Positions 1 through 64,000 of a stretch of 64,000 nt of DNA are shown one piece after another. Numbering within the stretch: the first letter of the stretch is position 1; every line of letters begins with the position of its first letter. Origin of the DNA: Linnemannia elongata (Eukaryota; Mortierellomycota; Mortierellomycetes; Mortierellales; Mortierellaceae); NCBI GenBank assembly GCA_036320915.1, contig JAXBDG010000002.1:2790001-2854000 (forward strand), written 5' to 3'. The position numbers and the translations under genes were made by a program. The notes beneath the pieces were generated by a model that ran no database searches, had not been told where the DNA came from, and worked only from the letters and a program-made list of their open reading frames with translations.

Positions 1-268
1 GTTGACCTTCAATGAGATAGAAAGCGGGTGACGATAGCAAAGAGGGAAACATGAGGTTATTTTGATTGCGATGACCCATCGCTTTTTATTATGTAATGGA
101 ATGCTTTTGTTATTCTAAAAAATGCTTTGAGAGTGATTGAGTGTCTATCTTAATGCTTATGCAAATGCAGGAAAGTGTGTGATGAAAGAGAATGAAGAAT
201 GAGTGGTAGTGTGATGTTGGAATACATCAAACAAAACCAGGAAGGGAAGGTAATGCTTATCACCCGCT

Positions 269-1366
269 TTAGTTCTTGCAGGCGGTCTCGGAGACAACGG
301 TGGCCAAGGCAGTGGGGTTCTCGCAGTTGAAGACCTCCAAGACGCACTTGTTGGCGAAAGTTTGGTTTTCACCAGACTGGAGCTTGGCGCAGACGGGGGC
401 ATACATCTTGTTGCAGGCCTTCTTGCAGGTGGGGGCGGGGGTGGTAGGGCACTCGCCGTTGGAAACAACCTCAGCAAGGGCAGTGGGGTTCTCGCAGTTG
501 AAGACCTCCAAGGTGCAGGCGTTGGAGAAGGTCTTAGACTCACCGGACTGGAGCTTGGCGCAGACGGGGGCATACATCTTGTTGCAGGGCTTCATGCAGG
601 TGGGGGCGGGGGTGGCAGGGCACTCGCCGTTGGAAACAACCTCGGCAAGGGCAGTGGGGTTCTCGCAGTTGAAGACTCTCAAGGTGCAGGCGTTGGAGAA
701 GGTCTTAGACTCACCGGACTGGAGCTTGGCGCAGACGGGTCTGTATTCGCGGGTGCAGGCCTTGTCGCAGACAGGGGCGGGCTTGACATCCTCACAGGCG
801 GACTCAGCAACAAGGGTGGCAAGGGAAGTGGGGTTCTCGCAGTTGAAGACGTTCATCTCGCAAGAGTTGCCGAATGTCTTGGACTCGCCGGACTGGAGCT
901 TGGCACAGACGGGCTTGTAGATCTTGGTGCAGGCCTTGTTGCAGACTGGGGCAGGGGTGGCGGGGCACTCGCCGTTGACAACAGACTGGGCCTGGGCGGT
1001 GGGGTTCTCGCAGTTGTAGACATCGAGGGTGCACTTGTTGCCGAAGGTCTTGGACTCGCCAGAGAGGAGCTTGGCGCAAACTGGGGCATAGATCTTGGGG
1101 CAAGCCTTGTTGCACTTGGGGGCAATATCCTCGCAAGCGGTCTCGGCAACGAGGGCGGGCTTGTTGGTGGGGTTCTCGCAGTTGAAAACGTTCATCTCGC
1201 AGACGTTGGGGAAGGTCTTGTTCTCACCAGAGAGGAGCTTGGCACAGACGGGCTTGTAGATCTTGGTGCAGGCCTTGTTGCAGACGGGAGCGGCGGGGGC
1301 AGCCATGGTAGAGAGGATGGTCATCGAGGCGACAACGGTCAAGGAGATGATGGTAGAGAACTGCAT
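269..1366 (-). CDS. Secreted six-domain Kazal-like protein
   Basis: A single uninterrupted reading frame of 365 residues. It opens with a typical signal peptide (MQFSTIISLTVVASM..., small residues up to about residue 24), so the product should be secreted. The rest is six near-identical modules of about 55 residues, each with the pattern C-x3-C-x6-PVCAK, then KTFxNxC and NCENPT. That is the cysteine framework of Kazal-type protease inhibitor domains, so inhibition of serine proteases is likely from family knowledge; the targets are unknown. No intron is needed. A TATA box (TATAAAT) lies about 125 bp upstream of the ATG. Two single-domain relatives and a decayed copy follow on the same strand, so this is a local gene family. 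The strong similarity between modules points to internal tandem duplication. A long open frame on the opposite strand is a shadow of the repeats. Confidence 0.9.
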   Translation of the reverse strand: MQFSTIISLTVVASMTILSTMAAPAAPVCNKACTKIYKPVCAKLLSGENKTFPNVCEMNVFNCENPTNKPALVAETACEDIAPKCNKACPKIYAPVCAKLLSGESKTFGNKCTLDVYNCENPTAQAQSVVNGECPATPAPVCNKACTKIYKPVCAKLQSGESKTFGNSCEMNVFNCENPTSLATLVAESACEDVKPAPVCDKACTREYRPVCAKLQSGESKTFSNACTLRVFNCENPTALAEVVSNGECPATPAPTCMKPCNKMYAPVCAKLQSGESKTFSNACTLEVFNCENPTALAEVVSNGECPTTPAPTCKKACNKMYAPVCAKLQSGENQTFANKCVLEVFNCENPTALATVVSETACKN

Positions 1367-1488
1367 TTTGATATTCTTTTTTGTGGAGTGGTAATGTGTT
1401 GTGTTGTTGGGAAATTTGCTTTTGCTTTGAAGCTTGAGTGAAGAAGTGGATGTGGGATGAGGAACAAAAAGTATGGCAGGAGGCCATG

Positions 1489-1500
1489 GTATTTATACTC
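1489..1500 (-). promoter_or_regulatory. TATA box of the six-Kazal gene
   Basis: The minus strand reads GAGTATAAATACC about 125 bp upstream of the ATG at 1366. The spacing and match suit a fungal core promoter. Confidence 0.6.
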
Positions 1501-2012
1501 GTTTTTGCTTTGTTTTCTTCACTTCCTCGGTATTCGCCTTGACGCAATGTTGACCAGGGTACATTGCCTAGTACCCATGCATTGTGGACTAAAAAAAACG
1601 TTCTAATTCTCCTCCTTTTGCAAAAAGAGGGAAAACTACGGGGAAACAGGTACGAAGAAAACGCTTCGTGCATTCACTTTTTGCTTTTCCAACGTCTTTC
1701 CTTTCATTTCTCAAGATCGTTATCCAGAGGACCAACGTTCTAGGCATAACAAGTACATGTACCTCTTTCTTGCTTACCATCATCATCTAAGCATTCCCCC
1801 TCTCTCTCACTACCTTTCCCCTCGGTTTCTTATGCATCGCATTGACCGGCCGCTCTGTTCCCTTTGCCCAATTTTCATGCCGCTCTCCTTTCTTTTTTTT
1901 TTCTTTCACCGACTCCGACAATCAAGATTTCCATGGAAGAAAAATCAAAGAGCAATAATTCAATACGGTAACACGCGTTGTTACTATTTGTTTGTGGTTT
2001 TCTCTTCAAGGC

Positions 2013-2055
<43 letters not shown>

Positions 2056-3417
2056 GAGTAAGCGAAAAGGAACAAAAGCAAGAGCGAGAGAAGGAAGGGG
2101 ATGGGAAAATGAGCATTGGGCAACTATAATTGGTTCAGGCACTTTCCCAACAATCCAAGCCTACCAAAAAAAACAAACTCCTTTCAACACCATTACAATG
2201 GATCAGGCAAGAAAACTAATCGGAGTTCGTCCATTTTTCTCCTTTCAGAAAGGCTTGAAGGGAATGGTAATGCAACCAACAGGTAGAAAGAAAGAAAGTG
2301 GCTTGCCAATTGACCTCATTGCTATTTTTTCGATCTGAGTTTCTTGAGAACGTTTCTTGTCAATGTTTGTTTGTTTGTGTATGGTGCATGGGCCAACTTG
2401 GGCAAACCGGCAACCAAAACAGAAAACGACAGAAGAAAAAAATACGAAAGAAAAAAAAATGAGCATCAAGCGGGGGACCAATTAGAAAAGAGGCTGGTAA
2501 GGCATGGTGGGAAAAAAAATGGTACATTGAAGAAAAAATAGAAGGCATGAAAAGAAAGAAAGAAAAATGTACCCCAAGACGTGTACATTGTTCAAAAATA
2601 CATGGACCGGTACATGCTGTACTACTGGGCAATGGAGGAAATGTATCTTTTTGTCCATCCAAGAGACAACCATCAGACAAACAGACGGAGAAGAGGCATG
2701 TCCCTTCCAACGGGCGTAAGCGGGATTATGGGATCGGGGTTCGCTAATAATCCCGACGGAGAGACAACAATCCAGAGCGAGTGCGGTTATTGCGGAGAGG
2801 TGGTCGGCCCGCTATGGTCTTTGTCACTCTTTTTCCCAGGCATAGAAGGGAACCCGACTCTACCACTGTGAGAGCATTGATCTCAGGAAAGAAAGAAATG
2901 CCTCACCAAAGAAGCAGTCCGATGATATAGCATGCACCAGACCATGTACCCATACCTGGACGCTATGGACTCTAAGTAAGCAACAAAAATTCTATTTCCG
3001 GGGGTGCTGGGTGCCAATGCGGCACAATGTCTATGAACAAAAGGTTTTACAACCTATGGTTCAAAGGTAAGGCCCATACATTCTCTTTTGTGGTTTTATT
3101 CTCAGTTCGCGCTCATCCACCAACTACGAAAGTAACTCGCTCTCGTTTGTTTGTGGTTTGTTCGATCGTATGTCGGGCCCTTGTTATTTCCATCTCCTCT
3201 ACTGACATGCGCATAAGAGGCTAGAAGTCTCCTCTCGCTCCTCCTCCTTCCCAGTCCTCCATTACCTCTTATCCTCTCCTCCTCTCTCCTCCTGATCATC
3301 GCAGCTACAAAATTCATCATTCAATCCCCTATGCATTCGCTTTCTACCATAAACTCGTATGTGACGTTGAGTTTGTCGCGCTTCCATTGGGTCGATCGGT
3401 ATCTGTTATGGAAGGCC
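1501..3417. other. Intergenic region, no gene seen
   Basis: About 1.9 kb without a convincing coding frame. It holds a run of 41 A at 2014-2054 and many shorter A-rich runs. A more GC-rich patch at about 2710-2830 stands out, but I could not assign it to a gene or a repeat. Confidence 0.6.
2014..2054. repeat. Poly(A) tract, 41 bp
   Basis: An uninterrupted A homopolymer. It could be the tail of an eroded retroelement on the plus strand, but no element body is recognisable upstream. Confidence 0.9.
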
Positions 3418-3815
3418 TTATACGGACCTCCGCTGTTTTTGGCACTTACAGTCTGAACAGCATCGGTGTACTCTTTGGGTAAGTTTCGGGAGGAGCTCCG
3501 GTGGCGGCGTCATCTTCCAATACTCGCTCCTCGATGGCGGTAGTGGTGCCGGTCTTCGCTTCGGCAGCCGCTTGGCCAAGAACATTGCGGTCACATCCTC
3601 GTCGTTCTCAAAGACATCATTCCTCGTGATAGGCTCCATGGCCTCTATGGTTGCGTCAGGCTTGGCTTGAGGACAAATATCCTTGTCAGCACGGTGTTTT
3701 GCACAACAGCCTAGAACGAGACGGGACTAGCCTGGACCTGGACTTGGACATAGGTAGTGACGACCAGCAGAGCAGAGCAGTATCAAATGCATCGTTGAGG
3801 AGTGCTTAGCTAATA
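3418..3815 (-). pseudogene. Decayed Kazal-like secreted protein gene
   Basis: On the minus strand the stretch at about 3720-3800 reads ALLVVTTYVQVQVQASPVSF and then a stop. This matches the signal peptide and mature start of the two single-Kazal genes further along (LALLVFILSFQVQVHASPIS and ILSIQVHVYVQAGPIPIP). After a frame change, 3418-3639 still encodes an ENDEDVTAMFLAKRLPKR-like stretch resembling the AEDTAAKLLAKRADK linker of the neighbour. No intact Kazal cysteine framework remains. An ATTTATTCAT element at about 3927, some 130 bp upstream, resembles the CTTTTATTCATA promoter motif of the two intact relatives. The stop, the frameshift and the missing domain point to a dead fourth family member. 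Confidence 0.55.
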
Positions 3816-3939
3816 AGGATGGCAAGTTGTGAAAGAAGAATATGAAAGGGATCAGGGAAACAGACACGGTGCTTGGTAAGTTAAAGTAAAAATGAAAACA
3901 AAACAGTATAGCCAAAGTGGTGCGTCATTTATTCATGAG

Positions 3940-4718
3940 TCTTTCTCGTTGTATTCCGTTGAAAGAAAGAACGAGCAATCATTTACTTTTGGACAGTAGC
4001 CCATCCATAGCGCCTCCTCTCCACATAACTAATTATCGCTCCCATTTCTAAAATATAAATGGGGGATGTACATACAAAAGGGTTGAATGAAGGGGAAGAG
4101 ATGGAGGAGAGGCATGACGGACTAAAAGCTTCGAGGTTTGATGTGGCACCTTGTTAAGCACATAAGGCATAAGGCGTGATCTTGGTACTTTTAAGCACAA
4201 TTGCTGCTCACCCTCAAACATTGAGATCTTGAAGGGGGATTCTTTGAGGAGATCAGGGTACGTTGTCGTCTTCTAGCGGCTCAAGTTTTCCATTATTCTT
4301 GAATTCTGTCAATTCGATATGATCTATGAGCTATGAGTTGTGTCCTTCATTTTTCGTTTCACATTTGTCGCGTCCTACAGTTCTCACTCCTTTCTGTGTA
4401 TAAAAAGTATAACTAGTTCACGTCAGCAAAAAAAACTGTATTTTTAGTTCTTTGACGCACAGCCAGCCAACCCGCACCCGCAACTTCTCCCAAGAGCTTG
4501 TTTGAACATAAAGCTTTAGTCATTGTGAGTAGCAAGCCACATCTTCCATGTGCCACCCTTAGACAAGGTTGCGTTTATGATGCTCCATGTCTATTATGTT
4601 TTATTGATGACATGCAAAAGGAGAAGCTCAAGGCGGATGCGCCAAACAATGTCTGGGAGAAGAGCGGGGCCCCACGCTTCCCTTGCCTTTCTTCTTGACT
4701 CCCCATCGTCTTTGTCTC
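3940..4718. other. Intergenic region, no gene seen
   Basis: A/T-rich spacer between the Kazal relic and the next Kazal gene. I see no supported gene, RNA or repeat here. Confidence 0.5.
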
Positions 4719-5153
4719 TCACTGTGGCCTCTCACTGGGCGAACATTCTATGTTATGCTCATATGTGTCGTTGGGGTGGTCGCAGTTATGCTTTTTCATG
4801 AAGCACTTATTGGAAAACCTTTTCATATCACCGTTGCTGTTGGTGGCACAATAAGGCTCGTAAATGTCAAAGCAGTTTTCAGGACATTTCTTGGAAGATG
4901 TGTCTGCGGTTCCTGGTTCCTGCTTTCCGGCGGTGGCGGTGGTGGCAATGGCGTCAGCCTTATCGGCTCGCTTGGCCAGAAGCTTGGCAGCAGTGTCCTC
5001 GGCGCGCGCCAAGAGTATGCCAGTGTCCATGTCACCACGACGTTCCTGGACAGCAGCTGGAATAGAAATGGGACTGGCGTGGACCTGAACTTGGAAGGAG
5101 AGGATGAAGACCAACAAGGCAAGGGTCGTCCAGTACATCATTGTGGAATGCAT
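4719..5153 (-). CDS. Secreted single-Kazal protein
   Basis: The frame encodes a signal peptide (MMYWTTLALLVFILSFQVQV), a linker rich in Ala/Lys, and one C-terminal Kazal-like domain (KKCPENCFDIYEPYC...RFSNKC...HNCDHP...IEC). The product should be secreted; protease inhibition is inferred from the fold. The frame stays open to an ATG at 5216. I prefer the start at 5153, or the ATG at 5141 or 5138, because the 185-residue paralogue next door starts at the equivalent point (MLYLTTLALLLVILS). It sits about 135 bp downstream of a shared GAATAAAAGG promoter element. The KR pair in the linker (LLAKRADK) could be a Kex2-type processing site, which is inference. Confidence 0.75.
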   Translation of the reverse strand: MHSTMMYWTTLALLVFILSFQVQVHASPISIPAAVQERRGDMDTGILLARAEDTAAKLLAKRADKADAIATTATAGKQEPGTADTSSKKCPENCFDIYEPYCATNSNGDMKRFSNKCFMKKHNCDHPNDTYEHNIECSPSERPQ

Positions 5154-5275
5154 AGTTGGAGGGCGAGAGGTTGTGTGGTTGTGATAAGAGATGAATAGAT
5201 GAGAGATTTGGAACAAAAGAAAAAGTTTTTGGAGTATGTGAAAAGAAAAGAAATAGAGAAGGTTTGATGGTGTCC

Positions 5276-5290
5276 CTTTTATTCATAATG
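5276..5290 (-). promoter_or_regulatory. Core promoter motif (GAATAAAAGG) of the single-Kazal gene
   Basis: The minus strand reads ATGAATAAAAGGGA, a TATA-like element. The same motif stands at an equivalent distance before the next Kazal gene (6637-6651), so it is conserved between the paralogues. Confidence 0.5.
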
Positions 5291-5951
5291 TACATTGATT
5301 TCTTCCCTTGGTGTCCTCGAATGAATTTGTTATTCTTACGTCCAAAGATATAAGGAGGACGAAACGTAAAAAAAATCCGCGAACGAAAAAGCAAGGGGGT
5401 GTAAGATGTCAAAGGGGCAGAAGAAAAAAAAGAAAACGCCACAAGGAAGGGGAAATGAGGTGACAGAAGAAAGGGGGGGTACAGGAAAACAAGACACAAT
5501 ATGGCACCTTTGCGACCACATATAAGGTAACAACACTTAAACGTAGGTGGCATTCTCTCGCACTAAAAGTCAACTATGGCTTTACCAAGAACCCACTATG
5601 GCGTGCGGGTTCCCCAGCTGTCCTTTCAAGAACTTTTTTCCCATAAACTAGGAAAAGAGCAAAAAACAAACCTTCCTTTTTTCAGATCGCGTCTTGTTCG
5701 TCGAACTTTCGCATCCTAGTATGTTTTTGATTTCCATCCAACCTAAATCAGGTCAATCACAACTTTTTTTTCGGAGAGCTTGTCTGCAGAAAAATAAGCT
5801 TTAACCTTCATTGCGCCACCAATAAAAGTTCTTGTTGTCATTTCTTCTGCTTTTATTGACAAAAAGGCTTCAGGAACCCAACTGACTTCGTAATCATGGA
5901 ACTTGCAGAGAAAAGAGCGGGACTAAGCCACCTTCCATTTTTCCTCACCAC

Positions 5952-6509
5952 TCACTTCTCCTCACATTCACCCTTATGATCCTCCACATAGGCATTAAAA
6001 TGATGTCTACAGTTCCAAACATTCAACTGACAGGTATTGCCAAACGTCTTTTTGTCACCCATCTTTTTGTGTGCACACAGGGGTTGCCAGACTGCAGGAC
6101 AAACGTCGGAGCATCGGGGTTTGGCTGGAGGAGGAGGAGGACGAGGGATGGGTAGGATACCGGCACCAGTTTCGTGACCCTCGGTGGTCGCACTTTCGCC
6201 CTTGTCGTCGCCGTTGGTGACAGAGGTGGACTCAATGGCGGCATCGTCAATGTAAGTACTTAAGTCATCATCATCTGTGGCGGTGGCGCGCTTGGTGATA
6301 TATTTGGCGGTCTCATCCTCGGCGCGTTGGAAGGAGTCCTCATTGGCTGGGTTCATGGTGCTCACCGGCCAGGCTTTTGGACCACCGGCGGCAGCAGGGA
6401 TGGGAATAGGACTGGCGGCAGGGATGGGGATAGGACCAGCTTGGACGTAAACGTGGACTTGAATGGATAGGATGACGAGTAGCAGTGCGAGTGTCGTCAA
6501 GTACAACAT
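5952..6509 (-). CDS. Secreted single-Kazal protein (paralogue)
   Basis: 185 residues with no intron. Residues 1-24 are a signal peptide (MLYLTTLALLLVILSIQVHV). A Pro/Ala-rich linker contains a direct repeat of a PIPIPAA-type stretch and an ITKRAT dibasic site. The C-terminal 55 residues form one Kazal-like domain (PRCSDVCPAVWQPLC...KTFGNTCQLNVWNC...GECEEK). It is a clear paralogue of the gene at 4719-5153 in signal peptide, linker and domain order. The product is probably a secreted protease inhibitor; target and role are unknown. The start is supported by the alignment with the paralogue and by a TATA-like motif about 135 bp upstream. Confidence 0.85.
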   Translation of the reverse strand: MLYLTTLALLLVILSIQVHVYVQAGPIPIPAASPIPIPAAAGGPKAWPVSTMNPANEDSFQRAEDETAKYITKRATATDDDDLSTYIDDAAIESTSVTNGDDKGESATTEGHETGAGILPIPRPPPPPAKPRCSDVCPAVWQPLCAHKKMGDKKTFGNTCQLNVWNCRHHFNAYVEDHKGECEEK

Positions 6510-6636
6510 GGCAGAATATATGAAGAAAGGAGAGGTCGACGGTGCTGGTTTTGTTTTATCTGAAGGTAAAATAGAAAACGTTGTATAGAGGCAAGAAGGG
6601 ATAGAAAATGAGAAGGGAAAAAAAAGAGATAGGTGG

Positions 6637-6651
6637 TCCTTTTATTCATAG
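6637..6651 (-). promoter_or_regulatory. Core promoter motif (GAATAAAAGG)
   Basis: The minus strand reads TATGAATAAAAGGACC, the same motif as before the neighbouring paralogue at 5276-5290. Confidence 0.5.
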
Positions 6652-7668
6652 GTTAGCGGCATAAGTGGGCGTCGGCGCCCTTCACGAAGAGGGCTTATCT
6701 CGCATACTTTTGGACAACCCGCCATTCGTTGTACTCTTGATGACCCTACCTCCCTTTGACGACAAGAAATGAAAAGAGGGAGGGGGCAACAAGTGCATTA
6801 CGAGCGGCGTACGGGGGACAAGAAAAAGAAGGGGAATAAACAGACTGAACTGACGGCGCGCTCCCTGCTGACTTCTTGGACGACAGTGGAAATAGCTCAA
6901 CTTTAATGCAGATCATCAAAAAAACTTATGGGCTGTTCTTATTTTCTTGGCAGAAAGCAATCCACTTTTTTTTTCCCGCATTGGTTAGGGCATTTTTCAT
7001 GCCTTGCTCGACTTGATCTCTCAACCGCAAAACATCATGATGGATTTTGTTCATCCTTGGATTATTCCACTCTCCTTTTTTTCCATCGTTTTTCCGCCGC
7101 CGTTGCCACAACCACTACGTGCACCAGGCCTCATGATCTTCGTCATCTTACTACCGCGGCAGTTGTGAAGCGTTTGAAAAAACGGCGTTGAAGGACTAGG
7201 CATGTTTCCCGTATGGGAAAAACAATATTTTTCTTCGCTTTCTTTTGATCCTTTGCCGCCCCTCCCGCGTCAATCCAGACCTCAAAGATGCTGCGTCTCA
7301 CAGTTATGACCTCGCAAAAACAACATATCCAGCTTTATCTTCATGGCATAGTCTCTCAGAGCCATCAAAGAAAGCATACCATTCTGGCAGAGCGTGCCAT
7401 AAAATAAGGTTTTTTGTGACCAAAGAAACAAAAAAACCGTTTGCCACCATCGAACATTCAATCTATGTCAACGATATATGTTTTTATCTGTTTTATTCTT
7501 TGTGTTAGTAAAGTTACAAAAAGGCCGTGAGAGAAAAAAGAAAAGGGAAAGATGCGCTGAATAGTAATGGAAAATGTGATATGCAGAGTGTAAAAGAATG
7601 CAAGTAATGCTGTTGCAGTAGGGGTAGTCGGGTGAATAGAAAAAAAAATCGAGAAACCACCGCGTAAC
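6652..7668. other. Intergenic region, no gene seen
   Basis: Spacer between the Kazal cluster promoter and the 3' end of REI1. It has short open frames with no recognisable protein features; nothing is supported. Confidence 0.5.
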
Positions 7669-9386
7669 TTAGACCAAGATCTGGACACGGTAATGCTTCT
7701 GCAACTTGTTCTGCTTCTGACCAACACGAGCCTTGTGCTCCTCGATCCTGCGGAAATCCTTGAAGGTCGAGGTCTGCTTCTGGGCCCATCTTGCCTCTCC
7801 GTCGTTGCGAGCCACCAAAGCCTGTCCACGCTCCTTTCTCTCTTTGGTCTTGGACAATGCCAAGTCGTAGCCCATATGGTCGGTGTAGTGGGTCAACAAC
7901 TTGTTGATCAACACAGAGTCGCGTGTCTAGATGGAGGGAAGGAGAATGATTTAGGTTAGCATGCTTATTGCGAAATAACGTCTCCAGTTGCGTGTCCATA
8001 CCCATATGCTATAATGTCCAGATGACAAGAGCTGTTCTTACCTCCTCTGGCTTGACGTTCTGTCTGTAGTACTTGTTCAAAGATCTGTGTCCCAACCGAG
8101 CGCCGGAGGGCAAGATGAGTTCCATCTCGTCCTCACCCAATCTGACACCAGTATCCAGCTCCTCCTCGTCGTCTTCTTCCACTTCCTCACCACGCTCGGC
8201 AGCCTCGCGCATCTTGCGCTGTTCCTCCTCGGGGTAGGACGATCTGAAATCGTAAAAGTCGACAATTTCCATCATCTCCGACTCGGTATCATAGGGAATC
8301 TTGCAATGGCCCTTGTCGACCATGTGCTTGCGAACAGCCTCCAGCGACTTGATCTGACGTCCCTTGCCGTTACAGTGCAAACAAATGTTTCCGACAGATA
8401 CCTTCTCGCCCAAATACTTGATCAAGCCCTCCAGATCCACAATGTACTCGAGATCGGGAATGAAGAATCCGTGATACTTGGTCATATGCTCAATGTTGCT
8501 ATTAGAATGATGAACGTAATAGGAAGGCAGGTCAGTAAGGTCGTCGGACCTAAAGCGTGAGCCACTTGGAGCAGCCATTGGCCGCTTTTCCCCTTGGAAT
8601 CATGTCATTGACAAATGTGGTGTCGTCCCTGAAACGTCCAGGTCCTCAGTAATCCTGCTCATTGCTTCGAATGACAACAAAGAAAAAGAAGCATACCTCT
8701 CAAAGGTCTCGGCCTTCTCGGTACAGAACAAACAATCCGTGAGCTCCAAACGGACCGCAGTCTCAATCTTCTTGTCCATAATCTCCTCCAACTCCTCCTG
8801 AGTCGTCTCGTCTGTCACCGAGAGATCAACCGTCATCTTGGAAGTAATTGACTCGACATCAGACTTGACAGGCTTCTCGACCTTGGCAACAGGGCGGGGG
8901 TTGGCCTTGAGCTTAGCCTCAGTCTCCTTGTGCTTCTTGGAGGCTAAATGGTTCTCGTAGGCGTTCTTGGAGGAATAGGACTTGCGGCAGGTTTTGCACT
9001 CGGAGCTGTCGTCTGCTGCGGCTTGGTCGTCAGCATCCTTCTGCTTCTGGGCTATTATATATGTTTATTAGCAAAATGGGAGAGGTGTTATTCATGCCGC
9101 TCCAATGTGGTGTCGAGATTGAGAGTCAGTGAGAGTAGAAAACGTAGAGTTGAATAAACTTGCCAGTAACTTTCTGGGCAAACATATCGGCAGAGACAGG
9201 GGGCAGCTCGACCATCTTGCGCTTCAAGTTGTATCTGTGCCAGTCGGAGCGGTAGTGCTCACGCTGGATATCGGCGGTCTTGAAGGCAACATGGCAAGCG
9301 AGACAGGTGAATAATGAGGAGCGGGGGGCGTCGGGGGTGGAGAGGAAGGTGCCCTGGGTCGAAGGCTGGGCGACAATGGAACTCAT
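7669..9386 (-). CDS. REI1: REI1/ZNF622-type 60S ribosome maturation factor
   Basis: Four exons (9386-9164, 9051-8697, 8498-8042, 7926-7669) give 430 residues, with all phases consistent. The family is cytoplasmic and works late in 60S maturation (in yeast, recycling of Arx1/Alb1). Seen here: an N-terminal C2H2 finger (FTCLACHVAFKTADIQREHYRSDWHRYNLKRK), a second one (CKTCRKSYSSKNAYENHLASKKHK), then CLFC...NIEHMTKYHGFFIPDLEY and CLHCNGKGRQIKSLEAVRKHM, and the acidic segment and basic C-terminus usual for REI1/REH1. Length and domain order fit the family. Intron 1 (9163-9052) uses a GC donor (CTG|GCAAGT). The nearby GT donor would break the frame, so the GC-AG choice is forced by the protein. 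Yeast has two paralogues (REI1, REH1); I cannot say which is closer. Confidence 0.93.
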
Positions 9387-9578
9387 TGTTGAAGTATATG
9401 TATGTGTAAAAAGGGGAGAAGGGGGGGTGAAGCGGGTGGGAAGTGTAGAGGAAGGGGGGAGGGACAAGAGTGTGATGTGAATGAAGAGAGCAGAGGCTGG
9501 TCCTGAATGTCGTTTGTCCGTTAGCTCAACTTCACAGGGCACTGCACTATGGTTTGACTGCGGTCAGGCAGCCCCCTT

Positions 9579-9583
<5 letters not shown>

Positions 9584-9615
<32 letters not shown>
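9584..9615. repeat. Poly(A) tract, 32 bp
   Basis: An A homopolymer in the spacer between the divergent REI1 promoter and the 3' end of the flippase gene. Confidence 0.85.
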
Positions 9616-9617
<2 letters not shown>

Positions 9618-9713
9618 TGGAGGCACCATTCCACAGTCACAGTGTTTATGTTAAGGGGTGGTAATCGATCGTTTTATTTTCCATCGATATGCGGATATGG
9701 TATTAAAATAATA

Positions 9714-12700
9714 TCAGTCGCGTTTGGGCCTTGTTAAACTGGAGTCATAGGATCCTGGTGGCCTCGAGGCTTCCGGGGCTGGCCCTGATGACCCTGGTGA
9801 CGGTGCTGATGCTGATGCTGCTGCTGCTGAAGACGATGATGTAGTCTGGCCCTCTGATGATTGTGTTAAGGATGACCCGGTCCCGAGGTCAGGTAAACTG
9901 TCGGATGTGCCCTGGAACCGTACCTTCTGTATACTCTGACGCTGCTGGGCCGCTGCCCTCACTGATGCCTGAGCCTTTGAAAGACGCTCCATGCCTTGCT
10001 CCATATCCTTTTGCTGCTGCAACAACATCGCGCCCAGTTCCGCAACAGGCACATCAGGCGAGGTGATAGACCGACTCAGTCCACGCGGCCGCCTAGACAA
10101 CGAATCCCGTTTGTACGACTCCACTGCTGTGGTATCTCCAAGAGGGGGTGGCGAAGAAGTTGCTGAACCGTCAAAAGGTCCCTCAAAGGCCCCACGTCCT
10201 GATGGTCCGGGTGTGACTGGAGATGCAGGTCCCGACCCTCCAAAAGAACCAGATCCAAACTCGCTGCCATCAATACTGTTCCTGCCGCCGTAGTGCATCT
10301 GAGACGCCCTCTTAGCCTTGGCTGCAGTCGTCCGCTCGTCATTACTAGCGCTGTGCACACGGTTCAGATGCGAATACACGAATGCAGAGGCATCGTCAGT
10401 TGAGAAGGCGAATCCTGTATGACCAGCCTTGTGGCTTGTCGGTGCTCCTGGCATGGCGGGTGTATCGTTGCCCATGAAACGGAAGTTGGGTCCACCCACA
10501 GGGATCGAGGGGGTACTCTGGCGCTTGACGCGAGGACGCTCGGAAGCAGGAGATCCACCCACAAGGCCACCGGTAGCCGCCGACGCGGCATTGATGAACT
10601 CTTCGTTGAACGAGAACGACGTGGTTGGGTATCCTTGAGCAAACGTGCGATTGTAAGGGGGTTCCAAAGAGTCTGGCTGAAGGTAATCCGGGTTCATAGG
10701 CAGAGATGTCGACGAGGCAGTAAACTTGGCGTTGCTATTCTTGAAGGCAGCCGCGGGGGTGGCGATTTCAACTCCACCAAAGATATCCTGATCAGCTGTT
10801 GAGGATCCAGTAGCCGCGTTGTTGTTGCTGGCAAACCGTCTCCGTCCTGTCAGTTCACGCTGGGGCAGCTGTGATGAAGGTGCGCCTCCAGAGCCCTCAG
10901 ATGAGGCCTTCAGGTGGTAAGCCTCATCCATCCTGTTCAAACTAGACATGGGCGAGGGAGAAGGTTGACGCTGGCGAATATCGCCGGGTTTCTGCTCGTT
11001 GGGATCTTCAGGCGAAAGGATGGTGGGTGAATGGCGGATGACGGGGACCTGATCCAAATCATCGTCCTCCAAATCGTCGTCTCCCAAGACATGGTTGCCG
11101 CTGGTAATGTTTGGATCCTGGAAGCTGCTGGTGGTGCCATTCATCTCGCTCTCTCGGATAGCCATAGCCTTGAGCTTCCTGGCGCGACGCTCTTTCTTGG
11201 AAGGGTGCTTCTCCCTGTAGAGCTGCTCACGGACGATGATGATGTCGTTGGGCTTCAAGTACTGGCGGGCAAACTTATAGACGTAGTGGGGCAACATGGT
11301 CAAGATCACTGACAATGCGATCGCAAACCAGAATGCGGGATTGTTGAGGATGATGTCGTCCATGCCATAGAAGGTGTTCTCGATGGTGAAAAAGTTGGCG
11401 TAGACCCAGCAGTAGAGGAAGAACACGATGATAGATCCAAAGATCACGGTAAAGATCATCTTGGTCCAGTGGAACATGTTCAGACCGACATACAGGTTGG
11501 CGACGACGACCGAGCAGGCAGAGATCAAGGTACCGAGGGAGACCAAATCGTTGGTGCTGCGGCCGCTAGCATAGGTGTCGTTCGAGAGGTACCAAGGGAT
11601 AAAGAAGCAGATGATTGACTGGTAGAGCGCATCCAAGACATAGAGCCAGAACTTGCTACGGGTAAAGTGCTTCTGCTTGATGCCGCGGAGGTAGAGAGCG
11701 GGGAACTGCATCGACGTCTTAGCATCAACATCCTGGTCAAAGGCGCCCATAAACATGATTGGCAACGAGGTGAACAGCAGATTGTACAGGACCACAAAGG
11801 TATAGTCGAACAAAAGCAGGGCAGTGAACCTTAAGATAAGCCAAAATAAAACGGTAAGAAAGTTAGTGAGTTGATTCAGGTATTTTGGGCGTGCGCCAAC
11901 ATGTCTTGTCTTTCTCAAAGTCTTACCCAGAGAAGAACTGGAACCAAAAGATGGTCAAAGTCCAGACAATATTCTTGTAGAAGAAGGTCAAGATCATCTC
12001 CGAGATTCGAATGTAAGACCAGCGTCCGTGGACCAGAAGGAGCTTGGATAAGAAACGGAACTGAGCGATGGCGAAATCCGAAGCCATGACAGCCTGACGA
12101 CCCTCCTCTCCTGCAATACCGACTCCAATATTGGCTTCCTGAATCATCGACACATCGTTAGCTCCATCTCCGATCGACAAGGTCATGACATCCAGACCAC
12201 GCTTGACCATGCTGACAACCTTGGCTTTCTGTAGAGGGGAGACACGGCAACAAATCACAGACTTGCATCGCTTGCTGACATCCAAGAGCAATCCGTTGAG
12301 CGACGGGGACAATCCGTACTTGAGGGTTTCTCCGTCGATAATCAGGGCGTGAGATTTGTTGACGAGAGACGGATCCTTGTCAGCCTCACGACCCCAGAAT
12401 TTATCGAGCGCCTTCATGAGCTGTTCCCGAGTGTCTTCCTTGTCCTGTGCCTGAATGATGATGAGAATCATATCGCGCTGCAACAAGTTGCAGGCGAACC
12501 CGATGTTGATGGCGGTCTCGGTCTTGTCTCCTGTGAGGACCCAAAGCTTAATTCCAGCACGCGATAAGAGGGCAATACACTCTGGAACTCCCTCTTGGAG
12601 TCGATCTTCGATAGCGGTTCCTCCAAGCAGAATCAAAGAGTGTTCGATGCCTTCGCAAGCGTTCTCGATGTTTTCGTCGCGGTTGTGGATGGTGTTGCAA

Positions 12701-15700
12701 GCCTCGTCATAATCGAGAACCCAGTTGGCGTACTCCTCCTCGCTGATCTTGCGGTAGGCCAAGCAGAGAGTACGAAGACCTATTTACAAATAGAGACAAG
12801 TCATATCAGGAAACCATTGCTTCCTTCGCGCAACATGGAAAATAACCCAACAACAACAACTTACCTTCGTTAGCGAAGCGTTCCAGATCCACAAGAGTAT
12901 CCTCACGGAGCTTGCTCTGCTCATCAGCCTTGTCCAGGCGCTCGTAGATCACACTGTCGGCTCCCTTGCAGACGAGAACGATTCCTCCCTCAGGTGGACG
13001 CAGAATGATCGACATGCGCTTCCTGTTTGAGTTGAACTCCAGAATGTTCAAGACCTTGTAGGAACGGGGCTGACCCATAATCTCCAGATGCATGATGGGA
13101 CCCTTCTTCTCCAGAAACACGAATCCGACATCACGGGCTGTTGAAACCAACGCAGCCTCATCGGGCGATTGGGCTTTGTACTCGATCTTGTAAGGGTCCA
13201 CCTCGATATCCCGCTCAGTGATGACGGTATGGCACACAGCAACGGCAGTCCAAAAGTTCATAATGGCCTTGGCGTGCTTTGAGGTGGGGTCCGCCATGTC
13301 GGCAAAAAGATCGGAATCGACGAACGTCGTCTTGTCCGAGTAATACTTGTTGTCGAACAGCTGGTCCATGGCCACCTTCATCTTGAGACGTTCCTGGCCA
13401 AGTTTGATAAGGTAGTCCTCGTCCGATTCGAACTCCATGGGCTCAAACTCTCCGTCACCACTCATCTTTTGTCCACGAGTCGCATCGGTCTCGCCCACAC
13501 CATAGTCGATTCCGTTGATGGTGCACTTTTGGAACTCCATAACGTTCTGGGTCAGGGTGCCGGTCTTGTCGGAGAAGATGTACTCGATTTGTCCTAAATC
13601 GTCCGAGATATTCCAGGTCTTTGGCGTACAAGCTTGATCGACGCGCTCGTCATACATGTCGATATCCTTGTGAATGAAGTATGCCTGAGCCGTCTTAACA
13701 ATTTCGATACTGATGTAAAGAGAGATGGGGACAATGTTCTGGTACAGAATCAAGCACGACCTAAAAATCGGATGATCACTGTGTTAGCAAACTGACGGGC
13801 GACTATTGTATATTGTAGTACGAGTTTGGTGGCAAAGAGATGGTCTTCAGAACCCACACATACCAGAACGTGATGAACGCAGACATGAAGGGCGTCGAGG
13901 CATCCGCTCCGAACTCAAAATATGTTCCAGAGTTATTGGCTGTATCTGCATAAATAACACCGTTGGCGATAGCGGATCCGATGGAGAGCGCAAACAAGAT
14001 GATAAAATTCATGACGATCTAAGTTCATATAAGAGAAATGCTGTCAATACTGCAATACAACATTCGAGAAAAAGAATGTCCCTGCAATTCGCCACGAAAG
14101 AGTTGCTTTCTCTACTCACATGGAAGTTAAGGTCCTTTTCGATTCGACTGCGTTTACTGGGCGTATCGCCCGAGTTCAACATGATCTTGGTGTCCGTTCC
14201 AGTAAAGAGCACCATGCCGATGACATAGCCCGTGTTCCTCAAGACGCATCCACGAAGCAGAATCTCGTTGATGGTGATTGACTCGGTTTTGTTGTGGACA
14301 ACACGATCCCGCGCTGGCATGTCTGCACCATCCGAAATCAGCCACTTCAATGCTCCTTGGTAAGAGTAGAGGTTAGCGTGAGGTGCCTCTGATTCCACAT
14401 AGAATGCTGCCCTGTCGATGTCAGCCGGTGTCCGAAGCCCCTTGGTAGCGGTCAGTCCACGACGAATCTTGAGATTGGTCTCTCCGTCCAAGTTCTTTGT
14501 TTCGATAAAGCAAAGGCCATCGGGCTCCGAGGTTGAGAGGATGACAATGTCAGCAGGAATGGGGTCGTCGTTCTTCAAATAGACAATGTCGCCCACCCTG
14601 ACATCCTGCCAGATACAGTCGTCCCACTTGGCTCCATTGGACTTTCCTGAATAAGACTCGGTGTGGTTCAAGACAGAGTGAGGGATGTTGCGACGAATAC
14701 GCCGAGCAGGCCTGCCAGCAGAATCCTGATCGTCCGTTGTCGCGCCGTGGGCTGAGTGTCCGTCAAAGTAAGAGTTTTGGTCTGAGCGTCCACTTGGCGT
14801 GGTGGCTGTTTGAGCAGCGGCATTGATGGCTGCCGCGCGACCAGGTCCTCTGGCAACGGGCTTTTTCCAGAGGAAGAGACCGCTGATGGCCGATTGGAGA
14901 GCCTGTAGTTTGCTGGAACTGCTGCTGCTGATGTTGGTGTTTGTCCAGTTGCGAAGCAGGATGGTGGGGGCATTGTTAAAGGCCTCGTCAGATTTCCTGC
15001 GTTTCCAGTCCTCAATGGCATCCTTGATAGCCGTCACTGTAATGATGAAGATGAGGGGTAGGAAGGTGAGGAAGGGTGCGAATCCTCCGAGGATGGGGGC
15101 GATAGAGAGTCCTGCGACGAAGAGGAAGTAGAGGTTGGCGAGACGACGGAACTGCTCAAACAGGTTTTTGGGTATGAAGGAGAAGAGATCGTATTTCTAT
15201 TGATAGTCCGATGTGATGGGATGGGATGGGAAATATTAGTGCTTTGGGTTTAAAATAATATCGATGATTGATTGATTCTGGTTGCACAAAGAACGAAGGG
15301 AGGGGATCCATTTTTCTCTTTCTCCCATCCATGGAAGATGAGGAAACAGTGCAAATGCGATAACAAGAACGACCAGTTGAGCAGCACAAAGAGAGGGAGA
15401 GAGAGGGAGAGAGAGAGGCGCCAATCGCTATCGCAGTCAGCCACACGATAATCCCATGGACACATACTCATATTCACATATGTGTGTAATGTAATAATCA
15501 AATAGCACACTGAGCACACAGACACAGACACAGACACAGACACATACGAACACCACACGACAATTCAGTCCTCTCCCACCATCTACTATCTTCTCTCTAC
15601 CAAATGGCAAAGTATGGCTCGTTTTTTGATCATGGACAGGCAACAAACAGTGGTTGAGAGCACGGTCGAATATGAGAGCAGGGTTGAGTATTCCGTGACG

Positions 15701-16919
15701 GATGGTGCCACAAAAACAAGGCGAGTGGCAAGAGAGTAGAGGGGAAGGGGAGAAGAGAAGAAGGCGTTCTGGATTTGAAAGCGAATCGACAGGGACACGC
15801 AAGTCGACAGCGGTGTCTGTTGTTGGAGACAGGGAATACTGGATTGCTGATATAGCGGAGGAATGATGCCGAATAGACCAGGCCAATTGAGCTTTTGGGA
15901 TAACGTGGAAGAGAGATAGCCCGTAGAGAGGGGTCTTCCCTCTGAGAGCAGCGCTCTAATGAAAACCCGAGGCGACGACGAACGATGATAATAATTACTG
16001 TACAAGGATGCAGCATGTGTTTCTCTAGTCAAAAGTCGATCTGCTCAGACTCTCTTTACTTGCACATCTTTTTTTTGCGTCCGGTCGCATTTGTCATTAT
16101 TTTGTGTGCACCCCTCTTTTTTTTTTTTGTTCTTCACGTTTTGCGCAGAGCCAACACAAATGGTGGGCGACACGAGGTGACAGGACGGGGTAGGCCAGGG
16201 TTAAAAAAAAGGAGGGGGGTGGTGAGGAAGTAGGAGGTGGGCGATATTGAGGAGGGGATGACAAGCGGACAATGGCCCATTGTCAACAATGACATGACTT
16301 TGTTACGTCCAAACGGAGGAAAAGGTATACACAGGCTTAGGCACACCAAGAACCATAAGCCGAAAAGAACAAACAATGAAGGACAATGGCCCAGCCTGAG
16401 CCTTAGCCTGCTGGGCTAGGGTATGGACTGACTGGAGTCGAGAAGTAAAAATGGCCCAAATGGATCGCACACATTCCATGACATCCATGCCTCGTGATAG
16501 TCATCGACGGATGTTGAAAAATAATGACAATAATAGTGAGCGCCAGAGCGGGACCACGGAGATCCAGGGTCTCTCTGCCGGACCCAATTGCATGACGACG
16601 ACGACGTTATCAAAAGAGAAAAAAGAAAGAAAAGGAATAGGCAGGGTATTATCCGCGGGCGGGCGGGAATAGTATTTACCGAGGTGGTGACTTTGTTGGT
16701 CGGGTAATGCGGCAAGGACTCGTTGGGAGCGTCCAGGTCGCTCTCGATGGACTCTGGGGTGAGGTTGAGGAAGATGCGCCGGCGCTTTGTTACGGACATG
16801 GAGGCATGGGATTCCATTCTCCGGAGTCGGTAGCTGTCCTCTGGGCCATTGCCTTCCTTGGCCTTGTTGGAGACTAGGCGGCGAATTCGATGAGGAACGG
16901 CGCGGTATAGGAAGTCCAT
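9714..16919 (-). CDS. P4-type ATPase, phospholipid flippase (Dnf1/Dnf2-like)
   Basis: Six exons (16919-16680, 15196-14120, 14018-13864, 13760-12865, 12779-11927, 11829-9714) encode 1778 residues with consistent phases. The family moves phospholipids to the cytosolic leaflet, usually with a Cdc50 partner. Seen in order: the N-terminal FIPKNLFEQFRRLANLYF motif, DGETNLKIR in the actuator domain, the membrane PISL motif, the catalytic DKTGT phosphorylation site, KGADSVIYERL, the hinge DGANDVSMIQEANIGVGI, and C-terminal membrane segments with MFMGAFDQDV. The SKRSRIEKDLNF segment is closer to Dnf1/Dnf2 than to Drs2, which is my reading rather than a tree. The C-terminal tail of about 450 residues is long, Ser/Gly/Pro-rich and disordered, with a late heptad-like stretch (LLQQQKDMEQGMERL). 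The first intron (about 1.48 kb) is unusually long for this window. Confidence 0.93.
15197..16679 (-). other. Long first intron of the flippase gene
   Basis: The donor TCG|GTAAAT follows exon 1, and CAATAG precedes exon 2, which opens with KYDLFSFIPKNLFEQF. The join reads straight through the conserved flippase N-terminus. At 1483 bp it is over ten times the usual intron length here. It contains a purine repeat near 15390-15420 and an (ACAGAC)n microsatellite near 15518-15545. No additional exon is recognisable inside. Confidence 0.7.
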
Positions 16920-19900
16920 TGTTGGCTGTAATAGGTATTAAACTATATATAGAGAGAGGCTGGGAATACAAAGTGATGTAGAGAGAGGTGGCAGTGGTCG
17001 GCGGTGATGGAACGAGTGTGCGGTGGTCGCTTTTTGTTTTGAGGGGAGGTAGATCTATGACGTTAAGGAGAGTTGCATGAGGGTGAGAAAGAAGAGAGAG
17101 GAAGAGGAAAGTGAGGGAATGATGCCAGTGTGGTAGGTGTGAGTGTTCGTTTTGTGGCAATTGAAAGGATAAGTGGGAGTGGAGAGAGTGATAGAGTGGG
17201 GGGGTATACGAGTACGAGCGAAGTAATAGATAGAAGAAGAGTGAAAGACGAAGAAAAGATAAAGAAAGTTGTAAAGAGAAAAAAAAATTGACGCTTTGGT
17301 CGGTAGTGGACGAAAGAGAGAGGAGAGAGGGAAGAGGAGGAGCGATAAAGAAAAGAGAAGAAAAGAAAAGGTCGACCAGACAATGAAATAGAAAAAATTA
17401 TGAGTTCGGAGGCTGACAGATCGACTCGTTTTTAAATAGCTCGACAAACAAGCCTGTAGAGTGGGGACATATAATAACAATAATAACAAAGGGAAAAAAC
17501 AGGGCTGTGCGAGCGACGATGGGAACAATGAGTATGGATGTGCTGCACTCTCTTTGTCTCTTGTCTCTTTTGTCTGCTCACTGCCTAGAACAGACGAACT
17601 CCCCGACAGACTGGACACCCGCGATACTACTCCTTGTGCATGGCAACCTGCAAACAGGAACATATACAGCAAGGGAACGCAGGGAAAACCTATATGCTTT
17701 ATCCATATCCTTCCTTGCCTCATTTCTTATTCTTTTTTCTTTCCCATCCCTGCACAATTGTACATGAACATGTACATGTATACACCACATGCTTGCCCGT
17801 CTAACTGTCTGCCTGTCTGTCTCTTAGTCAAGCCTATAATAAAAGCCAAGCCTGTCAAGCCCAATTGCTTGGCCGTTTCGACTTGACAGTCTGCAATTGA
17901 TGAAAAAGGACAAAAGGCAAAGAACAACAGCAGCAGCCAGAAACAGGCATACTCTAGCTCACGTCGGTAACGAAAAACAAAAGGAGCCAAAGAGACATTC
18001 ATTGCTCTCATTATCCAACGCTAAGGGCTGTTTTCTTTTTCTACAGACATTTGGCGTTGTCCGCCAAGCCATAATAAACAACAGAAGGATCGCGTCTTGA
18101 AATATTTAGCCACGGCGTCCTGCTGAGTCTGCTCGCTTGTCTCGCCGTGTCTTTGCCTCACTGTGTCTTTGTCTCCCTCGTCGGATTACATGTGCGTGTG
18201 TGTGAGAGTGTGTATGTTCATGAAAACTCACAGGAGATCGATGTCGGACTGCAGTTCCCTTACCTCGTTCCCTATTCCCCTGTCTGCACCCCGCATCCCG
18301 AATTAGCAAACCCTGGGCTCTGAGATGACATCGATCGGTCTTGAATAATACATTGTATGTGATTTATCTTCGCTGTCCGTCTTCATTATGTTGCTGAATC
18401 ATTCCTCCCATGAGGCACCAGACCCATCCAAGGAGAGGTCGAGAGAGAGAATTGGAGTCGCAGATATGACAATGGACTGGGTAGCGTACTTATTCAAGTA
18501 GAACGACGTAAACAACAAAGCTACCAACAAACAAAAATGAGGGGGTTGTGATGTGATGCACGAGGACACCAGAAAAAACTGGACACATACAAAAAAAAAT
18601 AAAAAAATCCAGCACCCAGCCGTGTGGATTCCATACTCACCAGCTTCTCTTCGTCTTCCTCTTCCCTCTCTCATCCTTTCTCTCCTCCATAGCTTTTCCT
18701 GCCGTATCTATTCACCGCCAACCATCCAATCCTTGCCTCCAGGAATAAAAGATTAAATTGTAAATATCGATAAGCGTACTCACTAAACGGTTCTACTTCA
18801 TGTTCGAACTAATGAAAAAATGCCTTTTTGAGAACACGGGTCCAACAGTTCAAACTGTGCTTTTTTGAGTTATCGAATGCAGGTCCAAAGTCACTACAGA
18901 GAAAGGGTTGATAGCGAGGAAACAATACACAACAATCTAGGCGCGTGGTGTCCTGTGCACAAAAAGGAGCAAAGACGCCGCTCAACACGACATGCCTCTA
19001 TACTTACAAAAAAAGGACTAGAGAGGATGAAAATAGGGGTTGTCAGTATGTCCGTCCTCATCAGATCTAACAAGGTACTACTGCTTTTTATCTTTTTTTC
19101 AAGTCCAACTGTTTGTTGGCTAAACCCACTTTCTCCTTTATTCACCATCATTCTCTTCTTCCTCCTGTTGTTGTTTTTCTCTCAAGTGGTCATAATATCC
19201 AAGGTCATCCATACACACCTTATTTTTTTCTTCGTAGCCTATCGATAAAAACACTTGGGCAAAAAAAAGGGGAAGCGATGAAAGATCTCGTGTCTGTGGA
19301 GACCCTTTATTGATAGTACGTTCCAACTCCAACTGGCATCATTGGACAAAGGGACAGACGCGCACCTCTTTTAGGAGACAGGACAAGAACGTGCAAAGTC
19401 TGTGTTTATTGGCCGTCTTAGTTAATGTATGTTCCCTCTTGGTATTTAGGCTTGCACGACAGAGCACCTTTTGTTATCAAACAGCCGCCAAGGCGTGTTG
19501 TACCTGCGTCTGATGCTGTTAGCGCTTTGTCATCTCGCCCTTGCCTTTGTCAGGCCCTTTTTTTTTTTTTTTTTTTTTGCCTATTCAGTTCAGACGTTCA
19601 AGGCTAACCTCCTTGTTGAGAAGCTTGTTTGTCCAACTGCCTTGCTTTGTCATTGCTACTGTATTTGCTGCTGCTGCTGTTTGCTGTTTCCCGTACTTGG
19701 GTGGGTGGCAAAACGAAGACAGACACAGGCACAGGAGGGGAAGAAGGGAAGAAGAGCGAAGAAGGCTGCGGACAGGCTCTCAGACTTCCATCAAATTTCA
19801 TATCCAGGTACTCACCATGGCGGAAATGAAAATGCAACTCAACTCTATTTTTGCAATCAATCAAACTGTCCATACTGACGATACAGCCCCTCGACACAGG

Positions 19901-20648
19901 CACACACACATGGCTGCACTGTTCTGCCTGTTTTGTCATTCCTGTTCCTGGATCTCGTTCTTGGTGTATGTTGGATGGGTGTCAGAGCTATCTGCGGTTT
20001 GCAACATATCTGCACTTTGGGATTGTGATGTATCAATATTGCTCTTTTTCCTTTTTGCCACAGACACATCGCATAGCTAAAGAATGCAAGTGGATGACAG
20101 AAAACCCATTCATCTCTTTTCAACTCAATGCCACAAAAAAAAACACACAGCCATGGCTTAGGAAAAAAAAAAGTTTGTGGCTATCGCAAAAAAAGCCGAT
20201 CGTGCTCTAAAAACAAAAACAGCCGCAACACCCATTTGGGAGCGGTAACTAGTCGTGGTGTATGTGTCTCCATTGATCGCGAAACAAGGGTAAAGTCGAA
20301 AAAAAGAAGGCTGCTCAAGCAAGCTTTCTATTTGACCTCCCTTCTTCTCCATTTCCCAAGACTCGTATGGAAAAAAACAGTGCCGGCCTGGCAACTGTAG
20401 GGCTCACAAGTCTGCACAATCCAGATGCATAATGAATAAACGAGAGAAGAGGAAGGAAGAACTCGCTGGATCAACCTACCGGCTTATTATTCGCGCCGGA
20501 AGAAATACGAGAATAAAAAAACTAGCTTTTTGTCCCACTTTTTGAAAAGCACGGAACAGAGAAACGCCGAGGTGGAGATCCCTGTCCTGTTCTCTCAGCC
20601 TCTCAGCAAAAAAAAACGTGAGGCTGATTAATAATGGCAAAAGATTAT
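16920..20648. other. Gene-poor intergenic region
   Basis: Between the flippase promoter and a tRNA gene. The stretch at 17055-17400 is strongly purine-rich on the plus strand, as expected for a CT-rich fungal promoter and 5' leader of the flippase. The rest (17450-20640) shows only short frames, a T run at 19559-19578 and some A runs. I find no supported gene. Confidence 0.55.
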
Positions 20649-20719
20649 TCCCAGTCCGGGGATCGAACCCGGGCCTTGTCGGTGAGAGCGACAAATCCTG
20701 ACCACTGGACCAACTAGGA
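20649..20719 (-). tRNA. tRNA-Glu (anticodon CTC)
   Basis: The minus strand folds as a cloverleaf. The acceptor TCCTAGT pairs with ACTGGGA, the D arm includes TGGTCCAGTGGTCAGGA, the anticodon stem TGTCG/CGACA encloses CTCTCAC (anticodon CTC), and the T arm is GGGTTCGATCC. It matches the usual eukaryotic tRNA-Glu. A B-box (GGTTCGATCC) is present. A TTTT run follows about ten bases after the 3' end and could serve as pol III terminator. A copy with an almost identical body and related upstream flank lies at 39994-40064. Confidence 0.95.
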
Positions 20720-20978
20720 TCTTGCTTGTTGGAAATTGATATTCTCTGACTTACTTATTCTAAAATCACTAAATTCACGTGATGAACTGATCACGCGATA
20801 CCATGACCCTTAAGTGTCAACGGTGTCTACAGAACAGAAACCCAATGATGGCGCGCCATCCAGATCTATACACTGACTGTATCTGCCGAGTCTGCACGGA
20901 GGAGGAAGAGGACAATGAGCATTTTTGGACTTGCCCAGCAAAGAGAGAGACTACCACCGCTATCTGGAAGGAGGCCAT

Positions 20979-21270
20979 TGTCACAAGGCGACCGAGTAGT
21001 CGCCTTGAAAATGTGGGGAACGAAACGAGAGAATGAGGGAATGAGGGAACTACGATTTAGATAGCTAGGGAACAATATGCTTTAATAAAGTGAGTCAACT
21101 TCGACTAAGGGACTAACTATGGAAGGTGAATACTATTTGTACTGTTGTAAAGGTTTCTAGAGCTTTCTGTTAATGGTTGATTAGTAAGCACGGAAGGATC
21201 TCGAATATTGGTGGCGGTGAGAAGGATTGGTGGCGTCAGGTTGTCGTCATCTCAGAGTGAAACTCTGACA
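20979..21270. mobile_element. Solo LTR, 292 bp, with 5-bp target duplication
   Basis: The insert starts TGTCAC and ends CTCTGACA (terminal TGTCA/TGACA inverted repeat). It is flanked on both sides by GCCAT (20974-20978 and 21271-21275). Removing it and one GCCAT restores the reading of the surrounding LINE at GGAGGCCATGGACAAG. No internal LTR-retrotransposon genes lie nearby, so it is a recombination remnant. A hairpin AAGGCGAC/GTCGCCTT lies near the 5' edge. The strand is not determinable. Confidence 0.88.
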
Positions 21271-21694
21271 GCCATGGACAAGTTCGACCATTGGGTATCA
21301 AGGCAACAAACAATTACAACGCGGCCAAGAAGCGAGAGCACGAGAGAGCGGAGGCGACTGGTCGTCAAGTACCGCCCCCAGTGCCAGTTTCTTGGCGCTG
21401 TCCATCTGATGAGGAGCATGTCCGTGGGGTTTCTTCTATCGGCGGCGCTCAATCGGTTTATCGTGGCCTGCCGGTCCCTGATCGCAACCTGGATCCAAAG
21501 TGGCACGTCTCGGACCTACTGCGAGGGATCACCCCCAAGAGTATGCTGTCTGAGTGTCGTCAGTCTTCCGGTCCCCAAAGTCGATTGCACAGACGGTCCT
21601 GCACAAGTTTGTTGGCTACCTGGAGGCACAGGCCTCGGAGCTGATCTCGAAACCTCGGTGTTCGGAGACGATTGCATGGGGGCAGGCGCAAGGC

Positions 21695-23402
21695 TTTTTT
21701 TTTTTGTTTGTAAGAAATTTATTGCGTCGTGGAAGTGCGTGCAGTAAACTAATACTCCTCGCCTACAGGAGTCACCACCATTCAAAAGATATAAAAATAA
21801 ATACTTTCTAAAAAAGTACAAAGGTTACATCTAAACTGGGAAAAAACAGTTAACAGAGAAAAACAGGAAAGACCAGGCAAAATTAAGTACAGAAAGTTAA
21901 GAAATAAAATACAAGTTAGGTGGGGAAGTTGTTGTTGACAGGGGGGTGGTCGACTGGGGGTGGAGGTTCGCGCTCCTCGTTCTGGCGCTTCTTCTCAGCC
22001 AACTGAGCGCGAATTTGGGTGATGGCCAAATCCACCGCGGCAAGGACCATGCGAGGTTCGAAGGCTTGATCCTCGCGGACAAAGGCATGGTGGTACCTCC
22101 AGACGGCGGCAAGGATGGTGCCGATCAAGATGAAGATGGGGATGTCATAAAGGGGCTTGACAGGGTCCGGGTCGGGGAAGAAGAGGCTGCAGATGAAGTC
22201 CGCGGTCCAGGCTCGTTCCTCCACATACTTCGACAGTGCGCCTTGCCACACTTCCAGCTTTTTGGGGCAGCTAAAAAGGAGGTGTTGGCTTGTCTCTAGC
22301 CTCGTTCCACAGACACGGCAAAGGGGTTCGACCATATCAGGAATGATGGAGTGAAGGTGAAGACCAGAGGGAAGTTTGTTGATCAAGAGCCGCCACCAGA
22401 CATTGCGTGCGTTGTGCGGGATCTGGTTCTTCCAGAAGGATGACCAGAAGGGGGCAGTGAGTGGTGGGGGCGGTGCAACCATGGGTGGGTGATGTGGTGC
22501 TGGGGTTGGGGGGCGGTAGGACTTTGAGAACATCGCCTGTCGAAACGCACGGGTACTGGCTAGCTCGAAGGTGCCGTTCTCGGACTTGTTGATAGGGATC
22601 TCGTTTATCCGTTCCGCTAGATCATCTACCAGGTCAAGAGGTCCGTCATTATCCAAGGCTCGTCTCAGGGCGGGATGAGCCTTGAAGTGACCTGTCCTAG
22701 TGTTCTCCTCCAACCTTGAGTGGGAGCGGTGGCCGATGGATCGTTCGTTCGTTGGAATGAACTCCAGTCTGCCTTCTGTCTTGGCCTCATCCGTCCATAC
22801 AGGTCTGAAGACTTGATCCATGCGCCAGTTGGGAGGATGAGGCTCGGGGACATTATCTGGCTTGAGCCATTGTGGTAGGAGTGTTGCCATCATGGTCCCA
22901 ACTTTCAAAGAGTCCGCCGTGTCCTGCACCCATGACAGAGCTGAGATAAGTTCGACCGCCTGTGTCAAGCCCTTGAGGATTGTGTGGGGACGGAAATATT
23001 TCCTCCTCGGCGTGAGAAAGAAAGTGGGGTTCGCAAACGGGGCCAGCGGAAACTCGGACTCGGTTGCTGAGCGGAGAAGGTCTTTGAAGAAGGATACCAT
23101 GAAGGAGGTGGAGTCGGAGCAAATTCTCTGAACCGCTCGCAGCTGGAATGCGATAGTCTGGGACCCGATGTCAACCAGACCAAGCCCACCCTGAGACCGA
23201 CGGAGACAGAGGTGGTTCCAGGATGGAGAGGGGAAAAAGGGTACAGTGAACTTGCGGATCGATCCTTGGACTCTCTTCGTCCACTGGCGCGTTGGCGGGT
23301 GTACGGCGATGACGTGCCAGAGGCGGGAGAGCAACAGGGAGTTGGCGATGATGCTGCGTCCCAGAACCGAAAGTTGACGACCGTGCTGTAGGTTGATATG
23401 GT
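21695..23402 (-). mobile_element. 5'-truncated LINE on the minus strand with 16-bp target duplication
   Basis: The flanks GGGGCAGGCGCAAGGC at 21679-21694 and 23403-23418 are perfect direct repeats, i.e. a target-site duplication inside the older LINE. The left edge begins with a T run on the plus strand, the poly(A) tail of a minus-strand insertion. The body encodes the C-terminal part of a non-LTR retrotransposon polyprotein. Integration by target-primed reverse transcription with 5' truncation is the usual explanation. It belongs to a different LINE family from its host element. Confidence 0.88.
21916..23402 (-). pseudogene. LINE polyprotein C-terminal fragment (zf-RVT region)
   Basis: An open frame of nearly 500 residues with no reverse transcriptase active site; it is the 3' end of the ORF only. 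Near its start it reads RQLSVLGRSIIANSLLLSRLWH, the thumb-like segment that follows RT in plant/fungal LINEs. Later it reads FWSSFWKNQIPHNARNVWWRLLINKLP and CRVCGTRLETSQHLLFSCP, the zf-RVT zinc-binding segment. The frame begins in the flanking DNA, so the ATG is not original. It cannot be autonomous. Confidence 0.8.
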
Positions 23403-23470
23403 GGGGCAGGCGCAAGGCATGTCAGAGTATCCACTCTGATAGTCACGTGAGACGACCTGGAACGCCACCA

Positions 23471-26400
23471 ACTTTTAATCAGAACAATCTGGGACTAGAT
23501 TGCGCGACCAGAATAGCTTAGTCACCCTATCGGCATGGCAAAGAAAAAAATATCAATGGCAAATAACTGATCCTCCTGCATGGTCAAGGGATTTTTTTAT
23601 ACCAGGAAAGGGGAAGAGAACGAGCTGTTATGCATTGTGCATGGTATGAATACATGCATGTCACGTTCTTTTCATTGATTTTTTATAAGAAAAAAAAGAA
23701 AAGAAAGGAAAGGAAAAGCCAAGCCAACCCTGACTAAAACAACAAGGCATATTGTTATACAACGTGGTTGAACAAGAATGTGGTCAATGTCATGCTAGAT
23801 CGCCTGTGCTCCAAGGGCAAAGTAGTAAGAGCAAAAGGAACCACATCGTCTTTGTCGAATCTGTTTGGGTGAGTATGACAGTCAAATGAAAGGAAAGAAT
23901 GTTAGAGTAGAAAGATATTCGCGACGCGTCTAGAAGCAACCGATGACGGATCCTCAGAGCATAAAAAAAGCAAGGCTATCGAATAGTAAAAGTATTCTAC
24001 AACGAATGTTGGGATTTATGAGCAGATAGAGCAAAAATATGAAAAGAAAACATTACTCCTTGCATCCAATGAAAACCTTCCTCTTGTTTTATCGCAACCG
24101 TCAACCTATTTGTGAAGTACGGAGAATGTCAGGAGTTCCGGCTTAGTTTACCTGGCTTGTTGTTCGATGGTCCAATGACCATTAACTGACAGAAGTAATA
24201 AAAGAATATGGTCAACTGACAGCAACTGAGAACGAGGTGGGGGCGGAGGTTTGGTTGGGTGATCAAACTGATGAAAACAATGAAGGTTGTGTTCGCCCTC
24301 ACCTTTTCTTGTCCGGTATGTTGTACAAAGACGAGCATGGTCAATGGTCAGGAAAAACACAACCCGTTGCTCAAGAAAGGCCAATCATTGGCATATGCCT
24401 AAAAATGCACTTGAGCGGTTTGTCAATTGCTCCGCGATTCCCCTTCAAATGTCAAAGTAACTCTAGCCGCAACAATTTGAGAAAGGAGGCCTCCCCACAA
24501 GAAATAGCTGAACAAAGTTGGAATCAAGGGCAGACGAGCAATGAATTGATCGTTTCTACTGCTAAAAGCTGCCTACCTGCCAGCTGTGAATGACATTTAA
24601 AATAGCGATAGAAGGGGAAGGAGCAACTCCCACTCCTTCTGTGTTTTTCTCTTATTTTCCTTTGCCTATGTACAGAATAACATAAAAAGAGAGGAAAGGC
24701 ATGGTGTCCTCACCCCTTCCCATTTCTCTTGCATCAAAGGGTCCTTTTGCCCTTCATGTGTTCGATTCCTGGTGCGCATTTCTATGTGCTTCTTGTTCCC
24801 TTCTATCCCTCTTGCCTTCCTCTTTCTCCTCCTCCTTTTTTCGATCTCACTTTTTTAACCCCTCGTCCGCTTCCCCCATCCCTCTTACACTCCTTTCTCC
24901 TTTACACCTCTCTCCCCCACTCTCTCGCTACCATCCTTCACGCTTGCTCGCTCACCCCCCGTCGCCTTCGTGCATTTCCTTTCTTTGTACGGCGCTCGTT
25001 CCCCCCCCCCCCCCTTCACTTACTTCTCAATCACGCACTTCTATCTCCTTATGCTTCGTATTTGAAAGTATCCGGAGAGTCGGTCCCTCACATAACCCCT
25101 TCCAACTATACATACGTACCAATCTTTGTCCATCTCCTCCTCCGTCGCACACCCCTTGAAAAAAAAAGTAATAATCCTTTATGATGAACCCCTTCTTCCT
25201 CCACCCTTTTCTAACTTGCGATTTCGTCTTGGTCTTACTCTCCTCGGGTGATCCATCCTCGATTGGAAAGTATAACATCCAGACCGACAATAGTAAAAAC
25301 AAAGAGTTGAACGGCAATGGAAACAAAATGCGCGCAAATCAATTGGTAAAACCAAAAATTTGTAACGGGGCTGAGGAGCGACGGATCTCCTGGCTGGTAA
25401 CTAATCCATCCCCGGAAGCGTATTTTTTTTCATGTTCTGTATGAGTTGAGCAATTGTTCTTCTTTATAGGGGTTGGTTTTGGCTGCATCGCTGCATCCTG
25501 CTTTCATCTCCCTATCTTTCTCCCTCTCTCACTCCTCGTCCTCTTCTTTCCTTCTCCCTCTCCCTTTCCCTCTCCCTTTCCCTCTCCTTATCCCTCCTTC
25601 ATTTTTCATTTCATCGGACTTTTTATTTTGTTTACTTGTTGTCGTGTCAAGCGATGCAGAGGCAGGGGATGGGGATGGAAACACAGGTCTCGGTGATACT
25701 GGGAGATTTCTCTTGTATGAAAAACTGTCAAGAGTCGTGGGTCCCATGGATCGAAAAAAATGATTGACCAGAGCGCAGCGGGGGGTTGATGAATGTGGTG
25801 ATGATGTGCTCCAGCCGAGGTTGTTATCGCCAAAAGGTAAGTACATGTACCTCATCTTATATTCCTACTTTCTTCTTTCTCTTGACTTCTTTCTTGACCC
25901 CCTTTCCCTTTCTTTCCCTTTGATCGTTCTTTCTGTAGACGACCGACTTATTTCCCGCGTCCTTCTCCCATTCATCTCCAAAATAAAAGACGCCATCACC
26001 TGCCGTTCTGTGATACTTCCCATTTAGCTGACTGACTGGCGATGTGGACACGATGGAATCCTCCACCAGTCATCGCAATTTGATTATTTTACAGCTGTTG
26101 TCACGCCGCACATATCGTACAGTCTTCTGCTACTGACCATGCGCATGTACTGGAGGGCTTATTGGTTGGTATGGCTGGATGTTATGGCCGGGTGGGCTTG
26201 TTGGAAAGAAAGTGGGAGGTGTACGGAACAGATCGATAGGGGGTGGAGGAGAAAGGGCATGAAAGCCCTATCCATCCTCCCAGTTAGAAATATAACGCAC
26301 AGTACAGTACATGTATAGGGCACTAGACAGGAACATGTCTTGTGTGCCCATGCCAATGCTACCCGCATCGTCATCCTGCGTTTTTGAATGTAAACATTTT

Positions 26401-28562
26401 ACCATTACCTGAGTAGAGCATTAAGCATTGGGCATTAGATTTTTTTTTTTCTGGTCATCAAAAACGAAAGGAAATTTACATGTATCTCTGCACAACCCTT
26501 TCTTCCTTTTACTCGTCCGACGACGCCTTCCTTCTCTACTTCCAGGTCTGGAGGGATGCAACTAAGTGTTGTGGATGCATTTCCTTTGATTCCTTGTCTT
26601 TCTTTGCCCCTCAACCAAAAGGAAAACACCAATGTCCCAGTTGCATTGACCATATCTCTCATGATATGCCTTTTATAACTTTTCCTGGGCGCCAATGCAC
26701 AATCTCTTTGACCATTGTCCATAGTCCATGGCATGGTTGCCAATGCTGTTTGTTTTCTTATTTTTTTTTTTTTTTTTTTTTCTATTTTCATCCTCCTGCT
26801 GCTGTCTCCTAGTTGCTTTTGACTCCTTGATCAATTGGTCGTATTTTTTTTTTTTTTTTTTTTCCTTGCACGGCCGTTTTTTTTCTCACTTTGACCCCAA
26901 TTGCTCAGAGTCTTCGCTCGTTTTTTCGAATTTTTTCCCCTTCTCCCATTCAACCAACGCAAGTGACCCAACCAACCATCCGCCATTGCCGCACTCCCGT
27001 TTTTCTCTCTCCCTTTCTCTTTCGCTCTTCTTTCTCTCTTCTTTCTTTGGTCTTCTGCTCGCTCCTTCTCAATCCTTCTTTCTCCCTCTACTCCCTCTTT
27101 CACTCTTCACGTCTTCACTTCCCCCCTCCTTTCAACCTCTCTACTCCACTCCACTCCTCTCGCCATCCAATTTCCTGTTCATCTGCCGTTGTTAGTCTTA
27201 CTGTTCTCTCTTCCTACCAAACTCTGATCCATCCCTCCGTGTGCTCTGGTCTCGTGTGTTTGTGTTTGTGTGTGTGAGTGTATGTGTATCTGCCGTCCAC
27301 CCATTCATCACCATTACTCCTTCCCTTTACCTACCCTCGACACAACCTACCTCGACCGACTTTTCGTTTCCAAAAACATCTACGAGGTACAAACACGTAT
27401 TCCTTTCTCTGTCTACCCTACCATTCTTGCAATCTAAGTGAGTATCACAGCAACACCAACAACAATAACAACAGATTACAACATTCAGAAAGCAAGTGTC
27501 ACAACAACAACATCTACTGTCATGCTCCTTCCACCTGAAAATAGCCTTTTCTACTTCGTTTCGTCTTCCGGCGTATTCTTCCATTCTGCGTTTCTTTCCT
27601 CTTACTCTTGCTCTCTCTCTCTCTCTTTCCTCTCTCCTCCCTCCCTTTCCATTCCTACCCTCACATATCCATCATCTCCTCTTTCAATTATTCGTACCAC
27701 CAACACAACCACAAATTGGGTTCATCCATCCTACGAAAAACTATCGTCCTCTATCGGCAACAGCATCATCAACATCATCTCTCTACCCTTTTCCTCGCCT
27801 CTTTTCTCTATCAATTGCTTTCTCTACTCTACTTTTCCTTTCTTCAATTACTCGCTCACTCATCGTTGTTGTATCTCCTGCTCAGTTGAACCATTCGTTG
27901 ACGGCCTCTTTATCCTCTTTTGATGCGCACAGCATCGTTTGTGTGTGTATAAATACAGATCGCCTCGCTCACTTTTTTGTAATTACCTGCACACTGGTTG
28001 GTCCCTTGCAAAACAGAAAATATTATCGCTCTCGTTCTCTCTCTCTCTCCCTCTCTCCCTCTCTCTCTCCTTCTATGTGTGTGCACCCCGTTCGATCCAG
28101 TCCAGTCTCCCTTTGTCGTTCTTCTCCATTTCTGTATTTTCCCTTTGTCCTTCTTTCAATCTCGCACGCTCCACCTCATTTCCTTTTTTTCTCCACCCCT
28201 CCTCGAGGCAACCCAGTCAGGCAGCCAGTCAGAGTCTCGTGTGTGTTTTTGTCTCTTTCAGTATGACCCTGTCTGTGTTCCCGCAACCAACCACCCAACC
28301 AATTGAACCAAAGAACAAGCTATTTGGGGCCTTGTTCACACCACCCAACAACAAGCAACCAGCAACCAGCAACAGATACGCTGATCACAATCCTTTTTTT
28401 ACTTTCGTCTTTTTTTGGTGCCTCCCCCTGAACCATTTGTGTACACCACTCCCTTCCTTTTTTTCTTAGTTCTCCTCCCTTTCCACTTCACTCCTTCACT
28501 CTTCTCTTCTTCCCCGCCATTCATCTCATTCATTCTCTCTTCCTTCTCATTGCAATCCTTTC

Positions 28563-28593
<31 letters not shown>

Positions 28594-28684
28594 TTCTCCT
28601 TCCTTCCCACCCTCACCCCTTTGATTTAATATACACGCGTTCACAAAGGCAATTGTTTTCATGTATTAACCGCAACGTCCCACA

Positions 28685-28737
<53 letters not shown>

Positions 28738-28792
28738 TTATCTCCACTCTCTCCTCCAACCTCCTGTTTCAACAACTGCATTTGTTCCAGCT
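23471..28792. other. Long pyrimidine-rich upstream region of the Rim15-like gene
   Basis: About 5.3 kb with no supported gene. 23471-24700 is ordinary AT-rich spacer. From 24750 to 28790 the plus strand is strongly C/T-rich, with (CCCTTT)n near 25550-25590, T runs near 26760-26782 and 26845-26863, a (CA)n tract near 28565-28588 and a (CT)n tract before the ATG. The open frames here are low-complexity Ser/Leu/Phe/Pro strings and look like by-products of composition. This suits a long promoter and 5' leader, possibly with leader introns. Confidence 0.55.
28689..28734. repeat. (CT)n microsatellite, about 46 bp
   Basis: A perfect TC dinucleotide tract ending about 60 bp before the kinase ATG, probably in the 5' leader. 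Confidence 0.95.
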
Positions 28793-31700
28793 ATGCGTCG
28801 CTCAACTTCCAGCCCCACTTCCACACCACCCGCTCCAACACCTATACCCGAACCAGCGTCGCCTCCTGAACGTCTGCGACCCAAGCCATTGACATGGCGC
28901 GAACGCCGAAATAGCCTTGTCGGCCTCGTATGGCCTTCCTCCCTTTCATCCTCTGCTTCCTCAACACCTGTCACCACTCCTCAGACTGCCACCTTTCCAC
29001 ATCACATCCACCATCACTCACCCGGCTCGGCCTCTACCTCCCCCAAAGCCCTCGTCAACCCTTCCTCTAGCCACTCTTCCAGCTCCAAACCACCATTACA
29101 GCAGTCAGAAAGGGAAAGAAAAGGTCGCAGTGGCTCCTTCTCTTTCTCCTCTTCCAATTCATCCCCAGCCCTCTCCTCTCGCGCCAGGGGCAACAACGAT
29201 CCCAAGAGTAACAATAGCAACAACAATTGCAACAACAATAACAACAGTAACAGCAGCATCAGCAATAGTGATAGCCCTCGCAAAGCGACCACTCCCCATT
29301 CTTCCAGCACTAACACCCTCTCCAGCTCAAGCAGCAGCACCAGCAGCAACAACAGCAGCAAGCACCACTTTTTTCTCTTTCCCAATCGATTCCTGTCCCA
29401 TCACCATCATTCATCTTCCAATCCACCGACAATGGACCTGTACAATACCAGCCAAAACAATAGTCGCTCCAACAGCCAGAGCAAAAAGAAGACCAACAAC
29501 ACCCACAAACGGCACTCTACCTCCTCCTCCTCGACCCATACCCATACTATCACAACTTTTGCCACACAACAGCTTGCCGCTACTACTTCTCCTTCTTCTC
29601 CGACCTCTTCTTCTCCTTCTGCTGTTGATGTTGCTACCTCTTCTGGAGCTGTCGCCACCTTCACTTCCAACAACAGCGACAACTACAACAGGGACAAAGT
29701 GAGCACCCTGTCGTCCTCATCGTCTTCGCCTGTCTCACACTCCGCACGGAGCATGTCTCCAGCTCACCCCAGAAGCAGTCCCGCTCTCAGTCACAAACGC
29801 ACCTCGTCCCTTCCCGCCTCAGTCCTGGCCTCTGCCATGGCTGGTCCAGGCCCTGGTCCAGACCCAGACCCATCCCCAGAACCAACGATATCAACGGCGT
29901 CTCTATTACCACCGCCTGTACTACCATCCTCCCCGCTCTCTCAGTCTCAGTTGCATTCGCATTCTCAGTCTCAGTCTCACCACCACCAAGACAGTCGGTC
30001 GCCGAGTTTGCCTTCGCCCTTGTCTCAACCACAGCATCAACAACCACCACCACAACAACAACAACGGATACAGGATCCCGCCAACCTCGCCCCTCAAACA
30101 GAAACAACAGACATTTCGATTGATACAATAATAGCAATAGGAGAGCGGAGGATAGAGAACAGCCCCTCTCAATCGCCTACTGGGTCAGCAGCAGCTTCAA
30201 TTGCTTCAACAACGACAAAATCGCCTCCGCAGACTTGCCGACATATCGTCACCTTCCTGCCTGTCATTGAGTCCGTCCCCGAGGAGTCTCACCCAACTCT
30301 CGATGCACCAACTGCGCTCCAAGATGGAAGCGACAAAAATAATATTGACGGACCCGCACCTGGTAAGTAAAGCGGAGGCGAGCATCATCCAATTCTTACG
30401 TTTATGATTTAAAATATTCATATACGCCACTGGCCTTTAACCACCAGGAAAAATATTCATGCACACCCTGACTTAAAGCAGTAATAGGAGCAAGTATCGG
30501 GCCAGTAACAGTAACGTTATCGCCACGGATACCATCAAGAGTCAGCAGCTCCTTGAAGACTCTCAACACAGTGCAGGGGCTGCTCAGTGCTGCAGCAAAG
30601 GCCCCACTTGAACTCTCACCGTCGTCGACCCAGCCAAGCACGGCCTTGACCTCCGAGAAGAATGCCTGGCCAACGTCCATCTCGAACCCAGAGGATATTG
30701 AGCAGTATCGAGCAGAACTGAGCATTTCAGCTTACCGCTCATTACTCAACACTCAAATGAAGTCGGGAAGCTTGATCAGCGGGAGCGGGAACAGTGGCAG
30801 TGGCGGATCTCAGGCAGGATCATCTTCGACAGCACCAACGGCACCCTCCGGTGTTTCGACCTCATCCTCCCCAGCAGCCTCGCTTGGCTCGTCTCTATCA
30901 CCCAACATGACTCATAGCACTGCTGCAATGACCGCCACCACTACTTCATCCCCAATGGGACAATCCGACACCGTTTCCAGCTCCAGTCCGCAAGATCAGT
31001 CCTGGTACCACTTTAAACAGAGCACAAGCAGCGGATCCATGCTTTCGAGCTCCTACTCGTATGGATATGACGATAGTCTCGATCCCTCTACCCCTAGTTC
31101 TCGGACGTCCCTTCATGTCAAGCGAGGCTCAATGGGCAGCGCTGCAGCTGCCAAGCTTCGCCTCTCGCCTGTCAATATCAAACTCAACCCTTCCAGCCAC
31201 GACCAACAACAATACAGCCCCAGTTTGTCCAGCGGATCAGGATCTCCTTCACCTAGCTCCGGATCTCCTCTCATGTCGTCGGCATCTTCAATTTCCTCAC
31301 CCCATTCGAGCATCAATTTTAAGGCACGCCTTAGGCGGTCTCTGTCGAACCAGGAGAAGATCCAGTCGCCGCTCTCCAATGTCTTCAACCCAGATATGGC
31401 TCAGTCCGAGAGCGGCGATGGAAAGTCCTCTGCAGAGAGTCTTCATCGGGATGGTCGAGTCAACTATCGAGTGTCCCGCGAGAAGAGTTATGACATGGAT
31501 CCTGAGAGCCCTGCAGGATCAGGAGACGACGAAGACTATCTGGAGGAACACCAACGGACAGTGACATCGACGTTTCTCCAGCAAGCACAAATAGACAGGA
31601 GTCGATCGTCCGTTGACAGTAATGGCTCAAGTACAGGCGACCAAACATCCACTCCAGCCTCCCGGCGGGAGCAACTTTCCGACCGTTTCCTTCCCATCAA

Positions 31701-34700
31701 CGTGCCCCATTCACCACAATCACAACCAGAGTCGCCAGGGCTGGCCCTCTCCGCACCTACACGATCAGCCTACAGTAGCAACCCCCAGCACTTTCTCCCT
31801 TCTCACCTTCATGCGTCACAGGGAAGGGCGCAGGGCAGGCAGCGACAACGGCACTTGAACCGATCTATTGACTCACAAAAGTCATCGTCATTGGAGGAGC
31901 AGGATTCTTCACCACCTGCATCTCCCATGGCAGTCAACATCCCATCCCCTTACTCGGTTTCTGGATCAGGATCCGCATTGCCTACTGAGATCCCCACTGC
32001 AAGGAGGTCATCGTCCCTGGCGTCATCTCCATCCTCTTACCAACGACATCACTCGGTATATGTTCTCAGCGGTCAGATGTTCAAGAACTCGCCGCAAGGA
32101 TCGCCCAAATCTCATCTGGCACGAGTTCTGGCGTCGGATCAGGAGAATTACTACACCACCGACAGCGACTCGGATTGTTGGGGTGGAAAGCCTGTTGGCA
32201 GGAAAAAGTCGATCGACCGAGTGTTTTCTGATTCCGACGCAGAGGATGATATCAAGCAGAAGCGCGGAGCTATCAGAGGGTTCCACTTTCCTCCAAGGAC
32301 AGCTCTTCGTCTGGAATACGACTCGGACCACACCACCGGATCGACTAATGGACCTCCTTCGAGCCGGATCGACAAACTAATGTCGTCGCCTTCCCTGAGT
32401 GCCTTTGGAGGTGCGCCAATGGTTCACTCAAGCTCTCTTCCCGCCTTTTTCCCCGACTTGTCCGCCAACGCCCCTCAAAACCTCGTCTCTCAGATCGGCT
32501 TCATGGACGACACGAACGAGCTGAACGCTGCGAACGCTCTCATTCATGAGATGGTGCGCGCCAAGACGAAGAGCGATGCTGAGATTCGGATTGTTCTGGA
32601 TGGTTGGTATGAGTGCAAGCGAGACAAGGACATTGCATGCATGACCTTCCAGCAGGAGATTCCGGATGCATATGCGCCCATGTGGACAGAGGACAAGCCT
32701 GCCATGAATTCGCCTAGTCAATGGAGCGTGATGGATGACATCCAAGGAGCTCCCCTTCCGCCCTTCTCGTTCGGTGACGCGTGGTATGAGACGAGTATTG
32801 GACCACTGGACAAGGCACCCGCGACAAGGAAGGCGGAGACGCTGGGCAAATCCTCACGCCACAACAGTATCGGGCACAAGGATGCTCTGGCAGCATTGAT
32901 GGTTACTTCCCGATCCTACAGCAACAACACCGCCCTCCCTGCTGGAAAGGAAGTGAACAGGAGCAACTCAATTCCCTCGGGCAACCTTGTACCAAGCTCT
33001 GCTGCTGCGGTATCTACTACACCTATCGATGTACCTTCGCCTGCCCCAGGTCACACGCCAGAAGCGGAGGAACCCACCAATCTCAGGGCGATTTCTCGTA
33101 AGCAGTCGATCCTCTCCCGCCGTATTATTGCGTCCAACAGTTGGCCGCCCACGATCCTTGCAAGTTCACACACTACCTTGCTCATCTCGATTGAGTGCAT
33201 CTCCCAACAGATCTTGCACACCCCAGTGTCGTCGATCATTGCACATCCTCTACGAGCGGTCGAGAGTATGAAGTCGTTACAGACTTTAATGGACCGACAA
33301 CGTCGCATGGCAGTTGGAAACGCAGAAGCCGAGGACCTGTTGACAAAGCTTGTTTATGTCTTTGCCCCAGTGTGTCGACTAGCCGAACGACTGGTAAGTG
33401 TTTTGCATCCCTTTTCGACTGGCTACGGGAGTACTCCGAGACTATGGGCTGACGCGATCCCCATTACTTGTGAATATTTAGCATGAGCAACGCTTGAACG
33501 AGGATCTCCAGGCGACGGAACTTCCCTCTGGGAACTTGATGCTGGATCAGAGCTTGCCGTTCTCACACCTGGACTGGTCTCCTTTGCCGTCACCCGCAAT
33601 GCCCATCCAAAGTACTGAAAATGAAATGTCAAAGTCAGCAGCATCCATGGACGAGCAGATCGAAAAGAGGACAAGGGCAAGGTCCTCCACACAAAACTCG
33701 GCGTCGACAGAACCAGGATTGCGCAGCTCCATCCATCGATCTCCTGAGGTTACTCCGGCGACGACAAGAACATCGCTTGATCACCATCTCAAAGGAAAGA
33801 GCGATGTCTTTGCTCCTGCGAATTGCGTTGTGGCGGAACATGCAAGCGCGTTCTCTGCGGGTGAAATCCAGCTACAGTCGACTGCTACCACTCTGGCCTT
33901 GCCTCCATTGCCCAGCAAGCGGTTCTCTGCCCCTCCTCTGTCGAGGGCCATGGCGTTGGACCTCAAGCCAGCTGTGACCTCGCCACTTCTTAGCCAGCTT
34001 TCGCCAAAGTCTCCAGAGGCGCCACGGTCACCAGAGTCCACGCTTGATCGGGAACAGCGCCGAGACGCACCTTCAAGCCAGGAGCGTGGAAACCTTGCTG
34101 TTTCGGCTGCACAGCCAAGCTCTATCTCTCTCCGCTCCTTTGACACCAGTTTGCACAGGATAGAGAGCAAGGATACCGCCAACGAGAGTGACAGCTCCGG
34201 TGTGTTAGGCGGCTCCAAAGCGAGGAAACCTGGTGATAAGAAGAAGACGACCATGGGCCTGCTCAAGTCGTTCAAGTCTATATTCAATCACCAGCAGGGC
34301 AGCTCGGGCGATAAATCGCTGTCGCCCATGTCTCCTTCCCCATCCGCGCAACTCTCGCCCCTATCGCCTTTGTCGCCTGGACTCTCGTCCCCACTGTCTG
34401 GTCCAGTCAAACCCAGCCCCTTTGGACTTCGACATCGGTCATCGGTCACGTCTACGAATTTGATCCGCTCCCAGACGATTGACTCTATAACATCTCAACA
34501 ATTTCCTTCGCTGGATGTACCCACAACGTCGGACTCCCAATCCGTTGCGACTGTGGACCTCTCCCAGAACCTCACTGTTTGCAGAATCTGCGACGAGGAG
34601 ATTTTGCTATCGCTCTTGGATCGGCACAGCGAAACCTGCAAGCTCCAGCATGAATGTAGTCAGAAGCTCGAGAGCTGCAACCATGCCTTGGGCAAACTTA

Positions 34701-37700
34701 GCGCCTGTGTTTGGCAGCGCAGAGAGTTGATTGAGGCCATGAACCGACCGTACGTGGACTACCACAGCATCAGAGACTCTGAGAAGATTCAGATTCTCTC
34801 CCAGAAGGCGTCCTTGGTACTCGAATCCAACCCTCGGAACGCTATACGCAAGCTGGAAAAGTACCACCAAAAAATCAACAACATGCTGCAGGACTCTAGG
34901 AACCCGGCTTACGACGAGGAGCTCATCAGCATCACAAAGAAGATCGCTCATGTGATTCGAGAGAAGTTGGCGACGATGCGCACGATCCAGGACCAGCTCA
35001 GTCAGCTGACAGGACGCGAGGGCGGCGACAATGGCATCGTCATTCGGTCTCAGAGTGCAAGCGCGATAAGTTCCCAGAGCGAGCTCCAGCAGTCTACTTC
35101 GTCGACCTCGTTTTGGGGCGGCAGGAAGAAGTCCAAGTCCAAGCCCAAGGATGGTGTGACGCGATCAACCAAGCCGCCATTGCCCCTACAGTCTTCTCAG
35201 ACCATGACAGGAATTGCTGGTAAGCGGATTAGCCCGATCTCCCGGGTCGATCAAGGGGTTGCCTCCAAGCATTCGAGACGAGAGAGCACCGGATCGAATT
35301 TCTCGAATAATGGTATGGTATTCTCCTTACTATCCATTTGGACCTTTGTCTCTAAGCTTTCAGCTGCTAACCAATTGAAGTGGACCTCTTTACATTTCTG
35401 AATATCCTAGACTTGGAGACGGCATACGCTGGTGGAACTGGTATGGACACAACTGTCGTCAATAGAAAGAAAAGATCTGGATCTGTGTCGGCTGCCCAAG
35501 GACCATCAAGTCTATCAGGTCCATCGGAGAAACCGAGCAAGAACTTCAGCACTATCTTTGCTGCGTTTTTGCGAGCATCGCGCCAAAGGATCAACAGCTA
35601 CAACAACCTTGCGGGCCAGTCCAAGGGTATCTCTGGCGAGGCAGAGACAGGTCGCAATGGCTTCTTCGGAGGCGGGGGTCCCGCTGGTGTTTTGTCGCCT
35701 CCCTTCAACAACGCAGCATCAGCTTACAAGAGTCGCGTACCAAGTATCCAAGACTTTGAGATCATCAAGCCCATCAGTCGTGGAGCTTTCGGGTAAGGAA
35801 CCGGTACTTAGGTATGGCATGCATTTGGGTGTTAACTAGGAATTTTGCTGATTTTCTTCTCGTTTTTATGCACACATAGTAAGGTGTACCTGGCAAGGAA
35901 GAAGACGACGAAGGACCTCTATGCCATCAAGATTCTTAAGAAAGCTGACATGGTCCGCAAGAACATGGTCAACCACGTCTTGGCCGAACGACGTGTCCTT
36001 GCCTTGACGCGGACTCCCTTTGTCGTGCAACTGTTCTACGCGTTTGCGAGCAAGGACTACCTGTACTTGGTAATGGAGTATGTCATCGGTGGGGATCTCT
36101 CGTCGCTCTTGGCTGTCTTTGGGTCGTTTGACGAGGACATGGCCAAGATGTACATTGCTGAGTGTATTCTGGCCCTGGAGTACCTGCATTCGAACGGGAT
36201 CACCCATCGCGATCTCAAGCCGGACAACATGCTTGTCAACGCCGAGGGTCATATCAAACTGACCGATTTTGGACTGAGTCGTATCACTGTCCCTGATCAA
36301 AACGACATGTTCAACTGGCATGATCACAAGGCCCCATCGCTGAACCGGCGACATATTGCTCGCCCTCCTTCTCATCCACCGAAGACATCGACTATCAAGA
36401 AATCGGCGACCATTGGCAGCCTCGAGGGCAAAGATGACCCGGTAGTCACGTCAGCGAGACTTGCCGCCGCACAAGCATCACCACCAGGCACCTCGCAACA
36501 GCATAGCACACTCTCTGGGCGTGCGACGAGAAGGCATCGCGGGAGCAGTAAGGCTCTACTTGGGACACCCGATTACCTGGCGCCTGAGTTGCTGCTGGGC
36601 ATAGGCCACGGCGAGGCAGTCGATTGGTGGTCACTGGGCGTGTGTTTGTTCGAGTTCCTTACTGGCTATCCACCCTTCATGGATGAGGCGCCCGAGGCCA
36701 TCTTCAAGAACATTCTCAACCATGGTATGGTATTTCCGTTTATTCTTGTATTTGTTGAACTTATTTGCTATTTGGTAGAGCTTATGAATAACTGAAGCGC
36801 ATCTCGTTACTTGAACCGACTAGACATCCAATGGCCCGAGTATGGATTGTCGCGGGAAGCCCACGATCTGATCAACAAGCTGTTGAGCAGAGAGCCTACG
36901 CACCGCCCCTCGCCCACTGCGTTAAAGGCACACCCTTTCTTCCAAGGCGTCGATTGGGAGAACATTAGGAACCAGGAAGCCCCGTTCATTCCTTCACCCA
37001 ATGATAACACCGACACAAGCTACTTTGACGGTAAGAAAATGCAATTTTCTTTTTCATTGGTATCTCATGACAAGTACGCGTGTGTTCATGGCAGGTTCGC
37101 ATACAATCTAGGTAATTAATATTCGCCCTGCCTTTGATCATTAATCAAAAATAGCCCGAAATGCCAGACCCGACATCAGGCGGTTATCAAACGGCAACAT
37201 GGCAGAGATTGCGTCGGGAAACGCTGCTGTCTCGGACAATGCTGCCAACGCTACCTTTGACAACGCTGCCTCGTCTAGGAGCTCAGCATCAAAGCAACTG
37301 GACACCAACATTGTTTTGACAGCATCCCCCTCGATGATGCCAACAATGACACCGTCAACGTCGGTTGTGGACCTGGAGTCAGGTACGTCTTCGCCCAACA
37401 CCACTGAGCGAACGTCGATGCAGACTGTCCGACCCAGGCTAATGAACCATGGTCGCTCTAAGTCAGTCTCAAACCGAGTCTCGTTCTCTCCTGGATTTGG
37501 ATCCTCGCTCTCGAACACCCTCTCGTCCTCATCCTCTTCGCTCCATCGCATCCGACCTTCTTCATCCTTCCAAATGGGAAACGGCACGCCACCATTCTTA
37601 GCAGAGCAGCCACTGGGGTCTCCTTTAGCTAAGCAAATCGAGAGCGAGCTTTGGGCTCAAAGCCACTCTCTTACCGGTTCGACTTCGATGCAGTCGGCCA

Positions 37701-39814
37701 GAGTCGGTGGCGATCCAGCCTCGAACCCTAACTACTTTGCTGGGCTCGACTACGGAAAGCCGCTACCCAGTATGGAAAGCCGTTCTACCTTGGCCAGCCT
37801 GCATGAGCGTGAGCAATTCCAAGAGGGGCCTTTTGATCCTGTTTACAACCCAGTGACCGGTGTCACCGACCTGCGAGATCTCCAGCCCGCACCAACCTCT
37901 TCGTCAAGCGCCAAAGACTCGCCATTGGCCCTGTCAGAGAAGCCCTACGGACCAGAGCGAGGACTGAGAGTGGAGACAGGACATCGACAGCCTTCATCTC
38001 CGATGCGCAAGGCCAGCGATCCTCGACTCCAGCATCAGTCTAGCAACCAGCAAAGCCTTCGGTCGTCTGGACTTACGTGGGCCTTGCAGCCACAGTCCCC
38101 CTCATCGCCTCTCGCAGCCCTAAACATTGACGGCCTGCCTCAAGTACCCCAGCAGCCGTCTAGCTCTTTGGGAACTACAGTCCATCAGGCCTCTGATATC
38201 TCTACTGAGCCAGACCAAGAGTCCTACCTGCGACCACGCCTCCACTCTCGCCGACCTTCTCGCAACCACGAGTACGACCATAGCCAAGAACCGGACGAAA
38301 TGGATCGGGATATCATGAACCAACAGCAGCATGGCGATGGCAACGGTACGATGATGCAGCGGTCCCTGAGCATCGAGTCCGAGTTTGAGAGCTTCTCGTA
38401 CAAGAATGTGACGCTGTTGAACGACGTAAATATGGAGGCCATGATGACGCAAGGCAAGCTGGCGGCGAATGCGAATGTGGCAGGACTTGGACCAGCTGGA
38501 GGACCTTCTACTCCTATTGTCGGCGAGTTGGCTGTGTCTCAGGGACCCCATGATCCCTCTGAGAGCGGACAGTCGTTGGCAGGAATGAGCGACTCGTCCA
38601 ACTACGGCCCGGGACCATTGTCTGCACCTGTTTCAGGTTCTGGCTCCAGTACATTAAAGTCGATGATCCAGTCATTGGGAGTCGGCAATGGCAGTCAAGG
38701 AAGCCACTCGAAGCAGTCCAGTAGCAGCGAGCCAGGTAGCACCACTTCTGCTGCGCCTACTTCGAGCACTCCAGCGACGAGTGAGTCGGGCAGGAAGGAT
38801 CGACCACGAGAAGTCCGCAGGGAGGGCAGTTCTGGGTACCTCCTTGGATTGGGATCCCTGACTCGGTCTCGTTCAAGATCCAGGTCGCGATCCAGCTCTG
38901 CGGCGCATTCTACGACGGCTGGCGGCACAATTCCAGGCTCTGGTCCGTCATTTGTCTCCTCAACACATCAGCTCACCGATGGAGCATCTGGATCTCCGCT
39001 CTCTGCCTCTGCTCCTGCGCCACCACCTCCTGCTAGTTCCGGTCATACCATTTTCGGGTTTGGCAACGGGTCATCCACCAAGCTGCCGAGATCCAAGTCT
39101 GGATCAAGAGCAGGATCAAGAAACGGTAGCACGACCAGTCTGACGCTACAGTCGATGGGTCCAGGAATGATCTCGATGATGCTGAAACGATCCAGCCCCG
39201 GAGGAGGAAATGGTAGTGGCAATAGCGGTAGCGGTGGTGGTGGAGGAGGAGGGATGTTGACACCGACCAAGAAGAATAGCACGAGTAGTCTTCGAGACCC
39301 GCTTCACCCACTCGCGCTCCATCATGCGAATTCGGAGGACGAGCATGACGGTTTGATGGCACTCCGCAGGAACAACTACAACTGTGTGAGTCGTCGAGGG
39401 AGTGCCATCAGTATCACGGGTGGAAACGGTGGTGGTGGTGGAGGAGGAAGCTCTAGTGAGATGATGATGTCTTCTTCCTATTCGTCCAACAAGGAGAGGA
39501 CGTTCTTTAGCTCGCCACTCTCTGCAATGCCTGTGGCGGCCGCGGCGGCAGCCACTGGTGCCTCGGCTGCCTCGTGCACAGTTCCAATCAGTCCTTTGGT
39601 CTTGGAGCGGCACGAGGATTGGGGCCAGGGGTTGAAGATGGGTTCGTTGCTAGGACCCATGTTGCAGACTGGCGCTGCCGTTACTACTGGTACTCCTGCT
39701 GGTGGAAGTGATGCTCTTGATGTGAGTGGAGGAGGTGATCGCGAGAGTAGTACAGTTCAGGTGGCTCATGCTGGTCCTGTCGGTGGGGAGGCGACCAAAG
39801 ATGGAGTAGTTTAG
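28793..39814 (+). CDS. RIM15: Rim15/greatwall-family protein kinase, very large
   Basis: Seven exons (28793-30362, 30479-33393, 33482-35312, 35381-35792, 35880-36724, 36824-37030, 37155-39814) give 3479 residues with consistent phases. Rim15 kinases (relatives of Cek1/Ppk31 and MASTL) connect nutrient and TOR/PKA signals to quiescence through endosulfine and PP2A. Seen: a long Ser-rich N-terminus, a single zinc-binding [20 protein letters not shown] segment with a following helical region (exon 3), and then the catalytic domain with [30 protein letters not shown], a non-conserved insert of about 80 residues, GTPDYLAPE and DWWSLGV. An AGC-type tail (TDTSYFD) follows. The final 870 residues are Ser/Gly-rich with no receiver domain that I can see. 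The exon 4 start (35381 or 35412) is uncertain. Yeast Rim15 is 1770 residues, so this one is about twice as long. Confidence 0.9.
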
Positions 39815-39993
39815 ACAGGAGGTTTTCTTTCAGTTTTGAAATGAAAAAAATGGCGAAGAGGAGTGATAATAGAAGAGTTTCAAAGACAATGTCGTCTCTT
39901 TTATCGCGCATGCTTGTCCTACATATTTCTCCCACTTCGAGTGCAGCAAAAAGTGCAGCAAAACACGTAAAAAGGAAGTTGACAAAAGTTAAT
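39815..39993. other. 3' flank of the kinase gene up to tRNA-Glu
   Basis: Short spacer carrying the presumed 3' UTR of the kinase. No other feature is seen. Confidence 0.5.
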
Positions 39994-40064
39994 TCCCAGT
40001 CCGGGGATCGAACCCGGGCCTTGTCGGTGAGAGCGACAAATCCTGACCACTGGACCAACTAGGA
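39994..40064 (-). tRNA. tRNA-Glu (anticodon CTC), second copy
   Basis: The cloverleaf is the same as at 20649-20719 (acceptor TCCTAGT/ACTGGGA, anticodon CTC, GGTTCGATCC B-box). About 95 bp of upstream flank (to 40160) also aligns with the first locus, including the shared ...CTTACTTAT.CTAAAA..., TTCACGTGA and the closing CCCTTAAG. A TTTT run follows the 3' end at about ten bases. Retroelement sequence begins shortly after CCCTTAAG, as at the first locus. Confidence 0.95.
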
Positions 40065-40209
40065 ACTTGGTTGTTAGTAAATGATATTCTCTAACTTACT
40101 TATACTAAAAATAGTATGTTCACGTGACGAAATTGATGGCACGATAACGTTGCCCTTAAGAGACTACGCTTTTCGCAACTCTGACGGATCTCTTCTGAAT
40201 TCAGGAACA

Positions 40210-41083
40210 GATCTGGAAGGAGGCTATGGGCAAGATCGACGATTGGGGTGTACAGGCGACAAACAACTACAATGCAGCCAGGAAGCGAGAACACCAACGC
40301 GCGGTGGATAACGGTCGTCAAGCCCCGCGACCAGTACCCATACACTGGCGACCCCCCCGAGATGCAGATCATGTGCGGGGATTCTCCTCTATCGGTGGAG
40401 CTCGAGCCGTGCACAGCGGTAGTCCTGCTCCCGATCGCGATGAGAACCCCAAGTGGAACGTATCGGACCTACTCCGCGGCATCACCCCAAAGAGCATGTT
40501 GACCGAATGGTGCGCGGTCTTCAGAACCCCACAGTCCATCGCCAAGACGGTCCTCCACAAATTTGTTGGCTACCTGGAGACGCAGGCCTCAGAGCGGATC
40601 TGGAAACCCCGATGCTCCGCGACGATCGCGTGGGAGCAGACCCAGGGCATCTCTGTAAAGGACAAGACATCCAAATACACAGGTCCTCGTGGTGACTGGA
40701 GTCAAGGATATGGCTATATCACGCGCGATGGTTTCTGCCCGTGTGGCGCTTCGCTAGTCACACATGAGGATCGGACATGCCCTGGAGCGACCAAGAATCC
40801 ACGAGCAGCTGATGAACGGCTGTTAGACAGCTTGTTGGGAAGGAGGAGGTTAACATTGATGGAGAGGATGGGAAGAATCCCTTTCATTCGTATCTAGTTT
40901 TATTTTCTTCCGTTATTGCTGTGAAGAGCAGCGACAATTGTTGCGCAGAGCCAGGTCCCGGACCGGACTGTGACTGACGGATGGTTCACTGAAGAGTTTG
41001 GTCTGTAGTCCCTTTTACTTCCAAATGCCTCCTTTGTTCTGTTTGTCAGAGAAATAAAATTGTGTACGAAAAAAAAAAAAAAA
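40210..41083 (+). mobile_element. Nested LINE copy, 5'-truncated
   Basis: Inserted within the RNase H codons of the host LINE. The 14-bp repeat TGAATTCAGGAACA flanks it (40196-40209 and 41084-41097). It starts at the codons for DLEGGYGQ, frames into QATNNYNAARKREHQRA...WNVSDLLRGITPKSML...FCPCGASLVTHEDRTCPG...MGRIPFIRI, and ends in a poly(A). It is over 90% similar by eye to the downstream copies, so it looks recent. Confidence 0.87.
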
Positions 41084-41097
41084 TGAATTCAGGAACA

Positions 41098-41535
41098 GGG
41101 CGGGCGAGCCCCCACCATAATGGTAAAGCTTCCCCCTCTCAGCGCGAGGGTCGTGGGTTCAGACCTACGAAGACACGCTCAATTAGGATTTGACGGTATT
41201 GCGCTAGCCTCCCCCTGTCCAGGAGGCCTGAGATGAAATAATTCTCAGACGCACAAAGTGCATGGACAGAGTGAGTATGGCTACGTTAACCTGGTGATGA
41301 GCCAGTCTGAAAGCCGTGTGGAGCCAGCCAAATCGGCGGACCGCTTAGATAAACCTTTCAGTGTTCTAGTACATTCTGTCGGGTAACCGGGTTCCTGCAC
41401 AAGCATACTAATATGCTTCTGTGCAAAGTACGCGCACCTAGTTTAGACTTAGATAACAAATATCGTGTACTGCACAAGATAGGCCAATTGTCAGAGGCAA
41501 TTCTAGGAATAAAAAAAAAAAAAAAAAAAAAAAAA
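41098..41535 (+). mobile_element. tRNA-derived SINE
   Basis: Flanked by the same 14-bp repeat (41084-41097 and 41536-41549) and ending in a run of A. The 5' 70 bp looks tRNA-like: AATGGTAAAGC as an A-box-like segment, a CCCTC/GAGGG stem round TCAGCGC (AGC in the anticodon position) and GGGTTCAGACC as a B-box. The next 370 bp show no coding potential. A pol III transcript mobilised in trans by a LINE is the usual explanation. It does not share the LINE 3' tail by eye. Confidence 0.75.
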
Positions 41536-43274
41536 TGAATTCAGGAACATCGGAAGTGTCACTGGCTTTTGGAGTAGTGGACCTCACTCAGGACAGTCCC
41601 CTAACAGTACAAGGACGAACGGACGGTCATGCGTCCTCGGCCAAGTCTGAGCTCATGGGCCTTCTAGTTGCAGTCGTGTCAGCACCTCCGGAACAGGACA
41701 TTGTGGTCAAATTAGACAACGAGTCGGTGGTGGATAAGTATCAACGTCTAGTGAAGAATCGTCGGGATGCCTTACCAAGGAAACGATTCAGGAGCACATA
41801 CGCGGGTATTTGGGCGGTGCTATGGCAGGTTGTGGAATCTCGGCCAGGTGGGGTTGAGGTGGTATGGATTAAGGGACATAATAACAATCACGGTAACGAG
41901 CTGGCGGATCAGGCGGCAAAGGCGGCAGCACAGAGTGCTACGGTACCCTTGACAGTGGATCTCACGCAGCAGACGGACATCACCAGCTTTGCACAGTGCT
42001 ACGGCGAGCTTGTTGAAATCGATCTACGACAGCTCCTCAAACAACAAACGACAATCCGTCACCACCAGGTCTGGATGTCGCAGAGACGGGTGAAGAGGGC
42101 GATCCTGACATTGACGACGTGGAGTGGACCTCGACCTTGGCTCATGTTCACGACAGGCGAGCAGTCTTCACCTTTTACAGCAACAGCAAAGACTCCCATC
42201 AACGGACACACCACATCAAAAAGCTGCATGGGATGTTGCCCACCCTGAACTCCATGCAGGCCCGCAAGCCCAATCTGTACCCAACATGCCTTTGCCGACG
42301 ATGCGAACTCGAGAAGGAGGATAACGAACACGTCTGGAACTGTGCCTCGGCAGCTGAAACTACCACTACGATCTGGAAGGAGGCTATGGGCAAGATCGAC
42401 GAGTGGGGTGTACTGGCGACAAACAGCTACAATGCAGCCAGGAATCGAGAACACAGACGCGCGGTGGATAACGGTCGTCTAGCCCCGAGGCCAGTGCCCA
42501 TATACTGGCGGTCCCCCCGAGATGCGGATCATGTGCAAGGATTCTCCTCTATCGGTAGAGCTCGAGCCGTGCACAGCGGTAGTCCTGCTCCCGATCGTGA
42601 GGAGAACCCCAAATGGAACGTATCGGACCTACTCCGCGGCATCACCCCCAAGAGCATGTTGACCGAATGGTGCGCGGTCTTCAGAACCCCACAGTCCATC
42701 GCCAAGACGGTCCTCCACAAATTTGTTGGCTATCTGGAGACGCAGGCCTCAGAGAGGATCTGGAAACCCCGATGCTCCACGACGATCGCGTGGGAGCAGA
42801 CCCAGGGCATCTCAGCCAAGGACAAAACATCAAAATACACAGGCCCCCGTGGCGACTGGAGTCAAGGATATGGTTACATCACGCGTGATGGTTTCTGCCC
42901 GTGTGGCGCTTCGCTAGCCACACATGAGGATCGGATCTGCCCTGGAGCGACCAAGAAACCACGCGCAGCTGACGAGCGGCTGTCGGAGAGTTTGTTGGGA
43001 AGGAGAAAGTTGTCATTAATGGAGAGGATGGGAAGAATCCCTTTCATTCGTATCTAGTTCTATTTTCTTCCGTTATTGCTGTGATGAGCAGCTACAATTG
43101 TTGCGCAGAGCCAGGTCCCGGGCCGGACTCTGACTGACGGATGGTTCACTGAAGAGTTTGGTCTGTAGTTCCCTTTACTTCCAAATGCCTCCTTTGTTCT
43201 ATTCTTCAGAGAAATAAAATTGTGTACGAAAAAAATAAAAACGCTTTTCGCAAACAAAAAAAAAAAAAAAAAAA

Positions 43275-43287
43275 GAGACTACGCTTT
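43275..43287. repeat. GAGACTACGCTTT direct repeat of 40160-40172
   Basis: The host sequence next to tRNA-Glu is repeated here, after an A run at 43255-43274. It looks like the target duplication of another, almost completely truncated insertion. Confidence 0.45.
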
Positions 43288-43313
43288 AAAAAATGAAAAA
43301 AACTATTGGCGCG

Positions 43314-43955
43314 TCTCCCGATCGCGATGAGAACCCCAAATGGAACGTATCGGACCTACTCCGCGGCATCACCCCCAAGGACATGTTGACTGAATGGTCC
43401 GCGGTCTTCCGAACCCCACAGTCCATCGCCAAGACGGTCCTTCACAATTTGTTGGCTACCTGGAGACGCAGGCCTCAGAGCGGATCTGGACACCCCGATG
43501 CTCCGCGACAATCGCGTAGGAGCAGACCCAGGGCATCTCATCCAGGGAGAAGACATCAAAATACACAGGCCCCCATGGCGACTGGAGTCAAGGGTATGGT
43601 TACATTACGCGTGATGGTTTCTGCCCGTGTGGCGCTTCGCTAGCCACACATGATGATCGGACATGCCCTGGAGCGACCAAGAATCCACGCGCAGCTGATG
43701 AACGGCTGTCGGAGAGCTTGTTGGGAAGGAGAAAGTTATCATTAATGGAGAGGATGGGAAGAATCCCCTTCATTCGTTTCTAGTTTTATTTTCTTCCGTT
43801 ATTGCTGTGATGAGCAGCTACAATTGTTGCGCAGAGCCAGGTCCCGGACCGGACTGTGACTGACGGATTATTCACTGAAGAGTTTGGTCTGTGGTCTCCT
43901 TTACTTCCAAATGCCTCCTTTGTTCTGTTTGTCATAGAAATAAAATTCTGTACAA
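43314..43955 (+). mobile_element. LINE copy, strongly 5'-truncated
   Basis: It starts at TCCCGATCGCGATGAGAACCCC, which corresponds to the middle of the ORF of the other copies, and runs to AATAAAATTCTGTACAAAAAAA. One base is missing near 43446 compared with the other copies, shifting the frame. A second tail (AATAAAATTGTTCATAAAAC plus a long A run to 44040) follows directly, so at least one more remnant abuts it. Confidence 0.8.
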
Positions 43956-44006
43956 AAAAACGGCCCTTGCCCTAATGGGACCTAAGAAATAAAATTGTTC
44001 ATAAAA

Positions 44007-44040
<34 letters not shown>

Positions 44041-44042
<2 letters not shown>

Positions 44043-44140
44043 TAACATGGGACCTGCCTAGGAGCGACCAAAGAGCTGCTGACAAGCGGTTGTTGAAAGG
44101 TTTTTTGTGGAGGAGGAGGTTATCATGGGTGTAACAAAGC
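44041..44140 (+). mobile_element. Degenerate LINE fragment
   Basis: About 100 bp resembling the LINE codons at 40775-40860 (GGACCTGCC...GGAGCGACCAA...GACAAGCGGTTG...GGAGGAGGTTATCAT), with several indels. It lies after a long A run at 44009-44040. It is the oldest remnant of the nest. Confidence 0.55.
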
Positions 44141-44431
44141 TGTTTTCTACGAGCACATGATTCCAATGATGCCACTAATTCATTAACATTGAAGGTTGGT
44201 GGTAAAAAAGAAACCCTGATCTTTTTAATCTCGTGCATTTGATGGGCAACCTTTTACGCGTTGAGAAGCTTTATATAATCGCTTGAAGCACTGAATTTCC
44301 GAGATGTTGCTGTGAAGACGTATGATCGGATGGCTTTGAGTCTTCTCAAAGTTACATTTTATTTCCCTTAAAAACACAGAGACTGATTCTTCATTTCTTC
44401 TCATCGAAAAAGATCCTTACTCGCCTGCAAC

Positions 44432-46505
44432 CTAAGCCAACGCTGACGCATGATGAGCAGTAGCAACCTTGGATCGCTGGACACCCACGAAATGCTGGGG
44501 TCGGAATTTCCTCAATCTCCACCAGTAATGTGTACAGGTACTCCACCAAAGGGCAGTGACTTTGCCCTGCTCATTCTGGTACCAGGACTTGCAGTTTGAG
44601 GACCAGACCATGTCCTTCATCTTTTCGTCAACTTCGTCGACAAAGTCCTTGCAGGCCATGGGTGTTGCTTGAATGGAGGAGAGGTTATTGTCCATCATAT
44701 GCGAGATTGCCATGATTGCGTATTCGCAGGCTGTTTCGATCATGAATAGGACCGAGTTGTGGCTATGTTTGTATGTTGTGTGTGTGTGTGTGTGTGGGGA
44801 GGGGGGGTTGGGGGTTGGAGTGAGAGAGAGAGATAGTCGATTAGTTTTAAGCATGTTTTTTTTTGTTAATCATGAAAACGCATAGAGAGTACGTTACCCG
44901 AGGCCGGTGTTGGGTCCGAGGAGGAAGAACATGTTGGGAGTTTCGGCGGATGTGATGCCGTAGTAGGTCTTGGGATCCTGGCCCCAGACCTTAGAGAGAT
45001 CACACTTGTCCTTGCCAATTACGAACCCCTCCACAAGGATATCTTGCACATGGAACCCTGTCGCCAACACCAACGCATCCACTTCCTGCTGCGATCCATC
45101 GCTAAGCATCAAAGTCCGTCCCTTGATATCCTTAATCGTCGCCGTATGAACGCAAACGTTCTTCCTAGTCAGGGCCGGGTAATAATCCGACGAGACGACA
45201 ATTCGACGGCACCCCAGGATATAATTGGGCGTCAGCTTGGCACGGAGTTGCTTGTCACGGATCTGGTAGAACCGATAGGACCAGGCGAGGAGCATTGCAA
45301 CGCGACGGGTGAGGGCGTGTTGCCATTTGGTGCTGAAGACGCGGATGATAAATTCGTTGGACCAGTAGGTGAGTTTGTAGTAGAGGAAGTGGATGAATGG
45401 AATGTGTTTGAAGAGGAACTTCCAGAGGGCCGAGTTGGTTGTGTTCCTGCGGGGCACGATATAGGTTGCGGACCGTTGGTAGAATTCGAGTGTCCTGACC
45501 TTGTCGACAATTGCGGGGACTACTTGGATCGAGCTAGTTGAAGGCAAGCGCATGATGCCCAAAACGAGAGCAATTAAAAACGCGTGTTTCGGTCATTTCC
45601 TTTTTTCTTAGCCCAATCGCAATCAAAAATGAATAGAAAAAAATGTACCTGGCACCACTCCCAACAACAGCAATACGCTTGCCGGTCAAATCGTAATCAT
45701 GATTCCACTGGGCAGTGTGCCACTTGGGTCCCTCAAAGGCCTCAAATTGTTTAGGGATCTGCGGAACCCTCAGAGGTCCCGTACCGGAGAAGACTATATC
45801 GGCGTTCGTCTGACCTGTCTCGCCAGTGTTGTGGTTGATCCAGTCCAGGACCCATTGTTGCAGGTCCTCATGCCATTCGGTATGGGTAACCTCGGTTCTG
45901 AAACGGATCTTTTCGTAGAGGTTGTACTTTTTGGCGACTCGACGTTGGTACTCCCAGATCTCTTGCTGTCCCGCATATCTAGTTGCAAAAAAAAGGAGAG
46001 GAGATGGAGAAGGTGCGCACAGATGCACGCAGCGGAAGAATTAGTAACAAAATATATGAAAAAATGATCGGAGGTAGGGAAATGATCGAGAAGCAATCGA
46101 GGATGTAGCTTACGTCTTGCTCCATTCATAGTTGGGCTCGAACGAGAACTGGTAGTTGATGGATTTAACATCACAGGCACAGCCAGGGTAAGTGTTGGAC
46201 CACCAGGTGCCTCCGAGCTCGGATTCCAGCTCGAAAATGGTGTATGTCTTGAGGTTTAACTGAGTCTCCAGACGAATAGCGGCACACATCCCCGAGAACC
46301 TGTCGAAGCATGGGTTCAGTAATAGTAGCAACAAGAAGAGAAGGTCAGAAATAGAGCAACTGTATGGATTAGGGGAGGAAAAAATGACGGTTGGTGTAGA
46401 ACATCCTAAGTAAATGTGGTACAGTTTGAGGTAAAAACCTTACCCAGAGCCAATGATGCAGACGATTGGAGTCGTGCCGTCCTTGTAAGTTTTGGTAAGT
46501 CCCAT
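44432..46505 (-). CDS. Flavin monooxygenase, Baeyer-Villiger type (copy 1)
   Basis: Five exons (46505-46444, 46299-46114, 45978-45649, 45533-44898, 44762-44432) give 514 residues. An FAD/NADPH-dependent oxygenase is predicted. Seen: an FAD Rossmann motif GSGFSGMC near residue 19, then ELGGTWWSNTYPGCACDV, the fingerprint FEGPKWHTAQWN (FxGxxxHxxxW) typical of Baeyer-Villiger enzymes, a second dinucleotide motif GSGASSIQ, the DALVLATGFHVQD segment, and TGLGHNSVLF near the end. The fingerprint usually ends WP or WD; here it is WN. Length fits the class. The substrate is unknown. The paralogue at 55889-57973 has the same exon lengths up to the last exon. A TATA-like element lies about 155 bp upstream. 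Confidence 0.9.
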
Positions 46506-46654
46506 TCTTGCCTGAGTTGCAAGTTCGTGCCGAGAGGTGTTTGCGGATCAAACTGGTCGAATGAGCTGAGGGAACGACGATGGTGAATGGAGGAATCGTC
46601 AAGGAGGAATGAGGGTGAGATGAGGAATGAGAATGGCGAAAGAGAAAGGGTTCA

Positions 46655-46690
46655 CTTTCCGTATTTATACAAGAGAGCGCGCATCGTCAT
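46655..46690 (-). promoter_or_regulatory. Conserved core promoter of monooxygenase copy 1
   Basis: The plus strand reads CCGTATTTATACAAGAGAGCGCGC (minus-strand TATA: GTATAAATACGG). The same block, CCCGTATTTATGCAAGAGAGCGCGGC, stands before the paralogue at 58143. It is conserved although the nearby sequence is not. Confidence 0.6.
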
Positions 46691-46940
46691 GCATTAGACA
46701 TGTTTGAAATTGCGTGAGCCGCACTCCAACAATGCCACTTTCTCCCTCCCCCACACCTTTAAATCTAGTTTGTCCCCACGAGCCAAGAAGGAAATAACAC
46801 TTTTCGCTCCACAGGACAACAGGTCCGTTTCGGCTCGCCCAAAAGATCTAGTGCTTCTTTCTTTTGATTGCGTGGAACGAAAAGGGTGCTTCAACATGTT
46901 ATCTGTGCGCTCGGTCGACTTTATTATTTCAGCTGTTGTA

Positions 46941-46990
46941 GAGTCTGCGCCAATAAGTCATAGGTTTATATATTTTTAGATTAAGAAAAC
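46941..46990 (+). repeat. Left terminal inverted repeat of the Fanzor transposon
   Basis: It begins GAGTCTGCGCCAATAAGT directly after TA at 46939-46940 and continues to an ATATATTTTTAGATT stretch. It aligns with the inverted right end (55541 down) through about 45 bp with scattered differences. Confidence 0.85.
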
Positions 46991-47074
46991 AATATAGTTA
47001 GTGAGTGCCAAACCTCTATAAAGACAACAAGCATAGCATCGATTCAAAAGACATCTGGCCAAATAACATACCTT
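46941..47074 (-). ncRNA. Predicted Fanzor guide-RNA scaffold (omega RNA)
   Basis: This is position-based inference. In TnpB and Fanzor loci the guide RNA comes from the 3' end of the nuclease gene across the transposon end, with the guide beyond the end. Here the Fanzor stop codon lies at 47075, and 134 bp of AT-rich noncoding DNA separates it from the element boundary. The RNA would run on the minus strand, and its guide would be host DNA starting just below 46940 (minus strand CAACAGCTGAAATAATAAAG after TA). I did not fold it, and cannot show it is transcribed. Confidence 0.45.
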
Positions 47075-50000
47075 CTACTCTGCCCTCATGGACAGTTCAT
47101 ACGTTGCACGGAGCCACGCCATGACATTAGAAAAAGTGGATGATCCAGATATGGAACTGGTGCTATTGGAGAAGGTACTTGTCGAGGGGGTCTCTTGAGA
47201 AGATGGACGAGGTGGGCGAGTGCGGAGGCGGAAGGGAGGCAATGGGTTGTGGTCGTCGGCGAGTATGGTCGTGAATCCTGACAGGGCAATGTTTGCTGCG
47301 GCGTTTCTGTCACGATTCTGGGTTGCGGTTCCACTGTGGAGGAGGGGACAGGAAGGGTTTTGACAAACTACGGCTCCATTGATCCTCACTTCACGAATTG
47401 ATCCGTTAATTAAACGCCGGGCGGTTGCGATTTTGACAGACTGAAAGCATATACAACATAGCTTTGATGTCAGGTTCTCGTTGGTAACGGCAACAACACA
47501 ATGTTGTCTATGTTTCTTACGGAACTTGCCCCCTCCCCTGCGGGCATGACCTTGTATGGGTGAACCCACCCCAGATCCTGCGGCGCCATAGAGGATGATA
47601 GGTAAGGATTTGGGGTTTCTGAGGAGGCATCGTCTGGTTGGATGGTGACTGTCGAACGGGTGGGAGGACGTGTGGTATTGGCTACAATCCGGTAGAGAGC
47701 AGAAGCCGTCGATGATTAGTTGACTGGTGTTGGAACTGGCGACGGGCTCTCCAGGGGTCGAAGCGGCATCGTCTAGTATACAGTAAAGCGAACAAGTTAG
47801 AATTAATATTCCACTCTTGCTGTTCATTATCATACATCAAAAGTAGACGTTTTTCTTACCAGCATTCTGGAAGAAATGCCTTTGACGTGACGCTAGACCG
47901 GCGTAAGTCCTTTTGGTCAGTAGCTCGCGGGTTCTACGGTCCTTCAAGATTGTCTCGTTCCTCTCAAAGTTGCGTAGGGCTGGTCCTGTCGACATCCTTT
48001 TGTTTTGAGCCTCGTCAAGTTCGGTAAATGAGAGAAGGTGCGTGATGGAGTTTTTTGAGAGTTCTTGATGCGCAGCTTTCCACTCTGGAGTAAGTCGCTT
48101 GTTTCGTCTCTTTGCAGCCTTGTTCATGTACGAAAGATGATTGACTTGATTGGCCGTTGTGGTAATGGCAGGCGGAACACTGATGGCGAGTGGCGGTTGA
48201 GGAACTTGAATGGTAGACGAATGATGGTGAATGATGGCGTCGGTATCCTCAGGTTTGTCCTCGGTGGTGTTGTTGTTGTGGTATTGGCGATCGCTGCATT
48301 CTGCTTCGGTAGAGTCTTGACCATCATGATCTAGCATATCGGTGTCTTCGCCGTCCTTGACCGCATTTTCGTCTATGTTAGAATGGAATGGTGTGAAATA
48401 TTAGTAACCATGGTTGGATAAACTTGATAGCCCTTATTGTTCGATCGCAAGCTATACTTCCAAACTGTTCTTACCTTGCAGCAATTGGTAAATATTCAAC
48501 CGGGCCGCAACATCGTGAAGAGACATTCGTGACGCCTGTAGCATCTTCGCGATGCCCGGATCAAAGCTGCCTAGCGTCACCGTCCGTGGGTCTCGCGGCT
48601 TTAGATGGTCCAAGTTAATGTACTCGGCGTAATCCTCGTGTTCTGGCCTTTCCCATGATGGATCCCGTCGAGCGTTAGGAGGCTGGGCAGGTGCGTCCTG
48701 CCGTGCTTCCGGATCTGGTTTCGTTTCCTTTGTGAAATGTTGTAGACGCATCCAATAATACCGGTATGATCGCAGAGTCTTGACCTCCTTCTCTGCCTCC
48801 AGGGTCGGCTGTAACTTGGAATGATATGCATCCGACTTGTGACGGAAGTCTTCTCGCGCTGTGGACATCTGGTCTAGGAGCGTATCGGACTTGTCTCCTA
48901 ATCGTCGAGCGCGAGAAATCTGTCTTTTTTTCCGTGCCGATTCGACCTTGTCTTGGCGTAGAGGCTCCAGCTCGGACCGTAGGAGCTTCAACGTTACCAT
49001 CGCCTCCTCCAACTCTGATTCAACCTTGGCGTATTCTTTCTCTACAAGCTCTGTATCCGCGTTCATGGTTCGGACTTCTTGGATCCAGTCAATAGCTGCA
49101 GGGGACCTCCTTTTCTTCTTGGCCTTGCGGCCAACATCAAAGAGGCTGACGACAGGATGGTCCAGCCGTCCTTGTTGACCATGACCTATAGTGGTTCCAA
49201 TGATCCGCACTCTCAGCTTATCGATGTAAATCAGTCTGATATCCAGAAAATGAAAGGAAAAGATTAAGAACCTGTACTATGCAGCAAGTTCATCACAAAA
49301 AAAGAGCACAGGAGTGTTTGGCCAAGGGTTACCTGAAGGCGAACTCCATCTGATACTGCTTGCATAATTCATCAATAGCGTGCCGGTTAAAAATGGAGAA
49401 GAAGATCCTAGCCTTTTGTTGGATAGTTGGTCGATTTCTGATAACTTTGAGGTTGTCGTCGTAGTAGTCAAACTGGTTTTCTTTGCTGCTGAATAGAATC
49501 TCCGAGAGAGAGGACCGTGTGAGTGCCAAGGCATGGCGAGAGGAAGGTGATACTTGCGGGGCCAACTGTCGCATTGATCCTGAATATCCAGCAACACGGA
49601 AGAACTCGTTTGCCAAGACGAGGAACGGTGCTCTCAACGCCACGTGGGCCTCTGCCTTGAACGTATAGCCTCCGATGTTTTCCTTGGTCTTGGAATCACT
49701 CGACGATTTCGGCAGCTGACGTTTTGGAACAAATGGCCTGAGAATGTTGACGAGAGTCACCACGGTGGTGCATTCGGGAGCTGTAGGCGTGATCCCTTTG
49801 CAAACTCGTTCCACATAATACGCATCTACTGGTCTCTCCAGCGAGGGAGATTGAAGGAGCATCTTCATGACTGCGTGAAGGCCCTTAATCCGATCTGCAG
49901 GAGTCTCAGCACCTATTATTTATATAAAGATATGTCAGATTCTACATCGCCAACGTAACGCCTTGAACGGCAGACATTCCATACATTACATGACTTCTCA

Positions 50001-52968
50001 CTTACTCATACGCTGTGCCTTGATAGATATACGATTGTCCTTGTCTAGTAATGTGGTTAAGCGATCTAAAAATCGAAAAAAAAAACAAGTACACAAAAGT
50101 AGGTTAGTCAACCTCACCAATGCATCTGTTTTTTTTCAATGAATTTCAGTCTGAAAAAAGTGATAGCATTGACAAGTATGTAATTTGCATCGTTAAGGAC
50201 GTACCTTCTTCATGATCCACGTATTCTATGGCTAACCAGTCCTGGGCTTCATCAGCACTGGCTCTTGCGATCAAAATGTCCTCCAACTCTGCTTCCAACG
50301 CGTCAGTGGTCGAGGGCTTGACGGCCTTGACAAACTCTTCCTCGATGGTCCCCAGGTGGTTTCCTTGGATTGGAGAAGGCTCGCTCAGTATCATCTGCCG
50401 CATAGCTTGTGTCACCACAGCCAAACGTTCTTCACCCCCCTTGGACTCTGTTCGCCACAGGCAGTTGTCGAGGTCGCTCTGCAGCTTTCGACATCGTCTC
50501 CACCACTCCTTTCGTGTCAGGTTCCTTGTATTGTCTTCTTGGTACGTCTCCGAACCTCTTCCTTTCATATCTACTCTCTCCCATGCAAGCTGTTCTTTGA
50601 TCGGTGTAAGGTGAAGGCGAAGAATTTTGTTGGTGAAAGTGTTGAAGATCTTATCGAATATACTTCCGTTGAGTAGTTATTGAAAATCCTGTGCAAGGTC
50701 TTTTGTGAACGCATTGATGGTTTGCTTAAGGCCATAGAGTGGGTGGTCTTTTGGTGGGGTAGAGGGGTGCTTTGTCGATAGTTTCCGCAGACAGTCCGAC
50801 ACTTCTTGCCAAAATGGATGCTCTTCGGAAAAGTTGAGCTTGTCGTTGCCGTCTTTGTCCTGCTGGCCAGAATTCACACCCAGGTTCCTGGCGATAAAGA
50901 ACCGGAATGCCTCGGCTGAGAATATATCTCGAAGATCGCATGCCTCCTTGGATTGGTCTTCCTGCTCGATCCATCGAACTACATCTGCATCAAGGGGTGT
51001 GATCGGGACTTGGTGAGTTGAAAGCGAGACATCAGAAACTCGGGGTTGGAACCCATCCGGAAAAAGATCTGCCAAGAGGAACCCTTTCGCGTTCTCTATA
51101 TCAAACTGTCTTGCCGCCTATTGCAATTCACACAGAACAACAAAGGCTTTGTTAATAACAAAAACTTTAAGTAACATTGGGAGATGCTTCTGATACATAG
51201 TAACGCATTTTGTAGGAAGAAAATAACTTACCAAGAGTATAATCTTTTGTCCCATAACTGCAGCATTAGACATAAGATCCGTCATAGTATCCTGTCTAGA
51301 ATTCAAGGCGTCAACAACATGTCCAAGTTCATGCTGAAGGTCCGGTCGCAATATTTGGCTCAGGGTCACCGTAACGGATCGATACTGTTGCGAGCCGTCT
51401 TCATTGTCATCGTTGTCCTCCTCGCCATCATTATCCTGGTGCTCGTCCTTGTCCATATAGCCAGCCCCTGTTTCTGACTGTCCAGTTCTCTTCTCGAAGA
51501 TGCTTGTCGGTCCGGACGAACTTCCGGAGCTGGATGACTGATGGGAGACTGCCGCTGAGCGTATTCTCCCACCCCTGTTGACAACATACTGGGATCCGAC
51601 AACGACGTTCTCCATAACCTGCCCCCATCTAGGCTGAAGATGGTCTTGGACGACTTGCTTCCAAACATCAACACATCCCGTCCTGAACTTATTTCTCACT
51701 GTATCCTCTGTCACGTGTGGAAACCCAAACTCATCTTTCACCGAAGCCACAAAGCCCTGGAAGTTAATGGGGCTCTTGGTTCTCTCTAGCCAGGTTTTTG
51801 TAAGCACGGCCAACTCCGTGTCCTTGATTGATTGCGAGTGACTGTTGGCCTGTAGCTTCTTCTGAAGAATACTGGCTCGCTTTTCGACCTCGGTGTTGAT
51901 AAATTCCTTGCTGTAACAAAAGGCAACGGAAATAAAATTGTTCAGCAAAAGAAATGACATGCTACCACCTTTGAACAAAGAGGTTGTCTATCATATAACG
52001 CCATAAGCCTATAACGTTCACTTACCAATGATCCTCGTAGGTACTAATCAGTACAGCCTCCTCCAGATCTATCCATTCTGCATCTCTCTTCCTTCCTTTA
52101 CCGCCACGGGTACGGCCGTGCTCGCGATGGGTCGCAGGCGTTGGATGTTCACTGTCCGTAAAGGCGATCGGCAAGGCTTCTTGAGGGGGGTGAAGACGAG
52201 GGGTGGCGTGGACGGCGATACCAAGAACAAGATACTCGATGTTTGTCTGAACATGGTCGGCCGCCTTAAGAAAACCAATCGACTTTGTGGTCTTGGAGCA
52301 GTTTCTTGGGCTGTATTTCCTAGCTTTTCCGAGGCTGCTGAATTCATAGACAGTCGCTTGATAATGGTCCGACAGGAACTGGAAAAAGATAGGACCACGA
52401 TGATCCATCCGCATAGTTATCGGCGGTGGGTCGGGAGGGGGACGATTACTGGAGTGTTGGGGAACTGTCCGATTGGCGAATTTGAGAGTAAATAAATGAC
52501 TTGGTCGCGTTTTGGATGATATACCCGCGTTAAGCATTGTTTGTGCGATGTAGTGAGCGAGCGCCGTTGATGGTGTTTCGGTTTCCAGACGTTGGGTTGT
52601 TGCGTTTCGGTCGGAAAGGGTTTGGACGGTCAAGTAACAGTCGAGGAGTCGGTTTTTTGCAGTGGTAACATGTCCATTAAAGTTTTCCTGTTCCATTTGA
52701 GTGAAGGCGATTTCGAACTGTGTGGTTAGGCGTTCGTCCGGATCCAGACGTGGGGCTTCATGAATCCACTTCTCGTCTTGGAGGAGCATAATGCTGTCGG
52801 TCTAAATGATTCAAGAAAAGGACGCCATTAGTTTTTCGTCCGGGTAATGCCTCTCATTCAAGAAGAATGTGGAGAACGCGTTGCATTTACCAGAATGTAT
52901 GGGCCCATGTTTTTGGTGGCGGAATAATGACCTTGAGATGGAAGAAGAGTTGGGAAAGGACAAGACAT
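47075..52968 (-). CDS. Fanzor: eukaryotic TnpB-like RNA-guided endonuclease (one in-frame stop)
   Basis: Exons 52968-52891, 52801-52026, 51910-51232, 51117-50205, 50065-50006, 49912-49333, 49235-48475, 48372-47860 and 47772-47075 join in phase into 1686 codons. Codon 658 (50679-50677) is TAA, so the product is either a broken gene or two ORFs. The C-terminal part carries the nuclease: RuvC-I TLGSFDPGI (Asp about 1254), VTNENLTSKLC (Glu about 1552, the alternative RuvC-II position I infer from Fanzors), a zinc finger CCIC...CQNPSC, and RuvC-III NRDRNAAANIALSG (Asp about 1608). Helical/basic segments (KKKRRSP; KDRRTRELLTKRTYAG) lie between. Fanzors cut DNA using guide RNA from their transposon end. 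Family membership is clear; activity is not. Confidence 0.88.
50677..52968 (-). CDS. N-terminal part of the Fanzor reading, ending at an in-frame TAA
   Basis: If the TAA is a true stop, exons 52968-52891, 52801-52026, 51910-51232 and 51117-50677 encode a separate 657-residue protein upstream of the nuclease. I recognise no known domain. It is polar, with a Gly/Lys-rich patch (RTRGGKGRKR), a Ser-rich and acidic stretch (EEDNDDNEDG) and helical segments. The ATG at 52968 stands 36 bp inside the internal transposon repeat. After the stop the same frame stays open for 108 bp to the next ATG (50568) and on into the nuclease, with protein-like sequence (FDKIFNTFTNKILRLHLTP). A recent nonsense change in one long gene is therefore the simpler reading. 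Confidence 0.6.
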
Positions 52969-53004
52969 GAGCGGCAGACCACGACCTCATAAATAAACTC
53001 GATA

Positions 53005-53062
53005 GAGGCCGCGCCCATAAAGTAACCGACTTACATATTTTTTTGGATTGAGTACCAATGAA
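53005..53062 (+). repeat. Internal terminal repeat of the transposase unit
   Basis: It begins GAGGCCGCGCCCATAAAGTA after TA at 53003-53004. It aligns over about 58 bp with the inverted right end (55541-55484), through CGACTTACATATTTTTTT and CCAATGAAT. The two form the matched inverted pair of a 2537-bp unit. It is in direct orientation to the left end at 46941. Confidence 0.88.
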
Positions 53063-53120
53063 TTGAGAGTTTAGGGGGGTTTCCTTTTTTGGTAAGGGGA
53101 GGTTAAATTGTTTTGACTTT

Positions 53121-55177
53121 TTAGTTACAAAGAAAGGAGATAGACATGTCGCGGCGTGGTCTACGGTCAATGAGAGGCTCCTCTTCCTCTTCATCTGCAA
53201 TGGTGGGGTCGACTCCTCCTTCCTCGTCTTCTTTACCATCGGGCGTACGTTCAAAAATGATTCCTCTGTTGTCGGTTTTGTCTTGGTTGTTGACTATATC
53301 CACTGTCAGCTTCCACATCTCCTCCGAAAGATCTCCAAGAACCCACTCGTCATCAAATATGTTGTCGTCAGTCTGTTGTTGGTTGTTGTTGTTCATATTG
53401 GTGATGTTGTCCATAATGTTGTTGCCATTGCTGGGGATGTGTTTATCGCCCTCTTGAACCTCTTCCTCTTCTTCATCACTACTGTCGACTGGGTTCGCGG
53501 GGACTATGGACTCTCTAACCTTGACGGCTGCATCCCAATAAGCTATCCCTGTTTTGATGGTGTCCATCCAAAGAGAAATGAAAGTGGACTGTGGATACTA
53601 TGAAGAAGATGGACCAGGGTTCTTTTGAGAGAAAGCGCGGTGTGGTTGCCGTCCGTACTTGATGCGACCTTGTTTTTGACACATCCCCAGATCTTCTCGA
53701 TCGGCTGGAGCTCGCAGTGATAGGGGGGTGTCTTGCGAATAATATGGCCTCCGTACTGCTTGGCAATGGTGTAAATGGACCACGTTGATTCTTGAACGTA
53801 GGACTTGACCAGGTTCTCATAGTGTTTTTTCCTTGGGACCTCGGGCGGGACGTGACCATGTCGATCCTTCCAGGCTTTGATATCTGCTTTCTCCACCCAC
53901 TCCTTCAAATCGGGTAGATTGGCCTTGTTCTTGGGTTTGGCTGCGGTCTTGTGAAAATGATAAGAGGCGCCATCCAAATGAATCCGACACTTCTCCAAGC
54001 CCATCTTTAGCAGGTTTTGGCAGATGCGAGCAAAGAGGTCATCGAAAAGTTCGGCGGTAAAGTTGCCAAGATAATCCATCGTTGGGGCAATGATGCCTGC
54101 ATCGCGGATCGTTTGAGGGACATCGTTCCATAGGGTCTTGTCATGGAGGGTTTTGGAGGTTCCTTTGCTTTTGGTGTGGGTTTGTCCAATCGATGGCCAA
54201 ATGTAGACGCTCTCGTCGACAAAAGACGACCTCAGCTCGTCCTCCTTCTCATCGTGCCAGACCACAAACGCGGCAAACATGACCAACAGTGGGCTGTGAC
54301 CAGGCTCGGAAACATATATCCCAGGGACAATCCAGCGGGAAGGGGCTGTGTGATCGAGATGGCAATAAGACTCGTCAAGAAACACCTCGGGGAATTTGGG
54401 TATCCATATATGCTCGCCCGTTTGGTTACGTGTGGTGTGAGGTTGGGGAGCCGTCGTTCAAGGTACCTATTACGATAGGCGATGTTCTGAGGGGTACTAT
54501 GCAAGATGTTCCGTCGCACACCTGTGCCCCAGTAACAGTTGAGTTCGTGCATCATACGATTGACAGTCCTTTTGGATACCTTTATTTTGTGTTCCTGTTC
54601 CAGACGATTGCGGATAATGTTCGTCGAGTTGGCTGAACCCTTTTTATTGGCTTCCTCCACCATGTCATGAATCGTTTGCATCATCGACTCGTCCCTCTCT
54701 TTGTGGGATCGACCAGGTCGAAGAGCTACAGGCACCTATGCAACCAGAAACAAAGCTAGAAATTAATATGTGACAAGAAGAGGAGAAAAAACATAAAGAA
54801 AACATGCATATACGCACAACTGGGTTTTCTTGTCTGGTTAGTCCAATTGCTATTGAACATGCTTGCTTTCCAGTGCCAGTGAGTGCTTGGAGAGACCGGG
54901 CGGTATCAAAATGACCTTTACTGTCTTTTCCAAGCTCGTCGAACCAACTGAGCACCTCAGAAGGTGCGCTGACAATAGCTAGGTATATTTTCCCGATGAT
55001 ACAGTATTCGTTGTGGGTGATAGAGACATTCTGTCGGTTAGGGAATACGGGCGGGGGGAGCTTTGGCTTGGGCTGAGGAGGGGCGGGTATATCCTCAGAA
55101 GTGAGAAATGGGTCCTCGTTGGTTGTAGCGTTATTATTGCTAGTCGAGGTGAGGTCTCGAAGCCGTTGGGAAGACAC
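53121..55177 (-). pseudogene. Tc1/mariner-IS630-type DDE transposase, frameshifted
   Basis: Minus strand, starting MSSQRLRDLTSTS at 55177, with an intron at 54817-54736 (GTT|GTGCGT ... CATAG|GTG). The N-terminal part has a DNA-binding region (RSHKERDESM..., SKRTVNRMMHELNCYWG). The catalytic domain has VFLDESYCHLDH (first Asp), CRIHLDGASYH (second Asp) and PPYHCELQPIEKIWG (Glu), a DDE triad with about 90 residues before the Glu, as in some DDE_3 proteins. The frame shifts near 54400 and again near 53590; the last part (acidic, EEEEEVQEGD, DEEEEEPLIDRR) follows in a third frame. It is therefore a probable pseudogene, unless the read has small indels. It lies within its own repeat pair (53005-55541). 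Confidence 0.85.
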
Positions 55178-55483
55178 CTTTGGCGAATAATATGGGGAGG
55201 TGTTAAACTAGCGACGCAGTTCGCGTCCAGAGGACGAACGCGAGCTACGTGTGCTAGAGGGAGGAGATGTGGACGCCACTTTTGATCACCATTGACTCGA
55301 TCGCCGTTCCGGAGTCGTTGGGTTGGAGTTCAGGGGGCTGGTTTCGATCATAGTAAGATAGAGGGATGTTGAGGTGAAAGGGATGATTGTACGGACGATA
55401 CACTCTTTCGTCAGGGTATAATTGACCCCTCTGCGCAAAACACCATGGGTGGTGACATCTGATTTGACAGTCCCTTAATTTTG

Positions 55484-55541
55484 ATTCATTGGCATTCAAT
55501 CAAAAAAAATATGTAAGTCGGTTACTTATTGGCGCGGCCTC
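55484..55541 (-). repeat. Right terminal inverted repeat
   Basis: The reverse complement begins GAGGCCGCGCCAATAAGTAA and is preceded by TA at 55542-55543. It pairs with 53005-53062 (close match) and with 46941 onward (weaker match). Confidence 0.9.
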
Positions 55542-55543
55542 TA

Positions 55544-55888
55544 CCAGATGTTTGTGGGAGAGAGGAAAGGAAGCTAGTGCGGGCCATTCGGTTGAGGGCT
55601 TCAGCTTTTGTTTCATTTGTCTTCTTTCAAATGTTGAGCTGAGTGCAATCCAGGATTCATCCGAATAAGTTCTTTTTAGCTCCTCTACGCGTCGACTATC
55701 GTGTCTTTCATTCCTTTCTTCTGTTCCTGGCGTTTTTTTTTGGCTTGCCATCATTTGGTTTGTGCATTCTACGTGGCCAGGAGCAATATACAGATAAAAA
55801 TCATTTTTACTTCCAGCAAGAACTGGCACTAGTCTTTCTTTTTCTTCCTCCAGGAAAAATCGACAACCACTAGGCCCGCCTTATCAGC
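55544..55888. other. Host flank between the transposon and monooxygenase copy 2
   Basis: About 345 bp holding the 3' flank of the second monooxygenase. A minus-strand frame of about 95 codons (55829 down to the transposon edge) reads into the repeat. I cannot recognise it and would not annotate it as a gene. Confidence 0.45.
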
Positions 55889-57973
55889 TCACACATGGAC
55901 GGCAGCAAACTTGGACCGCGGGACAGCAGAAAAGTGCTGGGGTCTGAACTTTCGCAGTCTCCACCAGTAATGGGTGCAGGAGCCCCACCAAAGCGCCGTG
56001 ATCTCGTCCTTCTCGTTCTTGTACCAAGACGTGCACTTTGTGGACCATACCATGCCTTTCATCTTTTCCTTGACTTCGTCGCCAAAGTCCTTGCAAGCCT
56101 TGGGGGTGACTTGGATGGAGGAGAGGTTCTTTTCCATCATGTGGGCGATTGCCATGACTGCGTAGTCGCAGGCCGTCTCGACCATGAACAGGACCGAGTT
56201 GTGTCTATTTATTTGGAGATCAGAGCAAGTGTTGTGAAAAATAAAATTGAATTAGAAGGGGCAATGTGATCTCCTTCTTTTCATACAAGTTGCAGAGAAA
56301 CAGTCGATCAAAGCCAACAAAAGGGTGCACGTTACCCAAGCACGGAGTTGGGTCCCAGGATGAAGAACATGTTGGGGGCTTCAGCAGAGGCGATTCCATA
56401 GTAGGTCTTGGGCGCTTGGCCCCAAGCCTTGAAGAGGTCGCACTTGTCCTTGCCAATCACGAACCCTTCAGCAACGAAATCCTGAACACGGAATCCAGTC
56501 GCCAGAACCAACGCATCCACCTCTTGCTTAGACCCATCACTCAGCTTCAAAGTCTTGCCCTTAACATCCGTGATGGTCGCCGTGTGAACGTTGACGTTCT
56601 TCTTTGACAGGGCCGGGTAGTAGTCCGACGAAACGGCGACTCGACGACATCCCAGGGCGTATCCAGGCGTCAATTTCTTACGAAGTTGCTTGTCACGAAC
56701 CTGCCAGTACCGATGGGCCCAAGCAACCAACATGGCGAAGCGCCGGGAGAACATGTCTCGCCACTTGGTGCTGAAGTTGAGGAGGGTGGCCTCCCTGCTC
56801 CAGTAGTTCAGCTTGTAGAAGATGAAGTGAACAAAGGGGATATACTTGAAGAGGAACTTCCAGAAGGCCGTGATTTTGGGATTACTGCGGGGGATGACCC
56901 ACGTCGCCGAACGTTGATAGAACTCGAGTTTCTTGACCTTATCGACAATCGCAGGAACTACTTGGATCGCGCTTGATGGAAGGATGAGTAGTAATAAAAG
57001 GTGAGCAAATCGAGGCTCAGGTACAGTGTGTGTTTTAGAGCACGAGCTCGCAAAAGAAAAGAAACGGCAAAAAAAGGACAACACAGAGAGTGGGGGAGTT
57101 TTGCTACCTGGTCCCGCTGCCAACAACAGCGATACGCTTGTTGGTGAGGTCAAAATCGTGGTTCCACTGTGAGGTGTGCCACTTGGGTCCCTCAAAGTCA
57201 TCAAACTGCTTGGGGATCCGAGGGAGGCGAAGGGGACCTGTTCCAGAAATGACAACGTCGGCGTTCATCTGTCCAGTCTCTCCAGTAAGGCGGTTTGTCC
57301 AGTCAAGGACCCATTGTTGCAGGTCCTCATGCCACTCAGCACGGGTGATCTCCGTGCTGAAGCGGATCTTTTCGTGGAGATTGTACTTTTTGGCCACTCG
57401 ACGTTGGTACTCCCAAATCTCCCCCTGTCCCGCAAACCTTAAATACCAACGACACAAAAAGAAAGGAACGAACATGGACACCATGGATTAGTTCAAAAAA
57501 GTACCAGGAATAAAAACAAAAAGAGAATTGAAGAGGGAACACGATGGGGAGTAGCAAGGGAGGTACAGCTAACTTACGTCTCGCTCCATTCATAGTTGGG
57601 CTCGAACGAGAACTGATAGATGATGGACTGGACATCACAGGCACAGCCAGGATAGCTGTTGGACCACCAAGTACCTCCAAGTTCGGGTTCAAGTTCAAAG
57701 ATGGTGTATGTCTTGAGGTTCAGCTGGGTCTGAAGACGAATGGCGGCGCACATGCCCGAGAACCTGTCAAGAGTGCATTCAACAGTAGCCAGACAGAAGG
57801 TTAGGCGTGAAGCAATTCGATGGGTAAGACAAAATAAACCAGACGGTTGGTTCTGTGATCACTGAGAGAGTTGAGTATTGTGCGATAAAATCATCTTGGG
57901 ATAAACCTTACCCAGCACCGATGATGCAGACGGTTGGCGTCGTGCCATCCTTGTAGGTCTTGGTGAGTCCCAT
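55889..57973 (-). CDS. Flavin monooxygenase, Baeyer-Villiger type (copy 2)
   Basis: Five exons (57973-57912, 57763-57578, 57437-57108, 56971-56336, 56204-55889) give 509 residues. The first four exon lengths (62, 186, 330, 636) equal those of copy 1, so the pair arose by duplication. Seen: the FAD-binding N-terminus with GAG in place of GSG, the fingerprint FEGPKWHTSQWN, the second Rossmann motif GSGTSAIQ, DALVLATGFRVQD, and a C-terminus close to copy 1 but five residues shorter. An FAD/NADPH-dependent oxygenase of unknown substrate is predicted. The transposon sits between its 3' end and the promoter of copy 1. Confidence 0.9.
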
Positions 57974-58137
57974 TATCGACTAAGAAAGGAGTCGTTCTGT
58001 TGGAGAAGTGCTTGCGGGGGGCTAGTCGAATGAGTTGAAGTCAAGACGTTGGTGAATAGAGGAATTCGTCGAACAGGATGAGAGTGAAATGAGAGCTGTG
58101 TGAAAAATGGAAAGGAAAAGTTGTTCGACGAGACAAT

Positions 58138-58172
58138 TCACTCCCCGTATTTATGCAAGAGAGCGCGGCGCA
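58138..58172 (-). promoter_or_regulatory. Conserved core promoter of monooxygenase copy 2
   Basis: The plus strand reads CACTCCCCGTATTTATGCAA and then GAGAGCGCGGCGCATCGT, matching the block upstream of copy 1. The minus-strand TATA-like element is GCATAAATACGG, about 175 bp upstream of the ATG. Confidence 0.55.
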
Positions 58173-58448
58173 TCGTTCGTTTTTCATGCGATGGATCCAT
58201 TCGCTCTTATTTTGAGGAGATATGTGGTTTGAGTGGTTGCTTGTACATAGTACCATGCTCCAGTGTTTGCGCTCTTGTTTTTTCTCACGAGGCATGAAAA
58301 AAAAGAACGCTTATCATCGCACAACATCCACGCATATTTCCTCACACATCCTGCTCGATCGGAAGATGGTGCCTCTTCGTCTTTGAGCGGGGAAAAGAAA
58401 GGAAGCGAATGTGGGTCATGCTTATACATGATTCAACCTAGACATTTT

Positions 58449-58480
58449 CTCTCTCTCTCACTCTCTCTCTCTCTCTCTCA
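58449..58480. repeat. (CT)n microsatellite
   Basis: A TC dinucleotide tract, nearly perfect, in the promoter interval shared with the EF-hand gene. Confidence 0.9.
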
Positions 58481-58610
58481 AGTGCGAAGGTCTTCGACGC
58501 GTTAGTTGTCGCGATTTTTTCTTATCATCATTCGACCGCACGTGCGCGATGACGAGGTGACTGTTTCTTGTCTCCTTTCTTCCCCCTTGCTGGGCTTTGA
58601 GACGTCTTGC

Positions 58611-58629
58611 CCCCCCCCCCCCCCCCCCC
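58611..58629. repeat. Poly(C) tract, about 19 bp
   Basis: A C homopolymer about 100 bp before the EF-hand gene ATG. It may include sequencing uncertainty in its length. Confidence 0.85.
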
Positions 58630-58725
58630 GTCTCTTTTCTTCGCACCTCCCCGTCATCCTTCCTTTCTTTCGACTTCACCCTTTTCCCTTCAGTCCCTTC
58701 ATTCCCACAGAAACCATAACAAAAC

Positions 58726-59640
58726 ATGCGCCCAGAAGACATCAAGGAGGCCTTTGCTCTCTTCGACCCCCAGAACACCGGCAGAATCGAGCCCTCGGTC
58801 TTCCAAAACTTTCTCAATGTAAGGAACTCTTACTCATTCACTCAGTCGCGCCGCTTCTTTCACCCCGTTTTCTCACGCCGATTATTGCGTTGCAATATTC
58901 TTCTGCAATCATGCGTTATTTTATCCCAGACCCACTATTGTGCAGTTAATTGCAACTTATCTGCTGTAGCAACAGTACTGAACATCTTCAAAGAACCAGT
59001 CCGCAAAGGACTTAAGCCCTGTGGTTGAAAGACTGTAAAAAAACTCCGCCCACTTTCTTAACAAATGCCACTTTCTGACCCTCTGTCTCTGACCTTGCGA
59101 TAGACTTTGGGCGACGAAGAGCTCAAGCAGTCCATTCGTATCCCCAACCATGCCATTGACCTCAAAGAGTTCACCGACCTCATGAACCGCTACAACAACG
59201 ACACCTCCAAGGACCCCGAAGAGCCCTACCGTCGTGCATTCCAGTCCATCAACCGCGACGGCTCTGGCGCCATCTCCTCGCAGGAGCTCCGTGCAGCCAT
59301 CCAGTCCTTGTTGGGTCCCAACGTACTCTCTGAGGTGCGTTTTTTTGTCATCCCATTCTAGAATGTCCTTGATCATATCTGTTCGTTCAGTGGAGTACTG
59401 CCTTTATTTTATTTTGATCCCTATATCTGTTTTCGGGTCTACTCTGGTATCGAGTGCTCAGCGTCTGCAGTCCGTATTAATGCATTAGCCTACTTGATCT
59501 TTTTCCAATCCTTCTAGGCCGACATCGATGAGATCATCACGGAAGGAGACGTCTCGGGCGACGGTCGCATCACTCTGGAGGAGTTCTTGAAGATCATGCA
59601 GAAGAGTGAGAAGAAGCACCGCGGTGAGCACGTCTTGTAA
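58726..59640 (+). CDS. Calmodulin-like EF-hand protein
   Basis: Three exons (58726-58818, 59104-59334, 59518-59640), all phase 0, give 148 residues, the length of calmodulin. EF-hand 1 is degenerate (FDPQNTGRIEPSVF), EF-hand 2 is not recognisable as a loop (IPNHAIDLKEF), EF-hand 3 reads INRDGSGAISSQEL, and EF-hand 4 reads GDVSGDGRITLEEF, the best Ca2+-binding loop. So probably only one or two sites bind calcium. A light-chain or centrin-like role is possible, but I cannot assign the subfamily and give no symbol. The start is supported by the ATG after a CT-rich leader. Confidence 0.88.
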
Positions 59641-59756
59641 CTTGTAGCTAGACACATAACCTCAGCCCAGCAAATGACGGACGACGAATCATTTTTGCTT
59701 ATTTAATTTTATTACAAAGTTTTGAATGGAAATAAATGAACATTATCAAGGGCGAG

Positions 59757-62255
59757 CTATGACGGTTGCCGTTGTTGCTGTTGTTGCTGTGATGGAAGGA
59801 GTCGGCTAAGCAACATCTTGGTCTCCGAATGGGGCCGGATCCATTCTGCAGCGACGGCCCAAAGAATGAGAGGTGGCCGGACAAGGGACTCTATCTTCTT
59901 CCGTTTTTGAATCTGAACGCGTGACTTTCTCAGCACAGCCCTCCTTTTCGCTGCCCCTCTGCTGAGTGCTGACTGGGAGGGAGTCGACCCATTCTCTTCC
60001 ATAGGCGAAGTTGTCGCGTACAGCACAAACGACTGTTGCTTCCGAGGGTGGACTGTGCAGATGTCGAGCCATAGCTTCTCCTCCGCTGTCGCCCGCTGGG
60101 ATCGATCCAGATCAATGCTCTCGACGTGGCCCTTCTGTGGCACGCTCACAACGGCGGCCTTTTCCTTGTTGGGTAGTAGGCTCCTTGAACTCGATGTCAA
60201 GTCAGGAGCAGGGCCAGACTTGTATGTGAGGTTGCCTCGCCGTGCTAATATCCTGAGCACCTTGTTATGACGTTCTTCGTGAGGGTCTGCTGGCTGAGCA
60301 GCGACTTTGTCTACATTGTTCCCGCCGTCTACTCCTCCAACCGATGTCGCGCTGTCTTTGCCCGTCTCACAATCACTTCTGTCCCTGCTCGCCTCCTTCA
60401 GCCCCAACAGAGTCCACATCACAGCTTCTTGATCACTACCAAGTCGCAGCTCAGCAAAGGACGTCCCGTCGCTTATCGTGCATTCCATCTCAACCTGCGT
60501 CCGCCACCTTCGCGAACTGCACCCAAACATACACATCTGGGTCCTGTAGTCGTTCTCACACTCAGCGCAGACAGCCCGAATTTGGACACGTTGGATGGTG
60601 TTAATCTTGCAAATATGTCGAGTTATGGTGTCACCTCCAGTCGTTGAGCCAGTACTACCGTCTGATGACGATGGTGTTCCCGGTATGGAGGTCGCGGATG
60701 AGGGGGCAGTAGGAAGGGAGCACCACACATTGGAGATGTAATCAATCCTGTTGCATGAGCCTGAGCGAGAGATCCGACTGTCCAAAATGCGTTTCCATCT
60801 CTGTGCTGGAACATGGACCTTCAACGGATCGAGGTCTCCGGAGTTGAGAGCCTGATGCGACCAAGGCTTGAGCAGTTGTGTGGAGGAGTTGTCAACGCCC
60901 TGCTCGTCTTTCCTTGTCCGTTTCCTGTCCTTTGAGCTCTCCGATATCAACACCACGCCTTCATCAGAGTCACCGTCCAGTACCGCTTCGCCCGATCGCG
61001 TCCTCTTCTGTGCCGTGCTGGGCGTCGATCCCTTCTCGGATGTTGGTGCGGTACCCGATCGCGACTTCTTACACGCCTTGCCGGGCGTCGATCCCTTCTC
61101 GCATGTTGGTACTCTGTCAGATCGCGGTCTCTTCCGTTCCTTGCTGGACGTCGATTTCTTCCCGCGGGTTGACGCAGTTGTGGAAGTTGGCTTCTCGGCG
61201 GGTGCCAGCTGTTTCCTGACGGGTATCCGGATATCGGGTAATTTGTTCCGCAAGATCTGGCGAGCGGGAGATATCCCGTAAAAAGTTATGCCTGTGATGC
61301 CCATGCATGTCACAACCCTGTAACATGCCAGTTCCTGCTGAAGCATCAACGCCTCGGTCACCTCGACAACATCACCGCGTTTGAATGGCCGAGTGGAAGA
61401 CGGGTCATCTTGTTGAGATGCAGTGTGAAGTAAGAGTGCGACCATCGTCATCGGGAGTGTATCCTCGAAATGTTCTTCTGCCTCAGAGCGCGATGCGTTG
61501 GAGTCGGACCACGATATACAGGACGACGCTCCATCATCGACTTCCTGTTTGTTATTACTTGGTTGGGGTGGGTGCTCATCCGTTTCTGTGGGTGGCTTTT
61601 GCTTCTCGGCCTCATCGCCGGAGTCGAGGACAACGACGACCGGATCCTGCTTGTTCCGTTCCTTCAGGTTCTTGCTATAGGCAGGTATGAGTCGAGTAGT
61701 AGCGGCGCGCCTGGAAGCAGACCGCCCAGTAGAAGGCTCTACAGGATCATCGGCTACGGTTTGGAGTGGGCCAAGCCAAACAATTTGATTGGGGAGAGAG
61801 CCGTCGTTGCGTGCCTTGAACTTTGATAGGGCATCTGGGTGAAGAGGAAGCCCGTCTAGTTCCTGATCCAGTAGTTCTTGATCTCGTTTTGCTGCAGCGA
61901 GACGAGAGATCCGCGAAGAGCTGATGGAGTGGACCACTTGTCCCACAAAAGAGAGGATGTCGCCCTGTTGTTGATCAGAAGCCTTAGCGGTTGAAGAAGA
62001 AGAAGAAGCCTTGAGAAAGAGGTCGTGGATGGTCAGGGGGCGTGGATGGGTCGACATGGGACGGAGGGGTAGGGAGGCAAAGGCCGTTGAGACGTTGTCT
62101 TGTGGAATGAGGGCCTCCTTTGATAAAATATGCCACCTTAAATCGAAAATGGTGGCGCTTCCATTTTTAGTGGATGGTTGTCTTTCCACTCTGCATGGTG
62201 TTCTCTCTCTTTCTACTCTTTTATCTTCTTCCTTCACACAACCTTCACAACTCAT
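59757..62255 (-). CDS. Large protein with OB-fold-like and zinc-ribbon-like segments; CST/CTC1-like is a guess
   Basis: An intronless frame. I prefer the ATG at 62057 (MSTHPRPLTIHDLFL, 766 residues) because the upstream part looks like 5' leader; the frame is open to 62255 (832 residues). Seen: GDILSFVGQVVHSI near the start; RPFKRGDVVEVTEALML...CYRVVTC in the middle, both strand-like as in OB folds; a Lys/Arg/Ser-rich repetitive central linker with recurring KGSTP and KRxRS units; and a C-terminal CAEC...C...C cluster followed by DGTSFAELRL, as in the zinc-ribbon OB folds of RPA70/CTC1. A telomere or single-stranded-DNA role would fit, but this is low confidence. Gln-rich C-terminus. Confidence 0.65.
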   Translation of the reverse strand: MSCEGCVKEEDKRVERERTPCRVERQPSTKNGSATIFDLRWHILSKEALIPQDNVSTAFASLPLRPMSTHPRPLTIHDLFLKASSSSSTAKASDQQQGDILSFVGQVVHSISSSRISRLAAAKRDQELLDQELDGLPLHPDALSKFKARNDGSLPNQIVWLGPLQTVADDPVEPSTGRSASRRAATTRLIPAYSKNLKERNKQDPVVVVLDSGDEAEKQKPPTETDEHPPQPSNNKQEVDDGASSCISWSDSNASRSEAEEHFEDTLPMTMVALLLHTASQQDDPSSTRPFKRGDVVEVTEALMLQQELACYRVVTCMGITGITFYGISPARQILRNKLPDIRIPVRKQLAPAEKPTSTTASTRGKKSTSSKERKRPRSDRVPTCEKGSTPGKACKKSRSGTAPTSEKGSTPSTAQKRTRSGEAVLDGDSDEGVVLISESSKDRKRTRKDEQGVDNSSTQLLKPWSHQALNSGDLDPLKVHVPAQRWKRILDSRISRSGSCNRIDYISNVWCSLPTAPSSATSIPGTPSSSDGSTGSTTGGDTITRHICKINTIQRVQIRAVCAECENDYRTQMCMFGCSSRRWRTQVEMECTISDGTSFAELRLGSDQEAVMWTLLGLKEASRDRSDCETGKDSATSVGGVDGGNNVDKVAAQPADPHEERHNKVLRILARRGNLTYKSGPAPDLTSSSRSLLPNKEKAAVVSVPQKGHVESIDLDRSQRATAEEKLWLDICTVHPRKQQSFVLYATTSPMEENGSTPSQSALSRGAAKRRAVLRKSRVQIQKRKKIESLVRPPLILWAVAAEWIRPHSETKMLLSRLLPSQQQQQQRQPS

Positions 62256-62387
62256 CGTCCACCGCTGTGGATTTTACCGCCCTTCGCTCCCTTCATCTAT
62301 TCACCCTCCTCCTATCCTCACCGCTCCTCACAACTCATCACCTCAGACAGGCACACTACATTCAACACCAACAAGGAACACCAACCT
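62256..62387. promoter_or_regulatory. Divergent promoter interval
   Basis: A short, CT-rich spacer between the divergently oriented OB-fold-like gene and the coiled-coil gene; both starts lie within 330 bp, so shared regulation is likely. Confidence 0.45.
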
Positions 62388-64000
62388 ATGACGAAACTTG
62401 CCAACCTCGATGGCACCTCCGACGCCACCATTGCCGGTCAAGACTCTGGTGAGCCTCAACTCGACAAAACAGATACCATCAGGATTCTCAAACAGCAGCT
62501 GGTTAAGATTGCGAAGGACAGGAACGAGAGGCTGATCAAGGATGTCGAAGGCGTTCTTCAATGTAAATCGTTTTTATTTTTTCGACAGTAGAAATGCAGT
62601 TGTGAAAGCCTTTTTATCGCCTCGCATTATTAACACAGGGCCTAATATAATGTTTTAGCGTACACCTCAAAAATGGAGTCGGACTTGATATACATTATTA
62701 ACGAGTACACCACAGTCAGGAGCAAACTGGACGAGCTCAACAGGGAAAACATACACCTCAAGGCTGTCAACGCAACCCTGAGCGAACAGTTAATTGGCGC
62801 CCAGCATAACATATATGGATCCGGCAGCTCCGCGAATGATAAGGCCGCGATCAAGAACTTGCGACTGGAGCTCGACATTACCACAAAGGAGCTTTCCAGG
62901 GCATTGGAGGACGTCGAAAAGCTCAAGGCACAGCATTCGCAGATGGAAGTGGCTATCCAACACAAGGATGTCGTCAACCACCAATTGGCAGTACTTGTCA
63001 ACAATCGGCAGACGGATATTAACCTTAAGCAGAAGGAGAATGCAGGATTGACCGCACAACTGATTGATACTCGGGCCAAACTCGTTCAGGCTATGGATTT
63101 CGTCGGCCAATATTACCCAGTTCTGGAGCCGGAGATCATAAAGAGGAAAGCACTCCACCAACAGCAACAACTGCAGCAGCAACGGCAAGGATTCCCGCGT
63201 CCGACTGTACCAGCACAAATGCTCAATGGACCGGTTATGGGACATTTCAGCCAAGGTCCTTCGACATCACCAGTCTCACCTTCATCACACCATCCAACAC
63301 ACATACCTTCCCAATCGCTAAAAGGGGCTGCCTCTTTGATACATCAAGGACACCCACACCAGCCTTTGAGTGCTCCACTATTGACAGGACCATCAACACC
63401 TGCACCATTGGCACGCCGAATGCCTCCAACTCAATTGGGGATTGTCAGCCCGACAGTGGCCGTGCCACCAGCATTTCCTTCGCCAACAGGCAGCAATGAT
63501 GTCTCGACGGCAAGCCTACTCCAGCAAGGCAAGAGCCAAATTGAAGTTAATTCCATCCAGAGACAAGACCAGGATCGGAAATTCCAGGACTTGAAGCAGC
63601 GGACAGCGATCGATTGGCGGGAAAAGCACCAGGAGCAAACACTACAGCAGTTTCAATCCGAAACTGTTGCGCTAAGCGTACCTCAGTATCCGAGCCAGCA
63701 ATGCGTGCCGCCTGTGACTCAACACCATCAGCATCAACAACAACATCAGCTTCAGCAACAACATCAGCCTCAGCCTCAGCGTCTTCAACGCCAGCAACAG
63801 AACCTTCAACACCTGCAGCCACAAGCGCAGCAGCGGCAATTGCAAGAGCAGCCAATGGTGCTACAGTACCAGCAGCAGCAAATACACCATTTCATAAACT
63901 CATCCACATCACAGGATCAGAACATCTGGCCGACCTCATCACAGCAGCTTCCACAGCTGCAGCACCAACAGGCATGGGGTATTGGGCCAGAACAGGACCT
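62388..64000 (+). CDS. Coiled-coil, Gln-rich protein (incomplete at window end)
   Basis: Exon 1 is 62388-62562; an intron (GTAAAT...TTTTAG) follows; exon 2 starts 62659 and runs off the window. The N-terminal 250 residues are strongly heptad-like (RILKQQLVKIAKDRNERLIKDV; LDELNRENIHLKAVNATLSEQL; LRLELDITTKELSRALEDVEKL), a long coiled coil. A Pro/Ser/Gln-rich segment follows, becoming almost pure Gln/His with many QQQ runs. I do not recognise a family. A scaffold or transcription-linked role would be guesswork. Confidence 0.75.

Follow-up and report, generated by a model that had tools for sequence, protein, structure and literature searches.

The window analysed here, a stretch of 64,000 nucleotides of Linnemannia elongata DNA (contig JAXBDG010000002.1, positions 2,790,001 to 2,854,000), contains an 8.6-kb element at 46938-55544 in which a giant Fanzor-type gene of nine exons (47075-52908, minus strand) and a DDE_3 transposase lie between terminal inverted repeats with TA on their flanks. 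Fanzor is the eukaryotic counterpart of TnpB, the bacterial RNA-guided DNA cutter. The element sits between two tandem genes (44453-46516 and 55895-57984), presumably flavin monooxygenases, whose repeated stretches are 79-86% alike. Elsewhere, the window holds a direct repeat of ~430 bp at 42588-43745 (93% identical, spacing 726-727), a strong local GC skew at 26001-30000 (-0.32 to -0.51), and two tRNA-Glu (CTC) predictions at 20648-20719 and 39992-40065. The parts of the element are as follows.

47075..52908, minus strand: giant Fanzor-type gene; exons 1-3 at 52908-52891, 52801-52026 and 51910-51232, exons 4-6 at 51117-50205, 50065-50006 and 49912-49333, exons 7-9 at 49235-48475, 48372-47860 and 47772-47075
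50677..50679, minus strand: in-frame TAA, codon 638 of the window copy, without counterpart in the two other genomic copies
46938..46977, plus strand: outer left terminal inverted repeat (G-TA-GAGTCTGCGCCAATAAG...), 80% complementary to 55505-55544
55484..55544, minus strand: outer right terminal inverted repeat (...GGCGCGGCCTC-TA-C), from repeat comparison and copy ends
53003..53063, plus strand: third copy of the terminal repeat, internal and oriented like the left end, shared by the three genomic copies
53121..54735, minus strand: remains of a DDE_3 (IS630/Tc1/mariner-type) transposase, PF13358 at 31.9 bits (cut-off 28.6), frameshifted

Eight of the exons are joined by seven GT-AG introns that are common to all three genomic copies of the gene, and the first exon (18 bases) is read, together with the eighth, first intron, from the annotated start of P0012, the basis for this mini-exon being the annotated proteins P0012 and P0013. 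Residues are numbered from the annotated start, which lies ten residues ahead of the start used in the analysis itself. The original prediction had given 1685 residues for the full reading; counted from the annotated start, this reading has 1,665 residues in the window copy and is interrupted by one TAA at codon 638. In the public annotation of the contig, the first protein (P0012, F5H01DRAFT_103067, Linnemannia elongata; 637 aa) is the window's own reading up to this stop and ends there. The copy of the gene on contig C4 is open throughout, with 1,668 residues (1,658 from the analysis's own start, plus ten), and the copy on contig C29, which also has a sense codon at position 638, carries a stop and an in-frame deletion of 53 codons, both in its N-terminal part.

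The nuclease gene and the DDE transposase had been placed on one transposon by the original prediction, and this is borne out by the DDE_3 domain and by the three copies of the element (window, C29, and C4), which lie at different sites with the same ends, the same three repeats, and unrelated flanks. Compared with the window copy, the C29 copy differs at 138 of 8,441 sites (98.4% identity) and the C4 copy at 196 of 8,472 (97.7%). The internal repeat pairs with 55484-55532 over 49 nt at 90% complementarity and, together with the right end, delimits a 2.5-kb transposase unit; a reading in which the element consists of 53003-55544 only was rejected. Next to the internal repeat (window 53001), a further 85 bases are present in the C29 copy and missing from those of the window and C4. 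A repeat scan of the genome returned 17 places, against 3 for a control pattern read backwards; among them are nine ends belonging to the three copies, as well as the two TA-flanked ends of a 217-bp element (L049). TA is found on both sides of all three large copies and of L049, and the bases beside the ends of these four elements read G-TA..TA-C three times (the large copies, where the base beyond TA is thus constant too) and G-TA..TA-T once, which fits a TA duplication; the TA at 46939-46940 is presumed to be the target duplication. When empty sites of the C4 and C29 copies were sought in their own genome, only the flanks themselves were found. Of the three transposases, only that of the C29 copy is open (526 residues), the other two being broken. 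No copy therefore combines an open nuclease with an open transposase, and the element would depend for its movement on help supplied in trans.

The assignment of the nuclease rests on its C-terminal end, in which the following motifs were read; the comparison proteins are SpuFz1 (Spizellomyces punctatus Fanzor1, PDB 8gkh) and PpFz1 (Parasitella parasitica Fanzor1, PDB 9cf0).

48551..48565, minus strand: RuvC-I motif FDPGI (Asp1234), the Asp in 17/17 family loci
47477..47479, minus strand: alternative RuvC-II glutamate, Glu1532, six residues ahead of C-x2-C, in 17/17 family loci
47348..47458, minus strand: zinc finger C-x2-C ... C-x4-C, second pair as in SpuFz1 and PpFz1
47288..47317, minus strand: RuvC-III motif NRDRNAAANI (Asp1588), from motif reading and the PDB profile alignment

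The TnpB/Fanzor-type hallmark end announced by the original prediction for the minus strand (FDPGI, zinc finger, and NRDRNAAANI) is thus present in the sequence in full. The catalytic residues it had named as Asp1254, Glu1552, and Asp1608 are retained with amended numbers, since with the annotated start, and 1,665 instead of 1,685 residues, the predicted triad becomes D1234/E1532/D1588. The segment NENLTSKLCCIC at 47447-47482 (minus strand), where the reading is NENLTSKLC, contains Glu1532, and the C-x4-C pair lies at 47348-47365 (minus strand). Among the 17 family loci of the genome (the three copies and 14 paralogues), the D-E-D triad and E-x6-C-x2-C are present in all 17; FDPGI occurs in all three copies, and DPG in 15 of the 17 loci, with DLG in L044 and DRG in L045. 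Glu and Asp stand 56 residues apart in 13 of 13 models. DPG and a shifted Glu six residues ahead of the zinc finger are among the features described for these proteins in 2023 (PMC10711439). Fanzor1 has been defined by the pattern D-X(125,275)-[TS][TS]xx-C4-X(5,50)-RD (PMC3627910), and the window gene carries its [TS][TS]-x2-C4 and RD parts as TSKLC, C-x2-C, C-x4-C, and RD. The spacing from Asp to [TS][TS] is 300 in the window gene, outside the published range of 125-275, which describes a 2013 sample and was not taken as defining Fanzor1; this spacing is one reason for filing the family as a divergent Fanzor1 variant. For 12 paralogue models, 5 spacings fall within the range and 7 outside it, values that depend on our own splice models, two of which (L037 and L043) contain stops.

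With single sequences, PF07282 (TnpB zinc ribbon) gave only matches below the cut-off (E 0.024 for the window gene; five of the six family members of alignment A2, best E 0.014), and the NCBIfam TnpB model matched a single sequence only at E 1. The kinship that the original prediction had expected such profiles to reveal emerged from a profile of the last ~128 conserved residues of these six members (A2), searched against 177,635 PDB sequences: three matches up to E 10 were obtained, namely SpuFz1 (E 0.0013), PpFz1 (E 0.28, not significant by itself), and a mitochondrial carrier (E 0.49), and no TnpB, Fanzor2, or Cas12 chain appeared up to this threshold. The alignment with SpuFz1 takes in the Glu, the two zinc pairs, and RD. 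A profile lengthened to begin at RuvC-I again placed SpuFz1 at the top (E 0.0081), with PpFz1 absent from its four matches; its alignment stops short of RuvC-I, and RuvC-I was therefore assigned by DPG and conservation. Full-length alignments yielded a single chance match (A1, E 3.3) or none (A4) in the PDB profile search. The nuclease half was also modelled with AlphaFold from an alignment of 11 rows, with low confidence (mean pLDDT 43.2, pTM 0.24), and Foldseek returned mostly long helical proteins for this model, none at E up to 0.001.

Ordinary PF07282 genes are frequent in this genome, with at least 61 places, at least 53 of them over the cut-off, and the fungus is, as far as profile matches tell, very rich in predicted Fanzor/TnpB-like genes. 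Six ordinary genes that were read share E-x6-C-x2-C and RD with the giant family, but their second zinc pair is C-x2-C, and the possibility that the window gene is one of these common genes was rejected. Scored with the A2 profile, the six reach 8.0-9.3 bits, about the level of the best of 1,600 shuffles (8.6), against 26.3 bits for SpuFz1 and 19.1 bits for PpFz1, whose scored segments were cut from their alignments in the PDB search with this profile, which favours them. As these two score above both the ordinary genes and the shuffles, Fanzor1 of the SpuFz1 kind is the nearest relative among those compared, and the giant family is taken as a divergent variant of Fanzor1.

SpuFz1, the best PDB profile match, resembles the window gene in the kinds of motif and their order: the Glu six residues ahead of C-x2-C, the C-x4-C that follows, the conserved N-x2-C in C-x4-C, and further SG and NRD. 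The two differ in size and spacing: the triad of SpuFz1 is D383/E541/D606 (PMC11423790), whereas that of the window gene is D1234/E1532/D1588, with ~850 more residues ahead of RuvC-I and 298 residues from Asp to Glu against 158, and in size the giant family exceeds SpuFz1 by a factor of more than two. PpFz1 shares the same C-terminal motif set at the weak similarity given above. We know of no comparable giant N-terminal extension in PpFz1.

Relatives of the nuclease occur in the same genome on a second kind of vehicle. Fourteen paralogue loci (L035-L048) belong to elements without terminal inverted repeats (TIRs); a scan allowing up to 3 mismatches found only scattered single matches, and no matching inverted-repeat pair, at these other paralogues. 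Four paralogue subfamilies have a sharp 3' border that is common to the copies, with different flanks beyond it. For one such element (L055/L046), both ends were reached in two copies: it measures 7,157 bp, lacks inverted repeats, shows no evident duplication of its target, starts with ACCACAGG, ends in TTCTGG with a hairpin near the 3' end, and carries the giant Fanzor paralogue as its only long gene (ORFs of the first 1.5 kb were listed). As several relatives end in CTGG after a hairpin, a Helitron origin was weighed; it was rejected, as not all subfamilies end in CTGG. The front stretches of three subfamilies (0.8-1.4 kb, cut by locus: L035 1-1404, L042 17-1415, L046 1-823) are 93-96% alike in most pairs though the coding bodies have strongly diverged, and one front stretch of L040 is only 81-82% alike; the sequences look as if 5' modules had been exchanged between subfamilies.

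The protein has an N-terminal extension of ~600 residues, to which two tentative features were assigned.

52208..52570, minus strand: N-terminal OTU-like region, residues 84-204, weak fold matches, tentative
51676..51837, minus strand: possible helix-turn-helix, residues 290-343, very tentative

The original prediction had been unable to match this extension to anything. The extension itself has proved real and family-wide, being common to the paralogues of the genome and to full-length public homologues of 1,605-1,797 aa, in protein searches that scored the ~8,000 length-limited candidates with the most shared words, so that relatives beyond Linnemannia and Mortierella may exist; the lack of a match has given way to a weak one, of residues 84-204 to the fold of OTU deubiquitinases (OTUD2, OTUD3, and Otu2). 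A reading of the extension as a separate gene was rejected. Pfam OTU gave no match for the extension, the AlphaFold model of the N-terminal part is of low confidence (pLDDT 38), and the window protein differs from active OTU deubiquitinases in lacking the catalytic Cys and His: it has Thr where some paralogues have Cys, and its last strand has no His. The extension may hold an OTU-like fold without the catalytic Cys and His. An OTU domain has been linked with Ginger transposons (PMC2836005), and a literature search for Fanzor together with OTU found nothing on such a link. Comparison of the three copies gave dN/dS values of 0.27-0.37 over the whole reading, 0.22-0.38 over the extension, and 0.36-0.49 over the stop-containing stretch 541-860 (numbered from the analysis's own start, ten residues after the annotated one), and the nuclease is under purifying selection across its whole length. 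The introns (window 47773-52025) differ less between copies, at 7/742 sites for window-C29 and 12/744 for window-C4, than synonymous sites of the same pairs (33/1098 and 59/1135).

For a guide RNA, the 3' end of the window element gives no signal: 152/200 shuffled sequences fold at least as well as its last 200 nt (z +0.71), the 3' UTR is without excess conservation (3/137 bases differ from C29 and 4/136 from C4, like the rest), and Rfam gave no match over 44000-58000 at E up to 1. In the four paralogue subfamilies, the element ends within ~25 bases past the stop codon, and a hairpin lies around the stop codon, some 14-18 bases ahead of the element end. Aligned with the 3' end of the window element over a stretch picked after the hairpin had been seen, it is fully paired in four sequences (24/24 cells), and three of its six pairs have changed on both sides, a level reached by 9 of 500 shuffles; sliding the hairpin partner lowers pairing to 29-58%. 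An RNA model of the paralogue 3' ends recovers four of its own source loci (L035, L036, L041, and L046), and such a model built from paralogues alone leaves the window gene, its two sister copies, and L045 unmatched. Its best match in the window, at 29769-29824 (E 0.27), was taken as chance. As a candidate guide scaffold, the 3' hairpin is a lead.

These observations bear on an alternative in which a RuvC nuclease of TnpB/Fanzor descent has given up its guide RNA and leaves DNA or protein targeting to its N-terminal part. Such a protein would account for the silent 3' end of the window element and for an extension that is large, conserved, and possibly equipped with a helix-turn-helix, but all 17 family loci of the genome retain the catalytic triad and the zinc finger, and the compensatory changes in the paralogue hairpin would suit a guide scaffold; this alternative is regarded as rather unlikely. 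A similarly small likelihood is given to a decayed relic with no present function. The damage would be in keeping with it, as the window copy combines the nuclease stop with transposase frameshifts, the C29 nuclease has both its stop and its deletion, and the C4 transposase is broken; however, the copies are still 97-98% alike, one nuclease and one transposase remain open, and dN/dS lies well below 1 along the whole reading.

Much less probable is a pair of neighbouring genes, in which the stop would part a shorter Fanzor from an upstream protein of ~637 residues that is unrelated to it. The annotation of the window contig does end its first protein (P0012) there, and a model from another strain (P0001) is a 638-residue piece that covers the later part only, but the C4 copy reads through, the C29 codon is also a sense codon, paralogue models and public homologues unite both parts in one reading, and the dN/dS values given for the stretch around the stop argue against a boundary. 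A type-V-like RuvC protein with bacterial TnpB or Fanzor2, rather than Fanzor1, as its closer kin is the least probable of these readings, for although the gene falls in the same zinc-ribbon family (PF07282, below the cut-off), its PDB matches are two Fanzor1 proteins and one unrelated carrier, and it shares with SpuFz1 and PpFz1 a C-x4-C as the second zinc pair.

The locus is therefore best described, in our judgement with good probability, as a transposon of 8.6 kb, bounded by terminal inverted repeats, that carries a frameshifted DDE transposase and a giant gene of the Fanzor1 type; in the window copy a single stop breaks this gene, whose protein is a predicted RNA-guided DNA cutter of the SpuFz1 kind. 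In the mechanism that we propose for it, the DDE transposase would cut the element out and paste it in at TA, acting jointly on the outermost two of the three repeats, so that a gene adjoining the complete 2.5-kb transposon would be carried along. The nuclease would bind an RNA from the 3' side of the element and cut the vacated site, whereupon repair from the sister copy would restore the element; such cutting of the vacated site and repair from the sister copy have been proposed for TnpB. From the family relation, we infer that RNA-guided cutting would favour the persistence of the element. Docking would be the task of the N-terminal part, which may be an OTU fold without activity, binding either ubiquitin itself or a chromatin partner that carries ubiquitin.

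Fanzor1 proteins with a Mariner-type transposase, or with Mariner repeats and TA duplications, have been described as PGv-1, PUl-1, and PUl-4 (Bao and Jurka 2013; PMC3627910). Unlike these, the window element is composite, has a third, internal repeat, and encodes a giant protein, and the giant family also has TIR-less relatives in the same genome. The literature search, outside which subscription papers mostly lay, found no paper on Fanzor in Mortierella, Linnemannia, or Mortierellomycota, nor on TnpB in Mortierella; within the literature searched, the kind of association is already known, and the giant architecture and its two vehicles seem to be new.

Fanzors are compact candidates for eukaryotic genome editing, and their natural role is still open. 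A mariner-type composite and TIR-less elements within one genome offer a natural comparison of how such nucleases are carried and of the domains added to them. A broader reading, which we put forward as a doubtful one, is that the giant Fanzors of Mortierellaceae (1.5-1.8 thousand residues) would combine an RNA-guided nuclease with a pseudo-OTU part that docks to host ubiquitin or chromatin, that the nuclease would be the sole gene of TIR-less elements with a hairpin 3' end and drive its own spread, and that one lineage would have been captured by a Tc1/mariner transposon. If the N-terminal part were an inactive OTU fold, it would be the first hint known to us tying such a transposon nuclease to the ubiquitin signalling of its host.
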